A stretch of 39,257 nucleotides of DNA from Opitutaceae bacterium (GTDB taxonomy: Bacteria; Verrucomicrobiota; Verrucomicrobiia; Opitutales; Opitutaceae). Of the stretch, positions 1 through 39,257 are shown piece after piece (the first letter of the stretch is position 1; every line of letters starts with the position of its first letter). The position numbers and the translations under genes were made by a program. A model generated the notes under the pieces. It saw nothing but the letters and a program-made list of their open reading frames with translations, was not told the origin of the DNA and made no database searches. The stretch covers positions 1-39,257 of the forward strand of contig JANJTQ010000212.1 in NCBI GenBank assembly GCA_024711005.1, in the 5' to 3' direction.

Positions 1-498
1 GCCGTAGTAGGGCATGGACCAGCAGGTAAAGCTGGTGAAGAAAACGATGACGAGAAGAGTGAGATAGGCCGGCAGGGCTATCGAAGGAGAGATCAGATCG
101 TAGTTAATGAGATTGCTCAGCCAGTCGTCGATATGGACCAGCCAGAAGGACTCGTCGTGAACTCCCTTGGGGATAAACCAAAACAGGGGAAGCAAGCAGG
201 CGGTGGTGATGCTCGCGACGAACATGAACGGTCGGCGACGACCCCAGCGCGTGCGGGCGTTGTCGGAGATATTTCCGACGATGGGATCACTGATGGCGTC
301 CCACGCCCGCAAGATCATCAGAATCACACCCAGGGTGACAGGACTCAGGCCCAATCCGATATTGAAAAACGGCATCCAGAGCACGCCGGTCAGCAGGCCG
401 GTGGCGACGTAGTCCATGTTTACGCCGGCCGCGAACATGATCTTCTGGAACGTCGGGATGCGGTCGCTCGGCGCGATGCGTTGGGGGAGAGTGGCCAT
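1..498 (-). CDS. GPH-family (MelB-type) sugar:cation symporter, N-terminal part
   Basis: Open reading frame running off the left edge; 166 codons are present from the ATG at 498. The translation begins MATLPQRIAPSDRIPTFQ and continues through hydrophobic segments to a loop reading DAISDPIVGNISDNARTRWG followed by RRRPF. This is the loop 2-3 signature (D-x3-DP-x2-G-x2-D-x2-x-T-RWGRRRP) of the glycoside-pentoside-hexuronide symporters of the major facilitator superfamily. Such inner-membrane carriers import mono- or disaccharides with Na+ or H+. Only about the first third is visible, so the substrate cannot be told. The 225-bp gap behind its start holds no other gene and should contain its promoter. 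No sugar-utilisation gene is adjacent inside the window. Confidence 0.85.
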   Translation of the reverse strand, partial: MATLPQRIAPSDRIPTFQKIMFAAGVNMDYVATGLLTGVLWMPFFNIGLGLSPVTLGVILMILRAWDAISDPIVGNISDNARTRWGRRRPFMFVASITTACLLPLFWFIPKGVHDESFWLVHIDDWLSNLINYDLISPSIALPAYLTLLVIVFFTSFTCWSMPYYG

Positions 499-723
499 AA
501 GAGTAAGCGATGAGGCGTTGCGACGTACGGGTCAGTGCCATACTGAAGTGTCGTCCAGCTATCAGCGGGGGTGAATGTCCCGTCAACGACTTGTTATCGT
601 TATCCGCACGCGAGCCGCGAGCCGTCCGAGTCGTCTTCCCGAATGCATTTCAGAGATGTTGACGCAGGTAGTCCCTGGATTCCGGCTCGCGGAGCCGCCC
701 CCTGCGCGACATCGGCGACCGGT

Positions 724-1374
724 TTATTGTTCGGTGCCGAGGGTCTCGAAGGACTCCAGGTAGGAGGTCAGCGTATCTTGCAACCAGCCGATACTCCTTT
801 GGGCTGAAACGACTCCGTTTTCCGCGCTTTGTGAGTGACCGGTTCCTCTTCTTCCGGTGTGGTCGCCCATGCTGGTCTTCGCGATTTCGCCGAGGATCTT
901 CACGTCGTCGTTTATCTTGTTTCTGATAATTGCCAGACTCGGACCCACGGTGTTCGGGCGAATGAACTTCACCATCGAGAGATACTTATCATGAAGGTGC
1001 TTTAGATCGTTCGTGACTTCGCCGCTGGAAAGCCCGGGGGGCCGCGGGAAGGCGGTGACGAGCTGGTTGATTTGATCCTGGGTGATTTCGACCGGTTTGG
1101 GCTGCCGATTGACCCAGTCGATATCTTTGGTCGAAAGCATCGAGAACGGAATCGTCACGGTGCGCCCATCGGAGGTTCGCCGCACGGTGACCGTGTCCTT
1201 CGCGGTCGATAGGAAATCCGCCTCAATAGTCCGTCCGTCCTTCGCCGTCCATGTTCGAGGTCCCGAACCCTCCGCTTCCTCCGTAGCGAAGTGCCGCATG
1301 AAGTCGAAATCGCTCTGTCGGAGATACAGGGCGATGGCTGTCAGTGAGAGGATGAGAAGAATAACGGTTTTCAT
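724..1374 (-). CDS. Membrane-anchored or secreted SHD1-domain protein of unknown function
   Basis: 216 residues with ATG at 1374. Residues 3-18 (VILLILSLTAIALYL) form a single N-terminal hydrophobic segment that could be a signal anchor. Residues about 40-88 (RTWTAKDGRTIEADF, then VTIPFSMLSTKDIDWV) match the short SHD1-like beta domain, with the pattern 'W-T-x-x-D-G-R-x-x-x-A-x-F ... V-x-I-P-x-x-x-L-S-x-x-D'. This domain is frequent in Verrucomicrobia and Planctomycetes proteins of unknown role. The remainder is helical and charged, with no recognised motif. It lies on the same strand 188 bp downstream of the Ehr operon, but that gap contains a hairpin, so co-transcription is doubtful. The domain assignment is from pattern only. 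Confidence 0.7.
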   Translation of the reverse strand: MKTVILLILSLTAIALYLRQSDFDFMRHFATEEAEGSGPRTWTAKDGRTIEADFLSTAKDTVTVRRTSDGRTVTIPFSMLSTKDIDWVNRQPKPVEITQDQINQLVTAFPRPPGLSSGEVTNDLKHLHDKYLSMVKFIRPNTVGPSLAIIRNKINDDVKILGEIAKTSMGDHTGRRGTGHSQSAENGVVSAQRSIGWLQDTLTSYLESFETLGTEQ

Positions 1375-1522
1375 CGACGAAAGGATTCGCGGAAAGCTGA
1401 GCGGCTCAGGAGGCGTAAGCAGCTCCTGTAGTGAGACAAAGAGCTTCTTCGTTCTGAGGAGAGACGGGCCTGTTCGGACGATCTCCGCAAGTGAGAAGTG
1501 GGCGGATTGCAGGAATTTAGGC

Positions 1523-1556
1523 CTGCGAAGATCCCCCGATCTCCGTGTCTCCGCAG
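1523..1556 (-). terminator. Candidate hairpin behind the Ehr operon
   Basis: On the minus strand, just past the last operon gene, CTGCG pairs with CGCAG (1552-1556 with 1523-1527) and encloses an inner AGATC-GGGG-GATCT hairpin (1529-1542). No clear U-tract follows, so termination is only a guess. Confidence 0.3.
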
Positions 1557-1562
1557 CCGGGG

Positions 1563-2405
1563 TTAAGATCGTGTTTCCAAGCTGTCTCCGTCCTCGCCTT
1601 GCCGGGGTGCGTCGCGCGCAGGCTCGGGTTCAAGCCGGTCCAAGAATCGAAGCAGTCCATCCAAAATGGTCAGCGGATGTGGCGGCCAACCCGGGATATA
1701 TAAGTCCACCGGTACGACGGATTCCGCGCCTCCGCAGACTTCGGGGTTGGCGGAAAACGGGCCGCCTGAAATCGCGTCGGCGCCGACGGCGATGACGATT
1801 TTGGGATCGGGCATCGCGTCGTAGGTTTTTTTCAAGGCGAGTTTCATGTTGGCGGAAACCGGTCCCGTGATGACCAGCCCGTCGGCATGTCGCGGCGAAG
1901 CCTCAAACTGGATACCGAAGCGGCCGAGATCCCAGCCGATCGTGCCGAGCACGTTGATGTCGGCCTCCGCCGAGCCGTCTCCTCCGGCGCTCACTAGCCT
2001 CAGCCGCAGCGATCGTCCGAACAGCTTGAGCAGTCTTTCGTCCAATGCCGCCGCCAGCCGAACCTCCTCTTTGCCCGCTTCGCCGAGCACCAGGTCTTCG
2101 CGCCGCCGGACCGCCATTCGATGATCTCCGGTCTGGGTGATGGCCCCCTCCGGACACGTCGCGACACAGTCCGCGCAAAACAAACACCGGCCCAAATCCA
2201 ACGTGATGCCCTTGCTCCCGCGCGCCGCGATGGCCTCGGTCGGGCACACGTCGACGCACGCCTTGCAACCCTCGGGGCATTTGGCCGCTTCGACCCGCAA
2301 CGCGCCGCCATGACGATCCGGCAACGCCGGGGCCGGACCCTGCGGATACGACAGGGTTTCACGACCGCGTTTCAGCCGATGGAGCAGAGTATCGAGAATG
2401 AACAT
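1563..2405 (-). CDS. Ehr complex ferredoxin-NuoB fusion (HyfH/HycF + HyfI/HycG-like) lacking the proximal cluster ligands
   Basis: 280 residues, ATG at 2405. The N-terminal half is a two-cluster ferredoxin: C43, C47, C50, C54 and C74, C77, C80, C84 are the expected 4Fe-4S ligands (the first set has CxxxC instead of CxxC). The C-terminal half (about 130-255) aligns with NuoB/HycG: GWDLGRFGIQ, SPRHADGLVITGPV, PDPKIVIAVG, GGPFS and VPVDLYIPG. Every cysteine that holds cluster N2 in the family is replaced. The CGGCNGC segment is AGGDGSA (about 140-146), the GSC/GAC motif is VGADA (208-212) and PGCPP is PGWPP (238-242). C224 is the only cysteine left in this half. It is the last gene of the operon, 18 bp after the large subunit. 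HycF and HycG are normally separate polypeptides, so the fusion is also notable. It should sit on the cytoplasmic arm but cannot pass electrons to a Ni-Fe site through N2. Confidence 0.88.
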   Translation of the reverse strand: MFILDTLLHRLKRGRETLSYPQGPAPALPDRHGGALRVEAAKCPEGCKACVDVCPTEAIAARGSKGITLDLGRCLFCADCVATCPEGAITQTGDHRMAVRRREDLVLGEAGKEEVRLAAALDERLLKLFGRSLRLRLVSAGGDGSAEADINVLGTIGWDLGRFGIQFEASPRHADGLVITGPVSANMKLALKKTYDAMPDPKIVIAVGADAISGGPFSANPEVCGGAESVVPVDLYIPGWPPHPLTILDGLLRFLDRLEPEPARDAPRQGEDGDSLETRS

Positions 2406-2423
2406 GGACGGGAGAAGGGTCGC

Positions 2424-3905
2424 TCAGAGATCGAAGCCGCAGTAGGAGAGACTGAAGCTCTTGTTGCAGACTGGAAAATCGGAGATCGCCTGGCCGCGCA
2501 GCGCGAGCGTCAGTCCGATCCAGTTATGAAATGACGGGTCGACGATCTTATAGCGGCGAAACCGACCGGACGCATCCGTGAGCGCGACGTGGCAGATCTC
2601 GCCGCGCCAGCCCTCGACCAACGCGACCGCCAGCATGTCCGGAGCCGACGCGGGCAGTTCCTCGCGAATTCCGCCGTCCACGGCGGCCGCGAGCTGTTGT
2701 TGCAAGAACTCGCCGGAGCGCTGCACCTCGAGCCAACGGACCCGGGCGCGGGCAAACACATCGCCGTCCGGCCACACCGCCACCGGCGTTTGCGCGAGGC
2801 GATACCAACCGGAGGGATGATCGTAGCGCACGTCTCTCACCAGCCCGCACGCGCGGGCGACGGGGCCGACCATCCCGAGATCGGACGCCTGTTGGGTGAA
2901 CACCGTGCCGGTGTTTTCAAAACGCGCGCGGACCGACGCCGCATCCCAGAGCCAGGCGCAGGCGCGTTCCACGTCCCGCAACGCGACGTTCAGTTGTTCA
3001 CTCAGTCGCGCGAGCCGTGCGGGTTCCAGATCATGACGACAGCCGCCCGGCCGCACCAAGGTGCGTCCGAAGCGATTGCCGCAAAGCAGGGCGGTGAGGT
3101 TCAGGAAATCTCCGCGAATTTTTCCGCAGGCCGAGGCGGTCGGCAGGAACGCGACATCGTTGGCGAGCGCGCCCAGATCGCCGGTGTGATTGGCGAGCCG
3201 CTCAAGCTCGAGCGCGATGGCGCGCAACCACTGGGCGCGAAGCGGCGCCTCGGTGCCGGCGAGTGCTTCCATGACCGCGGCATGAGCGGTCGCGTGTCCG
3301 ATGGTCGCGTCGCCCGAAACCGCTTCCATCTGGTTTGCGGTCACGCGGTGCGGACCACCGGTCAGGGCGTGTTCGATGCCGCGATGCTGATAACCGAGCG
3401 CGATCTCCAGATGCAGGACCTCCTCGCCCGCGCACTGAAACCGAAAGTGTCCCGGCTCGATGATTCCTGCGTGAACCGGCCCGACGGCGACCTCGTGAAT
3501 CTCACCGCCGTCCACGCGGAAAAAGTCACCGTTCGCGGGCGCGTCGCCCGCGGTTTTTCGCACCGGCTTCAGCCACGGGTGCCCGACGGGCGTCAATGCA
3601 TGTTGCTCCCACACTTCGCGCTCGAACAGGTGCGCCTGCGGATGCGTGACGGTGAGGGACGGGTAGGCCCCGTTTGTCGGTGTGCTGCGCGCAACGGCCA
3701 GCGTGTTGTCGGCATCGAATGCAATCACCGCCACCAAACGCGTGCCATCGCCGTCCGGCACGCCGAACCAGGCGCAGAGTCTCGCCCCGCGGTCCAGCTC
3801 CGCGCCGGTTCTCCGCACGAGTTCCGCCGCGGGCCATTCCGGCACTTCAATCCAGGAGATGCTCGTCGCGTTGCCGAGTAGGGCGAAGGGAGATGAACGG
3901 CTCAT
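2424..3905 (-). CDS. Ehr complex large subunit (NuoC-NuoD/HyfG-like) without the [NiFe] ligands
   Basis: 493 residues; ATG at 3905 overlaps the stop of the preceding gene (ATGA). Residues 1-115 resemble the NuoC/30-kDa domain, and residues about 125-493 the NuoD/49-kDa or hydrogenase large-subunit domain (GYQHRGIEHAL at 171-181, LERLANHTGDL at 234-245, the family C-terminus DPSFHNWIGL). In HycE the first metal motif reads ERVCGICxxxH; here it is EAVSGDATIGH (194-204), with both cysteines changed to S197 and A200. The C-terminal DPCxxC motif is SLSYCG. The protein ends naturally at SYCGFDL, as is usual for non-hydrogenase relatives. The Ni-Fe site therefore cannot form. The family fit is the energy-converting hydrogenase-related (Ehr) group, whose reaction is unknown. 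The partner is the cytoplasmic arm protein encoded next to it. Confidence 0.88.
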   Translation of the reverse strand: MSRSSPFALLGNATSISWIEVPEWPAAELVRRTGAELDRGARLCAWFGVPDGDGTRLVAVIAFDADNTLAVARSTPTNGAYPSLTVTHPQAHLFEREVWEQHALTPVGHPWLKPVRKTAGDAPANGDFFRVDGGEIHEVAVGPVHAGIIEPGHFRFQCAGEEVLHLEIALGYQHRGIEHALTGGPHRVTANQMEAVSGDATIGHATAHAAVMEALAGTEAPLRAQWLRAIALELERLANHTGDLGALANDVAFLPTASACGKIRGDFLNLTALLCGNRFGRTLVRPGGCRHDLEPARLARLSEQLNVALRDVERACAWLWDAASVRARFENTGTVFTQQASDLGMVGPVARACGLVRDVRYDHPSGWYRLAQTPVAVWPDGDVFARARVRWLEVQRSGEFLQQQLAAAVDGGIREELPASAPDMLAVALVEGWRGEICHVALTDASGRFRRYKIVDPSFHNWIGLTLALRGQAISDFPVCNKSFSLSYCGFDL

Positions 3906-5344
3906 GGCGAAGGGAAGAGTTGTTCAACAGCCGCGGTCCACGCCTCGCGCAACACCTCGGGGGTCGCCAGGCCGAGCCACAGCGAACACCCCAGCAGCGC
4001 GAGTGGCGGCAGGATGACGCCGAGCGTTTCGTGCACGCGTTTCGCGCCGGACTTCGTCACGGGCCGCGGACGCCCGTCAACGACGGCGAACACCAGACGG
4101 GTCAGACCGAAGAAGGCGAACAACAAGGCCGTGAGAAACAGGGCGGCCGCGGTCCCTTGTCCGGTCTCGATCGCCGTGCGCAAGACCCGAAGTTCGCTGA
4201 AGAAAGGGCCGAAGGGCGGGCACGCGGTGACTGCGAACATGCCCGTCACAAAGATCGCGGCCGAGTGCGGCGTGATGACACTCATGCCGCTGACCTCGTC
4301 GGTCGTCCGCCCGCCGGCGGCGCGGCGGATATTGCCCGCGCTCAGGAAGAGCGCGCCCTTGGTCAGGCTGTTGCTCCACACATGAAACAAAGCCGCCCAG
4401 GCCCCGGCGCGTCCGAAGGCCGCGGCTACGACCAGGATTCCCATGTGTTCAACACTTGAATACGCGAGCATGCGTTTGAAATCGCGCGTCGCGAGAAGCA
4501 GGAGCGCGGCGACGAGCATGGAGAAGAGTCCGAGCGCCAAAAGCGTGCGACTCGCCATCGCGCCTTCCCCGGCGGCGTCGACCACCGCCCGAACGCGAAG
4601 AATCGCCGTAAAGGCCACCGTGGTGACGCCTCCGGCCAGAATCGCGCCGACGATTCCCGGCGCTTCACCGTAGGCGTCGGGTTTCCACGTGTGCATGGGC
4701 GCCAACCCCATCTTGGTCCCGTAGCCCACCAGGAGCAGCACCCAGGCGATCAACACCCAGGGGCGGGACATGCCGACTCCGTGCTCCGTCAGCGCCGCGA
4801 ACGTCAGGTCTCCCGATCCGCCACCGTGAAGCGACGCATAGCCGAGGCAAAACGATCCGAGCAACGACAGCGCGATGCCGGTGCCGCCGACGAGTAGATA
4901 TTTCCAAGTCGCCTCGAAGGCGCGCGGTGTGCCGTTGAAGTGCAGCAACGGCACGGCGGCCAGCGTCACCGCCTCGGTGGTGATCCACAAAAGGCCCAGG
5001 TGCCGGGCCTGATGCGCCGCGCTCAGGAGACCGAGCATGGCGAGGAGCACCGCGACGAACACCCGGTTGGGACGTGCGGCGCGAAGCCGAAGGTAGGAAA
5101 CGCCAAAGGCCGCGCAGGCGAGAAACAACAACGACACGGCCGGGAGCACCGCGCGCGCCAGCGGGTCGAAGCCCAGCCACGCGGTGGCCGCATCCGCGGG
5201 GGGATTCACCAGCATCCAGAACACGAGCGCGGTGTGCGCCACGCCGAACACGGGGAGCAGCCACGGACGCGTTCGATCGTTCGGCCAGGCAACCGCGATG
5301 CCCGCGCCGACCAAAGGCATAAAAATCAGGATCAGTTCGTTCAT
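3902..5344 (-). CDS. Ehr complex NuoN/HyfF-like antiporter subunit
   Basis: 480 residues starting MNELILIFMPLVGAG at 5344; longer upstream starts run into the HyfE-like gene. Multiple membrane helices of the Mrp-antiporter/NuoL-M-N fold are present. Family landmarks include the lysine in GYGTKMGLAPMHTWKPDAYGEAPG (Lys in helix 7, then the conserved loop), and RDFKRMLAYSSVEHMGI followed by HVWSNSLTKGALFLSAGNI. These carry the lysines and histidines of the proton channel. It overlaps both neighbours by ATGA, which argues for translational coupling and fixed stoichiometry. Together with the two HyfB-like proteins it gives the complex three antiporter-like modules, the number found in Hyf (HyfB, HyfD, HyfF). 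The role is ion translocation across the inner membrane; the ion is not known. Confidence 0.85.
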   Translation of the reverse strand: MNELILIFMPLVGAGIAVAWPNDRTRPWLLPVFGVAHTALVFWMLVNPPADAATAWLGFDPLARAVLPAVSLLFLACAAFGVSYLRLRAARPNRVFVAVLLAMLGLLSAAHQARHLGLLWITTEAVTLAAVPLLHFNGTPRAFEATWKYLLVGGTGIALSLLGSFCLGYASLHGGGSGDLTFAALTEHGVGMSRPWVLIAWVLLLVGYGTKMGLAPMHTWKPDAYGEAPGIVGAILAGGVTTVAFTAILRVRAVVDAAGEGAMASRTLLALGLFSMLVAALLLLATRDFKRMLAYSSVEHMGILVVAAAFGRAGAWAALFHVWSNSLTKGALFLSAGNIRRAAGGRTTDEVSGMSVITPHSAAIFVTGMFAVTACPPFGPFFSELRVLRTAIETGQGTAAALFLTALLFAFFGLTRLVFAVVDGRPRPVTKSGAKRVHETLGVILPPLALLGCSLWLGLATPEVLREAWTAAVEQLFPSP

Positions 5345-5982
5345 TCTCGCAGGGCGGTCAGCTTGCGGGTGTCGAGTGAATCGAAGGCGCGTTGAATGCG
5401 GTCCATGATGATGCCGATCACAAAAACACCGACCGTCAGATCCAACAGAATGCCCGATTCGACGAGCAGCGGGGTGGAGTGGATCAAGAGCATTCCGAAG
5501 AGATAGATGCCGTTCTCCAGAATCAGGTAGCCGCACACTTGGGAAATCGCCTTCGCGCGGCCGACGAGCAGGATAAAGCCGGTGAAGACGGACGCCAACG
5601 CGCCGGGCACGAGCAACGTGTCCGCGTGTTCGGTCAGCAACGGCAGGGCGCGCGCTCCCGCGATGGCCGCGATGGTTCCGGCCGCTCCCAGCAGCAAGGA
5701 GGGTACGAAGCCGATGAACGGTTCCATTTCGCGCTCGATGTTCGCCGCCCGCATCGCGCGGCGCAGCAAGGTGGGGATCAACACGCCTTTCACGGCCATG
5801 GTGACAACCGCGACCAGCATGACCATCCAGTCGAAATCGGTTTCAATCACGAGCGGCAGCATGCCAAGCAGGACGCCTTGGACCGCCATCGCGCGGATCA
5901 CGGACGGCAACCGGCTGCTTCCCAGCGCCAGAAGATTCAGCCCCATCGCCAGACCGACGATAATATTAACCAGCGGGCTCAT
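5341..5982 (-). CDS. Ehr complex HyfE-like membrane subunit (NuoK-related)
   Basis: 213 residues from MSPLVNIIVGLAMGLNLL at 5982, very close to the length of HyfE (about 216). Several hydrophobic helices are seen. The C-terminal half has the NuoK-like pattern: a helix with VCGYLILENGIYLFGMLL (a glutamate within a membrane helix, as in NuoK), then LLVESGILLDLTVGVFVIGIIM and a short basic tail. HyfE/NuoK sits between the NuoH-like and antiporter-like subunits and contributes glutamates to the proton path. The gene overlaps the NuoH-like stop and the HyfF-like start by 4 bp each. The large upstream extension of this frame (to 6849) is a shadow of the NuoH-like gene and was not used. Confidence 0.85.
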   Translation of the reverse strand: MSPLVNIIVGLAMGLNLLALGSSRLPSVIRAMAVQGVLLGMLPLVIETDFDWMVMLVAVVTMAVKGVLIPTLLRRAMRAANIEREMEPFIGFVPSLLLGAAGTIAAIAGARALPLLTEHADTLLVPGALASVFTGFILLVGRAKAISQVCGYLILENGIYLFGMLLIHSTPLLVESGILLDLTVGVFVIGIIMDRIQRAFDSLDTRKLTALRE

Positions 5983-6887
5983 GCGGCGCCTCCCTTCCAC
6001 GCGATCAGCAACGCAAAGACGCAAAACAGGAACGCCGTGGTGAGCAGCAAGGGCGCGCGGCGAAACGCAAACCGCGCCAGCAGCGACTCGACCAGTCCGA
6101 CTCCGATCGTCACCGCGAGGACCGCACCGATCAACGCGAACGTCGCCATGAGCGGTTGCATGTTGCCCAACGGCAGCACCGCTTCGGCCAGCAGCACCGC
6201 GAACAACATCAGCTTCATCGACGCGCCGTGCAGGATCACCGCCAGTGGAGGTCCGCTGTGATCGAGCACCATGGCCTCGTGAATCATCGTCAGCTCCAGA
6301 TGGGTGTTGGGATCGTCGAAGGGCACGCGGCTGTTCTCGGCGAGCAACACGGTGAACAGTCCGGCCGCCAGCAGCACCGCGCCCGCGCCGGCCGAGGTCG
6401 CCAGCATCTCGTTTAACGTGACACTGCCGCTCTGCACGCCGAGGGACAGGACCGCCGTCATCAAAGCGGCTTCGGACAGGACGGCGTAACTCACCTCGCG
6501 CGCCGAACCCATGCCTTCGAACGCCGAGCCCGTCTCCATTGCCGCCCACGTCGTGCAGAAACGCGCCACGGCGAGAAGATAGATGAATAACAAAACGTCT
6601 CCGTGAAAACCGGGCGCGCCGCCGACGGGGCCGAGCGGGAGGAACATCGCCGCGACCAACACGGCGATCCATGCGACCGCCGGTCCAATGATGAAGGCGG
6701 GCGAGGCGAGCGTGCTCATCACGACGCTTTTTTTCCAGAGACGGGCCAGGTCGTAGTAGAGTTGTCCCATGGGCGGACCTTGGCGTCCGGCGACCCAGGC
6801 TTTGACCTTGTTGATGATGCCGGGCAGGGCCGGGGCGAGTAACAGCCACACGGCCAGCCGGAGGATAAATTCGAGAATCGATGTCAT
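5979..6887 (-). CDS. Ehr complex NuoH/HyfC-like membrane subunit
   Basis: 302 residues starting MTSILEFILRLAVWLLLAP at 6887; the ATG overlaps the stop of the NuoL-like gene. Landmarks of the NuoH/HycD family: GIINKVKAWVAGRQGPPMGQ near the N-terminus (the R-x-G-P loop facing the peripheral arm), FLPLGP, the loop FEGMGSAREVSYAVLSEAALM, and AENSRVPFDDPNTHLELTMIHEAM with its acidic residues. HycD has practically the same last motif. This subunit anchors the cytoplasmic arm (large subunit plus NuoB) to the membrane. All of its signature loops are intact even though the cofactors it normally serves are missing in the partners. That suggests the complex is functional and not decaying. Confidence 0.88.
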   Translation of the reverse strand: MTSILEFILRLAVWLLLAPALPGIINKVKAWVAGRQGPPMGQLYYDLARLWKKSVVMSTLASPAFIIGPAVAWIAVLVAAMFLPLGPVGGAPGFHGDVLLFIYLLAVARFCTTWAAMETGSAFEGMGSAREVSYAVLSEAALMTAVLSLGVQSGSVTLNEMLATSAGAGAVLLAAGLFTVLLAENSRVPFDDPNTHLELTMIHEAMVLDHSGPPLAVILHGASMKLMLFAVLLAEAVLPLGNMQPLMATFALIGAVLAVTIGVGLVESLLARFAFRRAPLLLTTAFLFCVFALLIAWKGGAA

Positions 6888-8833
6888 TGGATTCCTCCCC
6901 ACCATACGATGATGGCCAAGGCGGTGAGCCCGCCGGTCAGATAAAGAATGTAGAACTGCACACGGCCGTGCTGCAGACGGCGCGCGGCGCTTGATACACG
7001 CAACACTCCGGCCGCAGCCGGCGCGATGACGCGTTCCAGGACGGTTTCCGGCGCGCGCTGGATTCGACGCGCCGAGGAGGGAAAGGGGCCGCGCGGACGT
7101 TGTTGCACGCGCTCCGGCCGAAGGATCTCCGCGAACCACCCGGTCACAATGCCCGCGAATGATCCCCCCGTGTATTGCATTCGCGGCGTCGGCGCGGCGT
7201 ATCCACAATCCCATGTCAGGCCGCGGCGAAATCCGTTCGCGTGGGCCTTGCGCCACAACCACACGGAGCCCGCCGCGAAAGCCGCGAGGAGCGTGAGATT
7301 AACCAGCCCGAGCGTGAGGAGCGGTGCGGGGGGCGCGCCCGCGACCCACGAGGAATTCCAGACACCGACGGCGCGGTTGATTGCAGGCCAGAGGAGGACT
7401 GGGGCGAGACCGGTTCCCACGCACAGCGCGGCGAGCGCCAGCATCGGCCCGCGCATCAAGCGTCCTCCTTCGTGCGCATGACCGGCGGCGCGGGTGCGCG
7501 GGACACCGAGAAAGATGACGGCGCCGGCCTTCAGAAAAGTCGCCAGAGCCAGCGCGCCGGCGGTGGCAAGCATCAGCGTCGCCGGCATCGCCGCCCACGC
7601 CGCCGGACCGTGGCTGGTCGAGGCATCGAACAGTCCCAGATACACGAGCCATTCGCCGACGAAACCGTTCAACGGTGGCAGTGCGGATATCGCGACCGAA
7701 CCCAGCGCGAACAACGAGGCGGTCCACGGCATCGTTCGCCACAGCCCTCCGAGTCGCGTCATCTCGCGCGTGCCCGTTGCATGGAGCACGGAGCCCGCGC
7801 ACAAAAACAAGAGCGCCTTGAACAACCCGTGATTCCAGACGTGCAGCAATGCGCCGGCCAGCAACACGCGTCCCCACGGCGCGTCGGCGTGCGCCATTCC
7901 CAGCAGCCCCCCGCCGATTCCAACGAAGATTATGCCGACGTTCTCCACCGAGCAGTACGCGAGGAGACGTTTCACATCGTCCTGTGCGAACGCGAACGCG
8001 ATGCCCAGTAACGCCGTGACCGCACCGACCGAGATGACGACCGGCCCGAGCGCCGCCGGAACCGGCAGCCAGCCGCTAAACCGAAGAAGACCGTAAATGC
8101 CCAACTTGATGGCGACACCCGACATCAAGGCGGAGACATGACTCGGCGCGTTCGCATGGGCCGACGGAAGCCAGATGTGCACCGGAAACAGTCCGGCCTT
8201 GAGGGCGAAGCCGGGGAGAGCCAGCCATAGCAACGGTGCGAGTCCCGCCTGTTCGCGCATCGGGCCGAGTTCCCAACCACCGGTGCGTGCGGCCAGCGTG
8301 GCGAAAAAGCCGAAAAGGCAAAGCGTGCCGACGTGAGAACATGCGAGATAAAGCCAGCCCGCGGCGCGCACCTCGCGGTTTGCCCGATCCAGGGTGATGA
8401 GAAAAAAGCTGCTGACCGCGAAGACCTCCCACGCGATGAGGAAATGAAGACCATTGGAGGAGAGCAGCACGGTCGTCATGCTGAGGATCATGGCACTCCA
8501 CCACGCGCGACCCCGCGGAGCCGATTCCGCGTGATGTTCATCCGACCAATACTCGCGCGCGTAGATCGCTCCGGCCGCGCCCACGATGCCAAGCAGGAGG
8601 AGAAACAGGCCGCTGAGTCCATCGAGCCGGAAGTGGAGCAACTCCCCGCCGATCGGGAACCCGTTTCGCCACTGCCAATCGTCGGGGCCGCTCAGCACGA
8701 GTGCGGCGGCGACGATCAGCGATGCGTTTCCAATCACCGTCGCGACGAGCCAGAGGCGCGGTCTGCGCCGTCCGAATACGATTCCGGCGAGCAATCCGAT
8801 TCCGCCGAGAAGGAGCAGCGGGCCGGACATCAT
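6884..8833 (-). CDS. Ehr complex NuoL/HyfB-like antiporter subunit, copy B
   Basis: 649 residues; start ATGATG at 8833 overlapping the stop of the EIIA-like gene. Fourteen or so hydrophobic segments with the NuoL/HyfB signatures: SSNGLHFLIAWEVF, FALKAGLFPVHIWLPSAHANAP SHVSALMSGVAIKLGIYG (key lysine before HIWLPSAH), DDVKRLLAYCSVENVGIIF and LLHVWNHGLFKALLFL. The C-terminal stretch has the HyfB/HycC-type CGYAAPTPRMQYTGGSF and a final membrane helix. It is a homologue of copy A (9560-11509) along its full length, with exactly the same number of residues. The neighbours say it belongs to the core complex, since it is directly coupled to the NuoH-like gene. Confidence 0.88.
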   Translation of the reverse strand: MMSGPLLLLGGIGLLAGIVFGRRRPRLWLVATVIGNASLIVAAALVLSGPDDWQWRNGFPIGGELLHFRLDGLSGLFLLLLGIVGAAGAIYAREYWSDEHHAESAPRGRAWWSAMILSMTTVLLSSNGLHFLIAWEVFAVSSFFLITLDRANREVRAAGWLYLACSHVGTLCLFGFFATLAARTGGWELGPMREQAGLAPLLWLALPGFALKAGLFPVHIWLPSAHANAPSHVSALMSGVAIKLGIYGLLRFSGWLPVPAALGPVVISVGAVTALLGIAFAFAQDDVKRLLAYCSVENVGIIFVGIGGGLLGMAHADAPWGRVLLAGALLHVWNHGLFKALLFLCAGSVLHATGTREMTRLGGLWRTMPWTASLFALGSVAISALPPLNGFVGEWLVYLGLFDASTSHGPAAWAAMPATLMLATAGALALATFLKAGAVIFLGVPRTRAAGHAHEGGRLMRGPMLALAALCVGTGLAPVLLWPAINRAVGVWNSSWVAGAPPAPLLTLGLVNLTLLAAFAAGSVWLWRKAHANGFRRGLTWDCGYAAPTPRMQYTGGSFAGIVTGWFAEILRPERVQQRPRGPFPSSARRIQRAPETVLERVIAPAAAGVLRVSSAARRLQHGRVQFYILYLTGGLTALAIIVWWGGIQ

Positions 8834-9537
8834 GAGTTCGCCTCCTTGTCGCCGGCGCCGGGCGACGTGGCATCGGCTAGTGAGACCGCGTCGAAGATCT
8901 CGTTGTCGGGCGCGGCTCGTACCAACAGTTCGCGCAAAGGTCCGCGTGCAAGCAGGCGGCTGAGTCGTCCCAGCAAGTCGAGGTGTGCGCGTGGCGAGGG
9001 TGCGATGAAAAAGAGCAGACGCGTGATCGGCGCCTTATCTGGCGTCTTCTCCGCGAGGCGCAGTGCGTCGCGTAGAAACAAAATCGCCACGACTCCGGAA
9101 TCGTGCCCCAGCGTGATCCGTGTGGACGGGTGGGGCAGGGCGAAGCCGCCGCCAACAGGTGCGAAGGTGATGGAGTCGGAGGTCTTGAGACGCTGGGCCA
9201 GGAGCTGCCGGATCGAAGGCGTCGCTCCGCACAGGGAGCCGACGATTTTTTGAAACGCCTCCGTGACACCGGAGCCGGGAATGTCGCGATGAATGCCGCC
9301 GGCGCGCAGCAACGGTTCGAGCCGCCAGCCCGCCCCGATGCGAGGTGCCTCCGGGGCCAGAAATCCCACGTGCGCCGCGAGGCCGCGGGTGGCGGCCCAG
9401 TTGGCGACCTGCGAACGATCGAACAACAACCGTCCGCGATCCGGGGTATGCGGAAGCCCCTCGTTGCGTATCCAGTCTTCAACGACTTTCTCCGTCACGC
9501 CGAACGACTCCGCGATTTGGATGAGATTCAGATACAT
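8830..9537 (-). CDS. HTH plus PTS EIIA-type (PtsN-like) regulatory protein
   Basis: 235 residues, ATG at 9537. Residues 1-50 (MYLNLIQIAESFGVTEKVVE, then W..NEGLPHTPDRGRLLFDR) form an excisionase/MerR-like helix-turn-helix. Residues about 90-225 match the PTS EIIA type-2 domain, with the phosphorylatable histidine in GGGFALPHPSTR (H136), followed by the ITRLLFFIAP and HLDLLGRLSRLLARG elements seen in PtsN. EIIA-Ntr-type proteins sense phosphorylation state and regulate transporters or regulators by contact. Here the gene is embedded between the two NuoL-like genes (22 bp after copy A, ATGA overlap with copy B). A regulatory subunit or regulator specific to this complex or to SulP is likely. 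No sugar-specific EIIB or EIIC gene is nearby. Confidence 0.75.
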   Translation of the reverse strand: MYLNLIQIAESFGVTEKVVEDWIRNEGLPHTPDRGRLLFDRSQVANWAATRGLAAHVGFLAPEAPRIGAGWRLEPLLRAGGIHRDIPGSGVTEAFQKIVGSLCGATPSIRQLLAQRLKTSDSITFAPVGGGFALPHPSTRITLGHDSGVVAILFLRDALRLAEKTPDKAPITRLLFFIAPSPRAHLDLLGRLSRLLARGPLRELLVRAAPDNEIFDAVSLADATSPGAGDKEANS

Positions 9538-9559
9538 CGTGGGATTACAGAAATCGGTT

Positions 9560-11509
9560 TCATCGCCCGCCTCCGATCAACACAACCGCGGCCACCGCGG
9601 CGAGGCCAAGCAGCAGATAGAGCAGATACGCTTGCAGGCGGCCGTGCTGCATCCGACGCGCGGCTCCGGCGAGCTGCATCACCGCGCCGCCCGCCGGTCG
9701 GACGATGGTTTCGAGCACCGTTTCCGGCGTGTGCTCCTCAAAATGCGCCTGGGCCGGGAAGGTGTCCATCACGCGGCCCTCATGTCGCTGCGGGTGCAAG
9801 ATCCAGGTGAACCATTGAGTGATGATGTTGGCGAAGGAGCCGGCGGTGTATTGCATTCGCGCGGTCGGAGCTGCGTATCCGCAATCCCACGTCCCGGACC
9901 GGCGAAGACCGTGTTTGTTCGCGAGTTTCCAGAGGACGACCGCTCCCGCGATCGCCAAAACGGTGAGAACAACATGGCTCCGCCCGAGAACGCCGAGCGA
10001 AGCCGGGGCGGCGATTTCGCTCCATGCCGGGTTCCAGATGGAGGCGGTCCGCGCCATCGCCGGCCAGACGAGCACCGGGGCCAGTCCGATGGTCACGCAG
10101 GCCCCGGCCAGCAGCAGCATCGGACCGGTCATCGAACAGCCGGCCTCGTGTGCCTTTTCCGCGGCCGGAGTTCGCGACGCACCCAAAAAAACGATTCCGC
10201 AAACCTTGATGAAGCACGCGAGCGCCAAGGCTCCGGTGACGGCCAGGAGCACGGCGGCGAACACCGCGGCCAGCGCGGCGTTTCCTTGGGAGTTCACCGC
10301 ATCAAACAAGCCCAGATAGACCAGCCATTCGCTGACGAAACCGTTCAATGGGGGCAGTCCGGAAATCGCCACTGCGCCGAGGGCGAAGAGTCCGGCCGTC
10401 CACGGCATTGATCTCCACAATCCGCCGAGACGGCTCATCTCGCGGGTGCCCGTCGTGTGCAGGACCGAGCCGGCGCCGAGAAAGAGCAGTGACTTAAACA
10501 AACCGTGATTCCAGACGTGAAGAAGTCCGCCTGCCAAGGCCAGCCGTCCCCAGGTTGCGTTGTCCTGCCGCGCCGCGATCAAAGCGAATCCGAAGCCGAT
10601 GAAGATGATGCCGATGTTCTCGACACTATGGTAGGCGAGCAGGCGTTTGAGATCGTGTTGACCCAAGGCGAACGCGACGCCCAGCACCGCGCTGACGACG
10701 CCGAGGGAGGCGATGACCCAGCCGGCCGCGCCCGGAACCGGCAGCCATCCGCTGAAACGGACAAGACCGTAAATGCCCAGTTTGATCGTGACGCCCGACA
10801 TGATGGCCGAGACATGGCTCGGTGCGTTGGCATGCGCCGACGGCAGCCAGATGTGCAGCGGAAACAGCCCGGCCTTCACACCGAAACCGAACAACGCGAG
10901 CCAGAACAGCGGGGCGAGCGAAGTCTCGTCACGCATGGGTCCGAGATCCCACGTTCCGGTGCGCGCCGCCAGAATCGCGAAATACGCGAAGAGGCAGAGC
11001 GTCGCCGCGTGCGAAGTCGCCAGATACAACCAACCCGCGGCCCGCACCTCGCGGCGTTGCCGGTCAAGCGTGACCAGAAAATAGCTCGCGACGGTGAAAA
11101 GCTCCCAGGCGATAAGAAAATGAAGCCCGTTCGAAGACAACAGCACCAATGCGATCGAGGCAATCAGGACGCTCCACCACACCCGGCCCGCCCGGGCCGA
11201 GCGCGGATGCGCGGCATCGGTCCAATATTCGCGGGAATAGACGGTCCCGGCGCTTGCCACCACGGCGAGCAGGACAAGAAACAGAGCGCTGATGCAATCG
11301 AGCCGGAAGTGAAGCGTTTCTCCGCCGACCAGGAACCCACCCCGCCAAATCCAGGCTTCGCCGCCTGCGAGTACATTGACCGCGGCCGTCAACGCCGCGA
11401 CATTTCCCGCGAGCGTTGCCGCCAACCAACACCGCGGACTCGAGCTTCCGCTGACGATTGCAACCAGCAAGGCGACTCCGGCGGTGAAGAGGAGCGCGCC
11501 GATAGTCAT
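9560..11509 (-). CDS. Ehr complex NuoL/HyfB-like antiporter subunit, copy A
   Basis: 649 residues, ATG at 11509, lying 49 bp behind SulP. It contains the same ordered motifs as copy B: SSNGLHFLIAWELF, FGVKAGLFPLHIWLPSAHAN, SHVSAIMSGVTIKLGIYG, HDLKRLLAYHSVENIGIIF, LLHVWNHGLFKSLLFL, CGYAAPTARMQYTAGSF and a C-terminal helix. The duplication of this subunit inside one operon probably replaces HyfD, giving three antiporter-like modules. An alternative is that copy A pairs with the adjacent SulP transporter, by analogy with the NuoL-like DabB working with DabA in inorganic-carbon uptake; no DabA-like gene is present here. Its position next to SulP, apart from the core genes, makes this worth testing. 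Confidence 0.87.
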   Translation of the reverse strand: MTIGALLFTAGVALLVAIVSGSSSPRCWLAATLAGNVAALTAAVNVLAGGEAWIWRGGFLVGGETLHFRLDCISALFLVLLAVVASAGTVYSREYWTDAAHPRSARAGRVWWSVLIASIALVLLSSNGLHFLIAWELFTVASYFLVTLDRQRREVRAAGWLYLATSHAATLCLFAYFAILAARTGTWDLGPMRDETSLAPLFWLALFGFGVKAGLFPLHIWLPSAHANAPSHVSAIMSGVTIKLGIYGLVRFSGWLPVPGAAGWVIASLGVVSAVLGVAFALGQHDLKRLLAYHSVENIGIIFIGFGFALIAARQDNATWGRLALAGGLLHVWNHGLFKSLLFLGAGSVLHTTGTREMSRLGGLWRSMPWTAGLFALGAVAISGLPPLNGFVSEWLVYLGLFDAVNSQGNAALAAVFAAVLLAVTGALALACFIKVCGIVFLGASRTPAAEKAHEAGCSMTGPMLLLAGACVTIGLAPVLVWPAMARTASIWNPAWSEIAAPASLGVLGRSHVVLTVLAIAGAVVLWKLANKHGLRRSGTWDCGYAAPTARMQYTAGSFANIITQWFTWILHPQRHEGRVMDTFPAQAHFEEHTPETVLETIVRPAGGAVMQLAGAARRMQHGRLQAYLLYLLLGLAAVAAVVLIGGGR

Positions 11510-11558
11510 GGCCGGGCCCCGGGGCGGGGATGCGTTCCTTTGTTTTGATGACCGACGT

Positions 11559-13400
11559 TCATTTTTGGATACCGTGGTGTTCGCGTGACGACTTCGGTGA
11601 GTTCAGCACCCGATGCGTGCGATCGAGCGCGGCGGAGAGTTCCTGGCGGGCGGATTCGAGTTCCCGTTTTTGTGCGTGAAACGCTTCGTGCGCCTCCAGC
11701 GGTTCCTCGACCGGCGGAAGACCGAGAATCTCCCGGGCGCGAGCGAGCGCCGCGGTGATGTCGGCGCACACGTTTTCGTGTCCGAGACGATCCAGAAACC
11801 CTGCGTTCTCCATCGCCGCATACGGTTGGGTGTGCGGTGCGCTGAGCAGCAGGTGTTTGCCCTTGGCGCGCAGTTTGTGATGCAAATCCTCCAGCGCCTG
11901 CAGTCCGGTCGCGTCGATCGCGAGCACCTTGCGCACCCGCAGGATCAAGATCTCCGGTTCTTGCTTCGCCCGCTTCAACTCGTCGTCGAGCTTGTCGACC
12001 ACACCGAAGAAGAAAGCGCCAAACACCCGAAAAACGAGCACCCCGTCCGGCACCTGTTTGCCGACCAGGGAATGGTGCGAACCCTCGGTTTCGGTGGCTT
12101 CGTCGACCGCGGTGATGCGAGTGGTTTCGGCGATGCGTTTGACCATCAGGAGTGATGCGAGCACGACGCCGACTTCGACGGCGAGCGTGAGGTTTGTCAG
12201 GACCGTGAGTGCGAGGGTGGCGAGGAACACCGACGAATCGCTGAGCGGCCAGCGGGAGAGGCGGGTGAACTGTTTCCACGAGACCATCCGATAGGAGGCG
12301 ACCACGAGAATCGCGCTCAAGGTGGCGAGTGGGATATGGTTCACCAGCGGGGCCGCCATCACCAGCATCCCGAGCAATAAAGCCGAATGAACGATGCCGG
12401 CCACCGGCGAGCGCGCGCCCGAGCGGACGTTGACCACCGAGCGGGCCACCGCGCCGGTCGCGGGGATGCAGCCGAACAGGGGGCCGATCATGTTGCCGAT
12501 CCCCTGCGCGACGAGTTCCTGATTGGAATCGTGTTTGTCGTCGAGGATACCGTCGGTGACGACCGCGCAGAGGAGTGCCTGCATCGCGATCAGCAGGGCG
12601 ATGGTGAACGCCGGCTGGATCAGATCTTTCACCGTGGCCCAATCGGTATGGGGGATCTGAAGCGCGGGGAGTTGCCGTGAGAATTCGCCGAACGCGGAGC
12701 CGATGGTCGCGAGTTCCCACCGATCGTTCAACCCGAGGCCCGCGACGATGATCGTCGCCAGCACCAAGCCCACCATGGCTCCGGGCACATAACGCGACAG
12801 TCGGGCCGGCCACAGTCCGATCACCGCGACCGAAACCACCGACAACGTCACGGTCGGCCAGTGAACGGCGTCGAAATGCATCGCGAGTGTTTGAACCTTC
12901 CCGAGGAAATCCACGGGCATTTTTTCCACGTTGAGTCCGAAGAAATGTTTGATCTGCGAACTGAGGATCAGGATCGCGATGCCCTTGGTGAACGCGCGTG
13001 AGACCGGATACGGGATGAAGCGGATGATCGACCCCAGCCGGGCGAAACCCATCACGCAGAGCATCGCCCCGGCCATGAGGGTGCAGAGCATGAGTCCCCC
13101 GGGCCCGAAGCTTTGCAGCACGCTGTAGGTGATGATGACGAACGCGCCGGTCGGGCCGGCGATCTGCACGCGGGAACCGCTGAAAACGGCGATCAGCCCG
13201 CCCCCGATGATCGCGGTGAACAGGCCTTGCTCGGGCTTCACTCCCGAGGCGATGGCGAACGCGATCGAGAGGGGAAACGCCAGGGTCATGACGTTGAGCC
13301 CCGCCATGAAGTCCCGCCGGAAAGCGGCCCTGGAATAGCCGCGAAGCGCCTCGATCAATTTTGGCCGGAAGAAAAGGGAAGTCGTCGACGTGAGTTTCAT
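11559..13400 (-). CDS. SulP-family anion transporter with STAS domain
   Basis: 613 residues, ATG at 13400. The N-terminal part is the SulP membrane domain: FMAGLNVMTLAFPLSIAFAI ASGVKPEQGLFTAIIGG, then GSRVQIAGPTGAFVII, the family signature. The STAS domain spans about 440-560, with LRVRKVLAIDATGLQALEDL: the usual D-x-S-G phosphosite is D-A-T-G. The C-terminus (about 570-613) is charged and probably a coiled coil. SulP proteins carry sulfate, bicarbonate or dicarboxylates in symport with H+ or Na+. It is preceded at 10 bp by the unknown gene and followed at 49 bp by NuoL-like copy A, so it is part of the Ehr operon. No sulfate-assimilation gene is near. Bicarbonate is plausible but unproven. 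Confidence 0.9.
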   Translation of the reverse strand: MKLTSTTSLFFRPKLIEALRGYSRAAFRRDFMAGLNVMTLAFPLSIAFAIASGVKPEQGLFTAIIGGGLIAVFSGSRVQIAGPTGAFVIITYSVLQSFGPGGLMLCTLMAGAMLCVMGFARLGSIIRFIPYPVSRAFTKGIAILILSSQIKHFFGLNVEKMPVDFLGKVQTLAMHFDAVHWPTVTLSVVSVAVIGLWPARLSRYVPGAMVGLVLATIIVAGLGLNDRWELATIGSAFGEFSRQLPALQIPHTDWATVKDLIQPAFTIALLIAMQALLCAVVTDGILDDKHDSNQELVAQGIGNMIGPLFGCIPATGAVARSVVNVRSGARSPVAGIVHSALLLGMLVMAAPLVNHIPLATLSAILVVASYRMVSWKQFTRLSRWPLSDSSVFLATLALTVLTNLTLAVEVGVVLASLLMVKRIAETTRITAVDEATETEGSHHSLVGKQVPDGVLVFRVFGAFFFGVVDKLDDELKRAKQEPEILILRVRKVLAIDATGLQALEDLHHKLRAKGKHLLLSAPHTQPYAAMENAGFLDRLGHENVCADITAALARAREILGLPPVEEPLEAHEAFHAQKRELESARQELSAALDRTHRVLNSPKSSREHHGIQK

Positions 13401-13410
13401 ATCGGGCGGT

Positions 13411-13965
13411 TCATCGACTGCTCACGATCCCCTTGGTCGCCATCACGCTGTCGATCAACTCGCGGGCCGCGTCGCTCAGGTCGGCATCCGGTCGGTAACG
13501 CCGGAAGATCGCCTCGATCCGGGCGACCGTGACATCACGCATGTCGTGCAACAACCGGCTCGCGTCGGCCGCATCGGTGTCGTCCAGGTGCGTGGCGGCG
13601 TCGATCACGGATAACTTGTGCGCCAGAACGCGCGCGGACTCGTTGACCGACAATTGTACTCCGGCGGCCCGTCCCGTTTGCGTCAGTTGTCCGTCGGACG
13701 CCAGGTGGATCAAATGCTCCGTAAGTTCGGTCGTCATCCATCCGGCTGGCATGCGCATCAGGTCCGAGACCTCGACGAGGATGGCTTGCGCGATTCCGTT
13801 TGGCACGGCGATCGGAACGGGGCGTCCGATGGCCAGATAAACAACGGCGATGCAGTGCTTGTGGCACACCGCCAGTTCCAGAGAGACGTCTCTTTTGTTG
13901 GCGCGTGTGCCGATCTCGGAAAGCGCGCGGGACAGGTGGCTCGATTTGATTCGGAGGGAATGCAT
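13411..13965 (-). CDS. Unknown protein in the Ehr operon, possibly a degenerate nucleotidyltransferase-like fold
   Basis: 184 residues from MHSLRIKSSHLSRAL at 13965. The reading frame is open further upstream, but that part overlaps the zinc-ribbon gene; with this start the two genes are 11 bp apart and SulP follows after 10 bp. I do not recognise it firmly. The order of elements (a stretch like MRMPAGWMTTELTEHL, then LAHKLSVIDAATHLDDTDAAD ASRLLHDM) recalls DUF6036/AbiEii-type nucleotidyltransferase-like proteins, where 'LPPGWLN' and 'LLAMKL...R..D..D...LL' occur in that order. The catalytic GS..D.D motif is not visible, so this resemblance is weak. Its presence between a zinc ribbon and a transporter says only that it is co-expressed. 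Confidence 0.55.
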   Translation of the reverse strand: MHSLRIKSSHLSRALSEIGTRANKRDVSLELAVCHKHCIAVVYLAIGRPVPIAVPNGIAQAILVEVSDLMRMPAGWMTTELTEHLIHLASDGQLTQTGRAAGVQLSVNESARVLAHKLSVIDAATHLDDTDAADASRLLHDMRDVTVARIEAIFRRYRPDADLSDAARELIDSVMATKGIVSSR

Positions 13966-13976
13966 GGCCGGGTGGA

Positions 13977-14348
13977 TCAAGCGGTTGTGGTGCCCGAACG
14001 TTTTTCCTGTTCCAGCAACTCGGCGGGCGGCGCGACCATCGTCACGAACACGCCGCAATTCGGACACAGGGCGAAGCCGCCGGGTTTGAGCAGCTCGTGT
14101 TGCGTGCCGGCGGGCAGACGCAGGTGACAACTTCCGCACCCGCTGCCCGAGGTCCTCACCACGCTCGGCCGCTTTTGCCGCAGCATGCGGTCGTGGTGCG
14201 TCAGCAACGCGACCGGCAGAAGGCCGCGCAACTCGGCGATCTGTTCCAGCACCGCCTTGTGCCGGGCTTTCCCGGCGGGGAGCGTGGCGGCGAAACGCTC
14301 CAGCCAGTTAAGTGAATGAAGTTCCAGTAGCCCTTCGACGGATTGCAT
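13977..14348 (-). CDS. C4 zinc-ribbon protein, first gene of the Ehr operon
   Basis: 123 residues from MQSVEGLLELHSLNWLERFA at 14348. A helical N-terminal half (LEQIAELRGLLPVALLTHHD RML) is followed by a zinc ribbon with C71-x2-C74 (GCGSC) and C95-x2-C98 (CPNCG). The layout resembles the small helix-plus-C4-zinc-ribbon proteins seen near regulators, where the ribbon binds nucleic acid or protein. The 14348 start was chosen because it lies 28 nt downstream of the transcription start predicted from the sigma-54-like site; the longer frame to 14399 would run into that promoter. Function unknown; as leader gene it may regulate the operon. Confidence 0.65.
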   Translation of the reverse strand: MQSVEGLLELHSLNWLERFAATLPAGKARHKAVLEQIAELRGLLPVALLTHHDRMLRQKRPSVVRTSGSGCGSCHLRLPAGTQHELLKPGGFALCPNCGVFVTMVAPPAELLEQEKRSGTTTA

Positions 14349-14386
14349 AGAACTCAGGCGAAAGCATCGGTGACGCCAAGCGGAAC

Positions 14387-14402
14387 GGCAACTTCGCAAC
14401 CG
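14387..14402 (-). promoter_or_regulatory. Candidate sigma-54 promoter of the Ehr operon
   Basis: Minus strand reads CGGTTGCGAAGTTGCC: GG (14401-14400), exactly 10 nt, then GC (14389-14388) within TTGC. This matches the -24/-12 GG-N10-GC rule, with an imperfect -24 box. The predicted start is near 14376, 28 nt before the zinc-ribbon ATG. The divergent gene encodes a sigma-54 activator, which supports it. An AT-rich stretch further upstream (14400-14450) could instead hold a sigma-70 promoter. Confidence 0.45.
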
Positions 14403-14474
14403 TCGTCACGTAAGTGTATTAAATTGTATTTGTCCTTATTTGGCGGAACGGAGCCGAACTCTAAAAGATTCAGT

Positions 14475-14490
14475 TGGGGCAAATATTGCA
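14475..14490 (+). promoter_or_regulatory. Candidate sigma-54 promoter of the NtrC-type activator gene
   Basis: Reads TGGGGCAAATATTGCA: GG at 14476-14477, 10 nt, GC at 14488-14489, with a perfect TTGCA -12 box and TGGxxC at -24. The predicted start is near 14501, so the ATG at 14527 is used and not the upstream in-frame codons from 14440. If active, the activator would control its own synthesis. Confidence 0.55.
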
Positions 14491-14496
14491 TTTAAA

Positions 14497-14515
14497 AACT
14501 GCATTTATTGCAGTT
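14497..14515. repeat. 7-bp inverted repeat at the predicted start point of the activator gene
   Basis: AACTGCA (14497-14503), TTTAT, TGCAGTT (14509-14515) is a perfect palindrome with a 5-nt centre. It covers the predicted transcription start of the activator and lies about 110-125 bp upstream of the Ehr start. That distance suits an enhancer site for the activator. A small 5'-leader hairpin is the alternative. Confidence 0.4.
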
Positions 14516-14526
14516 GGGTCTTGGGC

Positions 14527-15936
14527 ATGAATCCTTCGCTCATCACGGTGGTTGTCCTCGATCGGCACGCGGCGGATCTGGCCCGCTTGATTACTACCTT
14601 GGAGGATGCGGGCTATCGCGTTCTGCCAGCTTCGACCGAGGCGCAGGTTGAGCGCTACACTTCGGAAGGACCGGTCAACCTCGTGGTGAAGGGATATGAA
14701 GCGGGCAAAGTGGACGCGCTTCCGCTCATGGAACGCATCCGCGCGATTTCTCCGGACACGGAGTTCATTTTCTGCGGAAGCGGCGGCACGATCCAGGATG
14801 CGGTCGCCGCGTTGCGGCAAGGGGCGTGTGATTATCTGACCAAGCCGGTGTCGGCGGATCTGCTGCGGGAGGCGGTGCGTCGGGCGCTGGAGCGTCAGTC
14901 CTTGGTGGCGGATGATCCCAAGCTGCGGGCCAGTTTGCGCCGACACTCGGCGCCGGACGTTTTTGCGGGGACCAGTGCGGCGATGCGCGCCATTGGCGAG
15001 ACTCTGCAAACCGTGGCGCCCACCGATGTGCCGGTGTTGATCACCGGTGAAAGCGGCACGGGCAAGGAACTGGTTGCCCGGGCGCTTCACGAGCGGGGGA
15101 GCCGGCGGGAGGGACCCTTCATCGCGATCAACTGCGCGGGCCTGCCGGACAACCTCATCGAGTCGGAGCTCTTTGGGCACATTCGCGGGGCGTTCACCGG
15201 TGCGATCACGGATCGGCCGGGGGCGTTCCAGTCGGCCGCGGGCGGAACGCTTTTTCTCGACGAGATCGGCGACCTCAGTCCGAAGGGGCAGGGGGATCTC
15301 TTGCGCGTGTTGGAAGACGGTTTGTTTCGTCCGGTAGGTGGCACGCGTCTGCTGCGGGCCGACGCCCGCATCGTCGCCGCGACCAACCATGATTTGGGGG
15401 CGTTTGCGAATGCCGGACGTTTCCGCGAGGATCTGCTCTACCGGCTCAACATCGTGGAGTTTCACCTGGTGCCGTTGCGGGAGCGAACGGAGGACATCCC
15501 GGCGTTGGCCGCGGCGTTCAACAGCCACTTTTCAGCGCGCCACGGTCGTCGTCGCAAGCAGTTGAGTCCCGATTTTCTCGCGGCGTTGTCCCGTCATCCC
15601 TGGCCGGGAAACGTGCGGCAGTTGCGGAATCTGATGGAACGTCTGGTCGTCACCGTGCGCGACTCGGAGTTGGGCATCGAACATGCGCCCGAACCGCCGG
15701 CGACCTCGCGCAAGTCGACGCCGGCCGGAGCGATCTCCTCGGCGACCGGCGCGCAGGCCTTGTTCACGGTTCAAGCCGGCACGAGTCTGTCGGACGTGGA
15801 GTCCCAACTCATTCGGGAAACGCTGACGCGGGTGACGCCAAATCGCGCGGAGGCGGCGCACCTGCTCGGGATTAGTCCGCGGGCCCTCGCTTATAAACTG
15901 AAAGCCCTGGGGCTCGGACGAGGGGCGGTCGCATGA
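14527..15936 (+). CDS. NtrC-family sigma-54 activator with a receiver lacking the phosphoacceptor
   Basis: 469 residues from MNPSLITVVVLDRHAADLAR at 14527. Residues 1-125 fold like a receiver (EFIFCGSGGTIQDAVAALRQ, then GACDYLTKPVS with the conserved K). The aspartate that should be phosphorylated is replaced: 'LVVLDxxMP' reads LVVKGYEAG, with K55 at its place, and the acidic pair is reduced to LDRH. The AAA+ domain is complete: Walker A GESGTGKE (174-181), the sigma-54-contacting GAFTGA loop (221-226), Walker B GGTLFLDEIGDL, and FREDLLYRLNI. A Fis-type HTH ends the protein (TPNRAEAAHLLGISPRALAY KLKALGL). It can drive sigma-54 transcription but probably does not answer to a histidine kinase; a ligand or partner such as the EIIA-like protein may control it. 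It is divergent from the Ehr operon, its most likely target. Confidence 0.92.
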   Translation: MNPSLITVVVLDRHAADLARLITTLEDAGYRVLPASTEAQVERYTSEGPVNLVVKGYEAGKVDALPLMERIRAISPDTEFIFCGSGGTIQDAVAALRQGACDYLTKPVSADLLREAVRRALERQSLVADDPKLRASLRRHSAPDVFAGTSAAMRAIGETLQTVAPTDVPVLITGESGTGKELVARALHERGSRREGPFIAINCAGLPDNLIESELFGHIRGAFTGAITDRPGAFQSAAGGTLFLDEIGDLSPKGQGDLLRVLEDGLFRPVGGTRLLRADARIVAATNHDLGAFANAGRFREDLLYRLNIVEFHLVPLRERTEDIPALAAAFNSHFSARHGRRRKQLSPDFLAALSRHPWPGNVRQLRNLMERLVVTVRDSELGIEHAPEPPATSRKSTPAGAISSATGAQALFTVQAGTSLSDVESQLIRETLTRVTPNRAEAAHLLGISPRALAYKLKALGLGRGAVA

Positions 15937-15980
15937 GGTGGCTCCATGTAGTCGGAATCCGATTCGGATAGCAGCCCGAT

Positions 15981-16001
15981 CGATGGGGTAATTTCCCATC
16001 G
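15981..16001 (+). terminator. Hairpin after the activator gene
   Basis: CGATGGG (15981-15987) pairs with CCCATCG (15995-16001) around a 7-nt AT-rich loop, 45 bp after the activator stop. No U-tract follows. It may end the activator transcript or act in the kinase leader. Confidence 0.35.
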
Positions 16002-16066
16002 GGGATTCACCTGATTTCGCCCGTTTGAAAATTGCCGCATTGTCTGAGCGCCCCACTTGGGCGTGA

Positions 16067-17785
16067 TTGACTTACTCTTTGCCCCATTTGGATTCGCTGC
16101 CTCCATCGCCCTCGACAGACGCTTCCGCGCTGGACGTCTCGTCGTCCCGGACGGATGACGCCGGGTATCGTGCGAAGAACGCGGACTACCGCGCCATCCT
16201 TGATTCGATCGATGCCGGCTTCTGCGTGATCGAAATGCTGTTCGATGCCCAAGGGCGCGGCACGGATTACATCTTCGTCGAGACGAATGCCTCCTTCGAG
16301 AAAACGACGGGCTTGGTCAACGCGGTGGGCTCGCGCATGCGCGAATTCGCACCCTGCCACGAACAGCATTGGTTCGACATTTATGGCGAGGTGGCGCTCA
16401 CCGGAAAGCCGGTTCGTTTCGAACAGGAGGCCCGCGCGCTCCACCGCTGGTATAGCGTGTATGCCTTCCGGATCGGGAAACCGGAGGATCTCAAGGTGGC
16501 CGTCCTGTTCGAGGATGTCACCGCCCGCAAAAAAGCCGACCAGCGCAGGGTGTTCCTGGCCGAAATTTCCGAGACGATATCCTATCTCCGCGAGGAAGCC
16601 GCGATCGTTCGGGCCGTGGTTCGCGCCTTGGGCGGGTTCCTTGACGTGGACCGGTGTTTTTTCGCCGAACTCACGGATGATGGCGGGCAGGTGATGCTCG
16701 GGGAGAACTACCTTCGTGGTGCGCCCCCTGGTTTCGCGGGATCGATGGACCTGGGTCAGTTTGGCGGACTCGAATTTTGGCACCGTCTTTCCAGGAGCGA
16801 AACGATCGTGGAGGATGTGACGATCCACCCGCTTACGCAGAACATCGCCGAGGTCTATGTCCGCTTCGCTATCCGCTCCTTTATCGGACAACCCTTCAAG
16901 GAGGCGGGGCGTGTCACGCTGCTGCTGGTGGTGTCGGAATCGTCTCCCCGGCAATGGTCGCCGGATGAAGCCAAGCTGGTGGAAGATGTGGTTGCCCGGG
17001 TGTGGCCCGTGGTCGAACGCGTGCGAAGCGAACGTGAGTTGATCGCGGCTCACGCCGAATTGGAGCAGCATGTCGTCGAGCGTACGGCCAAGTTGCAGGC
17101 GGCGGTCTCCGAACTCGAAACTTATTCCTACAGCATATCCCATGATCTACGCGCTCCCCTTCGCGCCATGCAGACCTACGCCGGGATCCTGACGGAAGAA
17201 TGCGGCGACCGGATCGGCGACGAGGGCCGGGACTACCTGCACCGGATCATGTCGGCGTCCGAGCGCATGGACCGTCTCATCCGTGATGTGCTGGTGTTCA
17301 GCCAGGCGGCGCATGCGAACACCGCGCTCGAACGCGTGGAGCTTGCCCCGCTGGTCGCGGCGGTCATCGAAACCTATCCCGGGTTGAACGCCGCCAAGGC
17401 CGATATCGAGGTGGTCGCGCCGATGGCCCCCGTGCAGGCAAACCAGGCCGCCTTGACCCAGTGCCTGGCCAACCTGCTGGGCAATGCGATCAAGTTCGTG
17501 CCACCGGGCGTGTCGCCCAAGGCGAGAGTCTGGACCGAGGCCGAAGACGATCGGGTTCGTCTTTATGTCCGCGACAACGGGGTCGGTATTCCCCGCGAAC
17601 TTCATGAAAAGATCTTCGGAGTGTTTTATCGGGACGAGCCCGCCCGCGACGACACGGGCACCGGTATCGGGCTCGCGATCGTCCGCAAGGCGGTCGAACG
17701 CATGGGCGGCAGGGTGGGCCTGGAGTCCGCTCCGGGCAAGGGCAGCACCTTCTGGCTGGATCTGAAGCACTCTCCCGATGACTGA
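16067..17785 (+). CDS. PAS-GAF sensor histidine kinase
   Basis: 572 residues if the TTG at 16067 is used; TTG at 16079 is equally possible, and the first in-frame ATG comes too late, inside the PAS domain. Residues about 40-155 form a PAS domain (AILDSIDAGFCVIEMLFDAQ, ending KVAVLFEDVTARKKAD). Residues about 165-320 form a GAF-like domain (FLDVDRCFFAEL, RSFIGQPFKEAGRVTLLLVV). A coiled linker (LEQHVVERTAKLQAAVSELE) leads into HisKA with the phosphorylated histidine in SYSISHDLRAPLRAM (about H359), and then HATPase with NLLGNAIKF, DNGVGIP and GTGIGLAIVRK. No membrane segment is seen, so it is a cytoplasmic sensor of the phytochrome-like kinase type (without the PHY domain). Its ATG-overlapping partner is a single-domain response regulator. 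Confidence 0.88.
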   Translation: MTYSLPHLDSLPPSPSTDASALDVSSSRTDDAGYRAKNADYRAILDSIDAGFCVIEMLFDAQGRGTDYIFVETNASFEKTTGLVNAVGSRMREFAPCHEQHWFDIYGEVALTGKPVRFEQEARALHRWYSVYAFRIGKPEDLKVAVLFEDVTARKKADQRRVFLAEISETISYLREEAAIVRAVVRALGGFLDVDRCFFAELTDDGGQVMLGENYLRGAPPGFAGSMDLGQFGGLEFWHRLSRSETIVEDVTIHPLTQNIAEVYVRFAIRSFIGQPFKEAGRVTLLLVVSESSPRQWSPDEAKLVEDVVARVWPVVERVRSERELIAAHAELEQHVVERTAKLQAAVSELETYSYSISHDLRAPLRAMQTYAGILTEECGDRIGDEGRDYLHRIMSASERMDRLIRDVLVFSQAAHANTALERVELAPLVAAVIETYPGLNAAKADIEVVAPMAPVQANQAALTQCLANLLGNAIKFVPPGVSPKARVWTEAEDDRVRLYVRDNGVGIPRELHEKIFGVFYRDEPARDDTGTGIGLAIVRKAVERMGGRVGLESAPGKGSTFWLDLKHSPDD

Positions 17786-18263
17786 CCCCGTCGCCGCCAA
17801 CCGCACCGTGCTCTATGCGGAGGACGATCCGAACGATGCGTTCTTTATGGGCCGCGCCTTTGAAAAACTCGGCGCTGGCGTAGGATTAAAGGTCGTTTCC
17901 AACGGACGGGAGGCGATCGACTACCTGAGCGGGGTGGATGAATACGCCGATCGCGCCCGGTATCCGTTGCCCACGCTCCTGCTCCTCGACGTGAAAATGC
18001 CGCAACTCTCGGGACTGGAGGTTCTGGCTTGGGCGCGCGCACGGACCGAGTTCGCCGCCTTGCCCGTCCTCATGTTCACGTCTTCGGCACAAAAATCCGA
18101 TGTCGACCGCAGCCGCGATCTGGGAGCCAACGGCTATCTCGTGAAACCCTCCAACTCGACGCACCTTCACCTCCTCATCCAGGATATCCTGAAGGTCGTG
18201 GCCGATGGTCTTCCTGCCGACGGTCGACTCCCGATCAAGGAAAACCTGATCGGGCAGGAGTGA
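17778..18263 (+). CDS. Rcp1-like single-domain response regulator
   Basis: 161 residues; ATG at 17778 overlaps the kinase stop by 8 bp. A complete receiver is present: acidic residues E15-D16-D17 in YAEDDPND, phosphoacceptor D71 in LLLLDVKMPQLSGLEVL, the conserved Ser/Thr in VLMFTSSAQKSD, and K in GYLVKPSN. There is no output domain. This form (EDD-x-ND... with a loop of about 20 residues before the aspartate) is typical of regulators paired with phytochrome-like or PAS-GAF kinases, and works through protein contact or as a phosphate relay. No target is encoded alongside. Confidence 0.9.
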   Translation: MTDPVAANRTVLYAEDDPNDAFFMGRAFEKLGAGVGLKVVSNGREAIDYLSGVDEYADRARYPLPTLLLLDVKMPQLSGLEVLAWARARTEFAALPVLMFTSSAQKSDVDRSRDLGANGYLVKPSNSTHLHLLIQDILKVVADGLPADGRLPIKENLIGQE

Positions 18264-18379
18264 CGGCGCCCAGGAGCACGGCAGGCCTTTGTTCAGACCG
18301 GCCGCCCCTTCCTTGAAGCGGAAAACAATGCGAGGGTTTTGACTTCTGCCGTTCGTTCCCTGTCCTCTGAGATCCGTTC

Positions 18380-19816
18380 ATGACCGACCTCGCCTACGCC
18401 GATCTTCAATCCGCCTTCGCCGCCACGTCGTTGTTTGAGGACAAGACCTGGCAACTTTCGCCCGAGGCATGGACGCTCACTCCCGGGGAGCTCGCCGAAC
18501 TCGAGGCGATCGGGACGGCCTGCCTCGACTATCATCAGGCGATGGAAAGCCTCTACCTGCGCTCGGCCGCCGGGAAGAATCTACTGCGCAACAAGCCGCT
18601 CCTTGCTCCCTGGGTCGCCGACTACCTCGATCGCGGAAAACCCGCCGACCTCGTCGCCCACGCGCGCGACCCGAAAAACCGCGGTGTTTTCCCGACCGTG
18701 CTTCGTCCCGACCTGCTGCTGACCGACGAGGGGTTCGTGATGACCGAACTCGATTCCGTGCCGGGCGGCATCGGGCTCACCGCGTTTCTCAACCGGCTGT
18801 ATTCACAATCGGGTGACATTCTGGGCGCGGGCGACGCGATGATTCGCGGCTTTTACGATTCGATCGCCGCCCTTCGTCCCGACATTCGGAATCCGCTCAT
18901 CGCCATTGTGGTGTCCGACGAAGCGGCCACCTATCGACCCGAGATGCACTGGCTCGCCGAGCAGCTTCAGTTACAAGGGAAGCGGGTGTTTTGCCTGACG
19001 CCCGACGACGTGTTCCCGCTTGGCTCGTCGCTGTGTTTCGACGTGGAAGGCAACCCCGAGAAAATCGACGTGATCTACCGCTTTTTCGAGCTGTTCGATT
19101 TGGAGAACATTCCGACGGCGCACTATTTTTTCGAGGCATGGCAGGCCGGGGAAGTCGTGATCGTTCCACCGATGCGGCCTTATCAGGAGGAGAAGCTCGG
19201 TCTGGCGCTTTTTCATCACCACTTGCTCCAGGATTATTGGGCGGAGGCGCTCGACAAGCGCACGCTCAAGCTTCTTCGCCGGTTGATCCCGAATTCCTGG
19301 GTGATCGACGCGACTCCGCTGCCCCCCGGCGCGGTGCTGGACGGTCCGAAGATCGGCGGACGCGCGTTGACCGACTGGCGTCAACTCGCGGGTGCGTCGC
19401 AAAAGGAGCGGGACTTGATCATCAAAATCTCCGGTTACCACGAGAGCGCCTGGGGCGCGCGCAGCGTGGTGCTGGGCAGCGACTGTTCGCGCGAGGAATG
19501 GCAGGGCGGCATCGATGTGGCCATTGAGGATTCGCCGCGCAATCCGCATATCCTTCAAGAGTACAAGAAACCCCGCCGTGCAAAGCACCGGGTCTATGAT
19601 CGCGAGCGGCAGGTGCGCGAAGTCGAGGGACGTCTGCGCTTGTGTCCGTATTATTTTATGATCGAAGGCCAGGCCGTCCTGAGCGGCGCGTTGGCGACCT
19701 TTTGTCCGCCCGACAAGAAGATCATCCACGGGATGCAAGACGCCGCGCTGCTGCCCAGCCGCATCGTGGCGAACGGATCGGCGGAGCAGGGAGTCCGCGC
19801 GGTGAAGGGAATCTGA
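18380..19816 (+). CDS. ATP-grasp-like protein (circularly permuted/glutathionylspermidine-synthase-like), function unknown
   Basis: 478 residues, ATG at 18380. No named family is recognised with certainty. Visible elements fit the permuted ATP-grasp proteins: an acidic substrate loop FVMTELDSVPGGIGLTAFLN (about 116-135), the Rossmann-like stretch NPLIAIVVSDEAATYRPEMH, EKIDVIYRFFELFDLENI, RTLKLLRRLIPNSW, then a nucleotide-binding-like C-terminal half with DLIIKISGYHESAWGARSVV, ILQEYKKPRR and RLRLCPYYFMI. The lysine in IIKIS and the LQE segment correspond to the ATP-holding elements of ATP-grasp ligases. A peptide or amide ligase role is inferred. It stands alone, 116 bp after the response regulator and convergent with the next gene. 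Confidence 0.55.
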   Translation: MTDLAYADLQSAFAATSLFEDKTWQLSPEAWTLTPGELAELEAIGTACLDYHQAMESLYLRSAAGKNLLRNKPLLAPWVADYLDRGKPADLVAHARDPKNRGVFPTVLRPDLLLTDEGFVMTELDSVPGGIGLTAFLNRLYSQSGDILGAGDAMIRGFYDSIAALRPDIRNPLIAIVVSDEAATYRPEMHWLAEQLQLQGKRVFCLTPDDVFPLGSSLCFDVEGNPEKIDVIYRFFELFDLENIPTAHYFFEAWQAGEVVIVPPMRPYQEEKLGLALFHHHLLQDYWAEALDKRTLKLLRRLIPNSWVIDATPLPPGAVLDGPKIGGRALTDWRQLAGASQKERDLIIKISGYHESAWGARSVVLGSDCSREEWQGGIDVAIEDSPRNPHILQEYKKPRRAKHRVYDRERQVREVEGRLRLCPYYFMIEGQAVLSGALATFCPPDKKIIHGMQDAALLPSRIVANGSAEQGVRAVKGI

Positions 19817-19818
19817 TC

Positions 19819-19852
19819 AACCCGGTCAACGCCGCGAAGGACGGGGCGGGTT
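19819..19852. terminator. Weak inverted repeat between convergent genes
   Basis: AACCCG (19819-19824) and CGGGTT (19847-19852) flank the 35-bp gap between two convergent genes. This would serve as a shared terminator, but the stem is short. Confidence 0.25.
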
Positions 19853-20775
19853 CATGGGATTCGATTGAGCATCACGTCGTAATAGGATCGAGCCTGCTCG
19901 TTGGTCTCGGCGGCCCGGTGTTCGGCCAATTGCTCCCGGACGTTTATCAGCCCGACCCGACGGACGATTGTAGGAAGGTGGAGGGAAATGTAGTTGAAAC
20001 CCAGCACGCGTGCCTCCGGGCGGAAAGCCCTGGGATCGGCGAGCATCTTGAGGCGTTCACGGATCGTTTCGGATATGGTGCCCGATGTTTCGGAGAACCC
20101 GATCCAGGACGGCGAGACTATCAGGATCCTCCGGTCGAGATCCATACCCGTACGAGTCCTCATATGGCGGCTATTCTTCACGAACAACTGGTCCTCGGCC
20201 AATCCGGCGATCAGTTCGAATTCGAGGCCGATCAGCAAGGCCATCTCAAGATCACAACGGTGACCCTTATTGTGGGCCTCGATGTAAATCGGAAGGATGT
20301 CGATGAACGCGTTGTAGACAGGGTTTTTGTTTTCACCCGAGAGGTGGTGGAAGCGCATCGCCGTATAACGGAGCTTTCCAAAGGCCTTGCCGTACTCGGA
20401 GTCGGGTCCCGGCAGCGGCTGTTGACCGGAGCTTACTCTCCGGAGCGCGATGGTCAGCGATTTGAGGGCAACGGCATCCCAGGCGCCATCGAGCGCGGGC
20501 ACGCCGTGGCGTTCGTAATCCGCCGCGGACAGCGGTGCGGCACGGGTTCCGCCCGGGTGTTTCCGCGAGGCGATCGATGTGACGAGTCGCGACCTCATCG
20601 AAGTCGCCCGATCGCGAATCGCCTCGTAATTTGTCACCAGGTAAAATCCACCGCAGAGGAGGAGGAGCAGGACTGAAACGAATATTCGCACGCGTCGGGT
20701 ATCGGTTGGCGGAAGGCAAGGTGGGGAACATCTTGAATGCAAAGCGATTCCTGTGCCGCCGCCGGGGTGACGCAT
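19852..20775 (-). CDS. Membrane-anchored protein of unknown function
   Basis: 307 residues from the ATG at 20775, or 280 from the GTG at 20691. The GTG start places the hydrophobic segment VRIFVSVLLLLLCGGFYLV right at the N-terminus, the usual form of a signal anchor, and may be the true one; neither has a good ribosome site. The rest is soluble and mostly helical (LDGAWDAVALKSLTIALRRV, YTAMRFHHLSGENKNPVYNA, MALLIGLEFELIAGLAEDQL). It is probably exposed to the periplasm. No known domain is recognised. It is divergent from the dGTPase-like gene; the 20775 start would nearly fill the gap between them. Confidence 0.6.
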   Translation of the reverse strand: MRHPGGGTGIALHSRCSPPCLPPTDTRRVRIFVSVLLLLLCGGFYLVTNYEAIRDRATSMRSRLVTSIASRKHPGGTRAAPLSAADYERHGVPALDGAWDAVALKSLTIALRRVSSGQQPLPGPDSEYGKAFGKLRYTAMRFHHLSGENKNPVYNAFIDILPIYIEAHNKGHRCDLEMALLIGLEFELIAGLAEDQLFVKNSRHMRTRTGMDLDRRILIVSPSWIGFSETSGTISETIRERLKMLADPRAFRPEARVLGFNYISLHLPTIVRRVGLINVREQLAEHRAAETNEQARSYYDVMLNRIP

Positions 20776-20823
20776 ATTGGATTGGCAGGGGTTGAATCAT
20801 CGAGAACGTTTTCACCCTCACAC

Positions 20824-22092
20824 ATGGTTAACCGGTTCTATACTTCGTTCGATCAGGAGGCATGGGGTGGCACCCGTAAAAGCGATTACCGCACCGCGTT
20901 TCAAGTGGACCGGGACCGGGTGATCCACGCGCACGCGTTTCGAAAACTTCAGTCGAAGACCCAGGTGTTTCTGTCGGGGGAATATGATTTCTACCGCACG
21001 CGGCTCACTCATTCGATGGAGGTGGCGCAGATCGGCCGCTCGATTTGCCACTACTTGCTTTCGCAGGGAGGGCCGCTGGAGCCGGATTTCCACATCGACA
21101 GTGACCTGGTCGAGGCGGTGTGTCTTTCGCACGATCTCGGACACCCGCCGTTCGGGCATTCGGGCGAGCGCACATTGCAGGAGTTGATGCGCGGGCATGG
21201 CGGCTTCGAGGGCAACGCCCAGACGCTGCACCTGCTGACCGAGACGATGTTCCAGAACGAGTCCGGCGTCAGCGGCCTGCAACCGACGCGCGCGTTGCTC
21301 GATGGGGTGCTCAAATACAAAAAACTCCGCCGCGAATTCCCGGAGCCACCAACGAATCATTTTCTCTATGACCCGCAGGAAATATATCGCGACTTCGTGT
21401 TCGGCGGCGCGGCCATTCCGGCGGAGCTGCACGAAGGCGAGGCGCTGAACAAATTCAAAAGCGTCGAATGCCAGATCATGGACTGGGCGGACGATGCGGC
21501 ATATTCGCTCAACGATATTGTCGACGGGGTGAAGGCGGGTTTCCTGACGATCGACCGCATCGAAAGCTGGGCGGCGGGCGAGGGGATCGACGCCGAGAAC
21601 CAGCATCATCTGGAGACGCTGTTCAACGCGATTCGTGGCGACCGGTTGGAGTCGGTGTTCGCCGACAAGATCGGCCGCTTTATCACCGCATGCCGATTAC
21701 GCCCGCGACGGAATTTTATGGCGGGAAAAACGCATCGTTACGCGTTCGACCTGGTGGTCGCGCCCGAGGCGCTGCGCGAGGCGGCGTTTTTCAAGACGAT
21801 GGCCAACGACATCATCTTCGAGAGTCCGCAGCTTCAGCAGATCGAGCACAAGGCCCGCCGGGTTCTCTTCAGTCTGTGGACGTCATGCTGGAACAACTAC
21901 GTCGAAAAAGGCGTTCGGGTGATCAACATCCTCCCGCCGCACGTGGGCCGGCTGGTGAATGCGGAGACGTCCGTGGATGGAAAGGCGCGTCGCATCTGCG
22001 ACTGGCTCGCCGGCCTTACGGACGGCTTGATCGTGCGCACCTACAAGCGGCTTAACGATCCCGACTTCGGATCGATCCGGGATCTGAGCTGA
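20824..22092 (+). CDS. dgt: dGTPase-like HD-domain deoxynucleoside triphosphohydrolase
   Basis: 422 residues from MVNRFYTSFDQEAWGG at 20824; the frame is open upstream but the homologous part starts here. The dNTP triphosphohydrolase pattern is complete: R-SDYRTAFQVDRDRVIHAHA FRKLQSKTQVF, RTRLTHSMEVAQIGRSI (H63), the HD pair in CLSHDLGHPPFGHSGE (H103-D104), GFEGNAQTLHLL, and MDWADDAAYSLNDIVDGVKA with the last metal aspartate. These enzymes cut dGTP (and often other dNTPs) to the nucleoside and triphosphate and so limit dNTP pools. The gene stands alone. A palindromic repeat follows 34 bp after its stop. Confidence 0.9.
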   Translation: MVNRFYTSFDQEAWGGTRKSDYRTAFQVDRDRVIHAHAFRKLQSKTQVFLSGEYDFYRTRLTHSMEVAQIGRSICHYLLSQGGPLEPDFHIDSDLVEAVCLSHDLGHPPFGHSGERTLQELMRGHGGFEGNAQTLHLLTETMFQNESGVSGLQPTRALLDGVLKYKKLRREFPEPPTNHFLYDPQEIYRDFVFGGAAIPAELHEGEALNKFKSVECQIMDWADDAAYSLNDIVDGVKAGFLTIDRIESWAAGEGIDAENQHHLETLFNAIRGDRLESVFADKIGRFITACRLRPRRNFMAGKTHRYAFDLVVAPEALREAAFFKTMANDIIFESPQLQQIEHKARRVLFSLWTSCWNNYVEKGVRVINILPPHVGRLVNAETSVDGKARRICDWLAGLTDGLIVRTYKRLNDPDFGSIRDLS

Positions 22093-22126
22093 GGCGTGTC
22101 TGTGCAGCTGAGCTGTCCGAATGCAG

Positions 22127-22197
22127 GTAGCAGCCGAGGTAAGGAGGCTGGGTTTCTTTGGCGGCCATCCAACCAGCCTCGTTACCTCGGCTGCTAC
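22127..22197. repeat. 71-bp palindromic repeat unit (REP-like)
   Basis: Arms 22127-22151 (begins GTAGCAGCCGAGGTAA) and 22173-22197 (ends CCTCGGCTGCTAC) are complementary at 24 of 25 positions around a 21-nt centre containing TGGCGGCCA. It lies between convergent genes and could terminate both. A diverged copy of the arm and centre is at 24639-24721, so it belongs to a repeat family. Confidence 0.8.
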
Positions 22198-22216
22198 GTT
22201 TCGACTGCATCGATCG

Positions 22217-22813
22217 TCACTCGGCCAAGTGCCCGGCTTTGACCGCGTCCGCGATCATTTGCGCGGCATAAACCCACACCTCGGTCGCGCCGTCCGCGAT
22301 GTGGCTCGTGCGGGCGATCACGCGGTCGCTGGTGATCCCGTGCTGTCGCCAGGCGGCACCTTCGGTAAGGCAGTTTTGCAGCATCGGATGAAACCGGTCC
22401 ACGGCGGCGGCGAATTTTGCCTCGGGTGTCCGCCGGGATTCAAACTCGTCCCACAACTCACGAAACTCCGTGGCCTGATCCGCGGGCAGCAGTCCAAAAA
22501 TCCGGTCGGCCGCCCGTGCCTCCCGTTCATGTTGGTCGGCCATGCGGGCGGTGTCGTAAGCGAACGTGTCGCCGGCGTCGATTTCCACGATATCGTGGAT
22601 CAAGAGCATTTTAAGCACGCGTAATACGTCGATCTCCGGGAAGTTGGAGTGTTCGGCGAGCACCAGAACCATCAGGCAGAGGTGCCAGGAATGCTCCGCA
22701 TCGTTTTCCTGACGCCGGCTTTGTGTAAGTAATGACTGGCGAAAGACCTCCTTGAGCTTGTCGATCTCAACGATGAAGCGGATCTGCTGCGCCAGCCGGG
22801 ATTGGGTGGACAT
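22217..22813 (-). CDS. HD-domain hydrolase (HD_3/YfbR-like)
   Basis: 198 residues from MSTQSRLAQQIRFIVEIDKL at 22813; the longer frame to 22921 runs into the palindrome and was not used. HD_3 pattern: FIVEIDKLKEVFRQSLL, ENDAEHSWHLCLMVLVLAEH (H41), LKMLLIHDIVEIDAGDTFAYD (H73-D74, E77), then a helix-rich C-terminus with AKFAAAVDRFHPMLQN (a D-x-x-x-P like position). Members are metal-dependent phosphohydrolases, several acting as 5'-deoxynucleotidases. It stands between dgt and serA, divergent from serA. A shared role with dGTPase in nucleotide clean-up is possible but unproven. Confidence 0.85.
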   Translation of the reverse strand: MSTQSRLAQQIRFIVEIDKLKEVFRQSLLTQSRRQENDAEHSWHLCLMVLVLAEHSNFPEIDVLRVLKMLLIHDIVEIDAGDTFAYDTARMADQHEREARAADRIFGLLPADQATEFRELWDEFESRRTPEAKFAAAVDRFHPMLQNCLTEGAAWRQHGITSDRVIARTSHIADGATEVWVYAAQMIADAVKAGHLAE

Positions 22814-22903
22814 GGAACGCACGAATGGCGTCCGCGCCGACCCTTGGCGAGCGCGGACCTCGGCGCGCCGACCGAAAGCCTCGCCCGCCCGCGAGCCGCG
22901 CGT

Positions 22904-22946
22904 CCCAAGCCGGTTTGTCACTTATTAAGTGACAAACCGGCTTGGG
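22904..22946. repeat. Perfect 43-bp palindrome between the HD hydrolase and serA
   Basis: CCCAAGCCGGTTTGTCACTTA (22904-22924), one central T, then its exact reverse complement (22926-22946). Outer CCGCGCG/CGCGCGG segments flank it. It lies 91 bp upstream of the HD gene and 99 bp upstream of serA, so it lies in both leaders or promoters. It may be a two-way hairpin, an operator or a repeat unit. Confidence 0.85.
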
Positions 22947-23045
22947 GACTCCCGCGCGGTGTGCCCAAAAAACGGGGCCGGAGTGCGGCCAACCTTTTCC
23001 TTGCTTGCCGGGGCGGGGGACTCTTCGATTGCGCGCTATTTTCCC

Positions 23046-24632
23046 ATGAAAATCCTCGTCGCCGACAAGATCTCACCCAAGGGAGTTGCCTACTTGCGCC
23101 AGCAGGCGGGCTTTGAAGTCATCGAGGCCTACGGCTCCTCTCCGGAGAAGGTGTTGGAACTCGTCAAGGACGTGCACGCCATCGCCGTGCGCTCGGAAAC
23201 GAAGATCACGCGCGCCGTGCTCGAAGCCGCTCCGCTCCTCAAAGTCGTCGGTCGCGCCGGTGTCGGTGTGGACAACGTCGACGTCGATGCCGCCACCGAA
23301 CGCGGCGTGGTTGTCATGAACACTCCGGCGGGCAATACGGTCGCCACCGCCGAACTCACCTTCACCCACATCCTTTGCGGCGCGCGTCCGGTCGCCCAAG
23401 CCGCCGCCTCCATGAAGGCCGGCCAATGGGACCGCAAGAGCTTCAGCGGCATCGAACTTTTCAAGAAGACCCTCGGCGTTGTCGGTCTCGGCCGCATCGG
23501 TGGCGAAGTCGCCAAGCGCGCCCAGGCTTTCGGCATGCGCGTGCTCGCCTACGATCCGTACCTTTCGCCGGCCCGCGCCAAAGCCATGCAGGTCGAGCCC
23601 GTCACGCTCGATGAACTTCTCGGTCAGGCGGATTACATCACCGTCCATATGCCGATGACGGACGACACGCGCCACATGATCGACGAGGCCGCCTTCGAGA
23701 AGTGCAAGAAGGGCCTGCGCATCTTCAATTGCGCCCGTGGCGGTATCATCAAGGAAACCGCCCTCATCGCCGCGCTGAAATCCGGCAAGGTCGCCGCCGC
23801 CGGTCTCGACGTGTTCGAAGACGAGCCTCTCGCCAAGGATAGCGAACTCCGCTCGCTTCCGAACGTCGTGCTCACGCCTCACCTCGGCGCCTCCACCAGC
23901 GAAGCGCAGGAAGCGGTGGGCATCGAAGTCGCCGAGCAGATCGCCGACCTCCTCGTCAGCGGCGCCGTGCGCAATGCCGTCAATCTTCCCTCGGTTGACG
24001 CCGCCACCGCCAAGCTCCTCGGACCCTACCTCGATCTCGGCACCAAGCTCGGCACGCTCGTTCAGCAAATCGCCCCGCAGCAGGTCGCCACGCTGCGTAT
24101 CACCTATGCCGGCAAGATCGTCGATCTCGACGCCAACGCCATCACCCGTTCGATCGAGCGCGGCTTCCTTCGCCGCATCAGCGAGGACGTCAACACGGTC
24201 AATGCTCCTTTCGTTCTCCAGCGTCTCGGCATCCAGGCCGAGGTCGTGAAGAGCAGCAGCCCCTGTGATTACGCCGAGCTGATCACCGTCGAGGCCATCA
24301 TCCAGTCCGGCGAGGCGTTCGGCGCGTCGGGCACTTTGATCGGCAAGACCAACGAGCCCCGCATCGTCAGCATCAACGGCCGCGAGGTCGAGGTTGCCGC
24401 CGAGGGCAAACTCTTGGTTCTCGAAAATCTCGACCAGCCCGGCATGGTCGGCGCGGTCGGCATGTTGCTCGGCAAGGACAAGGTCAACATCGCGGACATG
24501 TCGCTGAGCCGTCTCACGCCCGGCGGCACCGCCTACATGGTGGTGCGCGTCGACACCGAGCCCAGCGAGTCCGCCCGCAAGGAGCTCAAGGACAATCCGG
24601 CCATCAAGCAGGCCAAATTCGTCCAGCTCTGA
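23046..24632 (+). CDS. serA: D-3-phosphoglycerate dehydrogenase
   Basis: 528 residues from MKILVADKISPKGVAYLRQQ at 23046, the length of the long (type 1) enzyme. It oxidises 3-phosphoglycerate to 3-phosphohydroxypyruvate with NAD+, the first step of serine synthesis. The NAD motif is GLGRIGGEVAKRA (148-160). Catalytic residues are R231 (NCARGG), E260 (DVFEDEP) and H279 (TPHLGAST). The C-terminal third carries the ASB domain (about 325-450) and an ACT domain (about 455-528: LLVLENLDQPGMVGAVGMLL, then KVNIADMSLSR), the usual site of serine feedback control. No other ser gene is adjacent; glyA, serB and serC are not in the window. The 43-bp palindrome lies 99 bp upstream. Confidence 0.97.
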   Translation: MKILVADKISPKGVAYLRQQAGFEVIEAYGSSPEKVLELVKDVHAIAVRSETKITRAVLEAAPLLKVVGRAGVGVDNVDVDAATERGVVVMNTPAGNTVATAELTFTHILCGARPVAQAAASMKAGQWDRKSFSGIELFKKTLGVVGLGRIGGEVAKRAQAFGMRVLAYDPYLSPARAKAMQVEPVTLDELLGQADYITVHMPMTDDTRHMIDEAAFEKCKKGLRIFNCARGGIIKETALIAALKSGKVAAAGLDVFEDEPLAKDSELRSLPNVVLTPHLGASTSEAQEAVGIEVAEQIADLLVSGAVRNAVNLPSVDAATAKLLGPYLDLGTKLGTLVQQIAPQQVATLRITYAGKIVDLDANAITRSIERGFLRRISEDVNTVNAPFVLQRLGIQAEVVKSSSPCDYAELITVEAIIQSGEAFGASGTLIGKTNEPRIVSINGREVEVAAEGKLLVLENLDQPGMVGAVGMLLGKDKVNIADMSLSRLTPGGTAYMVVRVDTEPSESARKELKDNPAIKQAKFVQL

Positions 24633-24638
24633 GCAGGG

Positions 24639-24721
24639 CCAGCCTCGTGATCCCGGCTGCCATGGATTTTTCGATTCGTGGCAGCCGACGTAAGGAAGCT
24701 GTGGTTTAACTCGCCGCCATC
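24639..24721. repeat. Diverged, rearranged copy of the REP-like palindrome
   Basis: 24639-24662 (CCAGCCTCGTGATCCCGGCT, then GCCA) resembles the right arm of the 22127-22197 unit. 24679-24721 (TGGCAGCCGACGTAAGGAAG, followed by CTGTGGTTTAACTCGCCGCC) resembles its left arm and centre. Right arm now precedes left arm, and CGGCTGCCA/TGGCAGCCG (24654-24662, 24679-24687) form a hairpin. It separates serA from plsY. Confidence 0.6.
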
Positions 24722-24724
24722 TCC

Positions 24725-25438
24725 ATGTTGATCCCTCTGACAATCGCCGCCGTCGTCGGCTATCTGCTGGGCGCCATTCCGTTTGGCTGGCTCGTGGCGC
24801 GCGCCCACGGGATCAATATCTTTGAACACGGCAGCAAGAACCCCGGTGCGACCAACGTGAAACGGGTTCTCGGCAAGAAGGCCGGGAACACGGTGTTTGC
24901 GCTCGATGCGGTCAAAGGCGCGCTGGCCGCAGGCTGGCCGTCGCTCGTCGCCCGCTGGGCCGCGGGCCAGGCGTCCAACGTTCGCAACGCGGAGAGCTGG
25001 ACGGTGTTCACCGCCAACGTGAAGGTGCTTACGCCAGATCTGGTGATTCCGGTCGCCGTCACCGGCCTGCTGTGCGCCGTCCTGGGTCACAGTTTTTCCT
25101 GCTTCACCCGCTTCAAAGGCGGCAAGGGTGTGGCGACGTCCGCCGGCGGTTTTGTGGTGCTCATGCCGATCGTGACGTTGATCGCGCTCGCGGTCTGGCT
25201 CGCGACTTTCTTCACGTCCCGCTACGTGTCGCTCGCCTCGATCCTCGCCGCCGTGGCGATTCCGGTCGCCGCGTTTTTTCTCAACGAGCACAAGCTCGTC
25301 GTGATCCTCGCCGCCGTGATCGGAACCTTCGTGATCCTTCTGCACCGCGCCAACATCAAGCGCCTGCTCAACGGCACCGAAAACCGTTTCGTCAAAAAAT
25401 CCGTCGTCACCGCGGCTGCTCCCGAAGGGCAAGCGTAA
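24725..25438 (+). CDS. plsY: Acyl-phosphate:glycerol-3-phosphate acyltransferase
   Basis: 237 residues, ATG at 24725. PlsY moves the acyl group from acyl-phosphate to glycerol 3-phosphate at the inner membrane, the first acylation in phospholipid synthesis. All three signature loops are present: YLLGAIPFGWLVAR, then GSKNPGATNVKRVLGKKAG (motif 1), GHSFSCFTRFKGGKGVATSAG (motif 2), and SLASILAAVAIP with the C-terminal LLHRANIKRLLNGTENRF (motif 3). Five or so membrane segments. It carries an extra loop of about 25 residues after WPSLVARWAAGQ compared with the compact E. coli protein, a common variation. It lies 92 bp after serA, separated by a repeat. Confidence 0.95.
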   Translation: MLIPLTIAAVVGYLLGAIPFGWLVARAHGINIFEHGSKNPGATNVKRVLGKKAGNTVFALDAVKGALAAGWPSLVARWAAGQASNVRNAESWTVFTANVKVLTPDLVIPVAVTGLLCAVLGHSFSCFTRFKGGKGVATSAGGFVVLMPIVTLIALAVWLATFFTSRYVSLASILAAVAIPVAAFFLNEHKLVVILAAVIGTFVILLHRANIKRLLNGTENRFVKKSVVTAAAPEGQA

Positions 25439-25492
25439 GGGTTTGAAGGTTGGGCCGGACCCGGGCCCGGGGCATGGTTTTCAGAGGCAGGC

Positions 25493-25551
25493 CGCCTGCT
25501 TGCAGGCGCGGTTCGGAGCGTGAGCGAGTGGAGGACTGTCGCTTCGCTCGA
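25493..25551. terminator. Hairpins between convergent plsY and GH13 genes
   Basis: CGCCTGC (25493-25499), TT, GCAGGCG (25502-25508) forms a strong short hairpin. GAGCG-TGA-GCGA pairs with TCGC-TT-CGCTC just beyond it. Both lie in the 153-bp gap between convergent genes and probably end both transcripts. Confidence 0.4.
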
Positions 25552-25591
25552 AACGCGGCCTACGGCGAAAAATTCACTTCGAAAACATGGG

Positions 25592-27403
25592 CTATGTTTT
25601 CAGCCGGAACATCACCACGCTCCACTTGGGCAGGTTGATGTAGATGCGGCCGTCGGGTTGGGTGAACGGCTCGTGAAACGCGTTGCCCGCGCCGTCCCAA
25701 CCGCCATACGCGGCGTCTTGCGTGCAGAGGATCTGCGTCCATTGGCCGGGTTGGCCACCGGTGGAGACGCCATAGTTGCGGGCCGTGAAATCGGTGTCGC
25801 CCATGTTGGCGGTGACGAGAACCACGTCGCCGCTGGCGGCATCCCAGCGCTTGATCCCGATCACGCCGTTGAAGCGGTCGTCGTGCGGGATATCCAACCC
25901 CGGCGCACGCAGCGCCGGGATCCCGGTGCGCAGGCGGTTGCAGTCGCGGGTAAGCTGTTGCATCGCCCGACCATGGTCGTCGTCCGCCATTGCCCAGTCG
26001 AAACGGTGATCGCCGCGGATATCCGGACCGTCGTGCCAGTAACCCCAGGCCGCGCTGGGCGCGCCCATCAGGCATTCGCTGCCCATGAAGCACAGCGGCG
26101 TCCCGGCGATGCCAACATTAAGCGCCCAGCCGAGGCGGCACTTCGCCCGGGCGAACCAGTTTTCACGTCCGCCAAAATGATCGACGAAGTAGCGGTGACG
26201 GCGATCGGCGTTCGTCAGTCCATCCTCGGCGTCGCCGCTGTTTTGGTCGCCGATGTCGTCGTGGGAACCGAGCAGATACTTCACCTGTTGCCACGGTTCG
26301 GCGTAGCCGTCCCAGCCGGCGAAACCCCGCACGCGCCCGACCGGATCGGAGCCGGTCATCGCGCGTTGAAACTCGTGATGCGCCTCGCACCACGTGGCGT
26401 CGAAGTTGCCGATGGTGGTGATCCACGGGTGGTCGGGCAGGTGCTCGGCGACGATGTATTTGCCGGGATACTCGGCCTTCAGCCGGGCAATGATGATGGC
26501 GAGGTCGTTCCCGTTCATGAACGTCGTCGCGTCAAACCGCAGGCCGTCGGCGTGGTAGCAGTCGAAATACATGACCGCGTTCTCGTAGAAGAACTGCCGG
26601 ACCTCCGGCTTATACCAAGCGGGGCCGAGTCCCCAAGGAGTGGGCTGGCCGCCTTCGAAATAAATGCCGCCGTTGTCGGTGAAGCCGTCGAATTGCCAGA
26701 GCGAGTTGTCCTGCGGGCCGGCGTGGTTGTAAACGACATCGAAAATGACCGCGAGGCCGCGGCGGTGGGCGGCGTCGACGAAGTCCTGCAGGTCGCGGGG
26801 ACTGCCGTAGGCGGACTCGGGCGCGAAGAAGAGCGCGGGGTTGTAGCCCCATGAACGCTCGGCGGCGAATTCCTGCACCGGAAGGAGTTCGACGGCGTTA
26901 AAGTCGAGCGCACGGATGTAATCGAGCTTCGCCACGGCGTCGCGGAAGGTGGCCACGGGTTTGTCGAGCCCGTCGCCCCGGCCGGCGAAGGAGCCGACGT
27001 GGAACTGGTAGATGATAAAATCGGAGAACGCCGGCGCGGTGTATTCAGACCACGGATATGCGAGATCGGAGACGACGATGGAGGCGTTGAGGTTGTCGGC
27101 GAGGCCCAGGTTGTTGAAGGAATGCAGGGTGTCGCGCGATGCCGGGTCGAGGCGTTGGAAACGGCGAGGACCGTTGGTGATTTCGTAACGGTAGACGCTG
27201 GCGACGGTGGCGCCGGGCACGGAGCCTTCCCAATAGCCGTCCGGCATGAGGGTCAGCGTGCGGCGAAGCATGGGGCCGGCGGGATTCCATGACGGCTCGT
27301 TCGGCTGCACGAGGACGTCGACCTGGTCGGCGTTGGGTGCCCAAAGTTTGAAGTGGACGCCGGAGCCGGGCAGGGGCGTGGCGCCGAGCGGGAAGTCGGA
27401 CAT
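25592..27403 (-). CDS. GH13 alpha-glucan-acting enzyme with N-terminal CBM48-like domain (branching-enzyme/alpha-amylase type)
   Basis: 603 residues from MSDFPLGATPLPGSGVHFKL at 27403. Residues 5-110 form a CBM48/E-set module (FKLWAPNADQVDVLV, YWEGSVPGATVASVYRYEI). The GH13 barrel follows, with region I DVVYNH (222-227), the nucleophile D291 in GLRFDATTF, the acid/base E320 in IVAEHLPDHP, and the third acid in GSHDDIGD (HDD 381-383). A C-terminal beta domain closes the chain (to MFRLKT). Layout and motifs are closest to branching enzymes and maltooligosyl-trehalose hydrolases, but the exact activity cannot be fixed; the catalytic triad is intact. There is no signal peptide, so it acts in the cytoplasm, presumably on glycogen or alpha-glucan. 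It is the last gene of the GMC/cupin cluster, 46 bp behind a cupin gene. Confidence 0.88.
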   Translation of the reverse strand: MSDFPLGATPLPGSGVHFKLWAPNADQVDVLVQPNEPSWNPAGPMLRRTLTLMPDGYWEGSVPGATVASVYRYEITNGPRRFQRLDPASRDTLHSFNNLGLADNLNASIVVSDLAYPWSEYTAPAFSDFIIYQFHVGSFAGRGDGLDKPVATFRDAVAKLDYIRALDFNAVELLPVQEFAAERSWGYNPALFFAPESAYGSPRDLQDFVDAAHRRGLAVIFDVVYNHAGPQDNSLWQFDGFTDNGGIYFEGGQPTPWGLGPAWYKPEVRQFFYENAVMYFDCYHADGLRFDATTFMNGNDLAIIIARLKAEYPGKYIVAEHLPDHPWITTIGNFDATWCEAHHEFQRAMTGSDPVGRVRGFAGWDGYAEPWQQVKYLLGSHDDIGDQNSGDAEDGLTNADRRHRYFVDHFGGRENWFARAKCRLGWALNVGIAGTPLCFMGSECLMGAPSAAWGYWHDGPDIRGDHRFDWAMADDDHGRAMQQLTRDCNRLRTGIPALRAPGLDIPHDDRFNGVIGIKRWDAASGDVVLVTANMGDTDFTARNYGVSTGGQPGQWTQILCTQDAAYGGWDGAGNAFHEPFTQPDGRIYINLPKWSVVMFRLKT

Positions 27404-27420
27404 GGTGGAGGAGGGGCGGA

Positions 27421-27446
27421 GAGAACGAGAAAGAGAAAGAGTGAGG
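27421..27446 (-). repeat. GAGAAC/GAGAAA-type simple repeat before the GH13 gene
   Basis: The plus strand reads GAGAACGAGAAAGAGAAAGA then GTGAGG; on the coding strand it is a pyrimidine-rich TTTCTC/GTTCTC run between the cupin stop and the GH13 ATG. The same hexamers build the arms of the hairpin before thrC (35944-36037), so this may be a recurrent intergenic element of this genome. Confidence 0.45.
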
Positions 27447-27449
27447 AAC

Positions 27450-28793
27450 TCAGTCGTAGCCGCCGAACATGAAGAGGGAGGCGGGCTCATCGAGGGCGTT
27501 GTAGAGCGCGTGAAGCTGGCCTGTCTTGCAGATGGTGAGGTCGCCGGGGAGCTTGGTTCGCACTTCAAACGCGCGGAGGCGGTCCGGATATTTCATCCAG
27601 TCGCCGACGATCATGAGCCCTTTGCCTTGGAGCAGGAAGAAGACCTCCTGGTTGTCGCGGTGGCGGTGGATGCCGATGCCGCAGTCGGGTTGGAGGATGT
27701 GGAGATCCATGTATTCGACAGCCATGAAGTCCTCGCGCTTCTGGACGTTGGCTTTCGGGCCGTTGGGTTCGGTGGGGTGCCAGGTGTTGGCGTCGAAATT
27801 CCAAGGCTCGAGCTGCCGGCCGAGTTCGGGGCTCCATTGCGCGCCGAGGGCGGAGCGGCGTTGGGCTTCGTGGTTGAAGTAGTTCGAGAAGAGATTGCGG
27901 AATTCGAGGAAGCCGACGCCGCCGTGGGGGTTTTTGCTTTGGCCGATCTGGAAGTACGAGTTCCAGCCGCGGAGCTGCATGTTGAATTCGTAAATGTAGT
28001 TCTGGCCGGCGCGGGAGTCCCAGACGGTCGCGGTCTCGTTGGCCCAGGCGAGTTCGAGGCGCAGGGCGCGGATCGGATGCATCGTATGCTCGGGCCAGCG
28101 GTTGAAGATCTGGAGCGCGCCGCCGGAGCGAATGGCGGCCTCGCGTTCCTGATCGAAGCCGGGGCCGGTGAAGGCGGAGAGGGTACCTTTGACGAGGTCG
28201 GGGCGGATTTGGATGAGACCGGCGTCGAAGGCGGCTTGGCCTTTCGGACCGAGTTCCGTCCGGATGGAGCCGCCGCCTTCGAAGCCCCAGAGCTCGACTT
28301 CGTAGCGTTGGGTGGCGGGGTTGTACGGGACAGTGATGAGGTTGGGCGTCTGGGCGTTGCCGACGCGAAGAAAGAGACGGAGGGAGGCGCCGGGGCTGCC
28401 GTTGTTAAGTTTCCAGAGTTCGGTAAAGGGGCTGTCGGCATAGCCAAGCTTGAGGAAGCTGCCGGTCCAGTCGCCGGCGGTGGCGTATCCACGGACGAAT
28501 GACATGTCGCCGAGCTCCATGCGGGCGATGTTCTGCTTTTGGAAATCGTTTTTGTTATCCTGCAGACGAGGGTCGGAGAGGTTGGGATTGTCGGAGGGGG
28601 AGTAGAGGCCGAGTTCGTCGAAGGGAATGAGGTATTGAAGGAAGTCGGGCAGGTAGTGTTCACGTTCGGCGGCGAGATCGGTCTCCTCGACGTGGCGAAC
28701 GATCTTCATGATGGGGTTGTCGGCATCGTAGCCGGGGGCTTGGCCGGCGGGGACGGACACGAAGTTTTGCAGGTCTGACTGGACGATTTCCAT
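27450..28793 (-). CDS. Cupin-domain protein, 447 residues, in the GMC/GH13 cluster
   Basis: ATG at 28793. About 365 N-terminal residues have no recognised domain; they are beta-rich and include WGFEGGGSIRTELGPKGQAA, NRWPEHTMHPIRALRLELAW and LRGWNSYFQIGQ. The C-terminal 80 residues are a cupin. Motif 1 is G-x-H376-R-H378-x4-E383-x6-G390. Motif 2 is G417-x5-K-T-G425-x2-H428-x3-N432, where K423 replaces the usual proline. The three histidines and the glutamate can bind a metal (Fe, Mn, Zn or Ni). The next gene upstream encodes another cupin protein of similar plan with the same K change. Cytoplasmic by sequence. The enzymatic role is unknown; a dioxygenase, an isomerase or epimerase, or a sugar-binding role are the usual options. 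Confidence 0.75.
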   Translation of the reverse strand: MEIVQSDLQNFVSVPAGQAPGYDADNPIMKIVRHVEETDLAAEREHYLPDFLQYLIPFDELGLYSPSDNPNLSDPRLQDNKNDFQKQNIARMELGDMSFVRGYATAGDWTGSFLKLGYADSPFTELWKLNNGSPGASLRLFLRVGNAQTPNLITVPYNPATQRYEVELWGFEGGGSIRTELGPKGQAAFDAGLIQIRPDLVKGTLSAFTGPGFDQEREAAIRSGGALQIFNRWPEHTMHPIRALRLELAWANETATVWDSRAGQNYIYEFNMQLRGWNSYFQIGQSKNPHGGVGFLEFRNLFSNYFNHEAQRRSALGAQWSPELGRQLEPWNFDANTWHPTEPNGPKANVQKREDFMAVEYMDLHILQPDCGIGIHRHRDNQEVFFLLQGKGLMIVGDWMKYPDRLRAFEVRTKLPGDLTICKTGQLHALYNALDEPASLFMFGGYD

Positions 28794-28833
28794 GGCGGGA
28801 GGGGTGAGGGCGAAGGACTGAGAGTGGAGGTTT

Positions 28834-28966
28834 TAACGCAAAGGCGCGGAGTCGCGGAGGTCGTAAAGGAGACGGATTTTTTTAACCGCGAAGGTCGCTA
28901 AGGGGCGCAAAGGGGAAGCCGCTGGAGTTGAGGGTCCGGCTTGGCGAGCTTTGCGTCTTTGCGTTA
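28834..28966. repeat. Intergenic repeat cluster with inverted TAACGCAAAG ends
   Basis: In the 184-bp gap between the two cupin genes, TAACGCAAAG (28834-28843) is matched by CTTTGCGTTA (28957-28966). Between them lies a second related phrase, TTAACCGCGAAGGTCGCTAA, then GGGGCGCAAAGG. Such 'AACCGC-AAGG-CGC-AAAG' phrases look like decayed copies of a dispersed non-coding repeat. Confidence 0.5.
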
Positions 28967-28977
28967 AGCGGTTCGGA

Positions 28978-30123
28978 TCAGTTGGCGTGGTAGAGGAAGG
29001 CGACGAATTTGAGCGGTGTGTTGCCCGGGTTGCGGATGCCGTGGATGCCGCCGCTCTTGGTGTAGATGACGGAGCCTTTTTTGACGGGCACCTCGCGGCA
29101 GCGGCGGTCGCCCAGACCGAAGATGGGTTCGTCCACGACGGGGAACGCGGCGAGCGCGGGATCGTCGTTTTCTCCAACGTAGGCGACTCCCGTGCCCTCG
29201 ACGATGTAGTAGAGTTCCTCGGAGCCGATGTGCTGGTGGGTGCCTTCGGTGACGCCCGCCGGCACGGTGACCTCGTGGAAGAACACGAGGCTGGAGCCGA
29301 GTTCCTCCTGGAGGAGCCAGCGCATGTCGACGATGTTGTTGGCTCCGGCGCGCGGATGGCCGTCGCGCATCATGGCGTTGCGGTAGCGGACGGGCGCGAT
29401 CTGGGAGGCGTCGGCGAGGAAGAAGTTGCGCTGGAAGTTGATCGAGTAGTTCGACTTTTGGACGGTGTTGTTGGCGTTGTCGCTGGGCGTCTGTGTATTC
29501 GGGACCTGGATATTGCGCTGATAGAAGTTGTCCCAGCCGGACTCCTGGTCGGTGATGGTGAAGCCGGAAGGCGTGGACGTGGAGTCTTCGCGGACGGCGA
29601 TTTCGAGACGGTTGAGGGAGGGAAGGTCGGCGAGCGCGGCGTCGAAGGCGCGGATGCGGGTGATGGAGCTGTCGCGGCCGAGCATGCCGAGGACCTTGTA
29701 GTCGTGGCGGGTGCCGGGGAGCGGTTCGAGGGTTTGCCAGATCTCGGCCTGAAAGGCGTCGACCCACGGGCAGTAGATGAGGCGCACGCGGGCGGTGGCG
29801 GCGGGGCCGTTGGCGGGAAGGACGGTGACGAGCGCGATGCAGGCCTGGTTGACGAAGCGGCTGCGTTCGCGGGCCTGCTCGACGAGGCGTCCGGCGCGAT
29901 ACTCGATGCGGATGAAGGAGGAGAGTTCGAGGCCGTCCATGAAGACCGTGCCCTTCATGACCTGCATGTCGGTCTTGGAGCGGACCTCGTGGACGTTGTA
30001 ACGGTAGCGCGTGGAGCGCGTGGCGTTGAGGTATTGGGCGTGGTAGATCCGGTCGGGGAAGAAGACGATGTTGAAGATCGCGTTGGACGGATGGTCGGCG
30101 ATGGATTCGAAACGTGGGTCCAT
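28978..30123 (-). CDS. Cupin-domain protein, 381 residues, in the GMC/GH13 cluster
   Basis: ATG at 30123. Residues 1-190 are beta-rich without a recognised domain (NIVFFPDRIYHAQYLNATRS, GLELSSFIRIEYRAGRLVEQ). Residues about 280-381 hold a cupin. Motif 1 is GTH296-Q-H298-x3-E302, ending G310. Motif 2 is G350-x5-K-S-G358-x2-H361-x3-N365, again with lysine (K356) where the family has proline. The shared deviation and the similar size and layout suggest that this gene and the 447-residue neighbour arose by duplication and then diverged strongly. It is preceded by the GMC gene with a 42-bp gap. No export signal is visible. Substrate and reaction unknown. Confidence 0.75.
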   Translation of the reverse strand: MDPRFESIADHPSNAIFNIVFFPDRIYHAQYLNATRSTRYRYNVHEVRSKTDMQVMKGTVFMDGLELSSFIRIEYRAGRLVEQARERSRFVNQACIALVTVLPANGPAATARVRLIYCPWVDAFQAEIWQTLEPLPGTRHDYKVLGMLGRDSSITRIRAFDAALADLPSLNRLEIAVREDSTSTPSGFTITDQESGWDNFYQRNIQVPNTQTPSDNANNTVQKSNYSINFQRNFFLADASQIAPVRYRNAMMRDGHPRAGANNIVDMRWLLQEELGSSLVFFHEVTVPAGVTEGTHQHIGSEELYYIVEGTGVAYVGENDDPALAAFPVVDEPIFGLGDRRCREVPVKKGSVIYTKSGGIHGIRNPGNTPLKFVAFLYHAN

Positions 30124-30165
30124 GGTGTGAAAGAGGGCGGGAGGTCGTGCGCGCGAGCGGCGGGG

Positions 30166-31977
30166 TCAGATGCGGGTTTTGAGAATGTCGGCCACGCGGA
30201 AGGCGTTGGCTTCGATCGTGTGGGTGGGGTTGGCTCCGCCGGAGGTGGGCATACAGGAGCCGTCGGTGACGTAGAGGTTGTCGAAGTTCCATGCTTTGCA
30301 GCTGGCATCGAGGACGGACACCCCGGCGTTGGGGCCGAAGCGGGCGCCGCCGAGGATGTGATTGGCGATGCGCACGCCCTGGTCTTTCACGCTGCCGTTC
30401 TCGATGTTGGAACGCTGGCCGGCGGGGATGCCGAGTTCGAGGATGCGGCGGCATTGCTCGGTGATGATGTCCATCAAAACGCGGTCGTGCGGATGCCAGT
30501 CCTTCACGATGTAGGCGTTGTTGCGGCCCCACTTGTCGGTGGAGGAGTGAAGGCGGATGTGATTTCGGAACCACGGGATCTGGTTGCCCATGAAGCTGAC
30601 GGAGAGGCGGGTGCCGAGGTCGCGATCCATCCATGCATTGAAGCCGTCGCCGATGATGGACGTGTCGCCCATGAAACCCTGCCAGAGGGAATCGAGGTCG
30701 GTGGAGCCGTGGGTGCGACCGAGCGAGAGCGGCAGTGCCTGGTCGGAGGTGTTGTTGTAGATGGCGGCGCCGGCCCAGAGGTTGTTGGCTTGGATGAAGG
30801 CGGGGGACGCGGTGAGATCGGTGGCGAAGTCGGAGTCGAGGGAGATGGATTTGTCGAAGCGCCGGCCGAGGAGCGCGACCTCGGCGCCGCCGAAGCAATG
30901 GGTGAGGAAGTAGCGTCCGAGGAGCCCGCCGGATTGCTGGTATTGGAAACGTGCGCCGAAGTTGGCGCGGTCCTGTTCGCAAGAGAGCATGAGCAGCCGG
31001 ACCGATTCGATGGCGGAACAGGCGACGACGACGATTTTACCTTCGACGATCTGTTCCTCGCCGGAGGGATCGCGGTAGTGGACCTGATTGACGGTCGCGC
31101 CGTTGGCCGAGAGGTGGGTGACGTGGCAGTTGCAACGGAGCGTGAGCAACGGCGCGAGGGCGGGGTCGCGCAGGGTGGGGCGAAGGAGGGCGACCCACGT
31201 GTTGGACTTGTAGCCCATGGGATCGCCGTAGCGGTTAACGTAGCTGGTCTTCGGGTTCCCGGCGGTGCGTCCGCTGGGGGCGTGATCTTCGGTGATGACG
31301 GCCAGCGGGGTGCGGTAGGTGGTGCCGCCGATGGCCTCCATGCCGGCTTTGGCGAAGGCGCTGATGGGGTTGGGCGCGAGGGGCGTCTGGTATTTGTTTT
31401 GTCCCTTGAAGTCTTTGAGCTGGCCCTGGGTGGTGCCGTTGAGGCCGACGAGTTCCTCGACCTTCAGGTAGTAGGGCTCGATGTCGTCGTAAGTGAAGGG
31501 CCAGTCGATGATGGAAACATCGGGATCGGTGAAGCGGTTGGCGGGGAGGTTGGCGCGGCCCTGGTTGAAGGAGGCGAGGCGGAAGTCCTCGCGGGTGAAA
31601 CGCAGGTGCACCGCGCCGTAGAGTTGGGTGCCGCCGCCGACGACCTGCGCGGTGAAGCCCTCGGTGGTGGCGATGGGATTTTGTTCATCGAGTCCGGCGT
31701 AGATGTGCGGCTCGTCGTTGAGGTCGGGCTCGACGTGCGACGGGAAGTAGGGGGCGCCGCGATTGGCAACGCCAGGGACGTCGATGATTTTCTCGGTGCC
31801 GTAGCCGAAGAGCTCGTCCCGTTTGAAATCGGAGAGGCCAGTGGGCGACTCGTCCTGGGTGCGCAGGAGCGGACCCTTTTCGAGGACGAGCACGGACTTG
31901 CCGGCGCGCACCAGTTCGTAGGCGATGGGGGCGCCGCCGGCGCCACTGCCAATGATCACTGCATCGAATTTTTCCAT
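30166..31977 (-). CDS. GMC-family FAD-dependent oxidoreductase
   Basis: 603 residues from MEKFDAVIIGSGAGGAPIAY at 31977. FAD-binding GSGAGG at 10-15, VLVLEKGP, and the GMC signature stretch VVGGGTQLYGAVHLRF. The C-terminal substrate and active-site part reads VRIANHILGGARFG (catalytic His), SVLDASCKAWNFDNLYVTDG and then SCMPTSGGANPTHTIEANAF (catalytic Asn). This C-terminus is the form seen in dehydrogenases that work with a small 'gluconate 2-dehydrogenase subunit 3', such as gluconate, fructose or glucoside 3-dehydrogenase. The preceding gene encodes such a small subunit. No signal peptide and no cytochrome subunit gene are present, so the electron acceptor is unclear. A sugar-OH oxidation (for example to a 3-keto-glucoside) is inferred from these relatives. 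Confidence 0.9.
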   Translation of the reverse strand: MEKFDAVIIGSGAGGAPIAYELVRAGKSVLVLEKGPLLRTQDESPTGLSDFKRDELFGYGTEKIIDVPGVANRGAPYFPSHVEPDLNDEPHIYAGLDEQNPIATTEGFTAQVVGGGTQLYGAVHLRFTREDFRLASFNQGRANLPANRFTDPDVSIIDWPFTYDDIEPYYLKVEELVGLNGTTQGQLKDFKGQNKYQTPLAPNPISAFAKAGMEAIGGTTYRTPLAVITEDHAPSGRTAGNPKTSYVNRYGDPMGYKSNTWVALLRPTLRDPALAPLLTLRCNCHVTHLSANGATVNQVHYRDPSGEEQIVEGKIVVVACSAIESVRLLMLSCEQDRANFGARFQYQQSGGLLGRYFLTHCFGGAEVALLGRRFDKSISLDSDFATDLTASPAFIQANNLWAGAAIYNNTSDQALPLSLGRTHGSTDLDSLWQGFMGDTSIIGDGFNAWMDRDLGTRLSVSFMGNQIPWFRNHIRLHSSTDKWGRNNAYIVKDWHPHDRVLMDIITEQCRRILELGIPAGQRSNIENGSVKDQGVRIANHILGGARFGPNAGVSVLDASCKAWNFDNLYVTDGSCMPTSGGANPTHTIEANAFRVADILKTRI

Positions 31978-32078
31978 GGAAGACGGATCGTTTGGGACGT
32001 TGCGAAAAAGGGATGCCGGCCGATGCGGTGGGTCGGACGACAGGGAGCGGGGACGTGGGGCGCGAGGGCGACGGGAAC

Positions 32079-33140
32079 TCAGCCGCGATACTCGGTGCTG
32101 GTGCCCCAGGGTTTTTCGACGCCCTGGCGCCAATCGAAGGGCGGGAAACGCTCCGCGAGATAATCCCATCCATAACCCGCGGAGTTGCCGCCGTATTTGG
32201 GATGACTGAAGGCGCCCATCAAGGTGTGCCGCCGGAGGAGCCTCAGGAAGTAGGAGGGGTTCGCGTAGGCGTTGAAGTTCCAGCCGGGAACGTTGTTCGC
32301 CGCGAGGTCGTTGTAGAGGGCCACGTACATCTCCTCGGGGACGTCACGCGGTTCCTGATACGGGTTTCGCTGGCGAAGCAGGGTGTTGATCTGCGCGAGA
32401 CAGACCTTGTAACCGGCCCGCTGGTGCTGCTCGGGACCGGCGAGGAGTTTATCGATGTAGTTGACCACGCCGAGGGAGAGATCGAGCCGGTAGACGCGGC
32501 CGCGGGATCCTCCGAGTTTGGACGGGTCGAGGTTCTCCAGAAAAATGCGACTCTCGCGGGAGTTGAACGGAAGGATGTGATTGGTGAGACGCTGGAGAAG
32601 GATCTGCTCCCAAAGCTCGAAGGTAACGGCCTGCGTGCAGTAATCGGTCCAGAAATAGGACCAGCGTTCGTCGCTGCCTTGCGGACGCGGATTGTGGATG
32701 TTTGCCGCGAGCCGATGCCGGGTGTTCACGGGGTCGAGCACCGGCAGGTTGTCGACGAGGTAGAGATAGTCGTAGATCCGCCGCGAGGGCAGTCGTACGG
32801 TCACGGCCCAGTAACGAGAATTCTCGATGCGTACGAGGGCGATGGGGTTGCGGGAACCGTCCATGTCTCCGATGACGCTGACCGTCTGGGGGTGGCGGGC
32901 GTTGTCTTCGACGCGGTAGACGAACGTGACGAGATTCCAGTCGAGAATGGCCTGTTCGTTGTTGGGATCGAAGAACGGCTCGACCACCGGAAAGCGCCAT
33001 CCCTCGGGAAAACGGCCTTGGTTCGGCGAGGTGAGATGCCCGAAGTAATTGTGGCGGGCCTCGGGATCGGTCCGCGCGAGGTGTTTCGCGGATTGGTTGT
33101 AAACGGACTGGGCAAGGGTGGGTAGAACGTCGACGGCCAT
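32079..33140 (-). CDS. Gluconate-2-dehydrogenase-subunit-3-like protein fused to an E-set/CBM48-like domain
   Basis: 353 residues from MAVDVLPTLAQSVYNQSAKH at 33140; the frame to 33194 is open but contributes nothing recognisable. Residues about 65-145 look like a glycogen-binding/E-set module (LVTFVYRVEDNARHPQTVSV, IGDMDGS, RYWAVTVRLPSRRIYDYLYL, VLDPVN). Residues about 175-335 match the subunit-3 pattern: a helix-rich region ending TLMGAFSHPKYGGNSAGYGW, equivalent to 'TLxGxFSDPxYGGNxxxxGW'. Such small subunits normally carry a Tat signal and escort a GMC subunit to the periplasm; here no Tat motif is seen. It is the first gene of the five-gene cluster, 101 bp before the GMC gene. The fusion to a glucan-binding-like module is unusual and points to a glycan substrate. 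Confidence 0.72.
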   Translation of the reverse strand: MAVDVLPTLAQSVYNQSAKHLARTDPEARHNYFGHLTSPNQGRFPEGWRFPVVEPFFDPNNEQAILDWNLVTFVYRVEDNARHPQTVSVIGDMDGSRNPIALVRIENSRYWAVTVRLPSRRIYDYLYLVDNLPVLDPVNTRHRLAANIHNPRPQGSDERWSYFWTDYCTQAVTFELWEQILLQRLTNHILPFNSRESRIFLENLDPSKLGGSRGRVYRLDLSLGVVNYIDKLLAGPEQHQRAGYKVCLAQINTLLRQRNPYQEPRDVPEEMYVALYNDLAANNVPGWNFNAYANPSYFLRLLRRHTLMGAFSHPKYGGNSAGYGWDYLAERFPPFDWRQGVEKPWGTSTEYRG

Positions 33141-33168
33141 GAGTGTTTTCGATGCAGAATGAGGTGAA

Positions 33169-33182
33169 CAACCGACCGGTTG
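33169..33182. promoter_or_regulatory. Possible operator upstream of the GMC/cupin cluster
   Basis: CAACCG-AC-CGGTTG is a perfect 6-bp inverted repeat, 28 bp before the ATG of the first cluster gene. LacI/GalR sites often contain AACCG/CGGTT halves, but their usual spacing is different. No regulator gene is beside it. Confidence 0.3.
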
Positions 33183-33346
33183 GATTACGGACACCTGATT
33201 GCGTTTTTAAATTCGGGCCATAGTCCGCCTAAACGCAGTTCGGTTCCGATACTCCCCGAAGGAATTTCCCCCTTCTCGTTTCGGGTGAAAACAGGGTGGA
33301 TTGGCGGAACTGCCCATGCGGTGACCTCGTCGTCGCAACCCTTCAA

Positions 33347-33376
33347 TTGACGAGCGCCTGAAACACCTTCTTACAT
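33347..33376 (+). promoter_or_regulatory. Weak sigma-70-like promoter of hom
   Basis: TTGACG (33347-33352), 18 nt, TTACAT (33371-33376). It would start transcription a few bases before the hom ATG, giving an almost leaderless message. Low certainty. Confidence 0.25.
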
Positions 33377-33387
33377 GTCCGATTCCA

Positions 33388-34692
33388 ATGAGCATTTCGA
33401 CCATCAACATCGGCATCTGCGGCCTTGGCACCGTCGGCCAGGGTGTGTGGAAGCACATCGAGGCCAACCGTCCCGCGCTCGAATCGCGGATCGGTGTCAC
33501 GCTCAACCTCGCCCGCGCGTCCGTTCGCGACCTCAAGAAGAAGCGTTCCGTGCGTGTCGCCGCGTCGAAACTCACGCTTGATCCGCTATCGATCGCGACG
33601 GATCCCTCCATTCACGTCGTCTGCGAGTTGATCGGAGGAACCACGCTGGCCCGTGAGGTCACGCTCGCCGCGCTCAAGGCCGGCAAGACCGTGGTCTCGG
33701 CCAACAAGGCGCTCCTCTGCAAATACGGTCCCGAACTCTTCGCCGCCGCCCGCAAGCACGGTGGACACTTCTTCTTCGAGGCCTCGGTCGCCGGCGGTAT
33801 TCCCATCATCAAGGCGCTTCGCGAGGGCCTTGTCGCCAATCGCTTCAAGCTGATTTACGGCATCCTCAACGGTACGTGTAACTACATCCTCACGCGCATG
33901 GAGCGCGAAGGGCTCTCGTATCCCGAGATCCTCAAGGAGGCCAAGGAACTTGGTTATGCCGAGGCCGACGAGTCGCTCGACGTCGAAGGCTGGGACACCG
34001 CCCACAAGGCCTCCATTCTCGCCTTCCTCGCGCATGGTACCTGGGTGCCGACCGAAAAAATGCTCATCGACGGCATTACGCGGATCACCCAGGCCGACCT
34101 CTCCTTCGCACGGGAGAATGGTTATGCGATCAAGCTTCTGGCCGTCATCACGCGGGAGATCGACACCGGCGAGGTCTTCGTGCGCGTTCACCCGACGCTC
34201 ATTCCCCGCACCAAGGTTTTGGCCAACGTCAACGAGGTCTACAACGGCATCTCCGTTACCGGCGACGTTGTCGGGGAAACCGTCTACATCGGTCGCGGCG
34301 CCGGCCAGGACCCGACCGCGAGCGCCATCATCAGCGATATCGTGGACGCCGTGATTCTGCTCAACCGCGGCAACTTGCACCTGCCCGAACTGGCCGAGGT
34401 GCGCGCCCGGCTCACCCCGTTGCAAAGCATCACCGGTCGTTATTACCTGCGCCTTGAAGTAAAGGATGAACGCGGCGTGCTCGCAAAGATCGCCGGCGCC
34501 ACCGCCAAGTTCGACGTAAGCATCGCCAGCGTTCTCCAACGTCCCAGCGAGACGCCCGGCGCCGCCTCGTTGATCCTCACCACCCACCAATCCAACGAGA
34601 AGGACATCCGCGCCACCATCGCCCGGCTCAAGAAACTGTCCTGCGTTCTTCGCGACCCGATGCTGCTTCGCATCGCCGACTTCGCCGGCTGA
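33388..34692 (+). CDS. hom: Homoserine dehydrogenase
   Basis: 434 residues, ATG at 33388. It reduces aspartate semialdehyde to homoserine with NAD(P)H, the branch point to threonine and methionine. The Rossmann motif is INIGICGLGTVGQGVWKHI (6-24). The conserved active-site block is GGIPIIKALREGLVANRF, then YGILNGTCNYILTRM and AKELGYAEADESLDVEGWDT AHK, with the catalytic Asp and Lys. The C-terminal 80 residues (YYLRLEVKDERGVLAKIAGA) form an ACT domain, as in threonine-sensitive monofunctional enzymes. It is the first gene of hom-lysC-thrC, 29 bp before lysC. Confidence 0.97.
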   Translation: MSISTINIGICGLGTVGQGVWKHIEANRPALESRIGVTLNLARASVRDLKKKRSVRVAASKLTLDPLSIATDPSIHVVCELIGGTTLAREVTLAALKAGKTVVSANKALLCKYGPELFAAARKHGGHFFFEASVAGGIPIIKALREGLVANRFKLIYGILNGTCNYILTRMEREGLSYPEILKEAKELGYAEADESLDVEGWDTAHKASILAFLAHGTWVPTEKMLIDGITRITQADLSFARENGYAIKLLAVITREIDTGEVFVRVHPTLIPRTKVLANVNEVYNGISVTGDVVGETVYIGRGAGQDPTASAIISDIVDAVILLNRGNLHLPELAEVRARLTPLQSITGRYYLRLEVKDERGVLAKIAGATAKFDVSIASVLQRPSETPGAASLILTTHQSNEKDIRATIARLKKLSCVLRDPMLLRIADFAG

Positions 34693-34721
34693 GCCCTCCC
34701 GATTTTTTCCCCACAAAACCA

Positions 34722-35939
34722 ATGGCCAGAATCGTCCAAAAATACGGCGGCACCTCCGTCGGTGACGTCGAACGCATCCGCAAAGTCGCCGAGCGCATCA
34801 AGGCGATCCGCGACGAAGGCAACGAACTCGTGATCGTGGTCTCCGCCCGCGCCGGCGTGACCAACGAACTCATCGCCCGCGCCAAGGCGCTCTGCACCAA
34901 TCCCAGCGAGCGCGAGATGGACCAGCTCCTCTCCGTGGGCGAGCAGGAGACCATCGCCCTCACCGCGATGGCCCTTCACGGCGTGGGTGTGAATGCGGTG
35001 TCCTACACCGGTGCCCAGGCCGGAATTTTCACCGACACGGTTCATACGAAGGCCAAGATCAAGACGATCGACGCCAAACCCATCGAGGCCGATCTCGAGT
35101 CCGGCAAGGTCGTCATCGTCGCCGGCTTCCAGGGCATCAACGAGGGTGGCGAGATCACCACGCTCGGTCGTGGCGGTTCCGACCTCACGGCCATCGCACT
35201 CGCCGCGGCGCTCAAGGCCGACAAGTGCGAGATCTACACCGACGTCGACGGCGTTTACACCGCGGATCCCCGTGTGGTGAAGGACGCCCGAAAACTCGAT
35301 GAAATGTCTTATGACGAAATGCTCGAACTGGCTTCGTCCGGCTCGAAGGTCATGCAGTCCCGCTCGGTCGAATTCGCCGCCAAATACGGCGTCGTTTTCG
35401 AAGTTCGCTCCTCTTTTAATTACAACCCAGGAACCATCGTGAAACAGGAAATCGCCTACATGGAAAAAGTCGCGGTGCGCGGCGTCGCCGTCGACAAGGA
35501 TCAGGCCAAAATCATCGTCTCCAACATTCTCGACAAGCCCGGTTCCGCCGCGAAGGTGTTCCGCGCGCTCGCCGACGCCAACATCATCGTCGACATGATC
35601 GTGCAGAACGTCGGCCGCAACGGCATCGCGAATCTCACCTTTACCGTTCCGCTCACCGACAGCCAGAAGGTCCAGAGCACCCTTGCGCCGGTCCTCGACG
35701 TTCTTGGCGGAGGCCAGATCGCCATCCACGAGCACGTCGCGAAGTTGTCCGTTGTCGGCGTGGGTATGAAGACGCACTCCGGTGTCGCCGCCACGCTCTT
35801 CCAGGCGCTCGCCGATCTCGGCGTGAACATCGAGCTCATCTGCACCTCCGAAATCAAAATTTCCGTGGTGATCGACAAGACCCGGGCCGACGAAGCCGCC
35901 CGCATCGTCCACAGCGCCTTCGAATTGGAAAAGCTCTGA
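34722..35939 (+). CDS. lysC: Aspartate kinase
   Basis: 405 residues from MARIVQKYGGTSVGDVERIR at 34722. It phosphorylates aspartate, the first step to lysine, threonine and methionine. Kinase motifs: KYGGTSVG (7-14), VVIVAGFQGINEGGEITTLG RGGSDLTAIALA (about 126-156), and EIYTDVDGVYTADPRVV. The C-terminal regulatory part has two ACT domains (VRGVAVDKDQAKIIVSNILD and LSVVGVGMKTHSGVAATLFQ), the form inhibited by lysine and/or threonine. The length is that of the monofunctional class. With hom and thrC it makes a threonine-oriented set; asd and thrB are not in the window. Confidence 0.97.
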   Translation: MARIVQKYGGTSVGDVERIRKVAERIKAIRDEGNELVIVVSARAGVTNELIARAKALCTNPSEREMDQLLSVGEQETIALTAMALHGVGVNAVSYTGAQAGIFTDTVHTKAKIKTIDAKPIEADLESGKVVIVAGFQGINEGGEITTLGRGGSDLTAIALAAALKADKCEIYTDVDGVYTADPRVVKDARKLDEMSYDEMLELASSGSKVMQSRSVEFAAKYGVVFEVRSSFNYNPGTIVKQEIAYMEKVAVRGVAVDKDQAKIIVSNILDKPGSAAKVFRALADANIIVDMIVQNVGRNGIANLTFTVPLTDSQKVQSTLAPVLDVLGGGQIAIHEHVAKLSVVGVGMKTHSGVAATLFQALADLGVNIELICTSEIKISVVIDKTRADEAARIVHSAFELEKL

Positions 35940-35943
35940 TTCC

Positions 35944-36037
35944 ATCGTTCTCGTTCTCTTACTCTTTCTCGTTCTCGATCCGAAGGAGATCGAACAGGAA
36001 GCTGGAGAACGAGAACGAGTAAGAGAACGAGAACGAT
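35944..36037 (+). promoter_or_regulatory. Long hairpin (33-bp stem) between lysC and thrC
   Basis: 35944-35976 (built from TCGTTC/TTCTCG hexamers) pairs with 36005-36037 (GAGAACGAG repeats) with one mismatch around a 28-nt loop. The inner 21 bp of 35944-35964 and 36017-36037 are perfect. The 3' arm ends 5 nt before the thrC ATG and contains the only purine-rich ribosome-binding stretch, so folding would hide it. No leader peptide or U-tract is seen. Confidence 0.75.
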
Positions 36038-36042
36038 TGAGC

Positions 36043-37404
36043 ATGAAATTCGTAAGCACTCGCGGACAAACTCCCTCTCTCGGCTTCTCCGATGCCGTCG
36101 CCACCGGCCTTGCGCCCGACGGCGGACTCTACCTGCCCGAGACGCTCCCGCAGTTCACCGCCGCCGACCTCGCGCGCTTCGAACCGCTGCCTTACGCGGA
36201 GCTGTGCTTCGAGTTCCTCAAACGCTTCGCGACCGATATCGAGCCGTCCGTCCTGCGCGCGCTCATCGCGAAAAGCTACACCACGTTTTCGCACCCGGAC
36301 ATCGCGCCCATCGTCAAACTCGACGACCGCACCTCCGTCCTCGAACTCTTCCACGGTCCGACGCTCGCCTTCAAAGATTTCGCGCTCCAACTCCTCGGCA
36401 ATCTTTACGAGCACCAATGCGCCACGCGCGGACAGACGATCAACGTCCTTGGCGCCACCTCCGGAGACACCGGCTCGGCCGCGATTCACGGCCTGCTCGG
36501 CAAGCCCGGAACCGCGATTTTTATTCTCTACCCGGAAGGCCGGACTTCGCCGCTTCAAGAGCGTCAGATGGCCTGCACCGGCGCGGACAACGTTTACGCC
36601 CTCGCGATCGACGGATCGTTTGACGATGCGCAGGCCGCGTTGAAAGACCTCTTCGCCGACCAGGATTTTCGCACGCGCCACCGTCTTTCGGCCGTCAACT
36701 CCATCAACCTGGCCCGCGTTCTGGCGCAGTGCGTTTACTACCTCTACGCCTACCTCCGCCTGCCGGCCGCGACCCGCGCCGAGACCGAGTTCGTCGTGCC
36801 CACGGGCAATTTCGGCAACGTCCTTGCCGGTTGGATGCTCCAGAAAATGGGCGTGCCGATCCACAGCTTCAAAGTCGCCACCAATCAGAACGACATCCTC
36901 TACCGCCTGTTCACCACGGGCGACTATCGTGTGTCGGCCGTCGCGCCCAGTCTCGCCCCGTCGATGGACATCCAGGTATCGAGCAACTTCGAGCGCTTCC
37001 TTTACCTGAGCCTGGGCCGTGATTCCGCCAAGGTTCGCGAGGTCATGCAGACCTTCAAGACAACCGGCGGCTACACGTTCGAGAACTTCGACCGCGACAC
37101 ATTCAGCGCCTCGCGTTGCACCGACGACGAAATCCCCGCGATCATCCGTTCGGTGTATCGACGTTTCGGTTACACCGTCGATCCGCACACCGCCTGCGCC
37201 TTTGCCGATCTGTCGAAGGATCGTCCCAGCCTCGTGCTGGCGACGGCCAGCCCCGCGAAGTTCCCCGACACGATTATCTCCGCCATCGGCGTCGAGCCGA
37301 CCGATCCGAGCCTGGAGGTGCTGAAGCAGCGACCGCTGAAAAAGCACCTGCTGAAGGCCGATGCCGGCGCGATCCGCGCCTTCATCGACGCACACGCGGT
37401 CTGA
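36043..37404 (+). CDS. thrC: Threonine synthase
   Basis: 453 residues from MKFVSTRGQTPSLGFSDAVA at 36043; a TTG at 36037 is also in frame but less likely. PLP enzyme converting O-phosphohomoserine to threonine. The N-terminus S-T-R-G-x-x-P-x-L-x-F-x-x-A-x-x-x-G-L-A-PDGGLY and the PLP-lysine motif ELFHGPTLAFKDFALQLLGN (K near 113) are those of the fungal/bacterial class. ATSGDTGSAA binds the phosphate, and PTGNFGNVLAGWM and ATNQNDILYRLF follow. Third gene of the operon, set 103 bp behind lysC by a large hairpin. Its expression may therefore be tuned separately from lysC. Confidence 0.97.
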   Translation: MKFVSTRGQTPSLGFSDAVATGLAPDGGLYLPETLPQFTAADLARFEPLPYAELCFEFLKRFATDIEPSVLRALIAKSYTTFSHPDIAPIVKLDDRTSVLELFHGPTLAFKDFALQLLGNLYEHQCATRGQTINVLGATSGDTGSAAIHGLLGKPGTAIFILYPEGRTSPLQERQMACTGADNVYALAIDGSFDDAQAALKDLFADQDFRTRHRLSAVNSINLARVLAQCVYYLYAYLRLPAATRAETEFVVPTGNFGNVLAGWMLQKMGVPIHSFKVATNQNDILYRLFTTGDYRVSAVAPSLAPSMDIQVSSNFERFLYLSLGRDSAKVREVMQTFKTTGGYTFENFDRDTFSASRCTDDEIPAIIRSVYRRFGYTVDPHTACAFADLSKDRPSLVLATASPAKFPDTIISAIGVEPTDPSLEVLKQRPLKKHLLKADAGAIRAFIDAHAV

Positions 37405-37423
37405 TGTGGGTCTGATGTGGAGT

Positions 37424-37444
37424 GCGGTGAGTTCTCACCGCTTT
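37424..37444 (+). terminator. Terminator hairpin after thrC
   Basis: GCGGTGAG (37424-37431), TT, CTCACCGC (37434-37441) followed by TTT, 20 bp behind the thrC stop. A direct repeat GTCTGATGTGG occurs twice just before it. This is the likely end of the hom-lysC-thrC transcript. Confidence 0.6.
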
Positions 37445-37447
37445 GGA

Positions 37448-37467
37448 CGGGCCGACAAGTCGGCCCG
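37448..37467. repeat. Second palindrome downstream of thrC
   Basis: CGGGCCGAC-AA-GTCGGCCCG is a perfect 9-bp inverted repeat immediately after the first hairpin. The two together may form a tandem terminator, or this may be a dispersed palindromic repeat. Confidence 0.5.
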
Positions 37468-37658
37468 CCCGCCCCCGCTCCGATCATGGTATTCGCAAAA
37501 CATTAGCCTGGGCGCAGATCTTCCCGTCACGTTTGCCTTCTGCGCTGACGCCGGCGCCCCTCCGAATTGGCCTTGCGACCCGGGGCGGTTTGTAATGCCC
37601 TGACGCGAACGAGGCCGGCAGTTTCTGTGCGGCGATAACCCCTGCTTCACGCGATCCC

Positions 37659-38492
37659 ATGCTTTCCCAAGACTCCACGGTGTCTTCGACTGCGGCGGCG
37701 GCCCGGGCTCATTTGGAGGACATTTCCCCCGAGGCGTCGTCCGCCTTGATCGACGGCGTGTCCGCCTTGGTGGAGGAGTTGTTTGCCGGGCGTCATCCGG
37801 GTTATCAGAAAGCCGATCTCAAGTATCACAATCTGGATCACACGGTGCACGCGACCCAGTGCTTCATCGACCTGGCCGAAGGTCGGGTGCGTAACCACGA
37901 AAAGCCGGTGTTCGACGCCCGTCAGTTTTCCTTGGGTTACGCGGCGATTCTGTTGCACGACAGCGGATATTTGAAGACGCGTGACGACGTGTCCGGGACG
38001 GGGGCCAAATACACCTCGTCGCATGTGACCCGGAGTTGTGCGCTGGCGGCGGCGGCATTGCCCGACTTGGGTTGCACCGCGGAGGAAATCGAGGGGGTGC
38101 AGAACGCGATTCGCTGCACGGGCATCAATAGTCAGATCGACCAGATTGCGTTTCGCGGGGAGATCGAACGCCTGACGGGCTGCATGGTCGCGACGGCTGA
38201 TTACCTTGGGCAGATGGCGGATCCGGATTACCCGGCGAAGCTGCCGGGGTTGTTTGCGGAGTTTGAGGAGTCCAACGATTTCAGTCGGGTACCGTTTGAG
38301 AAGCGACCGTTTCGCTCGGCGAAGGAGCTCATGGCGAAGACGTCAGGGTTTTGGAACGGCTTCGCCCTGCCGAAGCTGGAAAGCGATTACGAAGGGATAT
38401 ACCGGGTACTCGCTTTGCCGGACGGCCGTAATCCCTACTTGGAAGCGGTGGAGGCGAACCTCGTGCGCATCGCGTGGCTGGCGATGGAGTGA
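37659..38492 (+). CDS. HD-domain metal-dependent phosphohydrolase
   Basis: 277 residues, ATG at 37659. HD pattern: LKYHNLDHTVHATQCFIDLA (H57, H61), YAAILLHDSGYLKTRDDVSG (H100-D101), SSHVTRSCALAAAALPDLGC, and ATADYLGQMADPDYPAKLPG with the last Asp. These positions are those of a two-metal HD hydrolase, and the layout recalls the PDEase-like HD family that cleaves phosphodiesters or cyclic nucleotides. The precise substrate cannot be told. Stand-alone gene between the threonine operon and flhB. Confidence 0.8.
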   Translation: MLSQDSTVSSTAAAARAHLEDISPEASSALIDGVSALVEELFAGRHPGYQKADLKYHNLDHTVHATQCFIDLAEGRVRNHEKPVFDARQFSLGYAAILLHDSGYLKTRDDVSGTGAKYTSSHVTRSCALAAAALPDLGCTAEEIEGVQNAIRCTGINSQIDQIAFRGEIERLTGCMVATADYLGQMADPDYPAKLPGLFAEFEESNDFSRVPFEKRPFRSAKELMAKTSGFWNGFALPKLESDYEGIYRVLALPDGRNPYLEAVEANLVRIAWLAME

Positions 38493-38948
38493 GGTTGGCC
38501 GCTTTATGATGGTTCATCGTGCGTTGGCGGTAGGCCGACGCTCGACAGAATTAACGATAGGATGCACCAGCGATGGGCCTAAAAACGGCAATTGAACCGC
38601 AGATGACGCAGATCTACACAGATGACAGAAAATCAGGAGGAAGCAGCACCCCTCAGGGTGAGTAACTTCCGGAACTCCTTATGGACGACGATGGGTCCGA
38701 TGATCAGATTTGGGCAGAGGCAAGCGATGATTGGCTGTGTCAAAGTGATGGCCGCCGGGACAATTCTGCATCGCTCCGCGCCGCCGCGGATCGAGCCGGA
38801 TGTACGGCAGATTTTGCCGTGGTCGGTGTCGCCGGTATTCGGTCTGAGGAGCCAAAGCGAAGGCGAGAAGTTTTAAGCACTGGTTTTCAGGTGGATATGA
38901 ATCGAGTCGGTTCGCTGGCACCGGCTTTGCATTGGAGCGGTCCGCGAC
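38493..38948. other. Non-coding region before flhB
   Basis: 456 bp without a convincing gene. Small open frames occur (for example from 38622) but have no recognisable protein or ribosome site. It contains the phrase AACCGCAGATGACGCAGATC, a kind of degenerate dispersed repeat, and ends in the sigma-54 site of flhB. Confidence 0.6.
38916..38931 (+). promoter_or_regulatory. Strong sigma-54 promoter match before flhB
   Basis: TGGCACCGGCTTTGCA matches TGGCAC-N5-TTGCA at every defined position, with GG and GC 10 nt apart. The predicted start is near 38942, only 7 nt before the flhB ATG. Flagellar genes are sigma-54 dependent in many bacteria, which fits. Confidence 0.75.
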
Positions 38949-39257
38949 ATGGCCGAGACCGACAAAGATTCCAAGACCGAGCTGCCAACCGAGAAGCGGT
39001 TGAACGAATCGTTTGAAAAGGGCCAGTTTGCGAAGTCGGCCGAGTTGCAGGTGGTCGCGACGCTGGCGGCCATGCTGGGCGTGATCGGCTTTTTCCTCGC
39101 TTCGTCAACCCGTGACATCGCGTCGCTGGCCGGCGGTATCTGGGGCGAACTCCATGCTCCACCCCTTCGCGCCGACTCGCTGCCTGTACAGATCGGGGAA
39201 TGTGCGAGGGTTTACGCAGGCGTTCTTTTTCCGGTGATCGCGGCGGTTTCATTGGCC
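38949..39257 (+). CDS. flhB: Flagellar biosynthesis protein FlhB, N-terminal part
   Basis: 103 codons to the right edge from ATG at 38949: MAETDKDSKTELPTEKRLNE then SFEKGQFAKSAELQVVATL. The phrase 'T-E-x-P-T-E-K-R-L-x-x-x-x-E-K-G-Q-x-A-K-S-x-E-L' is the cytoplasmic start of FlhB and of the type III secretion homologues (SctU). A membrane helix (AAMLGVIGFFLA) follows and a second begins at the edge. FlhB is the substrate-switch component of the flagellar export apparatus. The flagellar rather than type III secretion reading is preferred because of the sigma-54 promoter. fliR and fliQ, often upstream, are absent, so this is probably the first gene of its transcript. Confidence 0.85.
   Translation, partial: MAETDKDSKTELPTEKRLNESFEKGQFAKSAELQVVATLAAMLGVIGFFLASSTRDIASLAGGIWGELHAPPLRADSLPVQIGECARVYAGVLFPVIAAVSLA

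Follow-up and report, generated by a model that had tools for sequence, protein, structure and literature searches.

The FAD glucose dehydrogenase gamma-alpha complex of Burkholderia cepacia (BcGDH) is described as a GMC catalytic subunit with a small subunit that is a TAT hitchhiker, and its 3Fe-4S centre is formed by Cys212, Cys218 and Cys222 (PMC6719666). Glycoside 3-oxidase and C-deglycosidase clusters of soil bacteria likewise encode a GMC flavoenzyme whose target is a glucosyl group, together with clustered downstream enzymes; those named are CarB/CarC-type deglycosidases, and the paper nowhere uses the word cupin (PMC10646112). In fungi, pyranose oxidase and pyranosone dehydratase lead to cortalcerone, following a logic of sugar oxidation by a GMC enzyme and then a cupin dehydratase/isomerase, as outlined in PMC7910265, and the cupin dehydratase of this route is named in PMC4795551.

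The unit described here, compared with BcGDH, adds two cupins and a GH13 enzyme to the GMC and small-subunit pair. It lies in a window of 39,257 nucleotides (the whole stretch of DNA analysed, contig JANJTQ010000212.1 of an Opitutaceae bacterium), with the following features:

24725-25438: plsY, flank of the A-E segment
25439-33387: segment of about 7.9 kb between plsY and hom, resembling an insert
25592-27403, minus strand: gene E, 603 aa; CBM48, GH13 catalytic domain and Alpha-amylase_C
27450-28793, minus strand: gene D, 447 aa; N-terminal domain below family cut-offs and C-terminal cupin
28978-30123, minus strand: gene C, 381 aa; N-terminal domain without a family match and C-terminal cupin
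30166-31977, minus strand: gene B, 603 aa; GMC-family FAD oxidoreductase
32079-33140, minus strand: gene A, 353 aa; E-set-like (AMPK1_CBM-like) N-terminal domain and Gluconate_2-dh3
33388-34692: hom, flank of the A-E segment

All five genes are complete open reading frames on the minus strand (33140-25592), and the gaps from A to E measure 101, 42, 184 and 46 bp, in agreement with the one-strand cluster with gaps of 42-184 bp reported in the first-pass annotation. The genes plsY and hom lie side by side in 8 of 12 congeners and are separated in the window by the 7.9 kb A-E block, which looks like a clean insert at a site that is empty in those eight genomes. The ends of the block (25401-25620 compared with 33121-33400) share neither direct repeats of at least 9 bases nor inverted repeats of more than 9, and a search for sigma-70-like promoters across 25400-33400 found 0, against 1.2 expected. 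No transporter gene lies within the A-E unit. Because the junction carries just these five genes, its composition suggests that they are enough for the trait.

The set was found in four genomes besides the window. On the Microvirga plasmid pMVF16-5 and in a genome of the Bradyrhizobium family (G433) the genes run A-B-C-D-E in the window's order and all on one strand, Bradyrhizobium Rc3b carries A-D with E divergent from them, and a 5.5 kb contig of a gammaproteobacterial MAG carries A-D and is then cut by the contig end. The B proteins of these four genomes are 62-63% identical to window B, and other plasmid homologues of B, among the matches listed, reach about 28% identity at most. A, B, C and D occur together in all five loci, window included; a chance adjacency of the GH13 gene was rejected because such a gene adjoins A-D in all four loci, again with the window, that have sufficient flank. 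Lack of conservation as a unit had been set beforehand as a finding that would refute the earlier reading; the test did not refute it, and the recurrence of A-E or A-D in four further genomes makes the unit more than a chance grouping. The first-pass annotation knew of no described pathway with this set, and no paper on the five genes was found in searches of an open-access library; viral contigs, searched with protein C alone, gave no match. Co-occurrence, domain make-up and conserved catalytic and metal-ligand residues are what was seen in the sequences, and from these we infer the molecular roles discussed below. Our tentative reading, to which we give somewhat less than an even chance, is that A-E constitute one laterally inherited cytoplasmic pathway for carbohydrate oxidation.

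Gene A is predicted to encode the small partner subunit of B. Its residues 222-325 match Pfam Gluconate_2-dh3 (PF13618; 6.3e-8; 33.5 bits against a curated cut-off of 23.4), a match found in all five members of the family at up to E = 1. At E-values up to 1, window A by itself gives no further Pfam match, and AMPK1_CBM is matched by four of the five family members (best 2.8e-5). With CBM_48 in E, this upholds the earlier description of modules of E-set type at both ends of the cluster, in genes A and E, at the level of the A family and not of window A alone.

Window B matches Pfam GMC_oxred_C (6.8e-20), with GMC_oxred_N slightly below its cut-off (21.8 against 23 bits), and the FAD-motif glycines are kept in all five proteins, as are His540 and Asn583, the GMC catalytic His/Asn pair, which falls within the stretch aligned with 8hdd. 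The proposed GMC plus subunit-3 pair stands, and A/B share both the small subunit and the His/Asn pair with BcGDH as set out in PMC6719666. Measured against complexes of this type, B has no cysteines aligned with the 3Fe-4S loop, no multi-haem cytochrome c subunit was found, and A has no TAT signal and carries the extra E-set-like domain. The loop corresponds to residues 234-268 of window B, where neither it nor its counterparts have a cysteine (0/5); the CxxCH motif is absent from the five B proteins, none of the five window proteins matches a cytochrome family in Pfam, and no cytochrome is annotated beside the Microvirga block in its incomplete gene table.

In a comparison of the B profile with the PDB, the best matches were FAD glucose dehydrogenase (7.2e-43), fructose dehydrogenase (1.5e-27) and pyranose oxidase (4.9e-17), with cellobiose dehydrogenase also among the best solved relatives after the glucose and fructose dehydrogenases. 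Since the solved proteins nearest B are these enzymes, a sugar is a plausible substrate of B, and oxidation of a sugar hydroxyl, the first part of the earlier proposal, keeps its footing; for a 3-keto product in particular, the earlier example, the evidence speaks neither for nor against. B scores 45.7 bits against the pyranose oxidase equivalog TIGR02462, where the cut-off is 544.9. GMC enzymes as a family have a wide substrate range that includes many alcohols, and of the four distant GMC relatives inspected three have no clear sugar context; one distant GMC/subunit-3 pair has genes for a Gfo/Idh enzyme and an ABC transporter of sugars as neighbours. These points would suit an A-D core that oxidizes and reworks a non-sugar alcohol or aglycone, with the GH13 enzyme merely removing or adding glucose. 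We consider this unlikely, given the sugar-active relatives of B, the kinship of the A domain to carbohydrate modules in four of five members, and the presence of E beside A-D at every testable locus.

Gene E has the CBM48-GH13 layout and catalytic triad of TreZ and GlgB (Pfam Alpha-amylase 2.5e-13; CBM_48 5.2e-10), and the triad residues, Asp291, Glu320 and Asp382, are present in all four E proteins. Identity with either enzyme was rejected on scores far below the equivalog cut-offs: 216.5 against 538.8 bits for TreZ (TIGR02402) and 183.8 against 741 bits for GlgB (NF003811). A TreZ above the cut-off is encoded elsewhere in the window's genome. That glycogen, as in the second part of the earlier proposal, or a different alpha-glucan polymer is tailored by oxidation would fit the CBM48-type modules of E and, less strongly, of A, as well as the relationship of the GH13 domain to branching enzyme and TreZ. 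It fits poorly with those scores and with the A profile, which in a weak alignment (E = 0.66) has residues other than Trp where the AMPK-beta module has the Trp residues that make up the platform of its glycogen site; we regard glycogen tailoring as very improbable.

Identity between window E and the remaining E proteins is only 31-34%, and window E and these others form one group in just 16% of bootstrap trees. That tree comprised 19 open reading frames, of which some begin too far upstream and one is truncated at the edge of its contig, features that may add to its poor resolution. Given the low identity and a tree that does not join window E to the others, E may have been recruited twice. 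The missing tree support for orthology, and the divergent E of Bradyrhizobium, are the features of E that would also accord with a non-sugar substrate for A-D.

C and D both match Cupin_2 (5.4e-11 and 1.5e-6, respectively). Three histidines and one glutamate form the metal-ligand motif of cupins, and this set is kept in all five proteins of each family (His296, His298, Glu303 and His361 in C; His376, His378, Glu383 and His428 in D), in line with the two metal cupins noted earlier. The N-terminal domains of both reach no Pfam or NCBIfam cut-off. AlphaFold models built on 4-row alignments had mean pLDDT values of 56 for C and 39 for D, so that the C model was used for its cupin part only and the D model was set aside. 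In structural comparison, the cupin of C is similar to metal cupins, including sugar-phosphate isomerases and KdgF, and the best match was TM1287 (1o4t; Z 15.8, rmsd 2.0 over 113 residues), annotated as a predicted oxalate decarboxylase; C differs in having about 230 residues ahead of the cupin. Profile comparison of C with D is weak (probability 53%, E 1.3e-4), and it is possible that the two are duplicates sharing an origin.

Aldos-2-ulose dehydratase (AUDH) combines a propeller and two cupins in one chain. It was not matched by phmmer from C or D among PDB sequences. AUDH is also not listed in the structural comparison of the cupin part of C, which does not speak against a relationship. Relative to the fungal cortalcerone route (PMC7910265), the window has two separate cupins with other N-terminal domains, and no sequence match to the fungal enzyme was seen; CarB/CarC-type deglycosidases are absent from the Pfam families matched by the five proteins of the window. 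The N-terminal domains without family matches, and the constant company of C and D with A and B, might also be expected of structural or regulatory subunits, sensing metal or scaffolding a large A-E complex. A pure scaffold would have no need of the 3-His/1-Glu sets, and we think a non-catalytic role for both cupins quite unlikely.

Returning to the carbohydrate-oxidation pathway, A and B would assemble as a flavoprotein dimer comparable to the gamma-alpha core found in FAD glucose dehydrogenase of bacteria, and the extra domain of A would dock substrate or partner. E would free or transfer an alpha-glucosyl unit, and B would oxidize a hydroxyl of that sugar to give a keto sugar, handing the electrons to either O2 or some soluble acceptor because B lacks an Fe-S/haem route. 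After that, the metal cupins C and D would act on the keto sugar one after the other, by rearranging, dehydrating or cleaving it. A more specific version, which we hold to be decidedly improbable, makes the laterally moving cassette a bacterial equivalent of the route through pyranose oxidase and pyranosone dehydratase in fungi: E would open an alpha-glucan or maltodextrin, A and B would produce a 2- or 3-keto sugar, and the two cupins in turn would convert it to a reactive enolone or pyranone, possibly antimicrobial. In either version the five genes would make a compact pathway with two protein families, C and D, whose N-terminal domains fall below family cut-offs, and with a GMC/subunit-3 enzyme that does without the Fe-S and haem path of related periplasmic enzymes; were the product a keto sugar or an enolone, it would add a cupin-based branch to non-hydrolytic sugar metabolism.

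The A-E proteins are most likely cytoplasmic, as the first-pass annotation supposed, and show no sign of export. By a crude check, none of 24 proteins from the five families, among them those of the window, has a twin-arginine signal motif, and a crude hydropathy check found no clear N-terminal signal in any of them. For the A proteins the TAT motif count was 0/5, the sole RR (L024) lying within an over-long start by the same crude check. Among the proteins of the five families, D of Microvirga has the most hydrophobic start.

Genes A to E form a five-gene block on the minus strand of the window, bounded by plsY and hom.

24725-25438, flank of the block: plsY (G3P_acyltransf)
25592-27403, minus: E, GH13 protein (CBM_48, Alpha-amylase and Alpha-amylase_C)
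27450-28793, minus: D, with a C-terminal cupin
28978-30123, minus: C, with a C-terminal cupin
30166-31977, minus: B, flavoenzyme (GMC C-terminal domain)
32079-33140, minus: A, small subunit (Gluconate_2-dh3)
33388-34692, flank of the block: hom, homoserine dehydrogenase

Every part of the block falls in a known superfamily, and the pairing of a GMC enzyme with a subunit-3 protein is already known; what is new is the five-gene unit, with two N-domain/cupin families whose N-domains lack an assignment. Searches of an open-access library turned up no publication describing this gene set, and among the NCBIfam matches listed (the best 25 of 61 for B, the best 25 of 37 for E) none of the five proteins exceeded a curated cut-off. 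Between C and D, at 28833-28967, lies an inverted pair, TTAACGCAAAGGCGC and GCGTCTTTGCGTTAA, spaced by 105 nt, which is perhaps a REP-like element; its motif matches three times in the window at up to 2 mismatches (0.04 expected).

The block recurs in distant bacteria. When 72,556 plasmid records were searched with tblastn, C, D and A each matched a single one, Microvirga sp. VF16 pMVF16-5, which carries A-B-C-D-E on a single strand with gaps of 30, 9, 27 and 22 bp. B matched 388 plasmid records; the Microvirga protein is 62% identical to window B and the other 29 matches listed are at most 28% identical. A contig scan using a pair alignment of C relied on two peptide patterns only, and so found at least three loci: pMVF16-5; Bradyrhizobium sp. 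Rc3b, where A-B-C-D are co-stranded and a 654-aa CBM48-GH13 gene lies divergently 103 bp from A; and a 5.5 kb gammaproteobacterial MAG contig that carries A-C and breaks off after most of D, too early to reach any E. Among 296 genomes of the Bradyrhizobium family, a profile search identified one further locus, in G433, with A-B-C-D-E on a single strand. Aligned identities to the window proteins are 41% for A, 62-63% for B (58.7% by BLAST for the G433 protein), 52-61% for C, 48-53% for D and 31-34% for E. Conservation as a unit, on which the first-pass annotation had staked its proposal, is thus borne out by the gene order common to pMVF16-5 and G433, and by A-D in Rc3b.

On pMVF16-5, a DUF6538 gene lies upstream of the block; it also matches a phage-integrase SAM domain, though weakly and under the cut-off. 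In the G433 locus (L030, 3118-5660 and 13563-15467), LysR regulator and RuBisCO large-subunit genes adjoin the cassette and a CitMHS-type transporter gene lies on its opposite side, a neighbourhood seen in one genome and perhaps due to chance.

Full-length C was found in few genomes of each survey, and the unit is therefore rare and scattered within the genomes searched. The window genome itself was the only carrier among 56 relatives (none of 12 congeners; three others matched the cupin piece) and among 288 genomes of the phylum, where matches in 18 further genomes were weak (best 7e-10): 17 fell within residues 240-322, and the remaining one spanned 155-328. At a limit of 1e-10, with not all first-look candidates scored, C was found in 2 of 296 genomes (the centre genome of the survey and G433) and in 1 of 274, 1 of 398 and 1 of 347, always the centre genome; these surveys share genomes.

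All 12 congeners have hom, and in eight (L080-L084, L088-L090) serA, plsY and hom occur together, the plsY match ending about 40 bp or less from hom, with no A-E matches at these loci (E-value 1e-8). In the window this junction holds about 7.9 kb, in which a codon-composition screen called no further genes. The sequence upstream of hom in the other four congeners showed no A-E either; of these, L085 and L087 showed no plsY within about 7 and 12 kb, and L086 and L091 offered just about 2.4 and 1 kb. Lateral transfer of A-E as a cassette would explain this most simply; loss from all congeners may instead have taken place. No repeats marking the block ends were found, and GC content is ordinary (0.635, and 0.626 in the remainder of the window).

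In A, the subunit-3 domain is C-terminal. The N-domain matches AMPK1_CBM in four of five members (best 2.8e-5), the window copy being the exception. Its PDB matches are weak, at 0.16 to an esterase module and at 0.66 to AMPK beta. It is probably an E-set domain, so the E-set/CBM48-like module of the first-pass annotation stands in that form. Glycogen binding is not supported: the AMPK beta tryptophans, which form its glycogen platform, have no tryptophan partner in A in this weak alignment.

Against solved structures, the B profile matched FAD glucose dehydrogenase (7.2e-43), and also fructose dehydrogenase, pyranose oxidase and cellobiose dehydrogenase; His540 and Asn583, in conserved C-terminal GMC motifs, are kept in 5/5. 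Excerpts of PMC6719666 describe the Burkholderia cepacia glucose dehydrogenase (BcGDH) as binding a 3Fe-4S cluster through Cys212, 218 and 222, passing electrons to a haem subunit and having a small subunit that is a TAT hitchhiker. All five B proteins lack cysteines in the stretch aligned to those residues, and the A-E unit has no cytochrome family and, by a crude check, no TAT motif, which suggests that A and B form a cytoplasmic enzyme using O2 or a soluble acceptor.

The N-domains of C and D fall below every family cut-off. Both cupins have full ligand sets, kept in 5/5 (His296, His298, Glu303 and His361 in C; His376, His378, Glu383 and His428 in D), and the two proteins are distant kin at best. 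In a C model that is weak overall (mean pLDDT 56), the predicted cupin part resembles TM1287 (Z 15.8, rmsd 2.0 over 113 residues), as well as KdgF, TM1459 and sugar-phosphate isomerases.

The GH13 triad of E is intact in 4/4. Window E scored 217 bits against TreZ (cut-off 539) and 184 against GlgB (cut-off 741); a TreZ above cut-off (611 bits) is encoded elsewhere in the window genome. The three alphaproteobacterial Es form one clade (support 100/100) that window E does not join; it grouped with them in 16% of bootstrap trees. By BLAST among the ORFs compared, the best non-self match of window E is Microvirga E (192 bits; 151 outside the E set), and window E is the top match of Microvirga E beyond the alphaproteobacterial Es (next 172). 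G433 encodes a further GH13 protein (L065, 7552-9984; 810 aa) whose gene adjoins an EthD-domain gene. It had no NCBIfam match at 1e-60, and its placement in the tree, close to the Es, is a loose one.

A-E occur together with intact active sites. From what is known of their families, A and B would oxidise a sugar hydroxyl, E would provide the glucosyl unit, and C and D would work on the keto product. Excerpts describe a fungal route in which pyranose oxidase yields glucosone and pyranosone dehydratase then yields cortalcerone (PMC7910265), and name aldos-2-ulose dehydratase/isomerase as one of three cupin dehydratases (PMC4795551). This fungal route gives a precedent for a cupin dehydratase acting after oxidation by a GMC enzyme, and we hypothesize that C and D perform similar chemistry. 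Bacterial glycoside 3-oxidases, according to an excerpt of PMC10646112, cluster with CarB/CarC-type deglycosidases.

Among distant relatives, a Mesorhizobium GMC/subunit-3 pair lies beside a sugar ABC transporter, a sugar phosphate isomerase/epimerase and a Gfo/Idh enzyme, which fits sugar work. No such context was seen for three other distant relatives, in Sulfurospirillum (transposases and a toxin-antitoxin pair), Agrobacterium (genes for a branched-chain amino acid ABC transporter and for electron-transfer flavoprotein) or Azospirillum (subunit 3, phosphodiesterase and amidohydrolase nearby). The Mesorhizobium cluster lies on a plasmid (L061, 475-8795); its subunit 3 has no obvious export signal, and the cluster is a candidate for a separate keto-sugar pathway.

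Elsewhere in the window, 1563-13400 (minus) encodes complex-I/hydrogenase-4-like subunits (Oxidored_q6, Complex1_49kDa and two Proton_antipo_M), a PTS EIIA-type protein and a SulP transporter, which, as a guess, could form an ion- or bicarbonate-linked complex.
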